Assembly: GCA_003864495.1 (NCBI GenBank)
Contig: ML133482.1
Coordinates: 183,365 to 247,364 of the forward strand
Length of the DNA: 64,000 nt
From: Nemopilema nomurai
Taxonomy: Eukaryota; Cnidaria; Scyphozoa; Rhizostomeae; Rhizostomatidae
Reading direction: 5' to 3'
Of the stretch, positions 1 to 64,000 are shown one piece after another. The notes beneath the pieces were generated by a model. It was not told the origin of the DNA, searched no databases, and worked only from the letters and a program-made list of their open reading frames with translations. Numbering within the stretch: the stretch's first letter is position 1; each line of letters begins with the position of its first letter. The translations under genes were made by a program, and so were the position numbers.

Positions 1-773
1 CGAGTACTGATGCTGGGGAGGAGGCTCATTTCATCAGGCTCCTCCGTAGTGTCACGCAGCAGATCATCATCAGGGACGGCTGAATAACAAAGATCAACTC
101 CGTTAATTTTGGCTATTTTACCCATGATCGCATTGGCTTCGTCACTCTCTCCTATTGCCATTAAGTATCTTGGTGATTCTGGCAAAAGTAGACTAGCAAA
201 TCCCGATACTGCAAGTGGTATGGTTTCTGCAAAGGTTACAAACCATCGCCATGTTAGATACTTGAAAGAAACCAAGGCTACGATAATGCCATACCCGCAG
301 CCAGCAGAAAAAGCTATTCCAAAAGTTGACATGTATTTACGGTGCGATAACGGCAGAATCTCCATTGCATATGTAAATGAAATCACGGTGGTTGTTGAAG
401 ACACAAGTCCAATTGCACCCCGTAATACTGACAAAAGCACCGTACTTGATGACAGCGAAAAGAGCAAAGTCAAATATGAGTTTAAGAGAAACATGACAAC
501 CATCACTTTACGGCGACCGTAGCTGTCAGACATTCTGCCAACGATAATTGACCCCACGATATTGACGATAGCTTCAGGCAGTACGATCCAGGCTGCAGTC
601 ATGTAACTCAGGTTCCATTTGCAGCGAAGGTACGGCTCCAATATGGCGACAAGGCTAGTTGTGGATGAATATGTAAAGTACCCTTGGCCTAGAATGATCA
701 AAGCGATCACCTGGAACTTTCCAAAGCCAAATCGCTCAAACTGAAGGTTGATGTCTGTAGATGTATATTCCAT
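1..773 (-). CDS. SVOP-like MFS transporter, 5' part only (runs off the window)
   Basis: An open frame runs leftward from ATG at 773 to base 1 with no stop, giving about 257 residues of a larger protein. It has the SVOP/SV2-like N-terminal half of a major facilitator carrier: a FGFGKFQ start, an LRCKWNLSYM segment after TM1, the cytoplasmic loop motif GRMSDSYGRRK between TM2 and TM3, a WRWF segment, and LLLPESPRYL after TM6. It then enters an acidic central loop (PDDDLL, TTEEPDE). No intron is seen. It is clearly paralogous to the complete gene at 29983-31347 on the same strand, which has the same motifs in the same order. Family knowledge suggests a 12-TM carrier for a small organic solute; the substrate cannot be read. 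The C-terminal half is outside the window. Confidence 0.88.
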   Translation of the reverse strand, partial: MEYTSTDINLQFERFGFGKFQVIALIILGQGYFTYSSTTSLVAILEPYLRCKWNLSYMTAAWIVLPEAIVNIVGSIIVGRMSDSYGRRKVMVVMFLLNSYLTLLFSLSSSTVLLSVLRGAIGLVSSTTTVISFTYAMEILPLSHRKYMSTFGIAFSAGCGYGIIVALVSFKYLTWRWFVTFAETIPLAVSGFASLLLPESPRYLMAIGESDEANAIMGKIAKINGVDLCYSAVPDDDLLRDTTEEPDEMSLLPSIST

Positions 774-1080
774 TTTTGCAACTGGATGGTTAGGGTAGTA
801 TTTTCAACAAAAAAGGCTTTAGGGACTAAAAAACTTCTTATTGAAGTAGGATATCGTCTATAATCTTTTATCCACATTTCTTTATGTTTGGTTAACGTGG
901 TTATACTTTCGTTCAATCATAGCTAACTATTTGCAACATGATAAGGTCATCAGACTTAACCGCTTGTTGGCCAAAAAACTACTTATCTTATCATGACTAG
1001 AAGCTCATATGGTTTTATCTGGGACCTCCTTTCTGGTTGGACCCGCTTGGATACGGGATAGCTGTTCTGTTTGGAATGGT
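774..1080. other. Upstream flank of the left-edge MFS gene
   Basis: This stretch lies between the start codon of the MFS gene and the first minisatellite unit and should contain its promoter or 5' UTR. I see no convincing TATA box, exon or repeat in it. Confidence 0.4.
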
Positions 1081-2480
1081 CTCATCAGTTCCCGTCTATT
1101 TGAATACGGTCCCATCAGTTCCCGTCTATTTGAATACGGTCCCATCAGTTCCCGTCTATTTGAATACGGTCCCATCAGCTCCCGTCTATTTGAATACGGT
1201 CCCATCAGTCCCCGTCTATTTGAGTACGGTTCCATCAGTTCCTGTCTATTTGAGTACGGTCCTATCAGTTCCCGTCTATTTGAATACGGTCCCATCAGTT
1301 CCCGTCTATTTGAATACGGTCCCATCAGTTCCCGTCTATTTGAATACGGTCCCATTAGTTCCCGTCTATTTGAATACGGTCCCATCAGTTCCCGTCTATT
1401 TGAATACGGTCCCATCAGTTCTCGTCTATTTGGGTACGGTCCCATCAGGTCCCGTCTATTTGAATATGGTCCCATCAGTTCCCGTCTATTTGAATACGGT
1501 CCCATCAGTTCCCGTCTATTTGAATACGGTCCATCAGTTCCCGTCTATTTGAATACGGTCCCATCAGTTCCCGTCTATTTGAATACGGTCCCATCAGTTC
1601 CCGTCTATTTGAATACGGTCCCATCAGTTCCCGCCTATTTGAGTACGGTCCATCAGTTCCCGTCTATTTGAATACGGTCCATCAGTTCCCGTCTATTTGA
1701 GTACGGTCCCATCAGTTCCCGTCTATTTGAATACGGTCCCATCAGTTCCCGTCTATTTGAATACGGTCCCATCAGTTCCCGTCTATTTGAATACGGTCCC
1801 ATCAGTTCCCGTCTATTTGAATACGGTCCCATCAGTTCCCGTCTATTTGAATACGGTCCCATCAGTTCCCGTCTATTTGAATACGGTCCCATCAGTCCCG
1901 TCTATTTGAGTACGGTCCCATCAGTTCCCGTCTATTTGAATACGGTCCCATCAGTTCCCGTCTATTTTTATACGGTCCCATCAGTTCCTGTCTATTTGAA
2001 TACGGTCCCATCAGTTCCCGTCTATTTGAATATGGTCCCATCAGTTCCCGTCTATTTGAATACGGTCCCATCAGTTCCCGTCTATTTGAATACGGTCCCA
2101 TCAGTTCCCGTCTATTTGAATACGGTCCCATCAGTTCCCGTCTATTTGAATACGGTCCCATCAGTTCCCGTCTATTTGAATACGGTCCATCTGTTCCCGT
2201 CTATTTGAATACGGTCCCATCAGTTCCCGTCTATTTGAATACGGTCCCATCAGTTCTCGTCTATTTGAATACGGTCCCATCAGTTCCCGCCTATTTGAGT
2301 ACGGTCCCATCAGTTCTCGTCTATTTGAATACGGTCCCATCAGTTCCCGTCTATTTGAGTACGGTCCCATCAGTTCCCTCCTATTTGAATACGGTCCCAT
2401 CAGTTCCCGTCTATTTGAATACGGTCCCATCAGTTCCCGTCTATTTGAATACGGTCCCATCAGTTCCCGTCTATTTGAAT
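1081..2480. repeat. 30-bp minisatellite, left block (about 46 units)
   Basis: Head-to-tail copies of a 30-bp unit containing CGTCTATTTGAATACGGT followed by CCCATCAGTT. Most units differ by 0-3 bases. Occasional 1-nt deletions (for example near 1531 and 1650) shift the register. Because 30 is a multiple of 3, long meaningless open frames appear on both strands. The array stops abruptly at 2480, where a transposon end begins, and resumes in the same orientation at 7061. Confidence 0.95.
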
Positions 2481-2708
2481 AAACCATTCCCGGGTAACGT
2501 CCGCCATTAATTCTGGGTAGCAAACTGACCTTTGGACCCTATGGCCGCACACCGGAGCTATGGCGATTTGCAATATATCAAAGCCGTAATTTCACAACCA
2601 CGCTATTCTAATGTCATGCCGTTCGCTAATCAACACTTAATTACACTGTCTATTATCCTTACATAATTATCCTTTGAATGACGGGTTATTTTCCATTGTC
2701 TAGCCACG
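2481..2708 (+). repeat. Left terminal inverted repeat of the transposon
   Basis: Begins AAACCATTCCCGGG and ends at CTAGCCACG. It matches the reverse complement of 6833-7060 over its whole 228 nt, with about two mismatches (near 2514 and 2698). A TATAAA-like stretch just inside it (about 2717) may serve the transposase. Confidence 0.93.
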
Positions 2709-2849
2709 CTGGCTGTTTATAAATGGTCTCCTTTAGGGGTAGTGAAATGTTCGAATAGCTTGCTCCTGTTGTTTTGTAGAGAAAAATTCTGTCTGTTCGT
2801 TTTAATATTTTGCATCGTTTTAAGTGCTATCATATGGATACAAGCAGTC

Positions 2850-4252
2850 ATGGGAAGACACGATCGATGCTGTGTTGGAACCTGTGATAATGATACACGT
2901 TATCCAGATCGTTTTGTGGTCAAAGAGCATGTGAAAATTCTAAAATTTCACAGGTTTCCAACAAATGATGAATCAAAGAAGAAAAACTGGACGGCTCTAA
3001 TCAACAAAGGAAGAGTTGGTTTTGTTCCCAGTGATGGAAGTAGGATTTGCTCGAATCATTTTTCTGATGGAAAGCCTACAGCCAGAAACCCAAACCCTAC
3101 TCTTTGGCTAACTGTGCAGGACAATCGACAAAACCAGAGTGTTGTTCGAAGGTCTTCACCAAGGAAAAGGGGTTTCAAACAACGATAGGTGGGGCAGCTT
3201 CGGCACCTTCAGAAGAGCCGGAAAATGCAGATGAGCAAGAATCCTCGATTATTCTCCCTGTTCCAATGAAATTTGAGCAGCTTAATAGAGAATTTGATGT
3301 TCGCTTCTGCACTGGTTTGGAAAGTGTAGAAACATTTAAGGCTATTTTTGATTATCTGCACCCAAGAAGTAGATTGATGAAATACTGGGAAGGCCCTAAA
3401 AAGAGCATTCCAAAAACAGAAGTCTGATGTTTACCAGCAGCGAGTGGATCAGATTCTGTCTTCACCTGTGTATGCAGAAGGCGATATACTGCCAATAAAC
3501 AGAAAGGGGCCAGAAAGGAAACTCTGTTAGAACAGGAGTATCTGTTAGTTTTGATGCGGTTGAGGCTAGGCCTTTTTGTCAAAGACCTAGCGTTTAGATT
3601 TCAAACTTCTACCACTCGAGTGTCCCAGATCTGGATCACCTGGATAAAACTGCTGTCCAAAGAATTAAGAAATTTAATAATCTGGCCATCCAAAGGTCAA
3701 ATAATTGCAACGTTGCCTGATGCATTCAAGCGTCTTTACCCCAAGGTTCGCACCATAATCGATTGCACAGAGGTTTTCGTCGAGACTCCAAGCTCTCTTG
3801 AAGTTCAAGCCATTTTGTGGAGTGATTATAAGCACCACTGCACCGTTAAATTTTTAGTTGCAATTACACCTAATGGAGCAATTTCATGGGTATCCCCATG
3901 TTTTGGAGGTCGTACCACTGACCTATATATTGTGCGGAATTCAGGCTTTTTGGATCTTCTTGAACCTTACGACACTGTGATGGCTGACAGAGGATTTAAG
4001 ATAAAGTCAGACTTACTAATGAAAAGATGTTTCCTTGCAATACCACCTAGTGCTGCTAGAGGCACTCAGATGACACAATCCGACGTAAGAACAACTAATC
4101 GAGTGTTGTGATATTTGTTGAGAAAGCCATTGCCAGGGTCAAGTGGTTCCATATTCTCAAACGTGAAATGTCGCTTCTAGAAATGCCATTAGTAGATGAT
4201 ATTGTTGTTACGTGTTGTGCTCTGGTAAATCTATTACCCCCACTAGTTGAAT
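2850..4252 (+). pseudogene. ISL2EU transposase (THAP zinc finger + DDE), frameshifted
   Basis: The natural start is the ATG at 2850 (MGRHDRCCVG). The first about 90 residues form a THAP C2CH DNA-binding finger: C-x4-C, a W about 45 residues on, then ICSNHF (C-x2-H) and NPNPTLW. Further on come an IFDYLHP segment, an EQEYLLVLMRLRLGL helix region and a DDE core with IIDCTEV (first Asp), VMADRGF (second Asp) and VEKAIARVKW (Glu). These parts lie in different frames: shifts fall between 3104 and 3188, near 3415, near 3525 and near 4103. The breaks are small indels and no substituted stop codon was seen. The final frame ends at about 4252. As written this copy cannot make a full transposase, although all three catalytic residues remain recognisable. 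Confidence 0.85.
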
Positions 4253-4743
4253 AAAAAATGGACAGATACCGGTAATCCTCAAATTGCCCAACTCGTATAG
4301 ACCTAATGAATTAGCCCCCCCCCCTCCCTGATAATTAAATTCTTAATATGTTCCACCGCAAATAAGCCCCTACCCCGACATGCCAAATTTTACAATACAG
4401 GATGTTAGTCCTACATTAATAACTCATTCAACGGAAAGTGAGAATCTTAAATGAAAATAATGTTTTCGTTGTCACTATTAAATTCTAAGATTTTTCTTTT
4501 TTGAAAATGAACACGGAAAAGTGAAAATCCTTTAGAGGTATTTTTATAGCGACTTTTGGATAATCTTTTACAAGTCCCAACCCTTGTTTGAGGCCCCATC
4601 AAATTAGCCCTATCCAATATCATTCTAAATAAATAAGCTCCAAAGGGCTTTTTCAATATTATACAGAAAAGACAAAAAAGATAAAAAGAAGAGAATTTCA
4701 GAATTATATCTTATTAACTTAAAACAATATATGTATTTAAAAG
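4253..4743. other. Non-coding centre of the transposon
   Basis: AT-rich sequence between the convergent 3' ends of the two transposon genes, with a run of C at about 4315-4326. No coding signal was seen. Confidence 0.5.
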
Positions 4744-6691
4744 TTAATATGCCGCATTATCACAAGCAATATTTGACAAACATTTGTTACAAATCCATGT
4801 ACCATCTTCATTTAAAATTGGATTAATGTTTTGGCAATAAAAGTGATACCGTACATTGCAGTTACCACAACAAATCCACTTTAAATGGAACTCATTGCTT
4901 TTTATTTCTTTAGCCTCTAGCAAAACTTTATCACAAGTTCCACAGAACTCTAGTGGGCTTATAGCAAGAAGAGCTTTAACAACATAGGTTTTGAAAAAAA
5001 TCTCCAAATTTAAGGACACCTTAATCCAATGAGCATCATCCTTTTCAAGTTTCTGGACCCAAGTTTCTTTCGTTGTCCAAACAATGAAATAACCTTGCAA
5101 AGATTGGGTTAGCGCCATTTGAGATACGATCTGTGTGTAGTATTTATGGTTCTTGTTCAAACAGATGTTGTTGTCATCGTTAACTTTTAAAAACACGCAC
5201 ATGCTGCTACTGTCTGTTACTTTTTCATTACGTATATTGAAGGGGCACTTTGTTTCAACTACGCTCTTTCCCATGACATGAACATTGCATTATGGCATCA
5301 GGTGATGCTCCAATATACGCCCTATCCTTGTCCAGAAATAAGCCTGCCTGCTCCAGCTTAAAGTTGATGTGCCTTGTTGCTTCTTCTGCGTAGAATCCCT
5401 TTAAAGCATCTGCTTCATGATCTCTACCCCACTTGATTGCTTGGATGTGGTCTAAGTTTTCCTCTTGATGTATAATATTGGCCACAAGATGTGTTGTTTT
5501 CGGACGTACATCACCCTTAACGCGGGAAATACTGTTGACTTTTGTGAAGTACTCGTGGTGCTTTGAAGCTGTTAATCGGCCTTCTCGATGCTCAATCCAT
5601 GCTTTGCTTTTGGCCTGATTTCTCGTCATCTTTTCAACAGTTTTTACGTCTTTTTCTGAGAAACACATTTTGGCTAGAAATTTTGTTATTTTTGCGTCAT
5701 CTGATGATAAACTCTGATCTACCATTATCGCGTTGGCTATGTTAGCTAGTGTCAAATTGCCTGAGGTTGGAATAGCCATGCCCTCAACAGATTTTAATAA
5801 TACTGCGTTGGGATTTGCTACAGAAATTGTGTGGATGAGATTGGACAAACGCTCCCCTGTCATGTTTTGATGTAGACTCTGTCTTGGATCAAACTGACTT
5901 AGTTCCTGCATTCTGGTTTCCTCTCGGCGGACATCGTCGCTAGGATCTGCTGGCATTTTAGAACGTAATTTCTTACGAACAACGATTTCAGAAATTCTTT
6001 TTGGCTCAATGGCGGTCTTTGTTGCTTGATTCCATGCACAAGGCATGGATGTACAGGATGGAGAGAGAAACCCATTCATGTTGGCATACTCAACCTTGTA
6101 CAGGGCTGCTATTACATGATTGCAGCATCTACTTGCACCTGCCATGCATGAACACCAAGCTGTTAGTATTTTGCCACCAGGCTGAGCAGCAACCCACAGC
6201 TCCTTCTCATCGTGTATCGACATTGATGCTCTCACTTTACAGAAAAGAAGAATGACCTCATCTTTTGGTTTACTGACGAGAATCTCGCCAACAAAGTTAC
6301 TGTCAAAGTAGCTGTAGGCCTTCTGATCCTTATATTTACCAACGTATTCCACATTGAAATCTCTAACGCTCAGAATATACTCGAAAATGTTTCCCAGTGT
6401 AATTGTAGGCCATAGAGAGAGTTCGTCCTTTTTATCCTCATCCTTGATTTCCTTTGGGTCTGATAAATCCATCTCTTTCAGCCTCTTTACGTACTCTTGT
6501 TGGAGAAGTTTGGCTTGATCTTCGCTGGACATTACAATAGGCAAACCCATCTCAGCAGCTGAAAACGCTCTGGCAACAAGTTCCACCTTTGTATAGTTGC
6601 TTACAGACACCCCTCTTACAGTTAAAAAATCCTTCAAACTATTAACTCCCATATCTAGAAAATCCTGATAAGTTCTTGAATTGCTTGCCAT
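4744..6691 (-). pseudogene. Transposon SAP-SWIM-YqaJ-PHD protein, one frameshift
   Basis: The second ISL2EU protein. It likely starts at the ATG at 6691 (MASNSRTYQDF); an in-frame ATG also exists at 6745. Order of parts, counting from 6745: a SAP-like N-terminus (residues about 24-60), a SWIM zinc finger CSC...CCNH (C198, C200, C208, H210), then a YqaJ/lambda-exonuclease-type fold starting about residue 375 (AWIEHREGRLTASKH) with the metal-binding Asp in GASPDAIM. The frame then breaks at about 5265. In the next frame (from 5274) the catalytic E-x-K (VVETKCP) follows at once, and the protein ends with a Cys/His zinc finger resembling PHD (CGNCNVRYHFYC...CNKC). YqaJ enzymes are Mg-dependent 5'-3' exonucleases of the PD-(D/E)XK type. 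A role in transposition is inferred from the constant pairing with the transposase. Confidence 0.85.
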
Positions 6692-6832
6692 TTTAACTGC
6701 TAACGTTATAGTAAACTGAATAACTGCGTACACGAATGAGCGCAAATAGGACGATTTTCGTGTTTTCTGCTGTTTGCTGTGAAGACTTCAGACCAAGTAG
6801 TTAAAACTATTTACAGATATCATCAATAAATA

Positions 6833-7060
6833 CGTGGCTAGACGATGGAAAATAACCCGTCATTCAAAGGATAATTATGTAAGGATAATAGACAGTGTAA
6901 TTAAGTGTTGATTAGCGAACGGCATGACATTAGAATAGCGTGGTTGTGAAATTACGGCTTTGATATATTGCAAATCGCCATAGCTCCGGTGTGCGGCCAT
7001 AGGGTCCAAAGGTCAGTTTGCTACCCAGACTTAATGGCGGACGTTACCCGGGAATGGTTT
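6833..7060 (-). repeat. Right terminal inverted repeat of the transposon
   Basis: Reverse complement of 2481-2708, the same 228-nt length, ending CCGGGAATGGTTT. The next base starts the resumed minisatellite (ATACGGT). Confidence 0.93.
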
Positions 7061-7411
7061 ATACGGTCCCATCAGTTCCAGTCTATTTGAATACGGTCCT
7101 ATCAGTTCTCGTCTATTTGAGTACGGTCCCATCAGTTTCCGTCTATTTGAGTACGGTCCCATCAGTTCCCGTCTATTTGAGTACGGTCCCATCAGTTCCC
7201 GTCTATTTGAGTACGGTCCCATCAGTTCCAGTCTATTTGAGTACGGTTCCATCAGTTCCCGTCTATTTGAGTACGGTCCCATCATTTCCCGTCTATTTGA
7301 GTACGTTCCCATCAGTTCCCGTCTATTTGAATACGGTCCCATCAGTTCCCGTCTATTTGAGTACGGTCCCATCAGTTCCCGTCTATTTGAGTACGGTCGT
7401 ATCAGTTCCCG
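7061..7411. repeat. 30-bp minisatellite, right block (about 12 units)
   Basis: Same unit and orientation as 1081-2480, continuing the unit that the transposon interrupted. Units here more often read GAGTACGG in place of GAATACGG. The array decays into unique sequence at about 7411. Confidence 0.93.
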
Positions 7412-8771
7412 TGCAAACGCAAGGTTTCCGTGTAACCTTAGCTTATATTTAAAATAATTCGGAATCTTTTAGCTCTGAGATTCGGGTCCTCGATTATTTT
7501 GAGGAATCCAAATATTTATTGAAAGTTAAATGTTGATTGGGTAGTGATGGTGACGTAACTGGGTGGCAAAATTAGACTTTTATAACATTTCTAAATTAAT
7601 ATATGTACCCTGACTACCCTGAATGATATAGGATTTGCTCTAAAGATAAAAAATTATGAAGTCTTTTTTGTTCACACACTATGTCGCGACACTTTAGCCC
7701 ATCGTGGGAGACATTGGGTGCGTCATTTGAAATCAGTTGCTTTGTTACCCTACTTTAAAGTTAATTAGTTAATTATCATTCCAGACTATATGTTGTTTTC
7801 ATTTGTCTGGACATTTAAAGCTACTGACAGTGTAGAAATCTAATCTTAAGATACATTTTCATATCCGACACCCTTCAAAGTATGCGAAAGTCAGAAATTG
7901 ACAAATAGCCATTAACGAAAAGCTTACAAAACAAACAGCCAGTTGCAAATCAAAATCCACCTAACTTCATGAGGCAGAAAATCTAGGCTGTCAAATTGCA
8001 GAGAAACCAACAATTCTAGTCAATTCTAAATAGATTTGGGCTTTGTAGCCCCCAAGCGCTTAAGCTGAGAAATATATCACTGAGGAATTTATTTTCAACA
8101 ATAATGCGTTTTTCTACAATAATGCCATGCTTGCTCAAGTTTACTTTTCGAACAATTCAAGAGCGCCATTAACGTTTGGATGACACTAACTCTCTTTCCT
8201 TTAAATGAATTTCAGCAGTTATTGATCCATAAATGATCGCTTTCCATAATCTTTGATGAGAAGAACAGATAATACTTTTCAATGGAAACATTCAGGAATT
8301 AAAAGCATTGGTTTGCTCCTTTTTTATCAGCCCTTTAGGAATTTGCATAATCTGATTTCAAAGATTTTCAGTACAAAAGATTTGCTAGTTTCTGCTCTAT
8401 CTAGTTTCAAAATCTCTTCAAGACCAAATAAAAACCAAAAATTGAGTTAAAAAACTTTTTAAGCTTATGTGTTTCCTACTCAAGACTAAACTGTTGACAG
8501 TGCAATGCACAATATAAATTTTGGCCATTGTTTTTGGCATTAAAAACAGGTTCAGTGAAGAGGGGCTACACCATCTCCAGTTTGGTTGGGTAAACTTCAC
8601 AATCAAAAGTTTGTTGTCAGCTCATAGACACTGGAAACTATGAGAAACCTGTAACCCTGCTCCAGATATTTATAAAATACAGATATACGATTTTTACTAC
8701 AATGATACTTCTACAAAATCATTTACTTTATCACTTGTACTTTGTCATAAAAATCAAACTCTTCAATAAAT
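7412..8771. other. Intergenic, no gene recognised
   Basis: AT-rich sequence with only short, unconvincing open frames on both strands. Confidence 0.5.
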
Positions 8772-9035
8772 TTAGCCCTCATTGGAAATGATTTCCATTA
8801 GACCTCTTAATAAAATAGCTTGTTTAGGCAAGCAAGCTCCAGAATGTACTAAATAATGCCTGAAATAATTGTGCCACATCTGCTTTGGATCAATTTGTTG
8901 GTGTTCATCATACCATGAGTACAAAACTTGAGATAGAAAAAAGTTTAAAACATTGATGTCATCATTTTCAAACATTCATCAAGGATTGAAGATGTTTCGA
9001 TAATTGGATGAATAAGAAATGGAAAGGTTTGTCCA
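8772..9035 (-). pseudogene. Coding remnant of unknown gene (frameshifted)
   Basis: The last 50-60 residues, ending at a stop at 8772, read like real protein (LYSWYDEHQQIDPKQMWHNY, then HSGACLPKQAILLRGLMEI). Just upstream a different frame also looks coding (FPFLIHPIIETSSILDECLK), with the shift near 8950. A pyrimidine-rich tract ending in AG lies just before the LYSWYDE segment (about 8935), so the downstream part could also be a terminal exon. I do not recognise the family. It lies downstream of the cysteine synthase gene on the same strand and looks independent of it. Pseudogene fragment is the favoured reading; the 3' exon of an unseen gene is the alternative. Confidence 0.4.
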
Positions 9036-9058
9036 CATCATGTACCTATCTCAAGAGC

Positions 9059-9064
9059 TTTATT
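9059..9064 (-). promoter_or_regulatory. Possible poly(A) signal of the cysteine synthase gene
   Basis: AATAAA on the minus strand about 220 nt past the stop codon at 9284. Position and sequence fit; nothing else supports it. Confidence 0.4.
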
Positions 9065-9127
9065 ACTGACAACAATGTAAGTGGCACATTTCTATATCAA
9101 ATAAAAACTAAAATCTTTGAAGGCCTT

Positions 9128-9229
9128 CAATATTCAACAAAACTACTTTGTGAATTCTAATTATCAGCAAAATTCTTCAATATTTAACAAAACTACTTTG
9201 TGAATTCTAATTATCAGCAAAATTTCCTA
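9128..9229. repeat. 51-bp tandem duplication
   Basis: Two nearly identical adjacent copies containing CAAAACTACTTTGTGAATTC, downstream of the cysteine synthase stop codon and possibly in its 3' UTR. Confidence 0.8.
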
Positions 9230-9283
9230 CTGACTAAAGTCAGCTACCTACATTTCTAAAACACTGCTTTTAAATATGATATT

Positions 9284-10456
9284 TTATGTCAATGATACTC
9301 TACAGTGTTCAGGAATACAATCTAAAAGTCCTTTTGACTCGAGCCAGTTTCTATTGAACAAGCGGGCAAAATATCTTTGTCCTGTGTCACAAAGACAAGT
9401 GACAATTGTATGACCGGGCCCAAGTTCCTTGGCAAGGTCTACAGCAGCAGCAACATTTAGCCCAGAAGATGCACCAACAAAGAAACCCTCGCTGTGCAAA
9501 AGGTCAAATGTCATTCTAACAGATTTTGTGTCCTCTATATGCAAAGCAAAATCTATTGGGGCACCTTCCACGTTCTGTGTGACCCTGCCTTGACCAATGC
9601 CTTCTGTAATTGAACCAGAACCAGTGCGCTCTATCTTTCCAGTTGTGAAATATGAATAAAGCACACTTCCTTGGGGATCCGCACAAACAACCTTGATATC
9701 CTTGTTCCTTTCTTTAAGGAACATCCCACAACCAGCCAATGTTCCACCAGTGCCAGTGCCAAAAATAATAGCATCAACTTTGCCATTTGTTTGTTCCCAT
9801 ATTTCTGGGCCAGTGGTTTTATAATGTGCTTTTCTGTTGGCTCTATTATCAAACTGGTTTGTCCAGGCGGCATTATCTGTTGACTCTGCGTAGGCCATTG
9901 CCAGCTTGTTGAAATTGCGTGGATCATCAAATGGGGCACGTGGAACAGGTCTGACATCTGCACCAACTACTTTAAGGGCATCCATCTTTTCTTGCGACTG
10001 GTCATCTGGGATAAAGATGACACATTTGTACCCCAGGGCAAGGCACATATGAGCCAGTCCAATACCAGTGTTTCCTGCGGTCCCTTCAACAATTGTCCCT
10101 CCTGGTCCAATAAGGCCCTTTTCCTCTGCGTCTCTTATTAAATACAACGCAGCTCTATCTTTCACTGAGCCACCAGGATTCAGGAACTCAGCCTTCACCA
10201 TGATGTTACATCCAGTTTGAGCACTTAACTTCTCCAGCTTGATAAGCGGTGTATTTCCAACCGTGCCTTTGAACCCATTGAAGACATTTGTTTTAACAAT
10301 ACCATCACTTTTACTTCTAGATTGGTTTGTCCGAGAAATGATCGTTCTTTGCACTCTAATGGCGCTCTTCCACGGAAAGCGACATACTAGGCGGTTCGCC
10401 ATTTTCAGAAGTTGCACTTTGGACTCAAGATGGTGCCGAGGACGAGGCAATTTCAA
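9284..10456 (-). CDS. PLP-dependent cysteine synthase, mitochondrial-type, intronless
   Basis: An intact 390-codon frame from ATG 10456; a second in-frame ATG at 10402 (MANRLVCRFPWK) starts a basic, Ser/Arg-rich leader typical of a mitochondrial presequence and may be the true start. It is a fold-type II PLP enzyme: NTPLIKLEKL, then NPGGSVKDRAA with the Schiff-base lysine (K99 from the first ATG), TAGNTGIGL, which binds substrate carboxylate, and GTGTGGT (about 233-239), which binds the PLP phosphate. The C-terminus (FNRNWLESKGL) is the kind seen in fungal mitochondrial cysteine synthases such as yeast MCY1. No CBS regulatory domain or N-terminal haem motif is present, so it is not a full cystathionine beta-synthase. 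Likely reaction: sulfide plus an activated serine gives cysteine. There is no intron, unlike the multi-exon genes nearby. Confidence 0.88.
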   Translation of the reverse strand: MKLPRPRHHLESKVQLLKMANRLVCRFPWKSAIRVQRTIISRTNQSRSKSDGIVKTNVFNGFKGTVGNTPLIKLEKLSAQTGCNIMVKAEFLNPGGSVKDRAALYLIRDAEEKGLIGPGGTIVEGTAGNTGIGLAHMCLALGYKCVIFIPDDQSQEKMDALKVVGADVRPVPRAPFDDPRNFNKLAMAYAESTDNAAWTNQFDNRANRKAHYKTTGPEIWEQTNGKVDAIIFGTGTGGTLAGCGMFLKERNKDIKVVCADPQGSVLYSYFTTGKIERTGSGSITEGIGQGRVTQNVEGAPIDFALHIEDTKSVRMTFDLLHSEGFFVGASSGLNVAAAVDLAKELGPGHTIVTCLCDTGQRYFARLFNRNWLESKGLLDCIPEHCRVSLT

Positions 10457-11012
10457 TAGGGGAAGTATATTGTAGCCCTGTCGTTATAGTTAAAGTAGTT
10501 ATAGTAGCATGCAATGAATGATTCACGTCCCCTTCTCTGGTTATTGCGTACTTGGCAACTCCCTTTTTCATTGGCTCTCATTGTAGTCTATTCATAGAAG
10601 TTCTTTTTGTCTGCCTTTACTTTGTAAACTTATTTTTCTTTGCGTATGTCATGGGAGTTTTGCCAAAAGATAAGTGAAAACACTTACTTAATCTTTAATA
10701 TCATCTATCAATGCTACAGTTGAGTGCAGTAATTCAAGTTTCCATCTAAGATTAGAAAACCTTCTTTGAATTGGTTCTGAAGGAATTTAGCCTAATACGT
10801 TTCGTGACAAGAATAGAATGTTCCAACTGATTTCGTTGAGAAAAGCACACATACTGTTATCTTCAAAACACAATCAGGCTGGAAATCTAATTAGCTGAGC
10901 TTTTTAATTAATATTGCTGTCTCTAAATGACTCTGAAAGCCAAGTAGTGCAGCCGCTAAGCAGTTGAATTGTGCATTTTATGATACAAGCATGAAATTTG
11001 GTACAAGTACAC
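10457..11012. other. Upstream flank of the cysteine synthase gene
   Basis: Unique AT-rich sequence that should include the promoter of the minus-strand cysteine synthase. No exon or repeat was identified. Confidence 0.4.
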
Positions 11013-11489
11013 AGTTTGACACGCTGATTAAGATGAGAGGCAGACCCCACTTCCAAAATGCCCCCAAAAGCTATTTTTAGACTGGGGTACCTGTACCCAG
11101 ACCTTTTTGGCCTCTCTCCATATCTTTTAAACTATGCAAGATTTAAATCTGAAAATTAGTTTTGTAGCGTAATTTGTCATGCTGATTAAGATGAGATGCA
11201 GACCCCACTTCAAAAATGCCCCCAAAAGCTATTTTTAGACTGGGTTACCTGTACCCAGACCTTTTTGGCCTCTCTCCATATCTTTTAAACTATGCAAGAC
11301 ATAAATCTGAAAATTAGTTTTCTGGCGTAATTGGTCATGCTGATTAAGATGAGATGCAGACCCCACTTCAAAAATGCCCCCAAAAGCTATTTTTAGACTG
11401 GGGTACCTGTACCCGGACCTTTTTGGCCTCTCTCCATATCTTTTAAACTATGCAAGACATAAATCTGAAAATTAGTTTTCTGGCGTAAT
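11013..11489. repeat. 158-bp tandem repeat, three copies
   Basis: The motif GCTGATTAAGATGAGA recurs at about 11023, 11181 and 11339, exactly 158 bp apart. Each copy includes GACCCCACTTC, a GGTACCTGTACCC-like palindrome (copy 2 has a mismatch) and TGGCCTCTCTCCATATC. The three copies are highly similar, so expansion is recent. Confidence 0.92.
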
Positions 11490-14400
11490 CTCCTCCCTTC
11501 TCCCTCTCTCTGCCGTGCCTAGGCTACATGCTACATGCATCACCGAACGAGACTGAAACAAAATGGCTGGATAACCTGATAAAAATTGTGCAAGAAGATG
11601 ATGATTTGCTTTTAATTTTCTATTCGATTTACTATTGAGACTATATGTGTATATGCAAGCGCGTAGACTACATTTATACACTTCCATCTTGCAAAGAGCG
11701 TCAGTTCTAATGTTGCTATTTGTACAGATGGAGAAAAGGACTGGAAAAAAAACAGAGAAAAGTGAGAACTGTCATTTCAAGCGGTTAACTTTGGGAACTG
11801 TGTTACGAGTATCATGGATGTTAAGCTCGCTGCAACACCCGGAGTTGGCTAGCAGTGGAAAAGGTCGAAGTTAATTGCTTGGTCACGTGCATCTTATATG
11901 TATGATTGTTTTTTATATGGTAAAATGGATTACCGAGTAAAGATTTGAAATATCAGTACTTTTGTTAATCATTCTTATATATTTATTATACTTGGCGGGC
12001 TACATGCTTATTATTATATATCACAACTCTCCAACAGTTTCTGGCTTTTCTTTTTCTCCATAATTGTAGGTGTTTACTATTTTCCTTGCGTCATATTGTT
12101 TTAAATCACCCATCTTCATTGCGTTATTCTTTAACTTCCTTTAAGATTCCGAGGCCCTTTTCAAATTCCCTACAAACTTAGATATGTATGTTCAGATTGC
12201 ATTAAAACACATAATGAAAAAAATTCATTTCTTAGCAAGCTACGTCGTCAAGTTGGGCTAAGTCCACATATCTAAACACAATTCTATTCTTTGAAGCATA
12301 AAGAGTTCGTTCTTTTATTTTGACTTTTCTGGAAGGTGTGAAATGGACGCTGATTGGTCTTTAAGCAGCCAATCATGTGGTCCTCTTATATACCTCTAGT
12401 GGTTTTCTAGTAGTTACTTTGCCAGCTTTGTCACTTTTCGACTTGTGCGCACTTCAAGGACTGGCCCACAAAAATGCTTTTAGAATGCAAATATTATGTT
12501 TCCACTGTTCTCTGCTATTTCTAGACTCCACAGTACCAATCTTCTGTTCACGTATATTTCATTCATGTATTCTAGATGTCAACTGCCAACTTAAAGGCCA
12601 GCTGACATGAGTGGCTAGTTAAAATATCTAAACGAAAAGTTTGAGTGGCTCTTATAAACAGGAGTGAACGAATCAACATGTGTATAAGCTTGACATGCAC
12701 AGTAGCCCTACGAAAATCAAAAAGAATTTTCTTATGCCAAAGGTGAAGTCGGAGAAAGACTTCTGAAGGGCTGGTCTTTTTATATTTCCATGCAGCACAA
12801 AACATATATCTGTGCATTTGGGGATAATAACTTGCAGGAAATGCAGTGCTAAGATCACTACTCTCATTAATTTTAGTACTAGACTCAGTTCAGCAAGACT
12901 CAAGATTAAAAGTATAGCCCCAAGGATTGAAATTCTACGGTACATTTCAAATCCAGAAAGATGCTCATTGCAACCTGCTCATTGTTACTGAAACGTAATA
13001 GCCATTGAGTTGGTAACAGTGCTACTGCCTAAAATTGGCGATGCCGCTATAAACAAAGCTGCTAAGGTAGACAAATAATTTTGGAAGCTTTGCATAAACA
13101 TTTTATCTAGGCTTTGAGTACTGAGAAAAGTTAGCTCCTTAGAAGAACATGATTACACTAACTAATTACATCAAAGTATAATTAAGAAAATCTAATTCAA
13201 AACTTGAAAAGGAAAGGAAAAATCGAAACAACTGAGCATATTCCTGTCTACCTCATACATGGATTCTTATTCCTATTTAGCGAACTGAGCAAAAGCTTAA
13301 AGAAAGGTGAAGGATATTTCTAGAAAGAAATTGAGCATACTGAGGCCCAATTTTGATAATTGTTATAACAATAGAAGACACGCATAGGGAAGTTGTTGGT
13401 GAACAGTCAGGGGAGATCGAAAGAAAGAATAAGCCATCTTCTCTTTAGGCCTCGATGTAGCAAGGTAACCCTGTAGGCATATGCATTGCTTCTACTTGGT
13501 AAAAGAAATCAACGATTACTGCCTCCAAGTGCATGTCTTGAATGGCGTTTCGTCTATGAACGGCTCTCTATAGCTCGATCCAAGCGAACGCAGGTTAAAG
13601 GTTTCTTACAAGCAAAATGTGGAACTCTTCAAGAAGCTTCGTTTTCAATAGCACTGTATCGAATTTAAGAAATTAATCTTTCAGTATGAACTGACTACAA
13701 ACTGATGCGCGTATTTTACTGTGTTGGCTGGAGGGGCATGGAATTCACAGAACTTTTCTTACGTATTCTTAGCACGAACGAATTGGCACCGCATCTCTTG
13801 AAACTTTATCTATAAGGCAGGGACGTAGGAAGCATCTTAAAGGTGGGGCCAGACTAAAAGTTGAGCACATGACCACCACCATGTTTGGATCCTGAAGGGA
13901 ATCTTTTGCATTTTTGCCAGAAAGTGGGAAGTTCTGACCCATCCACTTTAGTGGCCCTTACGTCACTGCCAGATGGCAACTGTTTCACCTTCCGATTTCC
14001 GTTTTCCGATGTGAATCCGATTTCACCTTCCCATTTGGTTGTGCACGGTCCATGTTTCAACGTGCCATTAATGTGTAGCGGCAAAAATCAGAGTGCCAAA
14101 TCGACATTAAGCTCTTTCTCTCTTTCTCGCGAGACAGTTTCATTCATTAAGGCTGCTCTAAATATTCCGGTATTTTTATTTTTATAGGCAAGGGCAGGTT
14201 CATGGCTGAATGAAGTAGGCTAGCCTCGGTAGGCAATCTTTTACGCTTCATGCAGTTCCCGCTAAGTATTATTCATTGGGCTACATTGCTAATGAAGAGC
14301 CGAAATTATGCATGTTGCTACGGTTCGTGTGCACGAGTGTATTTGCGCATTGGAGTTAATGAAGGTGTATTCTATACGTGTAATACAATTAACGAGAACT

Positions 14401-14547
14401 TGATAGAGCAAGCATCTTACTGCAAGTTCAGGGGGTAGCCGTTATTCAGTCCTACCTGCTTAATCAATTAAGCTTAATGCAAATCCAAGAGTGTGGTATT
14501 AATTCGATACCCAATACATCTAGCTGGGTAGAGCCTAGCCTGAGTGC
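11490..14547. other. Intergenic, no gene recognised
   Basis: Only short open frames with no recognisable protein signature. A minus-strand frame at 12673-12945 is hydrophobic but has no family signature. Confidence 0.5.
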
Positions 14548-14680
14548 AGCCTCTACTGTTAATGCGGAGGAAGACGGAGGGGAGGAGGAAACAGCGCAAG
14601 ATTTCACTGATTTGCGCTCACTGTTTGCATTGGGGAGATCCTCCTCCCCTCCGTCTTCCTCCGCATTAACAGTAGAGGCT
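14548..14680. repeat. Perfect 42-nt inverted repeat (hairpin element)
   Basis: The arms 14548-14589 and 14639-14680 are exact reverse complements (AGCCTCTACTGTTAATGCGG and onward). The 49-nt loop holds a further partial palindrome (AGCGCAA / TTGCGCT), so nearly the whole 133 nt can fold back. This suggests a very small fold-back element or an inverted duplication. The 69-codon open frame across it is a by-product. Confidence 0.9.
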
Positions 14681-17600
14681 AGGTAGAGCCAGGTAATCTA
14701 ACGCATCAGATGGGTGACTCACAAACGCAGGGAAAAGGGAATGAAGTTGTAGAGATGAATCGCCAGCAGAGGCTAAAAAGGTGTTTTCCTACCTTTCTTT
14801 TAATGATTTCCTCCTCCATCACCATGACTGCAAGACACTTTATGAAGAAATTTCTCCTTCGGACTTTTGGCTAGTTGTCCGCCTACAGATGAGAAATGAC
14901 AGAAATTGCATTTATTACGTATATATCAAAGCTTTTCGTACAACGCTAGAGAACAGTCGTCAATTCATCTGGGCCTAGCCTAAGCGGGTACCGCTTTTTA
15001 TTAAAAAGTTCTTTTGATTTTTCTCTATATTAATCAGAGACAATACAAAATCGCCAAATGTTCCTAGTGTCTCCTATGTGGATGATGGTAAACCGGAGAT
15101 TTGGGGGGAATTGCGCCCAGTGGGGTAGAGCTATCAAAATAACAAGGGGAGCTCTTGCACAAAATATTGCTACCCTGGGTAGTGAGTCTGGTACCCAGGA
15201 TAAAAATATTAAGACACAATAGAAAACAAAGAAGTTTGCCAATTTTCCGCGTTAGCAAGGGGACTCAGGCCCCTCTAAGCTCCCTAGCTCTAAAACCCTA
15301 ATTACATCCTATCCCCTTACCACGCTCAATAAATCGCTCTTTAAATCCTATATTCGATAAAAGCTAATGTTGAGGTCGATTTAGGCGTTAAAGATCTTGC
15401 TGCATGTTTAAGTAAAGATGCAGCTAGAAGACACAGTTAAGCAATGGCAAAATCAACGCATTATTTTGATTTCTACAGATAACATAAACTTGACAGAAAA
15501 TCGAAGTCCTGCTTGAGCTACCTGCTGGCCGCTAGACTACAACATCATCTTTGCACCTCAAAGATCCACAGTCTTATTGCCATTTCCTTAGGTGACTGGG
15601 TGTTTGTGTTTAGGTATGGGGACAGAGTGACTTTGAATAGTGCAATCTAACCAATCAAGCCCATTTCCTAATCCTGGATGTCCTGTGGAAGCTTCATTCG
15701 TTTCTTTAATATCCAGCAAATGTTCTGCTATTGTTTTGCTGGCGACAAAATCTCTACCACGTTGTTGTGGTTGTGGTTGGGGCTACGGAGATAGGTTGGT
15801 ATCTCGTATCTTTTCAAAAAAGAAATACTCAATACTTATAAACTACTCCCTTTTGTGCTTCTGCCACCCAATGAACGTAGGGCAACAGTAAATTAGCAAT
15901 GATTTCGAAAGACAGAGGAAGTGCGTTTCTTTCAAGTGGCATTAAAGCCCATTCATACTCGGAGCGTGGCCGCCATGACTCCACAGTTCTCCATTCAGGG
16001 ATTAACGTAGCCCTCACGGGACACTTTGTTTAATAAGTACCCCAGAATTCAGTTTGAATGACATGTTGAAAGAGGTCAGTGGTCTGGTTTAAGCAGAGTG
16101 AGACTGACAGTGTTGGAAGCTCGCATGGAAAGGCAAATCTGAAGGTAATGATTTATAAAGAATTTTAGATTCACATTAATTCTATAATATTGATTAGTTA
16201 AGCAGACTATAGAAGCGGTTTAACTAGACGTGTGTAAAATGTGACTCAGATTGGCTGTATAGTTGGCTCTGAAGTTGAACTTGGCTTTCACCTCAGCAAG
16301 ACTGAGGAGTTGTTAGCCAGTTGTTTAATCGACAAGCACAAGGCTTTATTTTGGAATAACCTAAACAAAAGTGTGCAGATAGGCTACTGGATTAATGTAG
16401 CAAAAATTATTTTGACTTCAGGAGAGAATAGAATAGTGAGGAAATTTTATAAATTTAGAGTTTTTAACAAGTAGCTGCTCAAAGTGTTCAGAAATCCACT
16501 TTATCGATGAAGGAAGCGAAAATTTATCACAGGCTAATACAATCGAAGCCCGATAGAACCTCGATAGAACTTTATTATTGATACTGAGGTAGGGAGAACT
16601 TAATTGCGTTATAGATTGCAATGGAAATTTATGGCTAATTATAACAATATAAAAAGTGGAACTGGAGACTGAGAAGTGGTTCTGGGCATCGACTATGCAA
16701 ACCACCGTAAGTATAGCATTACAGAAATGACCGATTGGTGTGCATTACCTTTTTGACATTTTGTTACATCTGTTGGCTCTTAAAGCAAGATCTCTCGAAT
16801 TCCAGGGCAAGTCAAATACCACACTCTCGCTAAAGATATCTAGGCCACAGAATAGAGATTCTCTAATCTGTGTCGTTGAAATACTGAAGAGATTAACTCT
16901 GATTGTGTTGCTCAAAATCAAACAACGTCTTTAAAATATGACAGCAAGGTATTGCAACTGCCTCTAGTAGCCTTCCCCATCTTATCTATTTATTTATTTA
17001 TAACCAGCATAGCTTTTCAGACAGCATTCTATTTTACGTAGCCCAAAGAGGTTATTAAAGTTGTCCATTCGCATCGGTCTTGTGCATAGCAATGCAGGTA
17101 ACGCAGATACAGAGCAGAGCATCTTACTTCCTTTTATCAAAAACGGAGGCAGGGGCTGAAAGAAATAGAAAAGTACCAAGTGCTTGATATATTGCAAAAC
17201 AACTTGGAGTAGCAGCTCTATCCAGCAAGTCGATCTTGGCAGATAAATTTTCTAAACTATGGGCTTTGGATCGATACTAGGCTCAAAGAGAGTCCGTGGG
17301 TGGTTCAAAAAGTGGTTCAATTAATCAAAAGAGTTAGAGGCAGATTTTAGAGGCTCTTAAGGGATTTTTAGGGGTGACTTTAAATAACTCTCAAGTTAGA
17401 CCAAGTTGAGTTGACCTTATTGCGCAATCAAGATTCTGTGAAAACCCCAGATACGTTGTTCCATCTCCAGACAATTTCTCTTTAAAAGCGGAAGACAAGC
17501 TGTGGATATTTGCTTGTTCAAGTCAATTTTGCGTAGTTTGTCCCACATTTTTCCAACAAGGATTCTCCCAGAGTATTGACAGTAAACCCATTGAACAAAT

Positions 17601-20038
17601 ATGTGAAATTAAGTTTATTGTGCAATGCTTTTCAATGGAGAAAAGCCACGCAGCAATGAATTACTATTCATTCCCCCAAGCTGGGTTTCTGGCTTATCAG
17701 TTGACATTGGCCATTCATCTGGTTCGTTTCCTTTTCTCTCCCAAAGCCGCAAAGTAATTACCAAAATAAACAGAACGCGCGCGAGAAGTGTAAGTCCATA
17801 GGCAATGTATGCAGAATGAGGCAGAAACCATCAATCCTTCGACAAACAGGCCATTTCCTCGATGTTTCCGAAGTAAAGCCGTGAAGCCATGGCTCTCTTT
17901 GTTCGGTCTACTTTCGCAGGCTGTCGATCACGTGACTCTAACATCTCGACAGAGGCTCAGGCTAAAATTGGCATAGAACATGTACGAGGTTTTTATCACC
18001 TCGCCGTTATTCGTACACACCTGTATATGTGTTTGATGCCGAATTAGAATCTAGCGGAGCTATCGAAAGCAAGAAAAACAGTCTGGATACTGCGATATTA
18101 TGAATTGGCCAATTCACAAATTGATTAAGTTCAAGGGCTAAAATATTCCTGAAGAAGAAATTTTTTCGTGTGGTGATTCCCACTGAAAGTCAATGAATGC
18201 TGGGAAGGTTTCTGGATTGTCCAAGGCGGGCCCTCTCTTGCTTTGGTTACATCGAGGAATCCGCCAGGGCAGGATACAATGGTTTCGAAACTTTCGAAGC
18301 TAAGTGACCGATCAATGACCGATTTGTGTCGAGATTATGGCGTGGTCGCTGTGTTGCTCTCAGTGTCCCCGATGGCTCCCCTGCAATCGTGGTAGAAAAG
18401 AAAGCATATGACTGTGTCCTGCAAAGGGTTAGCACTTATTTGGCTGTTCACCAGGCGATAAAATGTCATATCTTTGACAGAATCAGGATAACATTACGGT
18501 TGCACTGTCACTGACCAGAGGAAGGTTGTCGAAAAACAATAGAAGCCCAAGTGCACACCTATGCCACGGTCAGTTCCTATTGTTCTGTGAGGACGGTTTA
18601 CCTGAAAGGGTGTTAATGTCTGGAGGAAGTTTAACAACTTTTCTGGACTCTGTTCTTTGACTTCTAGACGAACAGATGATATCAAGTGACTGATCATTGA
18701 TCGATTGGTGGAAATGATTTTGAACGCAAAAGATTGCTGCCTAGGATATCACAGGCCCCGGCGTTTTTACACAGAGCTGTGTTCTTTGTGCGACCAGCAT
18801 CAATCAAGCGACAAATAAATTTCAGGCTCTTAACTCATAAAGAGAAGATTGCGACATTTGTTTGAGGATATTACAATATTTGTTTCATATTGTCGTACAA
18901 GCTGTAAATCCCACTAAGGGTTCATCAGAGAGCTTGATTATTCAGCAAATCCAAGCATGCTTTGTCTCTGAACACTGAATGCAATGAAGTCATCTTTCGG
19001 TAAAAGAGCTGAAAGCTGATTTTAATAACAGTTGCAAGCCCATTCCAAATATCTCGAGCAAAAAGCGGCAGCCATAAGGAACGTAGCGATTTATTTATTT
19101 TTGTTGCAGGTTATCCATGAAAAGAGTGAGGGATTTGATGTTTGTTGCGTCGTGACGCAATACTGACCAGAAGGCTCGAGGGGACATGACTTGGTGAATC
19201 GTAAGAACATCATTTGCGGATACACGACGGGATATGCGGTAGTCAGGAGAAGGCGGACACGAAAGAGAAGTAGGGGAAATGTGAGTTGCTGATACTTCAG
19301 TTAGTTAAGATGGCTATAATATCCTTACGTCATCTGAAGGCATGGAATAACGTCATCGACAGAACTTCAGGATCAGAAATGTATACCTGTATTATGGTTG
19401 TATATTAGGGCCTTTCGATAGTGATGTCATTTTAGTAAGTTCTATCAAAGCATGAAGGAAATCATCACGGTAATACAGTATGGAATTGAACTGTGAAGTT
19501 GCCTGATAAAAATTACCGCATCAGTATTATTGGAACTTGGTTTTTAAACATTCTTTGATATTACAGGGCTGGTGAAACTGGGGGCAATCACCCCATGCGT
19601 TTTTGTAGAGTAAACTTGTTTTCAAGGTCAGATAAGAATTAGAAATAGAGAGAAGCTCATGATCCTCACATTCTCCAAAATAACAATTCTCCAGCGCCTT
19701 AATAACACCTAAAAATCAACTCGAATTATTTTTAATTGTTTACAACTTTATATCCTCATCCCCTACATCAACGGTAATATTGGACAGGCCCATACTTGTG
19801 GCGTACTCATACTCTGCTTCAAGGAGAAACATTTTTCAACGCTATGAAGTCAAGTTTTATTATCAACAAGGGCAGGCGTAAGGTTGTAACTTTCCCTTAG
19901 ACTCAATACATCTGGCAACTTTTCTTTTTATTTAAATTATTAAATCTGATAATGTATTTGCCTTGCTTTTAGTGCAGTATCTCTAGCAACTGCGAGCTCT
20001 GTGGAAGACAAGCCTGGACAAAATAAGTCGCCACAAAC
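14681..20038. other. Long gene-poor stretch upstream of the DSL-array gene
   Basis: No exon, RNA gene or named repeat could be supported. The part next to 20039 should hold the promoter of the DSL-array gene. A CTTTTAG acceptor-like site at about 19965-19972 may end an intron in its 5' UTR. Confidence 0.45.
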
Positions 20039-23000
20039 ATGAACTGCAAGAAACTCAATTTGCTGTTCCTTCTCGGGATCCTGTTCCTTCATGTAGGTGT
20101 ATAACACATTATTCCTAGTAAATGTGTCCCAACCTCTGTCTTGTCAAATGGCGGAGCCAAAAACGTCTATGTCTTGGAACTAGGTTGGATCGCTAAGCAG
20201 GGAAAGAGCACGAATTAGACAACGGCTTTCGGGGAATTTCCTGTTATCTTTACTTTCGCCTTTCCCCCAGAGAGCTGTGTTCACTAAAATCAACTTATGC
20301 TTCTATGTAGCAGCCTGTTATAATGTCGAAGGCCCAGCTTTTCAAAGATTGATTTTAGAAGATGTCAAACAAACTTATCAACAATCGAACTGGGCCTAAA
20401 CAAGAGAAAAACTCAGCTTAATGGCGTTAGTTTTTTAAAAAAAGAAGAACGATTGAAAGGACCATGATTTGAAGATTAAATTAACTAGGTAGTGAACCTT
20501 TTTGTCTCACGTCAAATGGCTCAAAGTTTTTCAATAACGGTGCTGTCTGTTACCTAAAAAAAAAATTGATACATAGAATTTTTTAAAAACGATGGCCGCA
20601 ATAGGTAGCCATTTGCCGATCAGATTACCTTGTTTTCTGAAGGACTTTTCAAGTTCCAAATTATTAAAAATTTTCCCTTTAAATTCTTCAGGCTTTGGTT
20701 CAGGGTAAAACAAAAATCACCCTGCGTCTCAAAAAGTTCGTGAATACGAATGACAAGCTTTGGGATGGAAGCAGATGCGATGGCCTTGTGGGTGGTGCAT
20801 GCGAAAACAATTTTGAGATATGTGTCAAAGGCTCTCCTCCTGTGCCAAATTCCATTAGCAGTTGTTTGTATTACAAAAAGACTTCGTCATTTAGCGGAAC
20901 AACGATCGATTTCGAGCGAACATCGACGGGAATAGTCAGAGACATCCATCTTGAATTTGATTCGTATACGGTAAGGGATTATTTAGTTATGTCTAGAAAC
21001 AAGGCTTTCGTATTACAATACATCACGGTGGCAAGAAATGGTGGAAACATAATTTTTGCTTGCTTAAAGCACATTTTAGTCCGAAACTCTTCAGAGCATG
21101 CAAATGTAAAACACTTAAGTTTTATCAGCAACCGTCTATCTATATTTGTTTTCTTTTTACCATTTTGCAATGTTTGCATACTTTGAGGAGACTCTGGCGA
21201 GACCTTCTTGTTATGAAGAAAAGCAGTAACAAGAAGATATGTTTCCGCTATTTCTTGCCATTGTGGAGATATTAATGTCTGGTTGATCTGTGCGTGGTTG
21301 ATCTACTTAATCAACTCGTACAATGCCTGCCAAAAGTCCTTTAAACACCTCAGTATTTTCTCTGGTTTTTGCATTTTTCATTTCTTTGACGCGTAACTAG
21401 TTGTTAACCCCCCTCCTCCCCCTAAAACAATGTTGGTAACAAAGTATAGCATCTAGTCAATCTGGGGGAAAAGTTTGGAGTAAAATTGACGCTTCGTTTA
21501 GCAGCAGGACAACATTGTTCGTAGAGGGGGGGGGGGTGGGTGATAAGTGAACGTGAGTCAAAGAACTGTCGTAAGTGTGCCAACAATTTTGGCAGGCATT
21601 GTATGCGTGTACACATTTCTACTTATACACACAACAACATGCCTTTGCACCATGTACACTCTTCCACTACAGGGGATGGGATTCTTCATGAAGATCATGG
21701 ACTATGACAGCTTCAGCTCACAAGACCATGTGGACAACCATGCATACGGCGAGGCATTTATACCTGGGTATAATAATCAGATTCTAAGATACACGCGCAT
21801 GTCTTATGGGTTGAGATCCAGCTCAAAGTCTACACTCAGTTTCACGGTGCAAGCCTCCTGCCTGCAGTACTATTACGGTAACACTTGCAGTACGTTTTGC
21901 AAGCCTACAAATGATGCTACAGGTCACTACACTTGTGATGCCTCTGGCAATCGTGTTTGTCTCGCAAACTGGTATCAGTTGCCTGCTTGCCTGAAGTATT
22001 GTGAACCGAAGGATGATGACACAAATGGGCACTACACTTGTGACAGTGGTGGAGACCGAGTCTGCCGGCCTAGTTGGTACAATCTTCCTGGATGCAAAAC
22101 ATTTTGTGAAGCACAAAATAACAACATAACTGGTCATTACACATGTGACATGGCGGGACAACACGTATGCCGTCCTAACTGGTACAAGCTGCAAAAGTGT
22201 CTGAATTATTGTAAAGCAAGTAATGATAGCATAAATGGTCATTACTCTTGCTTAGATAATGGAACAAGAGTATGTCACGTGAACTGGTTTAATCACCCAA
22301 ACTGTAATAGATACTGTAGTCCAAAAAATGGCACTGACGGGCATTACACATGTGCCAAAAATGGCAGTCACATATGCCTACCGAATTATTATCATGGTCC
22401 AAACTGTACCACGTACTGTGAGCCAAAGGATGATAACATTAATGGCCATTACACCTGTACCAGCGATGGTACTAGAGTTTGTCGCTCAGGCTGGTTCGTC
22501 GCGCCAAACTGTACCACGTACTGTGAGCCAGAGGATGATGACGTCAATGGTCACTACACCTGTGGAACTGATGGGGAAAGAATCTGTAGAGCGAACTGGT
22601 TCAGGAAGCCTGATTGCAAGGCATACTGTGAGGCAAAGAACACCTCAGCCGAGGGCCACTATAAATGTGACAGGAGTGGGACGCATATTTGCTTACCAGG
22701 TTGGCACAAAGCACCTGCTTGTAAGAATTACTGTGTTCCCCAGGACGATGATACCAATGGTCACTACACTTGTACAGTGAATGGGTCGCATATTTGCTTA
22801 CCAGGTTGGCACAAAGCACCTGCTTGTAAGAATTACTGTGTTCCCCAGGACGATGATACCAATGGTCACTACACTTGTACAGTGAATGGGTCGCATATTT
22901 GCTTACCAGGTTGGCACAAAGCACCTGCTTGTAAGAATTACTGTGTTCCCCAGGACGATGATGCCAATGGTCACTACACTTGTACTGTGAATGGGTCGCA

Positions 23001-26000
23001 TGTTTGCTTACCAGGTTGGCACAAAGCACCTGCTTGTAAGAATTACTGTGTTCCCAGGACGATACCAATGGTCACTACACTTGTACAGTGAATGGGTCGC
23101 ATATTTGCTTACCAGGTTGGCACAAAGCACCTGCTTGTAAGAATTACTGTGTTCCCCAGGACGATGATACCAATGGTCACTACACTTGTACAGTGAATGG
23201 GTCGCATATTTGCTTACCAGGTTGGCACAAAGCACCTGCTTGTAAGAATTACTGTGTTCCCCAGGACGATGATGCCAATGGTCACTACACTTGTACTGTG
23301 AATGGGTCGCATATTTGCTTACCAGGTTGGCACAAAGCACCTGCTTGTAAGAATTACTGTGTTCCCCAGGACGATGATGCCAATGGTCACTACACTTGTA
23401 CTGTGAATGGGTCATATTTGCTTACCAGGTTGGCACAAAGCACCTGCTTGTAAGAATTACTGTGTTCCCCAGGACGATGATACCAATGGTCACTACACTT
23501 GTACTGTGAATGGGACGCATATTTGCTTACCAGGTTGGCACAAAGCACCTGCTTGTAAGAATTACTGTGTTCCCCAGGACGATGATACCAATGGTCACTA
23601 CACTTGTACTGTGAATGGGACGCATATTTGCTTACCAGGTTGGCACAAAGCACCTGCTTGTAAGAATTACTGTGTTCCCCAGGACGATGATACCAATGGT
23701 CACTACAATTGTACTGTGAATGGGTCACATATTTGCTTACCAGGTTGGCACAAAGCACCTGCTTGTAAGAATTACTGTGTTCCCCAGGACGATGATACCA
23801 ATGGTCACTACACTTGTACTGTGAATGGGACGCATATTTGCTTACCAGGTTGGCACAAAGCACCTGCTTGTAAGAATTACTGTGTTCCCAGGACGATGAT
23901 ACCAATGGTCACTACACTTGTACTGTGAATGGGACGCATATTTGCTTACCGGTTGGCACAAAGCACCTGCTTGTAAGAATTACTGTGTTCCCCAGGACGA
24001 TGATACCAATGGTCACTACACTTGTACTGTGAATGGGACGCATATTTGCTTACCAGGTTGGCACAAAGCACCTGCTTGTAAGAATTACTGTGTTCCCCAG
24101 GACGATGATACCAATGGTCACTACACTTGTACTGTGAATGGGTCACATATTTGCTTACCAGGTTGGCACAAAGCACCTGCTTGTAAGAATTACTGTGTTC
24201 CCCAGGACGATGATACCAATGGTCACTACACTTGTACTGTGAATGGGACCCGGGTGTGTCGTGAAGGCTGGTATGGAGAGCCAAATTGCACTGTTTATTG
24301 TGTTCCAAAAAGTGACAGCATAAACGGTCACTTCAATTGCTCCTTGAATGGATCGCGTATTTGCCAGACTGGTTGGTACAATGAACCACACTGCAATGTA
24401 TCTTGCGAACCAAAGGATGATGAAATTTATGGACACTACAACTGCACGAGAAAAGGCGAGCGACTATGCAAGGAAAATTGGTACATTCTTCCCAACTGCA
24501 CACAGTACTGTAAACCACGATCCAGTCTGAGTGGGAATTTTCTGTGTGCGAACAATGGCACTCATGTATGTAGAAAAGACTGGTACACTCTTCCGAACTG
24601 CACTAGATTTTGCCGGCCACATAATGATTCTAGTGGCCATTTTGCCTGTTCCAGCGAAGGTAGTAGACTCTGTCATGAAAACTGGCATGGTCCAACTTGT
24701 AACACCTACTGCAAGCCTCAAAACGATATCTTTGGGCATTACACTTGTGACAAGAATGGATCACGCATTTGCCTTAAAAACTGGTTCAAAGGACCATACT
24801 GTACAGTATATTGTGAGCCACGAAATGATGCATATGGTCACTACACTTGTGACATGGCTGGAGAACGCGTTTGTGCCAACAACTGGTACCAGCTTCCAAA
24901 CTGCACACGCTATTGCGTGGAAACTGAAGGTACGCATTATAACTGCACTAGTGAAGGCGAGAAAGTGTGCCATGCTGGTTGGTACAGCAAAGAGGGAGGT
25001 GTTTGCACCAACTATTGCTGGCCACAACGAAGCAACCAAACAGGTTATTACGATTGCAGTTCTAATGGCGAAAAACGCTGTTTACTTAATTGGTATGGCG
25101 AGAATTGCACTGCATATTGCGAATCAAGCAGTGATGATGAACAAGGCTTTTTCAACTGCACTTCAACAGGAGAGAAGAGATGCGCGGAGAACTATTATGG
25201 TGCAAATTGTAATATTTCCTGTATCGCACGGGATGACATAACCGGCCACTATACGTGCAACTCTGAAAATGGAGACAAGAGATGCATGTCTGGATGGGCA
25301 GGCATCTACTGCGATGAGACCAAGTTATTGCCAGCATCAACTGTCGATTTGCATTCAATACCTTTCATTATGACGTCATCAAGCTCCTTTGGCGACGATT
25401 ACAAAACAATTGCTGGAAGCTCAGTTTCGGTGTCCATCTCGTTAATAAAAATAGTTGCTTCGACCACTTTTATGGTGCAAAAAAATGCAAGCACTGTTAA
25501 ATCAATGTCCGTATTCAACACAATGAAGCTGCCCTTAACGAGTTTGTCTCTAAAGAGTCAAGCAGCGACATCAGTCGAAAGCATTACCACAAAAAAGGAA
25601 ATCGTTCCATCAACGGCCAGAAGCTTCGGTACAATAATACACACAGACACAAGCATACTAACAACAGTAGTAAAACGGTCAACATCAACAGTGAAAAAAC
25701 TAAGCAGCACAATATCAAATACAGCTTCGTCTATTTCGATATCCATCAAATCCAATCCTGCATCAGCAAGCTTTGCATTAGAGAACATCACATCGGTGTC
25801 AATATTAGCTACTATTGGTCCCGACTCAGGAAGTGCCAAAGGGACAGACACTTTAGAATGGCTCACAACGTCAAATGAAGGAATAGCTATAATGTCTGGC
25901 AGTGGAGTGGTGCTACTAATTCTAATTGCTCTTGCTGTGGCTCTTTACTTTTTTGCAAGGTTTGTCTCTTCAGTTCTTTTTGTCTCTTCAGTTTTGATTG

Positions 26001-27443
26001 AAGCTCATTGTTGTGCAGCAGTGAATGTATGCAGTGGACTTTCAGAAGGACTGTACACTGCGCTATTATTTGATAAGAATTAAAGCTAGGTAGAAAGTGG
26101 GAGAAAATTTAAGTTTAATCACGAACCACGAATAACCAATCAATTTGAGACTTATCATCGTGTTCTCTGCCTTCCTAGAGAGGGCGTGGAGAGGAAAAGT
26201 ACCCTCTTTACCTAAGCAAGGAAGGCAGACTGGATTTTTGAGATCAGAAACGCTTGATTTAAGGGTGAATTTCCCTTCCGTAAGTCTAAAGGAAATATAT
26301 TATTGAACGGCCTCTCGACTTTCATGCGCCGTTTACACTTAGTCGTGCGCAATGGTGAACTGAGTAAAGGTCTTCATTGAGCTAGTAATAGGAGAGAGGG
26401 GATAACAAATCGCCCAAATAAAGTGATATCAAAATTATTAAGTGTTGGGAATTTTTGCTACTCTAGAGTAATCAGAGCGAAAAGACAACTCTTGCAAAAC
26501 GCTAATTTGAACAAATGCTTTGTGGTACAAAACTTCACAATGGCTAGAAAATGCGGAACTAGTTTTCGCATACTTAAAGTACTTTTTTTCGTCCAACACT
26601 CCTCAGAGTATGCAAACGTCGGAAGATAACCAAAAACTGACCTAATAAATAGCCAGATGCGGATATTTTGAAAAACGCTAATTTTGAAATAACAAAGGTA
26701 TTGGAATTCGAGTTTTTATGCAAACGTCGTTACTCCTTGTGTGAAAATTACTCTGTCTCTTATTGTAGGCCCGCAAAAAGACCTAGAGCGAAGTCGGAGC
26801 AGACTCACAACATACCGTTTACCAATTTAGAGCACGCTGGCAAGAAAAAGTCCAGTTTGTAAGCATACAACAGCATGCATTTTCTTCAATGATTTCCTCT
26901 TTTGTCTGTTAGTGCCCGATCGCACCCTATTCCGTGGTACCTTGATATCTCTTCTTCAAAAGCATTACTGCCTAGGGCTCTACTAATTGTAGTCTGTTTT
27001 GGCATACTGTGTGATCATGTTTGACTTCTTACAAGCAAACTTCATGTCATGGAAGCACAGTTTTTATAGAAATTTATTTACAAGATTCACAGCAGCAGAA
27101 GTATGTTTAGATGAGGAAAATTAGTGCCTATCAGATTTCCATCATTTGAGTTATAAATTGCCTTTCTAGCATCAAAGAAATGGAAAAAAGGAAGTTGTAT
27201 GACAACGATGACATGGATTACGCAATGTTGACAACGCAGCACCCGATGAGCTTCAAAAACACCCTCTTCAACGAGGAGTCCCAACTAGTGTCCGCTGGGT
27301 CCCCCGAATTCTCTCCAGCTAATGCAAAAAGAACTGACAAAACTGGTCAGAGAAAGCAAACAGTGACAAGAATATCAGTAAGAAGTGGATCAATGACTGG
27401 GTACCAAAACCCAATGATAGGTGACAGGGACAGTAACTTCTAG
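20039..27443 (+). CDS. Notch-ligand-like membrane protein with about 33 tandem DSL units
   Basis: Five exons with matching phases: 20039-20092, 20692-20970, 21673-25959, 26769-26858, 27170-27443 (stop TAG). Exon 1 encodes an 18-residue signal peptide start (MNCKKLNLLFLLGILFLH). Exon 2 plus the start of exon 3 resemble the MNNL region of Delta/Jagged ligands. Then come a complete DSL start (CLQYYYGNTC) and 33 consecutive units of about 35 residues with the DSL hallmark GHYTC and a C-W-C tail, a Ser/Thr-rich stalk of about 185 residues, a TM helix (VVLLILIALAVALYFF), and a tail of about 120 residues starting with basic residues. Canonical EGF repeats are absent. The coding length plus 8 missing nt gives about 1,663 residues. 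Four indels in the near-identical units break the frame as written. Role: probably cell-surface adhesion or Notch-type signalling (inferred from the domains). Confidence 0.82.
21400..21545. repeat. Imperfect inverted repeat with poly-C / poly-G arms
   Basis: A C-rich run followed by CTAAAACAATGTTGG at about 21410-21436 is mirrored by a complementary G-rich stretch at about 21500-21540 in intron 2 of the DSL-array gene. It could be a decayed fold-back element. Confidence 0.5.
21868..25316 (+). repeat. Array of 33 DSL-core units (about 105 bp each)
   Basis: Each unit follows C-x(10-13)-C-x7-C-x(8-10)-C, as in YC..DDDTNGHYTC..NG.HIC..GW...AC. This matches cysteines 3-6 of a DSL domain; cysteines 1-2 exist only before unit 1. 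Units 1-8 and 23-33 are diverged (for example KPQNDIFGHYTC in unit 28). Units 9-22 (about 22725-24245) are nearly identical at DNA level, a recent expansion. Spacing between the paired cysteines fits the DSL disulfides C3-C4 and C5-C6 and not the EGF pattern. Confidence 0.88.
23040..23960 (+). other. Four frame-breaking indels inside the homogeneous DSL units
   Basis: Compared with neighbouring identical units: at about 23053 one C of CCCC and one GAT are missing (-4); at about 23412 two bases of GTCGCATAT are missing (-2); at about 23887 one C of CCCC is missing (-1); at about 23947 the A of TACCAGG is missing (-1). Net loss is 8 nt. No in-frame stop by substitution is seen in the array, and the flanking units and downstream exon read normally. 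Confidence 0.85.
25321..25959 (+). other. Ser/Thr-rich stalk and transmembrane helix of the DSL-array protein
   Basis: After the last unit cysteine the protein becomes rich in Ser and Thr with few aromatics, a mucin-like stalk likely to carry O-glycans. A hydrophobic helix (GVVLLILIALAVALYFFA) follows. The exon ends inside codon AG|G, with a donor at 25960. Reading through that donor would add a short tail to a stop at 26083, which I judge to be intronic. Confidence 0.75.
26769..26858 (+). other. Symmetric cytoplasmic-tail exon of the DSL-array gene
   Basis: A 90-nt exon, phase 2 in and phase 2 out, acceptor TATTGTAG, donor GTAAGC. It encodes a basic segment (RPAKRPRAKSEQ) just after the TM helix, a typical stop-transfer sequence. 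If the donor is not used, the frame ends two codons on (TAA at 26860) with a C-terminus KKKSSL. If the exon is skipped, exon 3 joins exon 5 in frame. Confidence 0.7.
27170..27443 (+). other. Terminal exon of the DSL-array gene
   Basis: Acceptor CCTTTCTAG, phase 2. It encodes about 90 polar residues (IKEMEKRKLYDNDDMDYA and onward) ending DRDSNF at TAG. There are many lysines, which in Notch ligands can be ubiquitylated for endocytosis (family knowledge). A short Ser-x-Phe C-terminus could be a weak PDZ ligand. Confidence 0.65.
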
Positions 27444-27811
27444 CGTTTGCTTTAAAATTTGGATTCCTCTTAAAAAGATTTTGTCACATACACTTGGTAT
27501 TAGCTTAAAGGCATTGAGTCATGATAAATGGAAAGCGTATACCCAAATTGCAAAAATTGCTGGGTCATTATAATAGCTTCGTTTATCTGATTGGATGTCA
27601 AGCAAACTGCACAGATGATGCTATAACATCGCATTTGATGTCTGATCACATGAAAGCTAATTCATCACAAGAAAACGGACAACAGCCCGTGGAAAACCTC
27701 AATTTACCATGACTCAATGCTTTTGAGTTACGTCATTTTCGAGTGCCACTTGAACTGCCGGTACTAGACATACTTTCGGACTGTTTGAAACAGGTACTGA
27801 GTCCTATAGTA
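27444..27811. other. 3' flank of the DSL-array gene
   Basis: Expected 3' UTR and terminator region. No clear AATAAA was identified. Confidence 0.4.
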
Positions 27812-28221
27812 AGCCTGGTTTCCATATAGTCGCTGAAGTCGCTGGAGTCCCCAGGATCGCTCAAGAATGAATTCAGTGACTCCAGCAACAGTCTGTCTCC
27901 ATTTGGTCGCTGAGTGTCGCTCGATTCCAGATCAACGCGGTCCAGAAATCTGGGCCTAGCAATTAAAATTGCGCGCGAGCATGCACTATGCTTTCTAGAA
28001 GTCGCTGACGGTCGCTGCCATGTTTCCATTAAAACATTTCTTTGGGTGCACTCAACCGTGGGTCGCTGAGATAGAACTTCAGCGATCCCAGCGACTGGGT
28101 TGTTGAGGGTCGCCAGCAAAATAAATTAGCATGTTTCCATAAAGTCGCTGGGGTCGCTGAACCCGTTTTTGAGCGATCCTGGCGACTCCAGCGACTTCAG
28201 CGACTATATGGAAAGCAGGCT
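27812..28221. mobile_element. 410-bp MITE with TIRs and internal GTCGCTG motifs
   Basis: The left end AGCCTGGTTTCCATATAGTC and the reverse complement of the right end match over more than 50 nt with few changes. GTA flanks both sides (27809-27811 and 28222-28224), a likely 3-bp target duplication. The interior repeats GTCGCTG and CAGCGAC many times and codes for nothing recognisable. It is a non-autonomous DNA element; the superfamily is not certain. Confidence 0.85.
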
Positions 28222-29982
28222 GTAGTCGTAACTACTTTGGCGTGGAGAGAACCCCTTTTATCCAAGTTACGCATGATATATCTAATCTCCGATTCGGGTT
28301 ACATGTTATCAGATCATAGAATGCATTCAAGCTTCCAAGGAAGGTGGGGCTAAGAACTTGATAATTGAGATATAGAAAGAAATCACCGAAAGTCTGCGGT
28401 AGATATTCTTCTTCAAGCTGGATTGCCTTTGAGCCTCGTAGAAATGGCAACACATGGGATATAAATTAGAGCAATGGCTTGTTATATATTACCACGACTG
28501 CAAGGTGAATAAGTACGACTTGGTGTACCATAGTTCCCGTCCATTGAACCATTCGAAGGCAGGAGCTCTTAATTAGAATATATAAGCCTATTTGCCTTTC
28601 TTGTGCAGGAATGGTTTATTTCTAAACCCCATAATATCTCATGACGTAAATTCATTGTTTTACAAAATATCTTTTCAACGCTACCAATTACCTCAGTAAA
28701 ATAGAGGCCAGTTGCCATGAAGATCAAACCAATCTGATTAATTCAAATTATTAATATGATCAGCAGGACTGTCTTAATTCTAAATTTCTTGATGTAGGAA
28801 ATTGTACATTTTCAAGTTTGTAAATAAATAGGGATAATTTTAATTATTTATATTGATTAAGTAAAATTCTCTTGGAAATGTCAACATACATCACGTTGTA
28901 CACTTCATAATTTCAGTATTCTTTTTGCAAGTCTGTTATCTGGGTTGTCAGGAATTTGTTCTAGTTCTCCCCGACAATTACTTCTCATAGCAATGAACTC
29001 ACAGAAGTTATCCGTTTATGATACTTCGCTATAATAGACTGCTCCACTCTCGCTAGTTTTTTACTTGATATCTTCCGTCTGTTTATATACTTTTGTATAT
29101 AAATTTCTGGCTAAGAATTGCTGATTAATAATGACTTATTTTGCATAATATTACGAAATGACCAAATATACCCCTTAGAGAATGTTCGCGATAAACCCTC
29201 TAAGTTTCTAGAAAGTTGTAAACAAAAACGAAAGCAAAATTGGGCTTTCTACGATATTATGATCAGCAACTACAATTGATAAGCAAGCATACTGGCACTC
29301 AAGATAATTATGTATTTCATACGCAATGTCTAGAAAGTTCTAACTGTTACTAGATTCTCGGCGACAGGGTATTCTCCTTTTGTGGTTATTATACAGGTTT
29401 GAAAGACCTCCTAAGATTTTGTAGTTGCTCTGATTTTTGAAAAATTGCCTGTGAAATGTACTGCTTCAATGCCATCTATCAGAGCGTACAGGCCGATATT
29501 GCTCCGTGGTTATTTTTGCTCTGTTGTCATTTACAAAAGAGCTGCTTGTTAAAATTCTCCAAAGATTTTACAGAACGAAATCTCTAGTTTAATGCATTGT
29601 TAGTGATGTACGAGTACTGCGGACTGTTTTCAGAGCCACGAGTAAATTGATTAACGAACTGACTTTGTCCCTGAACAAAAAACAAACATTAGCTTTGAGT
29701 TTACTAACAGGCTTATCCAGCAGGAAAATCTATTGTTTTACATAATGAATCAAGTTAATTGTTCGTTGAATGGATTTTTTCGAAAAACAAAGGTGTTAAA
29801 AAACAAGCAATATTAGATTCAAGGCAATCACCCAATCACCGCCTTTCTTTTTATAGACAGCAATGGAATAGAAAGGAGTGTTGAATGAATAGGTTTTTCC
29901 TTCTGTGAGCAATGCTGTAGGTTCTGGTCTCTCGCGGTCCCGCTTGGTCCAACGCTAACGATGACGGTGACATAAAGGCTGT
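28222..29982. other. Intergenic, no gene recognised
   Basis: AT-rich. It includes the region downstream of the minus-strand MFS gene, likely its 3' UTR, but no clear poly(A) signal. Confidence 0.45.
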
Positions 29983-31347
29983 CTAATTTAGATGCTTGTT
30001 CTTTGTCTCTACAACAACTGTCACTGCCATTACAAGAGCCACGGCAGTCAAACCATGCAACATGCCAAATGACAATGGAATGCTGGAATGGAACACGTAA
30101 ACGGCTATGAACTGCCCAAATAGAAGACCAATTTGGCCACAGGCTTCTGAAATCCCACACCCAAACGCCCTTACTCGAGTTGGAATTAGCTCTGCTCTGT
30201 AGACATAGACAACAATGTTAAGACTGCAAAATGACAACGAAAAGAGTATCGTCGCAATGACGAGATGCCATCCACGGATTTTCCAATAGAAGGGTACAAG
30301 GCAGCCTCCAGCGTACAAAAACAAAATGATAAATGCCACTCTTCTCGGGCATTTCTTTAAGAGCCAAAATGTCGGGAAAGCAGAGAAAAGAACCGCTATA
30401 ACCATTGCCCCACGATACTTATAAACAAGACCCTCAGAACACTTTTCGCATTGTGAAATTTCAGAATTCTCCCCAAACTGCATCGATCCGAATCGCATTG
30501 TGCCAGCCAGCGAATTAGAATAAAACTGCAAGAATGAGGCAAGTGCTATTCTCTTCATGACTCCGAAACCCGACAGCTCTTTTTCGTCGCCTTCTTTCAT
30601 CGAGTCGTTACCTTCTTCTGTGGTATCTGCAGAGTCATTTGAAGAGACTGACTCATACCCTGCACTGCAAGTAATTCGGCTACTTCTGGAAATCTTCTGC
30701 AAAATTTTCAACGCTTCATCTTCTCTTCCAGCAGATGCCAAAAACCTTGGTGATTCGGGCAAGAAAAAAACAGCAAATGCACCCAGTGCAATGGGTATCG
30801 TCTCCGCCAAAATGCCAAACCATCGCCATGTTAAATTCTCGAGGGAGACCATGCTAACGAGAATGCTGTACCCAGCTCCTGCACAAAATGCTAGTTCAAA
30901 CAAAGACATATATTTACGCTTTGAAATTGGTAAAAATTCCATGATATAAGTAAACGAGACCATAATACTGGAAGAAACCAAGCCAATCATCCCTCGAATC
31001 AGAGCCAAATAAAACACGCTCGAGGACAGCGCGTAGAGTAATGTCAAATAGGAATTGAACGTAAAGGCCAAGAGCATAACTCTGCGCCTGCCATATCTGT
31101 CCGATAATTTACCCAATATAATCGACCCTGCTATGTTGGTCGCTGCATCGGGTAGCACGAGCCATGCGGCATCCATGTATTTCAATCGCCACTGGCATCG
31201 TAGATATGGCTCGATGATTGCCAAAAATCCCGATGTTGAGGCATATGAAAACGGTCGTAAGGCTATGATGAAAAATGCGATTAAATGGAACTTTCTGAAG
31301 CCGATTTCTTCCAACATTCGATCAACGTTTAGATTCTCGTGTGCCAT
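29983..31347 (-). CDS. SVOP-like MFS transporter, complete and intronless
   Basis: 454 codons from ATG 31347 (MAHENLNVDRMLEEIGFRKF) to a stop at 29983. It is a full 12-TM major facilitator protein: the IGFRKF start, LGKLSDRYGRRR in loop 2-3, WRWF, LPESPRFLASAGREDEAL after TM6, an acidic central loop (about residues 230-265), and in the second half RAELIPTRVRAFGCG and a final VETKNKHLN resembling the ETKG ending of SVOP/SLC22/SV2 carriers. The closest recognisable relatives are SVOP-like proteins. They are expected in vesicle or plasma membranes; the substrate is unknown. The start is supported by alignment with the paralogue at 1-773, which begins at the same place relative to the first helix. 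Lack of introns in both suggests a retro-derived or ancestrally intronless family. Confidence 0.92.
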   Translation of the reverse strand: MAHENLNVDRMLEEIGFRKFHLIAFFIIALRPFSYASTSGFLAIIEPYLRCQWRLKYMDAAWLVLPDAATNIAGSIILGKLSDRYGRRRVMLLAFTFNSYLTLLYALSSSVFYLALIRGMIGLVSSSIMVSFTYIMEFLPISKRKYMSLFELAFCAGAGYSILVSMVSLENLTWRWFGILAETIPIALGAFAVFFLPESPRFLASAGREDEALKILQKISRSSRITCSAGYESVSSNDSADTTEEGNDSMKEGDEKELSGFGVMKRIALASFLQFYSNSLAGTMRFGSMQFGENSEISQCEKCSEGLVYKYRGAMVIAVLFSAFPTFWLLKKCPRRVAFIILFLYAGGCLVPFYWKIRGWHLVIATILFSLSFCSLNIVVYVYRAELIPTRVRAFGCGISEACGQIGLLFGQFIAVYVFHSSIPLSFGMLHGLTAVALVMAVTVVVETKNKHLN

Positions 31348-34300
31348 TCTGCTGTCTAACGGAATGGTGATTGTTGCGCTAAGGAAGATTAGGATGCCCT
31401 TTTAACTGAAATGCCTGTTGCGTAGCAAAAGGTATTCATTGGATTTCAAGACCCTTAAAACAATGGATAATTTATGGCAAAGATTTGGTTCGGTAAGTCT
31501 ATGCAATGCATATGCATCAATGGTTGCACGTTATCAATTCCTGAGGCCCATTGATCTTTCTCTCAAATGGTTCTAATTTGCAACTTCTTGTAAAAAGCCA
31601 CATCTCGTATCTTTGTTTTGTTTATAGAAGAGTGGTCTCGAAAATCAAGGACTGCTTTTCTTTTAGAAATGTTAAACATACCCTTCCCTAGTTAGGGTAT
31701 ATAATAATCTGCTTAAGCCTCATTTCTTCTCTCCTTCTCTATTACAGCCATTCGAAGGTTCAAAACGTGCTTTCAACTTAGCATATGCAGTTCTATTTTC
31801 CTCCATTCAACCAATGCTGCCATGAATCATTGTGTGCTTATTACGGACTTCACCCCTCGTACACCTTTTGTGGAAATTCTTTTGTTTAATCTGAAAATGC
31901 CCAGAAATCCTATTGTTTTAGGAAAAAATCTCGCTCGCTAAATTCTAAGGGAATTTCCTTAGAATGTGGTCTATAACAGACATACCTTTTTTGTTTGTAT
32001 CAGATATTTTGTCTCAAATATTTCAACTCTGGTGCAAGTCAACAGAGCTTAATTAAAAAGTGGATACTTAAAGATTCATGATGATACGATACTTGCGTTA
32101 GGAAAGACTAGGATGGTCTTTAAACTCATTTGTTTGTTTTGCAATGCGGTTTGCAGGTCATAATTGACTGCTCTTGCAAATTACCCACAAAGCATTGAGA
32201 GCAATTTCAACAGTGCACAGGGCTCTGCGGAAAGGGACTCCACAGGTCTCAGCGGAAAGGGACAAGTCACAGGTCTCTGCGGAAGGGGACAAGTCACAGG
32301 TACAGAGGAGCAAAACTAAAGTGTAGCAGGAACAAAATTTATTAAGAAAACTGCAATAATGAATGGCAGCTATCAATTCTCAAACTCAGTTCGACAGTCG
32401 AGACCTCGGCTGGGTCGTGTGTAGCTCGCCATTTGGTGTGTTGTCCAATCGCTGTTTGTGAACTTCCAAGAATGTCGAATACAAAGGGGTGACAGTGATT
32501 GGCTTGAAGCAAGAAAGATTGGGTCTATTGTTAATTTGTACATGATTTCGAAATGTTTAGCCAGAAAAGCAAGGGTCACAAAGGAAAGAGGTATAGGCCA
32601 AAAAGGTGATTCCTGGAAGTTCATAAAGACGGCAGAACAAGGCGAGGATGACAAATGGCAAGGGTATTGCCTAGATAAGACGTGAAGGCAGTTTCGCTCA
32701 GAAAAGATAGTAGGAGTGATAGTTCCTGTAACAGAAATTAGCAACAAGAAAGATTATTGCGAAGAGTCTTGTTGTTTTACAGAAAGGCGATTAACACCAT
32801 CAATACCTGAGCAAAACTTTGTGTCTCCTGCCTCAGGCATGCGAAAGCCATTTTGACACCACTTTTGTATAAGGAACTTTTCTTCAGTGTCACGAAATGC
32901 AAATTTATGTTTGTGAATATGAGAACCATTTGACTAAGAACTAATGCTGAAAGCTCGTTTGATAAATTTGAAGTAGAACTGCACCTCTTTCAATTGTCAG
33001 TTCTGTAAATATTTTTTCAGCTACTGCTTATGGTTATATGGACAACATGGCTGTTCCTAGAATATTTTTGAAGACAATTCAGTGAACTAGGCGTGCACTC
33101 CGTGAACTTATGATTGTGTGTGCCACTCATATTATACGGCCAGGAATAAAAATGTTATTACTAAACGATTAGACAGAGTTTGGCACAAGTCACAAGGCCA
33201 ATCCATTACCTCAAAATTCTAATGCATCTATCATGTCACCAAACCCACTATTTTTATCTTCTTTATCGTGATAACTTACCCCTCATTTTTTTTGGTAAAA
33301 GTAAAAAATAATTTCGAGCATTTACCTTCTTTGAGCTCGAGATCGGTGAAAATTGTTTTCATGCACACGCCATTTTTAAAATCACAAGAAAACTTCGATG
33401 GAAGATATAAACTTAAACAATTTTCTGTTGTAGGAAAAGGTACTCCACAAAGACTAGCAGCAGAGTATTACTTTGCTTTTCTATCAATTTTGAATTTGAA
33501 ATCATTTACTTTTAGTATACTCTGCTTTCTTGATCACGTCATTTTCAAAATCCCGCCAAAACTGTGGTGGGGAATCGTTTATGTCGCCATTCAGTTTAAT
33601 AAAATTGTATTCTAATCTTCAGCACCGCTTGATTCGAGCTGCAGTAGGTGGATTCGAGCCTTAGACTTCTGAACTATTATTTCCAACATTAAGTTGGTTA
33701 TTATTTGTTATGAAGGCCGTTTGGTCGATATCTCAGACTCATCTTTTCAATCAAGGGATGGTAGATATTTGCATTTTCAATTCATTTACGAGAAATTTGT
33801 AGATAATTTTCTACTTTAGGGAAAGGTACTCCGTAAAGCCAAGACGCAGAATATTACTTTGCTCCTTTTCAATTATGAAATATGCTCTGTTTATTGCCTG
33901 TACATTTGCTAGCAAGGCGCCAAGAGGACCGCATGTTAAAACTCGCAGCATACTATTGATAGAAATAATGAACTCACCTGCTGCATATTGCCATACCACT
34001 CTGCAGTGCTTAGGGTGAAATTTAAAACTCTCTTCATGGTTGATTTTTCTTGTTCATTTACCAGTTTATTTCTTGCTAAGATATTCGAAAAGCTGCCAGC
34101 CAGCCTAGGCCAACACCTTGCACCACGCTTCCATAAGAGATATTTGAAGAAATTCGACGGGCAGCAAACATAATCGTGGCTTTTGTTTTAGCAGCGCAAA
34201 TTCACAAGGGAAATTCACCTGATTCGTTGATCACTATTCCCTAGATAGAATACAATTCCACTGAGAATATTAAGGTTGTTATTTTCACGGAAAAGACTCT

Positions 34301-35911
34301 CACGAAAGTATTGGATTGCTACTTCTGGGACTTAGTAAACGAGTGTGCAGGCCACTTGACATTTCTTCGGATTTGGACTTGTGGATATAATTGATTAGGC
34401 TATTGAGTATGAAACCCGTCCTAATAAATCTTTCCTTATATTTTCAAGGCCAACTTTGTTTCTAGTTGCCTCTTCACTGTTTCTCAAAGACCTCCACGGA
34501 GGTGCTTTAATTATCACTATTAGCATTTGACAGACAATGATGGAGACGAGATGATGATGATGACACGGGAAAACAGTCAGTGTTACTGCCCTCTTTACAA
34601 TGCAAAGCCGAGAAGACGTTAGCTAAACATTGACAACAACAACAAGACCGTTATGAACAAAAATCAAACAAATTTTGTGAAGGCATTTAAATAAGAGAAA
34701 TTACCACTGTGCGAAGCTTATACCAATAGTGGTATATGATACAGCCAGACCAAAGCAGAAACTGATCTAAAAGTTGTTTAATAGCCACCAGCAAAGAGTA
34801 TCTCACTTTTAAAAACAGAACTTGAAAATATATAAAACGAGCTTGTTGCATGGTTTCTTTCCTAAGGGCTCTTGTGAAATAGTTTTCTTATTTCCTTCCT
34901 CTTATTTCCTAAGGGCTCTTGTATCTCCCTACAGGGTTATCCCCTTGCATGGTTCTCCTCTCGCAGGGTTTCCCTTTTGCTTGGTTCTCCCTATGCAGGG
35001 TCCTCCCCTTGCAGGGTTCTCCTCTTGCATAGGTCTCCCCAAACTCAGATCTTCCCTCCAGCTTATAACCAACTCAAAGCAAGTCTGATACGCAATCACC
35101 CAGGAAGCTAATTAGACGGTTCATGATAAAAATTAACAATACTTGCAAAATTTGAGAACTTTCACAATTTAACTTATTACAAAGAAAACTTATCTGATGA
35201 CAACTCAGTTTATCCGCCCAAGTCACAGTTGACGAAAATTCACTTCTCGTAGTGCATTTACAAAATTTAATGATCACTCTTCATCTTTTATAGATTTACT
35301 GGTCTACATTCGTGAACGTTGTGGTCTACATCCGTGCAGATCATTCAATTTAACCCACCCCCCATTTCTCCCCTCCCAGAAAGATATCATGTTTGACGCT
35401 ACCTTTAACTTGGCAAATCGCTACTTATTATGCATTATGCAAAGTTAGCAACCATTCTGGTGTAATCAAATAATATTTATCAAGCATTATCTAATGAATG
35501 CAGCCTGTCTAATCTACTAATGATCATTCTAAAAAAGAAATAATCCCATTCCTTCATTGGAAAGCAATGAAATTCTGAAGGCGACATCTTCAAATGCACT
35601 ACTTTGTACAACGATGTCCCAGATATCTTCATTATGACGTCATCACCAAAATAATTGCGACTTTCAGTTACTGAAGCTATCTTTCTTATATCACAAACAC
35701 GAAGCACTGTCATTTAGATTTTGTGTCGCTGATTTCTTAAGGGTAGACCGTGAGTGTGGTGGTGCCTACCATCTACCTCTAAGACGCTAGCTTGCTATTA
35801 GAAATTGCTGAGTGGGACCTATAGGCCACAATATGCACATGTTAATAAACAATTAAACAATATTTCGATTCATATGAATTCATACTGACTGTTTAACAGT
35901 ACCCCAGGTAA
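31348..35911. other. Intergenic region between MFS gene and ARFGEF 3' end
   Basis: No gene is supported. It contains a short 28-bp tandem repeat (about 32215-32300, AGGTCTC...GGACAAGTCAC), two diverged copies of a 70-bp segment (about 33425-33495 and 33808-33880, sharing AAAGGTACTCC and TATTACTTTGC), and a degenerate T/C-rich repeat at about 34900-35050. The last few hundred bases should be the ARFGEF 3' UTR. Confidence 0.5.
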
Positions 35912-38900
35912 CTAGCTATCGATCTCTGATTGATTTAATATACCGAATACTGGCCTAATTCGCATAAAAAGTTTATAAAGAATTGAGCGCAGTTCCAGCT
36001 TCATGTCGAAAGTAACCATCTCGCACATGAACGGGTAGAAAATCGGAATGTGGTGCTTGAACTGAAAGAAGAAAGCGATCAAAACATGAGAAAACTGATA
36101 TTGAGAATTGAAGATTGGTTTTAGAGAGAGGTTGCAAACGAGACGGTGATGGCTCTTCAGTTCTGAGTCTACCGCTTCAAATGCAACGTTAGTACAATTG
36201 TATCTATAATGCAGCGATTAATAATGACTGAGCGGTTAACACGGGTCACTGTTCGCATATTCAAAACCTAATCACGATTAAACAAGTTAAACAAAAATGG
36301 TCTATCGTGTTAAACTGTACACAGTATGGACCATTGTAGGAACTATCAAAACCTAATCGCGATTAAACAAGTTAAACAAAAATGGTCTATCGTGTTAACC
36401 TGTACACAGTATGGACTATTGTTAGAGTAATCAAAACCTGATCGCGATTAAACAAGTTAAACAAAAATGGTCTATCGTGTTGATCTACAGACAACATGGA
36501 GTATTGTTAGAGTAATCAAAACCTAATCACGATGAAGATAGTGTCAATGGAGCAAATGCGCCATTCTACTGTATTGTATACTTTAATGTACAGGAGAGAA
36601 GACTGTAGAAATATAAAAATGCTACTGATTTTCTCGGAATTATGTAGCCATATACTGGTTAGCTTGCAAACAAGTATTCTGTTTACTGCAAGATTAAAGA
36701 AATCTAGATTATGACCCTTACCCGTTTGTCGTCCAGCTTGAGAAGTTTTGTGAAAACTAGCAACATTAACGATGTCCACGAATCACGATGTTTTGTCGAC
36801 TCTAACAATGTGTAATACGCGAGGGTTTCTTTTGCGACTCTGAAACGTAAATACAGGCATACAGTGAGCACCGGAAATAAACGGAGGAGCATAAAAGCTG
36901 CGCATTAACCAAATACAAGTCACGTGAACATCTTAGGCTTTGTGGCCAATTAATTTGCTGCTCTTCTTTGAGCCCAAAATTACAAGCCCGAGAAAGGGAA
37001 GTTGAGCGTGATGCATGAATACGAGGCAAAATAATTTGACATGTGAAAACGAGACAAGAGCCATCTCTTGCAGCCTTATACGAAGTGTATAACATAAATT
37101 GTTGTATTCATAAACAATTTGGGAGCCATTCAATGACAAATTGTACTAGAAGGTATATTAAGAAATTCAACTTGTTTCTTAAACAAATAAAACCAATGCA
37201 AACTAATAAACAAAAACATTGTTTACATACAACAGCTACAATTAAAAATCATGGAATTGAATGAGAAGCAAGAAAGAGTATTTAAGGATACAACATCGTG
37301 ATAAGACATCGATAAGGCTTCAAAGCACTCAACCGTGCCCGATTAGACCTAAAGCAACCCTTCCCTTACAGGCCAAAGAAGGATCTAATTTCTATATATA
37401 ACCTTCCGAACTTAGATTAAATTAGTCACAGATTGCCAAGTTTTCACAAGAATAATCGAAAAGCAGATTTATCATTCCAATCAACCAACTAGCAGAATAA
37501 TCTAAAAGATTAGTGAGATTGCAGATAAATCTAAAAGATTAGCTAGATTGCAGATTAATCTATAAGATTAGCAAGATTGCAGATAAATCTAAAAGATTAG
37601 CTAGATTGCAGATTAATCTAAAAGATTAGCAAAATTGCAGATTAATCTAAAAGATTAGCAAGATAGTTTAAACTTGTACCAGATTTATCAGGTAGCAGAT
37701 AACATTTTAGAGAATGTTGCTTACCTTAACAATCGTGCATCTATTTCTGCGTGCGATTCACTGCGAGATTGGTCGTTGTATATCCCAAACAATATTCGAT
37801 AAACGCATGCTAAACTACAAGTTTCTTGTTTCAATAAATTCGGCCTTGATTTTCCTTTGATAAAGCCTGCAACGAAAATGGAAGCAGACTGTTTCTCAAG
37901 GTATTTCTGATTGCATTGCTGATGGCGATCAAGGAAGTAAAGGTGGTGAAGATTATGGTGTCGTAAATGTTGAAGAAAGAAATGAAAATGAAAGGATGAT
38001 GAAAATATTCAGAATTTTCAAAAAGCCTTTGGCTTAAGCCATGATTTGTTGGTGGTATTAACAAGAATAATGCATTCTGAAGCAAATCGAAATATCTTGA
38101 GTGCTAGGAAATATCCATTTGATGAGATTCAACCAAATTAAGGTAATTCCCACATTTTTACAGTGGCTGGAGCTGCAAGTGATAACAGAGTTCCCACCGG
38201 TACGAAACTAAAGCGATTATTAGCGCCGCTTCTTACCCGCTTTCCATAACAGTGTTCGCTGGTCGTAGTTTTTATTGAAATTGCTCGCAAACTTGTGCGA
38301 CTCCATGAGAATGTCGGCGAACAGAAGCAACTGGGCCGAAGTCAGCTGGGAAAACATGCCGGTGTCTATGAGTGACGTCACGTGGGCCGCTTGGGGATCC
38401 TGAAAAGTGAAATTGGGTTTGAAATTCGCGAATGGGAATAACTGATAAGAATGATTCTTGTTCGGCAGTGGTGCTTTCTAGGCAGAAAGAAAGAGGAATT
38501 TCAAAATGAAAGCGATGTCACAATGGATAAACAGAAATCCTTACACCAGAAAATCTTGTCCACGGGGAAAGGGAGGTTGCTTGAAAAGATAAATCTAGTT
38601 ACGATGATTTTTATTTCAGTGCAAATGTAGGAAAGTTCTATCTAAGAACTATATATATAACATAGAAAATTCGATATCAGAGGCCCCAAAGAGTTGTCAC
38701 AAAAATAAGTGATTGATTGCCTTCAAAGGGGGGATAATTCTCAAATACATCTCCTTGGGATTCAAACTTTTTTGCAATTCTATATCTAAAACGAGCTAAT
38801 TTAGCAACTTCCCCTAGCACAGAGCTTGAGTTAAACATTCGCTATTAAGAAATCACGAAGGAGCCACGAGGAACTCAGAATACGGCAAACTACGAAATGG

Positions 38901-41900
38901 TGGTTTTTACAACAATCAAGAGAATCATTTATATCGCCTACTACCTATCCTCTTTTCGAGAATTTATATCAGAACATTAATGTGCATTTATACATTATAA
39001 TATCATGATATGAACGTATTATCGCTGTCTTTATCAATCGCTATATTTTTAATGAAGCCGTTAATTTAATTGAACCTGTTGGTAAACCAATTACAATACA
39101 ACGGGCAACAAATTTTATGAAATAATAATATATATAATAATATATAATAATATTATATAATCAATTAAGTCAAAGATCGCTTAATACGATGACTACCAAC
39201 CTGTGTAATCGATTCGCTTCTATCCTCACTCGGTGTAGTGCTATCAATGTTCTGTTTACAGATTGAATAACTTTATATATGAAAGCAATAAAAAGTTTAG
39301 GACTACTTTTTAAAATAAAAAAAATAAAAATTAATAGTTAAGTGTATACAGTCGATGTCGAATTCATACAAAAAGTCTGATATCTGAGAAGTAAGCAACT
39401 CTTTGATTAAGATGTTTATTGCATTATGATAATTCATTACTATTTAAAACAAGGTTGTAAAAGAAAATAATCCTCAACTAGAAGAAAAAGATTCAGGTTA
39501 CTAAAATAATTTAGTCTTCAGATTTATGGAGGCGATTTTTAAGGAAGGCTTTCTGCTTGGAACTCCAACTTTGAGACTTGATAGCAACTTTGAGACTTCC
39601 TAGACCAACCTTAAGATTTGATAGACCAACCTTAAGATTTGATAGACCAACCTTAAGATTTGATAGACCAACCTTAAGATTTGATAGACCAATCCTGAGA
39701 CTTGATAGACCAACTCTAAAGCTTGATAGACCAACGCTAAGACTTGCTAGACCAACCCTAAGACTTGATAGACCAACCCTAAAGCTTGATAGACCAACCC
39801 TAAGACTTGATAGACCGACCCTAAAGATTGATAGACCAACCACAAGACTTGATAGACCAATCCTAAAACTTGATAGACCAAGGCTAAGACTTGAAAGACC
39901 AACCTTGAGACTTGATAGACCAACCCTAAGACTTGATAGACCAACCCTAAAGCTTGATAGACCAATCCTAAAACTTGATAGACCAAGGCTAAGACTTGAA
40001 AGACCAACCTTGAGACTTGATAGACCAGCCGTAAGATTTGATAGACCAACCTTAAGACTTGATAGACCAACATGAAGATTTGATAGACCAACATTAAGAT
40101 TTGATAGACCAACCTTGAGACTTGATAGCCAACTTTAAGATTTGATAGACCAACCCTAAGACTTGATAGACCAACCGTAAAATTTGATAGACCATCCTAA
40201 AAGGTTTACAGAACCAGTTGATGGACCGATCGTATTTCTCGTTAGTTTATTAATTACCTGTGCGGCTGCCATATTTTCAGCGTCCTCTTTTTTGCTTGTC
40301 GACGGGAAGAAAATGATATTGTCGATCGTGTTTACGAGCTCGAGTTGAACAACGCACTTGATTAGCAGCGAATTGAACAGAGTCCGATCTTGCGTGATTT
40401 CTGGCGGGGAAGATGAAAAACGTCAAGATGTTGAATCAAAGAAGATATGTAAAAAACACGACAACATAGAAAAAGGTATGTTAGGTAAAACACAAATACA
40501 CTCTCGAGCCTGATAGTACCTGTACCCCCAAAAAGAACAGTGAATCGGGAGACAATTTATTTGCTTTACTTTGCTTCTTTGATCAAAAGCCACTCACAAA
40601 CTAGGACCTAGCAATGAATGCCTGAGCCAAACAGAATTTTGTTTGTGATCTCATGGAAACAAGAAAACAAATCATAGATATTTGTAAAGGGCCAACTTAC
40701 TGTGTTTTGTGATGGAATGAATGCTTTCCTTCGACTCGGCGCGGGTCATTGGCATCATTGGAGTCATCGGCAGACTGTGCACGCTGATATCATCTCCCTC
40801 GTTGACGTCATAAGCGTCCAGGTCTCCTTTCGCTGAAAGGCAGTCGTGTTTACAATGACTATATACTTGGTTGGTACTTACACAAGATAAACCCCAGTTG
40901 AAACCAACTAAATAAGTCCGATAAGGCCTTTCGTTTCATGAGATCCGTTCTGGATGGAAAAGCTTGTCTTGCTAAACGGAAATGCCTATAAGTAAAATTC
41001 CATTTGGAACCGTTCCAATAAGTTCCCGCGTAAATGCAGTTTTATGCTCGAAATAGAACAATCTGTTCAATTAAGGAATAGAGACTGAAAGCCAGGCTGT
41101 CATACATATGGTAACAAATGCGTCTTTGTTATGAAAAGCCATCAAGTTAAAACGGCAAAGCAGAAGAATCTAGAGGGAGCCATAGAACTCCTCTATTCCT
41201 GGACAAAAAAATCTTTTCACCAACTTTTCCTTCCCCCCTTGTAGCTAAAGAGCATCTATGCCCTTACCCCTATATAATTCGTTTTTTACGAGAACTTTGG
41301 GAGTGGAAAAAATTCTCGTTTGCGTCTTTGCAAAAATAAACTTTGAACAATTGATACATGAAATAAAGCATACTTTCTTGCTTGATGATGTCTTTAACGA
41401 TTTCTCTTCGCAAAAAGGAAGATGTACTTAATGCTAACTTGCAAGCACACGTGAAATTTACTCATCCTACGGACTCAGAATCTTGGGCTCATTCAAAGGA
41501 AAGGACATGAAAGGAAAAGAAAGAAAAGGAAAGAAAGAAAAGAGAAAAAAAGGGAAGGAAAAAAATGAATGAAAAGAAAAGGAAGGAAAAAGGAAAGAAA
41601 ATGAAAAAAAAGGAAGGCAAGAGAAAAAAGAAAAGGGAAAGAAAAAAGGGGAAAACAAGAAAAGGGAAGGAAAGAAAACGAAATGGAAAATTAAAAGAAA
41701 TTAAAAGAAAGGAAAAAAGGAAAAAAATTGAAAAAAGGAAGGAAAGGAAAAAGAAAAAAAGAAAAGAGAAAGAAAGAAAGAAAGAAAGAAAAGGAAATGG
41801 GAATTAAAAGAGACGAAAAAGGAAGAAAAAAGGGAAAAAAGGAAGGAAAGAAGAGGAAAGGAAAGAAAAGGGAAAAAATTAAACTAAATGGGAATGAAAA

Positions 41901-44900
41901 GAAATGAAAAGGAAGGAAAAAAGGAAAGAAAATAAAAAAAAGGAAGAACAGGAATAAGGAAAAAAAGGGAGAAAGAAAAGGGAAAAAAAGAAAAGGGAAG
42001 GAAAGAAAATAAACCGAAATGGAAAATGAAAAAAAATGAAAAGAAATGACAAGAAAGGAAAAAAGGAAAGGAAGCTAAAAAAGAAAAGAAAAATATAGAG
42101 AAAAAAAGAAGAGGAAAAGAGAGAAAAAAGGATGTAAGAAAAGGAAACCGGAATTGCAATTTTCAAATGGTAAGAGAACCTTTTAAGCATTCGATCATAA
42201 CGCAAATTGATGACACGGAAGCAAATTAAAGTCGAACTAACACATTTTGTTAATCCATGAAAAGCCTATGGTTTCATCAATGAAAAAACCAAGAACTACA
42301 CAACAGTGACTTACGATGGTTTGCACGTGGATGAGCTGTCCGCGTTTCAGCGAAATCTGCTGTGGCCTCCTGCAATCATAAGGAATATCAGCACATTTTA
42401 CAACCATAAATACAATCTTTTTTATAAGAACAGTTTTTAAGAATAGGAGCCTCAAAATTTGGTCAAAAATTAAGAACAAATTAAGAACACGCCGAGGCTC
42501 ATCGCTGAGTTACTATCAAATTTAATTTTGAAAGACGTCTGTGAAATGTCGGTTTTTCCTTTTTTTCGTGAACTCGTGACAAAAAACATGCAGGGCTAAG
42601 CAGGAGCTGTTTTACAGCAAGGGGTTGGCTAGGGGTGGAATGGGGGTGGAAAACCACCTAAGAAGTTTAAGAACAAATTAAGAATCCAGCCTTAGATTTT
42701 CGAAAAATTACGAAGCATTCAGCCTGAACTTAAATTTACAGGATCTTATAAAAGGACTAATTCTTTATCACAATTAAATCAATATTTCTCAGAGCATCTT
42801 AATAATGGGTTCCATGGAAGAGCCAAATAAACAAACAAACAAACCCTAGATGAAACTTGGTAATCTGTTTGAATAACATCTGCTTGACCCTCCGGTCGCC
42901 ATGTTAGTAACTGCGTCGGTAAGGAGGCTTCGAATATGTTTTTTATACATTCACAGGTCATTGCCCAGATGTCTAAGCTGAAACGCTGCCCGTTTGAAAC
43001 GACCAAATTCTCAAGACAATTGACTCCTGAGCGGGCTAATTGCTCGTTGTCTGAAATATAAATAGAACTGTCAATCAAACACCCCGATTCATTGATTTCA
43101 TTTAAAATTCTTTACCCCCGTCAGCCAAGGAAGATTTTCCAGGAGGTGGTCTGAAAAATCCTAGCTAACTATAATAGTACATAGCCAATAGATAAAAAAC
43201 TGCAATTAATGTTAGGCATCTTTAAATGATTTGAGAGCAGATATGACACTCTAAATAGCAGGTATAGACAGCTTGTGAGCAGAAAAGTACCAAACTTCAA
43301 AGCTGTCTCCTGCATCATTAAACTTATCCATATTAGACTTCAAAGTAGACTTATTTAGCTATTTGTCATAAAGTATTTGATAATGCGTTGCCAGAGCTGT
43401 ACACGTCTCTTAGCAATGTATATTGTCATTTCAAGTGAAAACTGAAGTATCAACTTTGAGTTACCACCTTCATATAGCACAATCATAATTCTTTTTGATA
43501 GTTGTTAACACATACACACCTTGCTGAACACACCAGACTAACTGATGGTACATGTCCGCTAAAAGAACATCAGCCAGTTCGTCAAAGTATTGGGTGAATA
43601 CATCAACAATGGCGTATAGTGCATGGTTACACGTGGTCGTCATCCATTCTGCTTTCTAAAACACAAGACGTCAGAGAAAGTGCTGACTTGAGTTGAAGTA
43701 GTAAAATGGCTTGATACAAATTAAAGCAATAGATGTGGACATTGTGGCAATTTGTTTTAAAAAGAAGTGATGGCGAATCTATTGGCATTGTTTAGAAGAA
43801 AACCTAAGAATGGAGAAAACAAGCTCTAAAAAGTGAAGAAAAACGTCATTAGAAAGTAAAGAAAGGGAATATGACATCCTTTGATGAGACGTGCTAGATT
43901 AAAGAACATCAAATTAATGGGTTGCTGTATCTTTAGTGTACACTGCCAACATGGAACAAACCAAATAGATGAGCAAGAGACGAAATCAGCCATTGCAACA
44001 ATACTTGAGGAGTTGCCCAGCAAGACTTGTTTACACAACATCGTTGGCCCTTAAAAAAATTTTGACCAAACTTCGGCCAATAGATATTCTACTAAAAGGA
44101 TGAACGTGATTTCGTACCTCCATCCAGTCAATCTGCTGATCAGGGAGCTTCATGCTGTCGAATATTCTGAAAACTACCTTGAAAATCTCTTTCCACCAAT
44201 GTTTATGAAATGTGTGTCCGTACGACTTCATAATCTCGAACATCACTGTCAGTGCCCTGAAGTTAATCAAAAAGATTATGGGTCACGTTGGCTACATAAC
44301 CGAGGAGATAAGAAGAGAAGAGTGTAGTACATAGTCCTTAAGAAAAGACTATTGATTTATCAATTTAGTTAGAGACGTCAAATCCATCTGCCATCATGGA
44401 CAATATGTCTAATTTGACGACCAATTGCAACATTATTACTGTTTTTAATTTCTTTGAAAAGCTTTGGCAGCCTTTTGCCTGCAGCTAAGTGTGAAATTTC
44501 TGATCCTTTTACAAGAATAAACTAAACCTCTAATATGACTAATATAGAGAGTATCCAAAAGGGAACTTTTACAGGCAATATCGGAGAGAAGACAAATGTA
44601 GCTGTAATCAATGTCTGACAATGTAGACATATAATTAATTTATTGAATAATATTATTGAATTAACTGACTGTTAAGTAATAATATCTATAAGGCGATTTT
44701 AAGAGGCCCTCATACGAAGCAAACAAAAGACTGTCCCTAAACATTGAGAAAATCTTGTTTAAAAAAGATGGCTTCTAACGTACTTGCCAATTAATACAAT
44801 TGTAGCAATTAATTGTCAATTCAAACTATTCACCAACATTAATCACCAACAAGTATCACAAACTATACCAAATTAACGACAGAGCAGCAAAGGAATCCTA

Positions 44901-47900
44901 ACCTTGTTCTGACATCCAACTTGCATCTACTGATGATGCAGGACAGCTCGAAGATGACAGGAAACCAACCACGAACCCAGATTCTGTCAGTCTCATTAAT
45001 GCCTGCATCCTCCACGAAATGCTCCTTGAACATCTGGTAGGAAATTGTGACACCCATTACGGGTAGAAGAGGACAGGATAACCCGCTAATGATTAAGTAT
45101 ATTATCTTCACAATTGCTCAATGACACCTAAGAATCTTAACGATCTTTGGTAAAGCCTATTACCGTTGAGAGATCTATGATTGCTACAAACAACAATAAT
45201 AAAGACAATTGTAAAAACAATAGTTTGTTGTCTGTCCTGTATGCAGAGCTGGAATACCAGCAAAGGGCATTGGCGACCATCTTGAAAGGTCTATTGACGT
45301 AATAACCCCCTTTGGTCAGTCCAATATCATCCTTAGTATCAGGTTTTCACAAAATACTTCTTCTAAAAGCTGTATAGACACCATTGAGCATAAAAGCTAA
45401 ATAAAAAGAATGGCGAACAAATACATCGGTATTAAAGAATAAGCTGTATAGTAGACACCAATACATTTGGTATCGAATATAAGTATTTGTTATGCAATGA
45501 TTGAATAATAATGATAAAAAATAGTACTACGCACAACAGGGTTCTCGTACACGTGTTTGCCACAATGACGTATTAATCGAATCGCTTCCATGCTTGTGTC
45601 GGGGAAAGCTGCGTTGCATGAGAATTCTGACAGGCACTTGACAGCATCTTGGAAAGAGTCCACGGTCACTGAGAAGTGCTTCTCGAATATTATGGCTACA
45701 AAATGAAAATACGGAAATATAGAGCATCATGAAGGAGAAGAGGGACATTGCAATAAAAGGGAGCTTCAGGGAACAGCGAAAGAGAGTAGAGATGAAAATA
45801 ACTATAGATGGGATTCAAAATGAGAAATAGACTGACAAAAAAGCAAAGCATAAAATTAAAATGTAAAAGATAAAATATAAATATAAAATAACTGTTTATA
45901 CATTTTTATATAGATTGGGGATAAAAAGTCGTTCCTTAATGTGAAGAAATTTCTGATTTCAAAAATAAAAGCCAGTCGCGGGATGGACTGACAGCACAGA
46001 ATTTCTACTAATTAAGAAACTGTTTTTGCATTTTTCTATTTCATTCGCTCTCTTCCCTATTCTTCAGTACTTGAAGAGAAGAACAGGTAAAAATGGGGTG
46101 ATCGCGGGTTGATGTCATTTCGTATTAAGAAAATCCTAGCTGGAAAGTTGGAAAGCGAAAAATTCAAGTTAAACTCCTTGCGTTGATGATATGGTCGCGC
46201 CTATGCGTGACGCAAGATGACTGGGACCCAGCAAAACAATCTGGCGTCATCAACAAACGGCGCATTATTGTTAAAGATACTCAAGCTGCCTATTCAAGCA
46301 AGGCATTCATCGCTGTGCATATCAGAACATAAAGACGCATTGTTTCCTGATGGAAAAAGTTTAAATGGCAGAAGGGCACTGAAGTGCTTGGACGTCGCTT
46401 ACTAGGCTGAACAGAATGGAAAGACGCAGAAATATTCGATTTAATGAAACAAACACAAGGAGAACTGAGTTATTCGATGATTTGGCCTAAAAAATCCCTA
46501 AGTCATCATTTTCCAGGTAAGTGCAAGAACATTACCATCTACTTTTATCAATTTTTGTGAGCATAAGGTGGTAAAACAAGAAGTTAAGTAAAGCTATGTT
46601 CTATCTAGATATGATGGAAAATAGCGTCTTCAAGTTAACGAAAATTATACCTTCATTCATTAATATGTGGTTCAATTTCGTGAAGGAAAACAACCGCGAT
46701 CTTGCTACTTAAATTCATAAAAACACATTTATTGATATTCTTAAATGGATGAAAAAAACCCAAACAACTTGGCAAGGGTTAGGAAAGCATTTTATAAGCA
46801 GCAAAGCATTAAATCCGAGCAAATATAAAGGCATTTTTACCAGTCGTTTGGAAAGCGAGATCAACAATGCCTTCGTCTAAATCGGAAGCTGCCGAGTGAA
46901 AAACTGAAAAAACATTCTTCCACCCGGATTTGATATTCCGGGCCTGGGAATTCACCATTTGGGCGACACAGCGGACGACCATGTCTCGGATCGTTGAAGA
47001 CCTAAAATGGCGAACAAATGTTTCGTGGTAAAAATTTTACAATGGCAAGAAAAAGCGAAAAAATTATGTACAAATGCTTGCATACTCTAGCAAGTGTTGG
47101 ATGAAGAAGTAGTAAGGCTTTGAGAGTTCAAAAAATTAAGGTGTTTCTGAAAACCATGCTTCCAGACTGAACATGAGGGAATTACTAAATACCAAGTGCA
47201 ACAACTACAATGAAACTATACCCAGTGAATTACGAGAGAGACAAATTGTTAGGGAAGGATGTATCCCCAAAGATAGGGGAAGGGAAAAAAAGTTAATAAA
47301 ATAGGTTGAGGAATAAGGATTTGTGAAAGAAAGCAGGGGTATCAGAAAAAATGTTGGAACGATGAATTTGGGGCAAGGTGAAATTGGACAAGCAGTAAAT
47401 GACATGCTTCGAGAGAGTCGTTCGCAAAATCAAAAGGGATTTCATTGAAAATATAGCTTGAAGAAATAATATATACAATTTCAATTCGCTCACCCGTTTT
47501 TCTTCATTATATACTCGAAAGGACGCAGGAAGTCCTTTTGAAAGTGGAAATTTGACAATTCGCCCTTCTCCAAGAATTTCATGGATAATTGTCGTAATGA
47601 ATCAACGCAAAAGAAGGCGACTTCTTCATTTGGATTACTACCGACCTAAAAAGGAGGTTGAAACTTTTAATTAAAAAGCAAAAAAAGTACGGAAAAAACT
47701 GACAAATAGGTTTTCTCAGCTTTGAAGAGTATACTTGAAGAGGTAAGGTTCAGATGGGAAAGGTTTCTGGGAAATTTCAGCTAGGAGGCATTAGATTTGC
47801 TAGTAGGTTGATTGGCCAAAATTTCAAATTGGAGAAAATTTGGTTATACTTTGAAAATGTTAGACCGCCTTGAAGGAAAACTGACAACCAATATGACAGG

Positions 47901-50900
47901 CTTGACTATGAGAAAGGCGGTATTGAAACAATTTACCAAAGCTAAATTATCATTTTATCATGCGTCGGATAAAATGAACTCAACGCCTTGGATTTAAATG
48001 AATAAACGAGAACAATGATGTTGAATAAAACAGAGCCAGACTGACCTTGTTGAAATACTCGCCCAACACTGCCCAAATTCTCGACCACTGCAATCGGATA
48101 CGATTCATGTTATAGTACGCTATTTCGACGATTTTCTGCAAACTGAACATCCTCGGAGATGACGGGTTGGAGAGCTCATCCATCGAAACAGCAGCGAGAG
48201 CAGTAACGAAGTCGACTAAAATAAAAGCGATATGTAAAAACAGGGACGATATCATGAATACAATATTATGATATAAATATAGTATAATTTAATATTACAT
48301 TACAAAATATAACATGATGTAATACATTGCAGCATGATTAAACACGATATTACATATCATAATATAGTGTAATGTAATAACATTTAACATTACAGAATTT
48401 AAAATAACATAATTTAATATAATATAGAATTATATAGAATAGTATCATATGATATAATATAATGTTATGATATATAATATAATATAATATAATAAAATAT
48501 AATATACATAATATAATATAATATAATAATATAATATAATATAATATAATATAATATAATATAATATAATATAATATAATATAATATAATTGAAAGAGAA
48601 CTGCAGTATATTACACTTTTGCTTTGCATATACTTATACCTTTTGAGCTTATGAGTGATTTTATGACTAGAAATATGCTTATAGATTGGCTTGTAATGAG
48701 AAGCTAAGGAAGAAGCGGTTTTTAGTAGAACTTCAATTGGCATATTGCAGTTGTTAGCATCCATCCAATACATAATACTCACCTATTGCTTCTCCGTCCA
48801 AACGAACCGAGCCAGTGAATATCCTATCAACAGCAACAACTATACTCTGCGATGAGGTCTCACCAACAGACTCTTGCAAACTGGAAAGCTTCTTGGCATC
48901 AATGACACCTAAGAGCGAAGCATGTGACTAGCCATTATATTGAAAAACAAATCAACGCCTATCATCATTACAGCATGATGTCATATTTCCAAAAGATCTA
49001 TTCTTTGTCGGTGTGCACGATCAAAATACAGCATAAAAAGTAGAACCACCAAAACAACAAGAATCAAATTGAAGATTAGTTATGCATATATCCACTAAAT
49101 ATATATGCCTACCTCCATGAAGATCTTGCGTTGGCATTCCATACGATGACCCAGCGCTGGGATGCTGGTGAGACGCCGTTGACCCAATATTTCGACCTTT
49201 GACCCCTGTTCCGATGAGCTGCAGCAACTCCAAATGTGATATGCACTGAAGAATCTAGAAACATTTTATCGAGCGTTAATACAGTGCATTATCATACCAC
49301 CAGGCACAATACCGAGAGAGAATTTCATTATGTCTGTTTCTAACAGAGAAACTAATAAGGTGTTGATGTCAGACAAAGTCCTTGGTTGGAAAAGAACCAT
49401 TACCAGTTCCAACTGTACTTTTGACAATGTCATCTTGCTTTTCCAAGGTTAAATTACCACTTTTCTATTTAAAAGAGAAAGTGAACTCAAGACCTTGGTT
49501 GAAGGCAGCTTAAAAATCTATCACAATAAATAGTCCAAAACGTTGCTGCTAAAAGAAAACTAACACATTGTTTAACAGTGAATTCTTGTAGCTTTATAAA
49601 TTTTATACCTTTTTTAACCAACGTACCATGCTTATTTCAGACTTTTTGCTTGTATATTTTCCAGTTACACAACCGGAACAGTTAATAAGAGTTATACAGG
49701 TTCATTTAGGAAAACATTCTATATTGTTACCTCGAACCACGAGTGTCCTAGATTGTTCCCGTCAGTATACGCGACAGTGATAAGTGTTTTGATGGTGTCA
49801 ATATTCTTAGCTTTCATCTCAGTAATGACTGCATTGGCCGTCAGCAAACTGAATTGGCACAAGGCTTGAACGAAGGCATCTCTTTCGAGCTATGAAGGAT
49901 GGACAGCACAAGACAAATGATTAAAAAGCCTTTCGATTTTGGGGAAAGAAGATCAATCAATGACAGAAACACCATGAATACTAAATTCAGTAACTTGATA
50001 TCATTTACACAATATTGTTTTCCAGGGTGTACATATATAAATAAATATACGAAGGAATAGTTTGTGCAGCTGAAGTACATAATTCTATTGAACAGCGGAA
50101 ACATAACTTTTGTATGCTTATAGCGCTCTTTCGTGCAATACTCTTTATAGCGCGCAAGTGATGGGCGGAAAAGTGCTTTAAGTATGCAAAAATTACGCGT
50201 CAGCTGTTCCAAGCAATTTTTTAAAAAAGATACACATAAAGATATACATATACAAGTAGGGTGTCGAATTGAGGGACCTAAACAGTTCTCCGCAAATAAA
50301 ACAGAAGCTTAAAGACAACCGAAAATTGCAGTGCAAATACAAATAACTCCAAAGTGCCTACAAAGATTGAGTTTGAAAACTACAATGGACATACGCAAGA
50401 TAAAGGCACGAAAATCTCTAGAAATCTCAGATGTAGCTTTCAAAATGCGGTTTTCATGAAAAATCACAGGACAAGTGGAATTGGATACAGGTCAATTGAG
50501 TGGAAGACCTTGGATATGATTTGAATAGTATTCGCCGAGAAAAGTGGCTGTAATAGACACAAAATGGCACACAATGAAGAAGATCAGAATGAAGTACACT
50601 AGGAACAAGATCACGGGAAATGAAGAGTCTATTACCTGCATCTGAAATATGCAAGATATCCTCACGGCACACCTGATGCCATCCAAGCACAAGGAGATGA
50701 CAGTTGTGTCATCATTGTCCTGTACACCCACGCTGAATGCTGCAAGCATTGGCGTCCAAGCGACCTGGAGAAGAAGGACATTGTCAATCGCACTGATGAC
50801 GTCACTATGGAAATGGTAAAGACAACAATCTTCTTTGTTAGCTGACTAGTCGAAGCTTTGAGTGAGAATGAGAAAGACTGCCAAACAACAGATCAGCACA

Positions 50901-53900
50901 ACTGGGTAATAATGAGGAAAGACACAAATCTATTAGCATCGAACAAAAAAGGAAGCGACAATTTTGCATGATTAAAAGGAAACACAAAGAGACGGAAATT
51001 AATAAAAAGTAAATTAAAAATTTCAGCTAGGAGACATTAGATTTTACTAGTAGGTTGGTTGGCCAAATTTTTAAATTGGAGAAATTTTGGTTATACTTTG
51101 AAAATGTTAGACCGCCTTGAAGAAATACTGACAACCAATATGACAGGCTTGACTATGAAAAGGCGGTATCGAAACAATTTACCAAGGCTAAATTATCATT
51201 TTATCATGCGTCGGATAAAATGAACTCAACGCCTTGGAATAAATGAAAATAATCCTTGAACTATGTACCAAGTCACACATCAAAAATTTGTACATGGAAA
51301 ATGTTTTGATGCTTTGAATTCGTTAATACTTTGTTGACTCTATGAACTTTAATGAATTTCACGCTGAAGATGAATAAGTAGACAAAATTCGCAATGCAGC
51401 CATACCCTGAACATTGGCCTCACATGCTCAATGTGGTGCGCGCGCAAGAAAGCCATTTCCACGCTCTTCGCATCCTCCATCTTCGCCTTTGCAGTCTGGG
51501 CCATCATTTCCATTTCTTGTAAATAAATTGTTCGTCTTTGCTTTTCTGTCAACATATCTAACGGGAAAACGATAGTTGAATGGCTTACCATTGGTAAACG
51601 ACCACGAGAGAAGGCGGTTTATTACCACAGCATGTGCAGCTTCTGAGCTTATTACATTATATATAAAATAAACAGGGATGCTGATGGCCTTTTTCTGGTT
51701 TAGGCGAATAACATATTGTCTATTCACAAGAATTTCCAGCAAGGCAACCATGAACATTACAATGCGATAGATTTTCAATATTCCACTTCTTCATTGACAT
51801 ATCCTTTGGGTTTTTGATGAATATGACGTCATCACTTTGTCTTACATGGAAATAATATTTAGATATAGGACCTTCTGTTGCAATAGTATAATACAGCATA
51901 TGGTTGGTTATGTTGAGCCATACTTTTTATATATTCTACTTTTTATTAACATGTCCAAACTGAAGAACTTTAGTTTTTGGATTAGTATGACGTCATCGCT
52001 TTTTTTATATGGAAATACCATTTAGGCACAAGACTTTCCCTTACAGTAGTACATCATAATACAACAAATAGTGGTTGGTTTTGTACTCACATAAACTGCT
52101 GGTTCTCTGGTTGTCTTTCACCGGGTGTTTCATTTTAATCCCTTTATGTGCAATCTCGTCGTAAATTTTCTCTAAATATTCCCTAGGTAGGTCTTTACTA
52201 TCATTAATCCCTTTGTTCATTGTAATATATTGTTCTTTAGACATTTTTCGTTTAACCTGGAACACAAATGATTAAACTGTCACCAGATAACGTTGTACTA
52301 ATACAAAACATAGAAAAACCATGAAAATATTTGCATCTAAGTTGTGGCATGCTTAGGACTATTGTGAGTTCTCTGCCATGCAAACATTTCTAATCAGTAA
52401 AAAAGAGTGAGATGTTCAGATCAGACATTACGTGCTATTGGCGCGTGTACAGAGCACTAGCATAAGAGTGAGATGTTCATTAAGATTAAGACTTGGTAAC
52501 AAAAACACTAGAGAATGTTTTGGCTTAAACTGATTAGCAAAGATTGTAGGTAAAACAGCACTAAGGGATGGAATCGTACTAAAGGCTGCAGAAAGATAAG
52601 TACTTGCAATAATCTAATAGCGTAACAGCATCTTTACATTGCCAACGCAGCCCTCATTTACCCATTAAATTCACTATACAGGTCTTCGTCACTATTAAAT
52701 TTTGAAACACTCTCGGTAATCCAATATACCAAGTACTTTGCACACAGAATGGGATGCTGAATGGTGTTTATTCCGGCAACTTTTCGAGTTCACTCTAGGC
52801 AACACCCACCAATGACATAGCTGTGAGTTTGCACAAGCTGCATGAACGCAAAATTAATTGGCACTGACATTTGACATTTGACCCTTGACATTTGAACCCT
52901 AAGCTGCAATAGTTACCTGTGCGCTGTGTAAATCCGTAGTAAGCATAATGATCGAGTACGCCAAAACGTATGCTGCATCTGCGCTGGCGAATATCTCCTC
53001 CCTGTTGAAAAACAATTCCCAACCATTAGCATAAAGCTTACTCTTTACTGTTCCTGTTTTTGACTGATCAAACCAACGTGTTAGGTAGCATAAGTATCGC
53101 ATTACTAAAACGAAATCAACTAGGGGCACCAATGAAACTATTGACTTCTAGTGTACTTTTAGATGATTAAGTTTATATTCTGACCAGAAGACCTATAGAG
53201 CCTATAGATATAAATAGGCATAAACCAATAGTTTTTGATAAAATGAAAATAAAAAAGGTTACTCTTTAGCCCAAACACTTAAGCCCTAGTAATCAATCTT
53301 ACTGGCTGATTCAGCAGTATTTAGCTTAATAAATCATTTCTTAGCTGTATGGTGCAATCAAATCGTTTCATAGCTTTAATATTGACATGTCAAAAAAATA
53401 ATAAGGCAGCAAATACATACATAAAACATAACGTAATTCATTTCAATGGTTAATCTTTTAAAAGCATACAGTTATAGATGAACGTTTTTAATTCGGATTC
53501 ATAATGCAAACATAGAGTTTGAAAACACTTACGCCGAGTTGCATTCGCAATATCTGCTTGCGAATTTCTCCATTAACCGATCGATTTTCTGAGCTTCACC
53601 AGGAAGGCGAAAGTTTTCCAGAAACAAACGTAAGGCAGGGACGAATTCTTTCCCGGAAAAATTGAGTTGGTCGACATAGGCGTACATAATTGCCTTCGCA
53701 TCTCTGAATGAAAAAGGTTGTGATACAATTAGTAATCGACTTTACAGCATAACTTAAGTAACATTACCATCAGCTCATTAGGGGTCAAAACGGAGGGGGA
53801 TGAGTGTCAGGAAAACATAAAAAGAAAAATTGCAATCATAAAACACCTTCGAATTTAATACAGCCATAGTTGGATGATCAATAGATTCAAGAACCAATCA

Positions 53901-56900
53901 CGTCTTCGAGCGACACAATCAACGAACCACTATAAAAATAAATCTGAATATGCAATGAACATACTCTAGGAATCATCATTATCAATACCCACCAAGTCAC
54001 CAAACACAGGAAAATTAAATGATCGTTCCAATCAATAAAGAGTTAAACTTCAAAACAAAGAATTGAATCACCCCTTTTAAGGAATCACTTCTTATAATCA
54101 AAGGATGATGAAACAGAATAAGATTGAATTTGCACTCAGTCAAGGGATACTTCTTGAGAAAAACTTCGTTCATGTAAAACAAAAATCAAAGGTGATTCCT
54201 TACTCTGTGCAGTCACCGAGAAGGTCTCCAACCTGGGTCTAAAGGGAGAAAAATAACCAGTAACAGATTAGCAATTAAGCTGATGAAGCCAATGAAAGGT
54301 CACGTGTTAATGTTGCAGGAGTCTGATATTGGTAATGCGCAAAACGGCAATAAGCTGAGCAGGAGAATGTCAAGGATAGAACCAGCACATGTTTCATGGC
54401 TTCTTGGCCAGAAGAAAAAAAATGTTAATAGTTCTAAGCATAAATGCCTTGCAACAAAAGAATGCGTTACGCAGGAATTTATAAATGCTTTCTTGCCTGG
54501 TTTCAAAATTCAAGAGTTGCGTTTCAGATTTGAATCATATGAGAGAAAAGTTTGAAGCCAAACCGGCCGAGAATGTGTTGATGAAGGTTGAATTGTTTAG
54601 TGGTATCGATAGTTGAGATAAAGACGCATTCCTCTCCAAGCACGAAAGTGGTGTTGCCTTCGGAAGACAATCCTGTTGTGGCAATTTTTACGAGGAGTGC
54701 AATCAGTGACCTTCTTTTAAGAAGTGTTATTAGTTCGGTATCACAATAATAAAAAAAGATAATCATAATAATAAATAAATAATCAATAATAAAAAAAGAA
54801 AGAGATGTGGATAGGAAAGAAGTACCTTATCCAGTCGCTGATCCGAGTAAAGAAATTGAGCAACGTCTTCTGGTTGATCGCCCAAGAGTCCTCGTTCTTG
54901 AAGGAACCGAACACCACGCATCGGTTTTTCGTTAAACCTAGAGATACAGAACACAGGGTGTAAAAACACTGAAGCCAGTGACAGAGTAATCAGCAAATGT
55001 GATCTGTTGCTGGGATTCTACTTAAAGACAATAAAAGAAGATATCGCTCACTTCTTGATACCATCTTCCATAATCTCCTTCTTCTGCTTGAGTACTTCGA
55101 TCTTGTTTGGGTGGTCGGACACCGTGCCAAGGTTGCTTCCAGTGCTCAAACTTGACAGGGAATTTGACGATGACAAATTGCCGCTGTATATCATTGAGGA
55201 TGTGTCGCTGGTTGAGTCTGCTGCGTTGGAGGCGTGGCTGTCAGCGCCATCAACTTCTGAAGGATGACACACAAAAAGAGACTTTCTAAAGAGTGCTGAA
55301 ACCAAGCTGAAATATCCTTGCCAAAATGGCAAAGAAGTAGGAAAATTGGTAAATTGGTAAAGAAGTAGGTATAATGGTAAATTTATCACAGGGAGTAGGA
55401 ATCTATGAAGAGAATATATAGATGAGCGCTGGTTGCTAATCATGAGGCCATGTTGTGACAAAATGCTTTCACAAGCTTGGACAGAACAAACTTTCCTTGA
55501 CGAATTATGCAAGAAGGCATGGACAACATCAATGGTTCAGTTATGCATATGGCTTTTAGCAAATCAATTTCAAAAGAAGAAGTCAAGTGGTATTAAATCA
55601 GGCTCCTGATCTTGGGCCCTACCTGATGCATTGACCTGTGAGACAGGATTCACATACAGCTCTTTACTCCATTCAACCATACACTTGGAAATCGACACCA
55701 AGCATTCCACGCCTTTCAGTCGAATCTTCTTCTCCTGCGCTGGGGTAGCACCTAGCTCGATCGCGTGCCGCCCCTGCGCAATTTTTGAGAGATCGTTGAC
55801 AAGTCTCTCAAAAATGTTGGCCGAATTCAAGTCACAGTCGTAGTTGACGTAGATGTCCACAACGGTTTGTGCATCTGGTGGGAAGACCAGAAATTACATC
55901 ACTAGGCAGTTTAATTGACAGCGGAAGTGACATCATCAGACTGCTTTATTATAGTGGAAGTGACATAATCAGACTGCTTTAGCGGAAGTGACATCATCAG
56001 ACTGGGCTTATAAAACAAACTTAATAATACCTAGCAACACAAAATCCTATACAGAACGGTGAACATTCAAGATTATATCAATACAATGCATAAGATGACC
56101 GCTCATCTTCGCTTCAAAAAATTTCATAATAACCAAACATTGCCTGGCAATCGACCCACTTGACCAATAAGAAGAAAACAGTAAAAACAGGTAAGCCGAT
56201 TAAAGCTAAAAAGTAAATTGGATAGGAACAAGGCAATTGACGGTTAAGGCCTCGAGTAGCAGGTGTGGGAGAAAGGTGGAAAAGTAGAATCTCGTCTCAA
56301 TGGCGGGAGATTGATAAAAAATACTGCATAATTATGTACCTGAGCAAATTCTTGACAGTGCTTGCATGACAAGCCACTTGTGCTGAAATGAGCTCGAAGA
56401 TGTCTCGAGAATACCAAGGAATATTTCTTGAAAGAAAACCTAAAAAGAAGCATAAAGAGCACTTTTCGTTTGACAGAATTTGCATACAATAAAGAAATAT
56501 GAAAAAAATTAAAAAATCAAATTTATGCAGACATTTGGCAGCAAATCTTAAATTTTACTATGCTTTAGAGCTCTTTTTATTGTTCTGAAGATAACACGTG
56601 TATGGCTATAGTTTGGAACACGTGTTTGGCTATCTACGTATGATCAATATATTGTATTGAATTCCTGCGAACAATGCGGTGACGTCATTCTATTCCCGAT
56701 CGTGAACTAGACTCGGCATGCTCTCTATCTTTGTTTTTATACTCTGCCTTGTGGAGTGATACCAATTAGGAGGTGCTTTTCTAGGGACTAGCTTCTTACT
56801 ATAAAATCAGCGAAAAGGAGTGGTACTCCGCCACTCGTGATAGTCTATTAAAGCATGTTCACACATCTGCTAAATGTCTTTAATTGAACAACCACCAGTA

Positions 56901-59900
56901 TAAATACTACAGACGTTTAATTATCACTTAGCAACTCGCTTGCACCATCAAATAAGCAATAGGCAACAGTCGAACAAGAGAAAAGAAACAGTTGGCTTAC
57001 CTCGATCTGTTTCTTGAGGTGTGTTTTGAAGTCAGACAGTAGTGTGACAAATATGGCCAGTGAAAGCTCGAACACTTGTGGAACAGATGAGACTCCGTTT
57101 TTCGATAAAGCGACACACAGGTACTGTTTAATGGCACTGACAAACATCTCGTTGGTCTTGAAGACATCGCCAGCATTTTGGAGACAGGAGAGCAGGAGTT
57201 CCAGAGAGAGGATCTTGGATCGTAGTTCATGCGACCTGGAGAGGCGAATGAAAAAATGTGGATGCCAAACAGAGTAGATGTTTTGCTTTCATCGAGCCAG
57301 TCGCCATAAAAAGGCTGTCTAAAGCCGTCAATCATTAGTGGGGACGTGGGGAAAACCGTAACGCTATTATTGTGAATGACACACGAGGGGCAGTTCTGGA
57401 CGATAAGAAAAATGATAGGAGCGCTGGAGACAGATGGAACTTATTGGGAAATGAAAAATAACGCCGAAGCAAAGTGAAATCAAGTATTGACGGAATTCTG
57501 TAGTAGTCACTGCTCAATGCCACAAAAATCAATGCTATAAAATGATTCTTAACTGTAACTTGTGTAAAATGAAGTTATTCTTACGTCGTAAATATCTTTG
57601 ATACTTGAGAAAGCATCAGTGGATATAGACTGAATCAAAGAATACTCCAATCGCCCGTGCTTTACTTTTCAATACACAACCTAAAGATGTATTATCTTAG
57701 GCCTAAGCAAAGGTACACTTACTTCAAATCCTGTGATACATCCGTAAGGTGCTTCATTGATAGTTTGCACAGGGACCTGAACACCAAAAACGCGTCCTTT
57801 TGCAGTACATGCGTGAAGCCAGTCGTCCCGGCATGCTGCGGGGCCGGGGAATCGATCGTTCCCTCCTGGGAACTGACGGAGTGGCGATCTTCGGCTGTTT
57901 GTGCCGATGAAACTGAACTCACTTCATCTAGAGTCTGGTTTGCACTCTGAGGAGTTTCTGGTCGAGATTCGTCTGAAGATCAACAAATAAGATTTTAAAG
58001 GTCATAGGCAACAGGATTTCTTAAGAAGAATCATAGAGAGTGCGGAAAAATAACCGACCCGAGCGAGACTGGAACTCACGACCCCTGACTTTGTACGCCA
58101 AGTGCTCTACCACTTAACTATGTCAGGGGTCGTGAGTTCGAGTCGGTTATTTTTCCGCACTCTCTATGATTCTAAATAAGATTTTCGACAAACTTGCATT
58201 ACAGAAAGCTGAATAAAAAAGCAACATCAATGTACCAAGAAAGACATTTATAGCCTTACAAGAAACCTTCTCGCGCTATAAATTTTGTCAAGATGTGTTC
58301 AGATCTTATGCACACTGTACTTGAAAAACACGATGATTTAGAAACAGAACAGAGACACTCGAACTCCTTGGGGAACCAATTAGCAATGTCGGTAACACAT
58401 TGGGTAGTCTATACCACAACACAACCCTAACGATGCATTGAAAATATTGTTGCTCTAACTGCTAAGCATGGGCTAGTTGTCATACATTCACAGACTGGCT
58501 GAATTAAAACCCACACTACAATCAACAAAGAAGAGCAGCGAACCACCCTAACGACCAACAAAGGCCCAATAAAAGAGCCAACTCCCACCAAAACCTACCT
58601 TTTGCTTTCTCCTGCTCAGTGGATCCCTCGGAGTGGCTTTCCTTCGCATTGTCATCCTTATCTCCATTGCTGCTTATAGACACTTCCAGTGACGGATCCC
58701 TTTCACCATTCTCTCCTGCTTCTTTGCTTTTCTCTTCTTGCATATTCGCGTGAGCACCGTTACTTTGTGAATCAACTGCACTCTCTTCAGAACTGGCATT
58801 GTTATCAAAGCTTTTGAAATTCGCCCAATTAGCGGAATTCCCTTCCTTTGCTGGTTCATCTGTGCCAGTTTCAGCTTCAGAGCCCACAGGCTCTGGCTCT
58901 TTTGCTTGTGGAGCTTCTTGTGGGCTTCCTTCAGTATTCTCCACTTCTTCGCTCTTTCCTTCTGTCGGTTTTGGTGTTTCCCCAGCTTCTTTTTCAACAC
59001 GAGTTTCCTCTATTTGTTCAGCTGTAGTTTCCCCAGTGCTACCATTGCTATCACCATCAATTTTGTCGTTCGCTTCTGCTCCATTTGTTGGTATTGTTTC
59101 TTGCGCATCTAGAACGTAACAGAAAACATATACAATACTATGCACCACCCCCAAACAACTGCGAGAAACACAAAAGGAGCTATGAGTACAGTAGCAAGAC
59201 CTAAGTTCAAGGAGGCCTCTTTGACAAGCATCTAAAAAACACCATGTTCACGCTTTCAAAAGATAATCTTGATAATCATTCAAGATTTATAACTTAACAG
59301 AACGAGGCTACAAAGATAACTGACCTCCGATTTACAGAGCTGCGGATTAAATACTGTTTGTCACGTGTTTATAAAAGGTCATGTGATCTGGGGAGCGTCT
59401 TACTACATAAGAACTGCGGCGTGTGCCTATTTCCGTCACCTTTACGAAGAGCTAAATAAATGAACTTTAACTTCACGAAAGAGCAATGAGAAGTAATGAA
59501 AGATCATGAGAAGTTCAAGAGCACATTCATTATGCATCAGTCTTGGAGGGCTGTACTGTCATGGGGAAATAATAGCTCCAAAACTTTTAATGGGGCTGAT
59601 ATACCTGTAGTGTTTGGAACAGCATTTGATTCGCTGTTAGAAGTAGAAGCATTGCTAAGAGTTTGTTTGATTTCCTGGCTCAACTCTTTCAGTGTTTTGG
59701 GGCTTGACTCTGCTCTACCTCTGGTTTTCGCGTTGTCAGATTCTTTTCGGGCAAGAACAGGCGTTGAGGGCAATGACTTTCCATCACTGTTACTCGTTTC
59801 AGTTGAGCCTGAGTCAGTTAATGGCTGAGTTGAGTTAGAATCTTGCTGGTGAGATTCTGCTTGCTCACTAGATGGTGTTTGTGAAGCTGCTTCGCTACTT

Positions 59901-62900
59901 AAATCCATTGATTCATTCGCTTCATCTTCAAGCTACGAAGCGAGAAAGCAAATGCTGGTAAATCAAAAGAAATAGACGAGGAAAGTGCATGAGTCAAAAG
60001 GAAAACTTCAATGTTGTCTTGATCCAAAATAAACGGTGTTATCGATCTACAATCTCTGCCAAAATAGTTTGAACACCGTGTAGTGATTTTGCGACCTCCA
60101 TTCTATTTCCGTCTCTCCTTTGTAGCTGCATCCCCCTTACCCCCTTAAACAATATTGCATTTTAAAGGAAAGGCAATAGGTATTTTCGAGAATTCTTCAC
60201 TTTTGTTTTTAGGATTATTCACTTTTGAGCTACACAACATTGTTCGAGGGGTGAGAGGATATTGCACCTTGTGCAATGGGTAAAATAGAGCAAGTGTTCC
60301 AACTTTTGGCAGAGATTGTAGAGTGTATAATATCAATTTCTTAAGTTTTATACCTGTAAATAGAGAAATAAGAAACATATTAAGTCAATAAAAGTTCTTT
60401 ACAACTTTTTGGATCACATACAATATCCTCAACTGAATTTAAAGGCAGCTTATTCGACGATCACTCAAAGCCACTTTGCACCAAGAGGTCTGACACACCT
60501 CAAAAGTATATATAATCTTATGAGTAGCAATCAAACATTTTCTCTATTCATTAAGAAAAGTATAATTTCAGTTTGGGAGTTTCAACTTTTTTGTGCAGCC
60601 CAAACACTCATCAGTACAATTCATTGACTAATGATTGCCCTAAGCCCATACACTTTGGTGACATCATCATCATCATCATCAAAGGCATAGGCCTAGTGGC
60701 CCTTGGCACCGCTCACAATGGCAGCCCATTTGAGGCGATCTTGAGCATGCCTCATGGCAGTTGCTAGTGGAAGACCAGTGTCTTTTCTACCTGGTCTTGC
60801 CATCTCAAAGGTGGTCTACCTCTACCCCTATTTCCCTGAAAATATTGGATAAAAACAGACTTGATGTAGTTGTGTCCTTTGGTGACACCCTTTAATAATT
60901 TTCCCTACTGCATAAAAAGACATCATCCTGGTGTAGATATAGCAAAGCAAGTTACCCCTTTTGCTTCCATCCTCTGGAAGATGACACTGACTAATGATTG
61001 CCCTAAGCCAATAGATATGGGTGACACCCTTTAATAATTTTCCCTACTGCATAAAAAGACATCATCCTGGTGTAGATATAGCAAAGCAAGTTACCCCTTT
61101 TGCTTCCATCCTCTGGAAGATGACACTGATCATCTGAGTCAATGTAGCCTTAGCTGTTGTTTGATTTATCAAGTTCTTGCTGGCAAGGTAAATATTGTAA
61201 CACGTCCGTACTGCTTGAAGCAGAGTTGCCTCGTGCACTTCACAAGTATTTGACGTCACTGAAGTAAGCAAAGCCTGGAAAAGTAAAAAAGGATTATCAA
61301 GCTGAATCATAATAAAAAGAGAATCTTGACTCCAATTAAATTGCGACCCAAAAACATAAGAAAAGAGTTTGTCATTGCTGCCTCCCTTCTTACTAAGCCA
61401 AGGTACAAAACTGCTTTTTGATGTCTCATGATGTTACAGGTAACAGTTATTTCCAACATGGTAACAGGGATTTGGATGAACTAAGAAGTCCATTGTGTCG
61501 TAGAGCAGCCACTTTTACAAAAGTCTCTCTATGCAAATCAACAATTAATATCTAGACAGGCTTTATTCTTACAAAATAACACAATAATCATTTTTACATA
61601 TCACAGTATTTTTGTTATCTGCTACAGGTACCATTCTTATCCAAACTTTTATTTTATGGCTCTATTCTCAATGCCTTCCACCTTCACAAAGGAGATTTCT
61701 GCCTAAGCAAGACTATTGGAGACTTTTAACATATAAGAGTGGATAACAGAACATAATTATTTAGGTTATGATTCTAAGTTCCATGCTTCGTATGATCATT
61801 AAACTGTTGTAAATATCTATATGTCTTGAGTCTGGATATTGTAAATTGGTCTGTAGTTAGCTTACAAATTTTCATACATATACATAAACACTAGAAACCC
61901 AAAGAATGCAATGGTATACACCACTTTTGCTTCATCAGAAAATGGTCATTGCTAATGACGTGAGATGACATGAAACAACTTTAACAGTTGCATTCTTTGA
62001 GTTTTTATATATCTATGGGTATAAACAACCAGCAATTCATACCGCTAAATACAATATCTACATTTTTCATAAACAACATATAATTTGATACATATAAATC
62101 AAAACCTTTATAATCTGAAGTTGCACCCCCTCATCTGTTGGTTGACCAATGAAGCACCCACAGATGGTTTCGACAATTCTGTCTATCAATTTCCTTCCTG
62201 GTTGAATACTATCTGGAGCATTCCCAACAATATGACCGTAAGCAATCATTTTTTGGAGGCAATCCAGTGCACTGGATATTATTTTGGGGCTTCTTGATTG
62301 GCAAGCCAGTTCAAATGGTAAGAAGTATTTATCAGCCTTGACCAGGACATTTTTGTCAGAATCATAGCCATCTGAATTATCTGTTTCGCTAAAATGAAAC
62401 AATTTCAGTAAGTTAAAGGCATGATAAATAGCAGTTCTCTGTAGAGGTTTGTCAGTTTTTATGTGATAAGTTTGTTTTCATGTGATCAGACATCAACTGT
62501 TAGGTTCATCAGCCAATAAGATAGGCAAAGCTATCATAATGACTCAGCCTTTTTTTCAGTTTGGGTAAACGCTTTCCATTCACCATGAATCAATGCCCTC
62601 AATACATAAGAATCTTTGAATGTGAGGTTGTCTTCAACCAACTGCTAAGTGCCAGGAAAATGAGACATTGAGTATTTTCAACATTTGTCACAACCAAATC
62701 TGATAAAAACACTTAAATAAATATATTCCAAAATATTACCTTGCTACTCTCTCTGTTTCACCAGGAGATTTTGATGGATCTTTGAGGATCTCCTCTAAAC
62801 AGAAATTAGAAATAACACATCATAATCACAAACACTTTTTAATTTTGCAATATATAACCAGTCAGTCTTTAAAACTGACAAGTCTAGGGGTTGACACCTT

Positions 62901-63775
62901 GAATGTTGCAAAATTAGCATTTTTACTACAGCTTGTGGAGTTTTCAAAAATTATGCATTTAATAAACATTCCAAAAATAAATAATCATAAAGATTTACAA
63001 TCAAAACAAGGTATCTGGAACTGCAATATTTATCACAAATTGAAAATATCAAACAAAATCTGCAGTAGTTTTTGTTGTTAATAACATCTGAAATCAGAAC
63101 AGTGACAACTTAAATAGATAAATAAATAGGGCATATCATTGATCTTAGAAAGTAACCAATTAAAGGCTTCAAGATTCTACTATGATTAAAAAGAGGGTTT
63201 TTTAATTAAAGAAGATACTTTCTTAGAATAAGTGAAATTTCATGAAAGAATATGACTGGGACTCCAAAATGAATATGCAGTTAATACTAATAATTATGCT
63301 GTGTATGAATTCAGCCTCTGTGTATAACACAAAACATGATAAGGCAACTTGTCCAGACAAAATAACAATGCTAATTTAGTTCGCGGTTTTATCAAGAACA
63401 TAAATACAATTTCGGTGTACAGGAAATTCAAATCAACACAAACGCATAATGCGGGCGCTTGCTAAACAACATGGTGGGGAATGGATTTTATTCATAACAT
63501 GCTTCCGGTACCTTATGAAACCTATTATATTCCGCTTGGCAGGATAAAATACTGGCCTGATAATAATTAGCCAACTTGTTTTACAAAGGTAGATGGTGGC
63601 ATATTGCAAACTGCAGAAGCAAAAGACTTTCATTCAACTTACGCAGGGCAACCTCACAAGCCTTCCTTAGTTGTGCATGATGAGCTCTTTTCGTTTCTTT
63701 CTCTCCTAGAATCTTTTCCAGTGCCCTTTTCAGGAACATGTACTTTGTCTTGATACCACGCTCCATTTGCATCAT
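35912..63775 (-). CDS. ARFGEF1: Brefeldin A-inhibited ARF guanine nucleotide exchange factor (BIG1/BIG2), 36 exons
   Basis: Complete gene reconstructed from 36 GT-AG exons whose phases join without a break: 5,967 coding nt, about 1,988 residues, against 1,849 in human BIG1. Homology to human BIG1 runs from [11 protein letters not shown] at the N-terminus to the last exon. Domain order: DCB, acidic linker, HUS, Sec7, HDS1-4. It is a co-orthologue of vertebrate ARFGEF1 and ARFGEF2. Function (family knowledge): it swaps GDP for GTP on class I ARFs at the trans-Golgi network and endosomes, starting coat and AP-1 recruitment. Start: the ATG at 63766 aligns with the human start; in-frame ATGs at 63772 and 63775 also exist, with a TAA upstream at about 63811. 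The end of exon 29 is the only uncertain junction. Exon coordinates are in the domain entries. Confidence 0.95.
36261..36535. repeat. 85-bp tandem repeat (3.2 copies) in the last ARFGEF intron
   Basis: TCAAAACCTAATC-type starts occur at 36261, 36346, 36431 and 36516, exactly 85 bp apart. The copies share AAACAAGTTAAACAAAAATGG and GTCTATCGTGTT. Confidence 0.93.
37501..37668. repeat. 29-bp tandem repeat (6 copies) in an ARFGEF intron
   Basis: TCTAAAAGATTAGC starts recur every 29 bp from 37501 to about 37646, each followed by AGATTGCAGAT. Confidence 0.92.
39583..40195. repeat. 21-bp minisatellite (about 29 units) in ARFGEF intron 32
   Basis: Units of 21 bp containing TTGATAGACCAACC, with small changes. 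As 21 is a multiple of 3, long open frames with LDRPTLR-type repeats appear; these are not genes. The array ends 62 nt before the acceptor-distal edge of exon 32 (40258). Confidence 0.93.
41497..42148. repeat. Polypurine tract (GGAAA-rich), about 650 bp
   Basis: The + strand is almost pure A and G with very few pyrimidines; the transcribed minus-strand RNA is therefore polypyrimidine. It lies in the intron between ARFGEF exons 30 and 31. Such tracts can form triplex (H-DNA). Confidence 0.93.
47770..48000 (+). repeat. Dispersed about 230-bp repeat, copy A
   Basis: Nearly the same as 51017-51246 in another ARFGEF intron. Shared blocks include ACAACCAATATGACAGGCTT and ATCATGCGTCGGATAAAATG. It ends close to the exon 22 donor. 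Confidence 0.88.
48255..48592. repeat. AATAT-type AT microsatellite in ARFGEF intron 21
   Basis: Long runs built of TAATA and ATAATATAAT between exons 21 and 22, cleanest at 48470-48590. Confidence 0.9.
51017..51246 (+). repeat. Dispersed about 230-bp repeat, copy B
   Basis: Same orientation as copy A, more than 90% identical by eye, with small indels. No TIRs or target duplication are obvious. Confidence 0.88.
51806..52085. repeat. Two diverged tandem copies with TGACGTCATC motifs
   Basis: 51806-51915 and 51962-52085 share GTTTTTG, TATGACGTCATC, ATGGAAATA and TGGTTGGTT in the same order, offset by about 155 bp. The second copy abuts the exon 16 donor. Confidence 0.75.
52091..55256 (-). other. 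ARFGEF1: ARFGEF exons 11-16: catalytic Sec7 domain
   Basis: Exons 55052-55256, 54826-54937, 54204-54238, 53533-53703, 52917-53001, 52091-52256 (residues about 776-1033; Sec7 proper from about 829). The glutamate finger lies in [12 protein letters not shown] (Glu about 929), which displaces Mg and the GDP phosphate on [17 protein letters not shown] carries the Tyr/Ser/Met positions linked to brefeldin A sensitivity, so the protein should be drug-sensitive (inference). Exon 13 is only 35 nt. Confidence 0.95.
55623..57972 (-). other. ARFGEF1: ARFGEF exons 7-10: HUS domain
   Basis: Exons 57723-57972, 57001-57235, 56340-56439, 55623-55874 (residues about 497-775). Conserved segments: [36 protein letters not shown], and the HUS box [21 protein letters not shown] contacts DCB and Sec7 and regulates exchange activity in known family members. 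Confidence 0.94.
55920..56010. repeat. Short tandem repeat, three GGAAGTGACAT units
   Basis: Three imperfect copies of GCGGAAGTGACATCATCAGA spaced 30-40 bp apart in ARFGEF intron 9. Confidence 0.75.
58027..58173. repeat. Fold-back element with tRNA-like A and B boxes
   Basis: The arms 58027-58089 and 58121-58173 are inverted copies (AGTGCGGAAAAATAACCGAC and its complement). On the minus strand an A-box-like TAGTTAAGTGGTAGAGCA (58120-58103) is followed by a B-box-like GAGTTCCAGTC (58077-58067), spaced as in a tRNA; the + arm carries GAGTTCGAGTC. The likely origin is a tRNA-derived SINE or fold-back element in ARFGEF intron 6. Confidence 0.7.
58599..59932 (-). other. ARFGEF1: ARFGEF exons 5-6: acidic low-complexity linker
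   Basis: Exons 59605-59932 and 58599-59108 (residues about 218-496). The sequence is rich in Glu, Ser, Asn and Pro ([20 protein letters not shown]) with almost no hydrophobic core and is surely disordered. This linker is longer than in human BIG1 and accounts for much of the extra length. Confidence 0.9.
60657..60845 (-). mobile_element. 5'-truncated non-LTR retrotransposon (RTE-like 3' end)
   Basis: The minus strand reads [15 protein letters not shown], then after a 1-nt shift [20 protein letters not shown] with a stop, the typical C-terminus of an APE-type LINE reverse transcriptase, directly followed by a (GAT)n tail at about 60660-60680. The tail type is common in RTE elements. It is a short dead copy in ARFGEF intron 4. 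Confidence 0.75.
60881..61129. repeat. Tandem duplication covering the 3' end of ARFGEF exon 4
   Basis: 60881-60990 is repeated at 61020-61129 almost without change. The copy at 61020-61129 contains the real end of exon 4 and its donor (61095/61094); the other is an intronic duplicate with the same donor sequence. The spacer resembles 60627-60655. Confidence 0.9.
61095..63775 (-). other. ARFGEF1: ARFGEF exons 1-4: DCB domain
   Basis: Exons 63643-63775, 62740-62794, 62106-62388, 61095-61274 (residues 1-217). The DCB (dimerisation and cyclophilin-binding) region is very conserved: [48 protein letters not shown] and [20 protein letters not shown]. It mediates dimerisation and binds partners such as ARL1 in known BIGs. 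The exon 1 frame has an upstream stop, consistent with a true first coding exon. Confidence 0.94.
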
Positions 63776-64000
63776 GCATAAGCGAATCAGTTCCTGTATT
63801 TAGGCCTAATCTTGACCAAAAGCTTGTCCAGGCCACCACTCGGTGCTGCCTCTTAATTCACTGGTTATCTGCGAAGACAGTTGCACATCTGGGTCATTTC
63901 TCCTACTTCTCTGTTATATCCAAAGCAAATGTTCTCTTACAACAGTTTTTTCCCAATTGGCTCCACATGGACTTTCTACTTCCACGTATTATGGGCCAAC
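63776..64000 (-). other. ARFGEF1: Upstream flank of ARFGEF start exon
   Basis: 5' UTR or promoter side of the gene, with an in-frame TAA just upstream of the start. The transcription start is not visible. Confidence 0.5.

Follow-up and report, generated by a model that had tools for sequence, protein, structure and literature searches.

A predicted membrane protein of Nemopilema nomurai with a Notch-ligand-like head and a tandem array of DSL units

Results

Gene structure and protein layout

The window analysed here is a stretch of 64,000 nucleotides from Nemopilema nomurai (assembly GCA_003864495.1, contig ML133482.1, positions 183,365 to 247,364); all features below lie on the plus strand and are given in window positions. 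At 20039-27443, a gene of five exons with GT-AG borders was modelled by reading the sequence. It encodes, in this order, a signal peptide, a C2/MNNL head, 33 tandem DSL-core units, a Ser/Thr stalk, a transmembrane helix and a tail of 121 residues. Signal peptide and transmembrane helix were judged by eye, without a predictor. Exon 1 (20039-20092) carries the start codon and the signal peptide (MNCKKLNLLFLLGILFLH) in an open frame and ends in a GT donor, with a phase-0 join to exon 2. Exon 2 (20692-20970) encodes the N-terminal half of the head, and its phase-0 donor follows SYT, at the identical place as in EGF-bearing ligands of the same genome. An alternative acceptor for exon 2 is possible at 20704, 12 bases further in. 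Exons 1 and 2 join in frame; for exons 2 and 3, the join is supported by the phase-0 end of exon 2; and across exons 3, 4 and 5 the frame stays open between unit 30 and the stop codon.

Exon 3 (21673-25959) contains the rest of C2, the whole DSL array, the stalk and the transmembrane helix. Its first part (21673-21858) was assigned to the C-terminal half of C2 by alignment to PDB ligands. In the first DSL domain, the C1-C2 hairpin (CLQYYYGNTC) is encoded at 21859-21888, where the DSL profile match begins at profile position 1. Units 1-8 (21886-22722), recognised by cysteine pattern, Pfam DSL and an AlphaFold model, are mutually divergent. They are followed by near-identical units encoded by about 15 copies of a 105-base repeat (22720-24289; TRF and cysteine pattern) and by the last ten units, again divergent (24287-25312), the final one ending in CMSGWAGIYC. 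The Ser/Thr-rich stalk (25313-25846; 178 residues, Ser+Thr 36%) leads to a juxtamembrane WLTTSNEG motif, identified by alignment, and the transmembrane helix (25847-25959). This motif, W[LM]xx[TS]xxG, is present in seven of nine aligned rows. Exon 4 (26769-26858) encodes a part of the cytoplasmic tail with the block IPFTNLE, for which a counterpart, IPFSNLE, was seen by eye in the relative P0001, and exon 5 (27170-27443) encodes the remaining tail and the stop codon. The complete tail contains 12 lysines and one YxxPhi motif (YAML), and no NPxY motif was found in it. Judged from its sequence, 20039-27443 appears to be a genuine gene that encodes a type I membrane protein and is presumably used.

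DSL units and their predicted structure

By cysteine pattern, the array comprises 30 intact units and three that are interrupted by deletions, in agreement with an earlier note on this DNA, which had counted about 33 tandem DSL-core units. Against the Pfam DSL profile, the four pieces of exon 3 gave E-values of 4.1e-87 (the piece with the first 11 units), 7.9e-30, 2.6e-35 and 6.7e-101, and the first unit alone gave 2.2e-13. TRF reported a repeat at 22677-24247 with a period of 105, 15 copies and 97% matches. When five pieces of the window were scanned with Pfam, no EGF profile exceeded its cut-off, the best EGF-type match being EGF_TEN with 25.8 bits (cut-off 65), and no EMI domain was found at E up to 1. 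Among the profiles, DSL was far ahead on the translated units, with EGF-type matches under their cut-offs. Both further proposals of the earlier note, that the DSL core itself is the repeating module and that EGF repeats are absent, were supported for these pieces.

The eight units at 21859-22722 were modelled with AlphaFold. A regular array was predicted, with a mean pLDDT of 87.8 and a pTM of 0.47; over the five models of this piece, the mean pLDDT ranged from 87.8 down to 59.3. The closest folds were Notch ligands, with large rmsd values of 6 to 10 A. SCARF1 (8hna) was the first match beyond Notch ligands, at rank 27 (E 1.4e-4), and it has rank 27 for P0004, a relative from Nematostella, too. 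Neighbouring units overlap, the C5-C6 hairpin of one occupying the expected place of the C1-C2 hairpin of the next. The periodic fold is a prediction; because of this pTM, the spread in pLDDT and the rmsd, we can only infer the rod shape of the full-length array, and the disulfide pairing is likewise presumed.

The N-terminal head

The MNNL profile scored 18.7 bits on exon 2, with a cut-off of 22.5 (E 0.0013), and this exon was absent from the matches of a genome-wide MNNL search. MNNL was found in five of five N-termini of the array family at E up to 0.1; the window member taken alone gave 0.0016, below the cut-off. With a profile built from five such N-termini (C2 plus first DSL), all 12 PDB matches at E up to 0.01 were Notch ligands, the best at 1.9e-26. 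The exon that had been described as MNNL-like can therefore be placed, by the five-sequence profile, in the C2/MNNL plus DSL N-terminus of a Notch ligand, with Pfam MNNL on its own remaining under cut-off. In the alignment to PDB ligands, the window C2 has an Asp at the place of Jagged1 Asp140. The calcium ligand Asp72 of Jagged1 is replaced by Glu in the window protein and by Asn in P0003 and P0004.

Relatives

The N. nomurai genome holds a graded series, from one DSL domain with EGF repeats to 2, 5, 29/33 and 38 units. Nematostella, Oculina and Clytia have relatives with 9-15 units. Pfam DSL hits numbered five in C130a and two in C130b. A tree of C2 plus first DSL was calculated from 17 rows, several of which lack part of C2. 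It was weak, with one of 14 inner branches well supported. Since Oculina and Nematostella were separate from the window group, the array label needed two changes; one change sufficed in 6% of bootstrap trees. A single origin of the arrays was not demonstrated by this 17-row tree.

Frame breaks and the second allele

The frame is broken in three of the 33 units of the assembly (23035-23135, 23346-23448 and 23869-23971) by five deletions comprising 8 bases. All five lie within the near-identical block and none in other coding sequence, which has a chance of 0.003 if the deletions are independent. The probable second allele (C78) has 29 units, with one deletion in its array and another in its stalk, and six units are interrupted in the paralogue C107. 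The ten interrupted units (three in the window, one in C78 and six in C107) were aligned to the unit consensus or a reference unit and showed deletions only; the one other gap lies in the stalk, where C78 lacks a base. Between the two alleles, pN/pS was 0.53 on 36 differences, with the middle of the array left out, and this value thus weakly supports constraint within the species. The interruptions in all three sequences and the pN/pS value are what a pseudogene with real deletions, or an artefact from an array collapsed or inflated in the assembly, might produce. We consider this very improbable: only deletions occur in the interrupted units, and the confinement of the five window deletions to the near-identical block is the pattern expected of repeat consensus errors. 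Moreover, other data sets supplied six predicted multi-DSL proteins, three of which carry species names, and at both ends of the array the first and last units match their P0001 counterparts at roughly corresponding positions. The deletions in the three window units are probably assembly errors.

Discussion

Possible functions of the array

The Notch-binding face was scored at the equivalents of Jagged1 F199, R201, R203, D205 and F207. The first unit has F, K, T, D and T at these positions, so that three of five are kept by class and the aromatic residue is missing at the F207 place. F, Y or W occupies this place in three of the 30 intact units. In the near-identical unit, which accounts for almost half of the array, the 201, 203 and 207 places carry Val, Gln and Asn. 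A multivalent ligand, many units of which would each bind Notch EGF11-12 for avidity or clustering, would be in line with the descent from Notch ligands, with intact units 25 and 26, which keep four of five face positions by class, and with a Notch NOD match in the genome (two places with equal scores, probably alleles). Notch ligands need endocytosis, with which the lysines and the YxxPhi motif of the tail are compatible. However, 27 of 30 intact units, and the first DSL too, lack the aromatic residue, and this speaks against multivalent binding of Notch; EGF1-2 are also absent behind DSL. The exchange F207A alone reduces binding of Jagged1 to Notch-1 to background, according to the excerpt of PMC3888931. 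Yet F, Y or W is also missing from the F207 place in three of the four EGF-bearing ligands that this genome encodes, so that its loss from the array counts weakly against Notch binding. We regard a multivalent ligand as unlikely. Occupation of Notch or of canonical ligands without activation, as by a decoy or cis-inhibitor, would suit a DSL-bearing protein without EGF, and in Drosophila Notch can be regulated by non-canonical ligands, DLK1 among them (excerpt of PMC2268666). The loss of contact residues applies here identically, 33 units and a C2 head exceed the needs of a decoy, and DLK1 does not bind Notch according to the excerpted text of a 2025 paper (PMC12216052); this function seems unlikely.

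A scavenger or phagocytic receptor in the manner of Draper, MEGF10 or SCARF1, with a C2 head or rod that binds lipid or debris, is suggested by the SCARF1 fold match and by P0004, which is called 'protein draper' by NCBI and carries YDDL-x10-YITL in its tail, a spacing that we take to be ITAM-like. Draper and MEGF10 carry an EMI domain, whereas the window pieces have neither EMI nor an EGF profile over cut-off. In P0003 and P0004, EGF_TEN is over its cut-off with 78 and 77 bits, yet DSL outscores it with 375 and 294 bits, and the window tail has a single YxxPhi motif and no NPxY. We therefore think a scavenger receptor unlikely. A rod for adhesion or recognition appears to fit better than a multivalent ligand because the F207-place aromatic is retained in so few intact units and is absent from the first.

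Proposed origin

The reading we prefer, to which we give about an even chance, is a membrane protein derived from a Notch ligand, with an EGF-less DSL array that grew by duplication and forms a rod for adhesion or recognition. A Notch-ligand ancestor would have retained the C2 head and first DSL, with EGF repeats absent, and the DSL would have propagated into the array via tandem duplication, each unit adding one C3-C4 loop and one C5-C6 hairpin. If the C5-C6 hairpin doubles as the C1-C2 hairpin of the following unit, the array would therefore be one continuous chain of overlapping DSL domains, which may be disulfide-bonded and mostly N-glycosylated. As a long stiff rod, it would keep a C2 head, calcium-binding and presumably lipid-binding, well away from the cell surface. 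There, the head could contact neighbouring cells or surfaces in adhesion or recognition, and the tail may handle uptake or signalling. Any binding to Notch, which may have ceased to be the main role of the array, would depend on one or two internal units (intact 25 and 26) and not on the whole array. More tentatively, the array could represent a new class of extracellular repeat rod, an open-ended, hairpin-sharing DSL chain that provides length-variable cell-surface tethers in cnidarians, with a lipid-binding head. A signalling ligand would then have left the Notch pathway for adhesion or recognition, and may have done so repeatedly.

Comparison with known systems

DSL is usually regarded as a single-copy, Notch-specific domain. 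Like Delta, Serrate and Jagged, the window protein has a signal peptide, a C2/MNNL head with DSL behind it, and a single type I transmembrane helix with a tail (by eye). In those ligands, one DSL is followed by EGF repeats and the Notch-binding face is kept in the well-studied ones, whereas the window protein has neither EGF repeats behind DSL nor this face in its first DSL. With SCARF1, Draper and MEGF10 it shares a long Cys-rich ectodomain of short modules, but theirs are EGF-type modules. The database names 'protein draper' and 'delta-like protein B' mask the multi-DSL family, and cnidarian Notch-ligand counts from DSL hits alone are unsafe. The family indicates how the DSL fold can be lengthened with no fixed upper bound, a point relevant to the published idea that DSL is a truncated product of tandem EGF domains, and it allows a direct test of DSL function outside Notch signalling.

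A Hydra DSL protein of 332 residues also has a signal peptide; the excerpt of PMC3180645 gives it one DSL domain and compares it with a soluble worm ligand. Amphimedon AmqDelta4 is Delta-like, with MNLL, DSL and transmembrane parts and no EGF, and a DSL array is not mentioned in the excerpt of PMC10970066. Another membrane protein with more than a single DSL domain is a Capsaspora receptor tyrosine kinase, which has two DSL only, together with EGF repeats and a kinase domain (excerpt of PMC4810162). The earlier note had taken the architecture to be undescribed, which does not hold: the kind is already known from Nematostella. In the excerpted text of Gazave et al. (2009; PMC2770060), there are genes of DSL domains only, 1 to 11 in number, and one gene with MNNL plus 3 DSL domains, and the authors left open whether the multi-DSL genes are true genes or misassemblies. 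The window protein is of this kind, with more than one DSL domain and no EGF, MNNL being optional. Compared with the genes in that excerpt, Nemopilema has one array of 38 units and one of 33, the latter with 29 units in the probable second allele, and a series of paralogues, and the window gene has a C2 head, stalk, transmembrane helix and tail, with relatives in other cnidarians. That a whole family carries hairpin-sharing DSL units, from 9 to 38 in number, favours real genes as the answer to the question raised by Gazave et al.

Anatomy of the gene and identity of its repeat

The DSL gene of the window has five exons on the plus strand. Exon 1 (20039-20092) carries the start codon and a signal peptide judged by eye, and exon 2 (20692-20970) the first half of the C2/MNNL head. 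The second half of C2, the entire DSL array, the stalk and the transmembrane helix are all encoded by exon 3 (21673-25959), and exons 4 (26769-26858) and 5 (27170-27443) encode the cytoplasmic tail. With eight deleted bases restored, the coding length is 1664 codons including the stop. The array holds 30 intact and 3 interrupted units, thus the count of about 33 in the earlier note is correct. About 15 units in mid-array are almost identical (period 105 bases, 97% matches); the first 8 and last 10 are divergent.

The proposal that DSL itself is the repeating module was borne out by Pfam profiles. DSL matched units 1-11 with E 4.1e-87 and the C-terminal array piece with E 6.7e-101, whereas the top EGF-type profile, EGF_TEN, stayed at 25.8 bits, below its cut-off of 65. 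With E limited to 0.01, a phmmer search of the last units against the PDB yielded 11 sequences, every one a Notch ligand. A profile covering C2 and the first DSL, built from the window and its relatives P0001-P0004, retrieved 12 PDB sequences, again all Notch ligands, with Drosophila Delta on top (1.9e-26, almost full profile length). The MNNL-like exon proposed earlier is upheld by this profile, but not by the MNNL profile on the window sequence by itself, which scored under cut-off. That score speaks against the DSL reading, as does EGF_TEN passing its cut-off in P0003 and P0004 (78.5 and 77.2 bits); DSL scores there were 375 and 294 bits. Genome-wide, the MNNL profile matched 8 places, all of them followed further downstream on their contig by a DSL match; the MNNL exon of the window was absent from these. 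We regard the anatomy and homology as secure.

Exon structure and one calcium-ligand position bear on descent from Notch ligands. A phase-0 GT ends the C2 exon, 1-2 residues past a conserved aromatic, in 7 of 8 tabulated loci: the window (SYT), L013, L020, L021 and the EGF-bearing ligands L016, L017 and L018; donors were compared across loci and acceptors in the window alone. None was printed for the eighth locus, L015, and L014, displayed separately, has a GT compatible with phase 0. In the alignment, the window retains Asp at the place of Asp140, a calcium ligand of the Jagged1 C2 domain (PMC3888931), and has Glu at the place of Asp72.

Two large open frames flank the gene at 3-803 (-) and 29986-31401 (-); by eye these resemble related, SV2-like MFS transporters. 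At 2682-4108 (+), frames resembling by eye a THAP zinc finger and then a DDE transposase mark a putative DNA transposon, and an intronless 399-residue frame at 9287-10483 (-) looks, again by eye, like a cysteine synthase with an N-terminal extension. Minisatellites at 997-2507, 7003-7449 and 39514-40196 have several frames open on both strands (e.g. SSRLFEYGPI repeats) and on present evidence are not genes.

Probable alleles, frame breaks and the DSL family of the genome

PF01414 matched the genome 108 times with E no higher than 0.001, and the window gene accounts for 30 of these matches (hand count). Long segments with 96-98% identity to window 17235-36649 make up most of the first 20 kb of contig C78, and C78 is, judging by sequence, probably the other allele. 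Its array has 29 units (28 intact, 1 interrupted). The difference in unit number is probably real, because C78 has two extra units in the divergent part, where individual units are distinguishable.

The window frame is broken by five deletions (8 bases in total, within three units). C78 has two deletions, one within its array and the other in its stalk, and six units are interrupted in the array on C107 (L011). The simplest reading is that these are errors in the consensus of a repeat: only deletions were observed in 10 aligned interrupted units, and all five window deletions lie inside the near-identical block (chance 0.003 under independent spread over the coding sequence). Against this, constraint is only weakly indicated by the comparison of the alleles, with a pN/pS of 0.53 (12 synonymous, 24 non-synonymous differences, counted over exons 1, 2, 4 and 5 plus the ends of exon 3, with exon 4 one base too long). 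We consider it likely that this is a real gene.

In the per-locus survey, which covered 9-10 kb so that more distant exons may be missed, L011 (C107, 159 kb) has 38 units, 32 of them intact. Fewer Pfam hits were found on C130 (5 at 2815 kb, 2 at 2827 kb), C132 (2) and C107 (2 at 83 kb, L020; 1 at 41 kb, L022). L021 (C107, 61 kb) has 1 hit and, by eye, a second, broken DSL followed by 3 EGF-like exons; C60 and C122 each carry two genes with one DSL and then, by eye, EGF-like exons. The four C107 loci form a local cluster within about 125 kb, spanning a single hit, DSL plus EGF and the 38-unit array. L011 has its own near-identical 34-residue units (5382-8426), different from the window's; therefore homogenisation acts within each gene.

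Relatives in other animals

Of 2665 candidates in the protein search, 14 were hits, made up of 8 fish Delta-like ligands and 6 multi-DSL proteins with the following Pfam DSL stretches: P0001 (EukProt, 14), P0002 (EukProt, 10), P0003 (Oculina patagonica, 15), P0004 (Nematostella vectensis, named 'protein draper', 12), P0005 (11) and P0006 (Clytia hemisphaerica, named 'delta-like protein B', 9). The Oculina, Nematostella and Clytia hits place multi-DSL relatives in Anthozoa and Hydrozoa. P0001 is closest (46% identity across 55% of the query). Window units 2 and 3 score highest with P0001 units 2 and 3, and the last four with units 11, 11, 11 and 13 (of 13); for unit 1, P0001 unit 6 scores slightly above unit 1. 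By these pairwise scores, the array middle is the part expanded in the window lineage.

The juxtamembrane motif W[LM]xx[TS]xxG (window 25829-25959) occurs in 7 of 9 hand-picked aligned rows (window, P0005, P0001, P0002, L011, L013, L014), is missing in L015 and L020, and was not seen by eye in P0003, P0004 and P0006. Given this distribution and a weak tree, DSL arrays may have had one or several origins. The P0004 tail contains YDDL-x10-YITL, a spacing like that of an ITAM, which would suit an immune or phagocytic receptor.

Comparison with Notch ligands and known multi-DSL genes

The Notch face of Jagged1 comprises F199, R201, R203, D205 and F207. F207A lowers Notch-1 binding to background (PMC3888931). 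With the 207 place set by distance from the next cysteine in units one residue longer, only 3 of 30 intact window units (22, 25, 26) have F, Y or W there, and on average 2.3 of the five positions match by residue class. Across these five positions the near-identical unit reads Tyr, Val, Gln, Asp, Asn. In the window and in P0001-P0006, the first DSL, adjoining C2, is without the aromatic at the F207 place. Among the EGF-bearing ligands of the genome, L018 reads Tyr, Lys, Arg, Asp, Tyr, but the F207 place is occupied by Thr in L016, Ile in L017 and His in L019; therefore the test is suggestive, not decisive, against Notch binding by the array. Notch NOD matches were found at two places in the genome. 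We give an even chance to a main role as an adhesion or recognition rod.

In the literature searched, mostly titles and abstract starts, neither later studies of the multi-DSL genes of Gazave et al. nor the hairpin-sharing principle of DSL units was found, and the consulted part of a 2024 invertebrate Notch review (PMC10970066) mentions no such genes. The suggestion in the earlier note that the architecture is new to described Notch ligands is not supported, since the kind was already known in passing: Gazave et al. (PMC2770060) described Nematostella genes consisting of 1 to 11 DSL domains and one with MNNL and 3 DSL domains, and asked whether these were true genes or misassemblies. Compared with this, the window gene adds a longer array, a proposed sharing of hairpins between units, a complete architecture and two probable alleles of unequal length.
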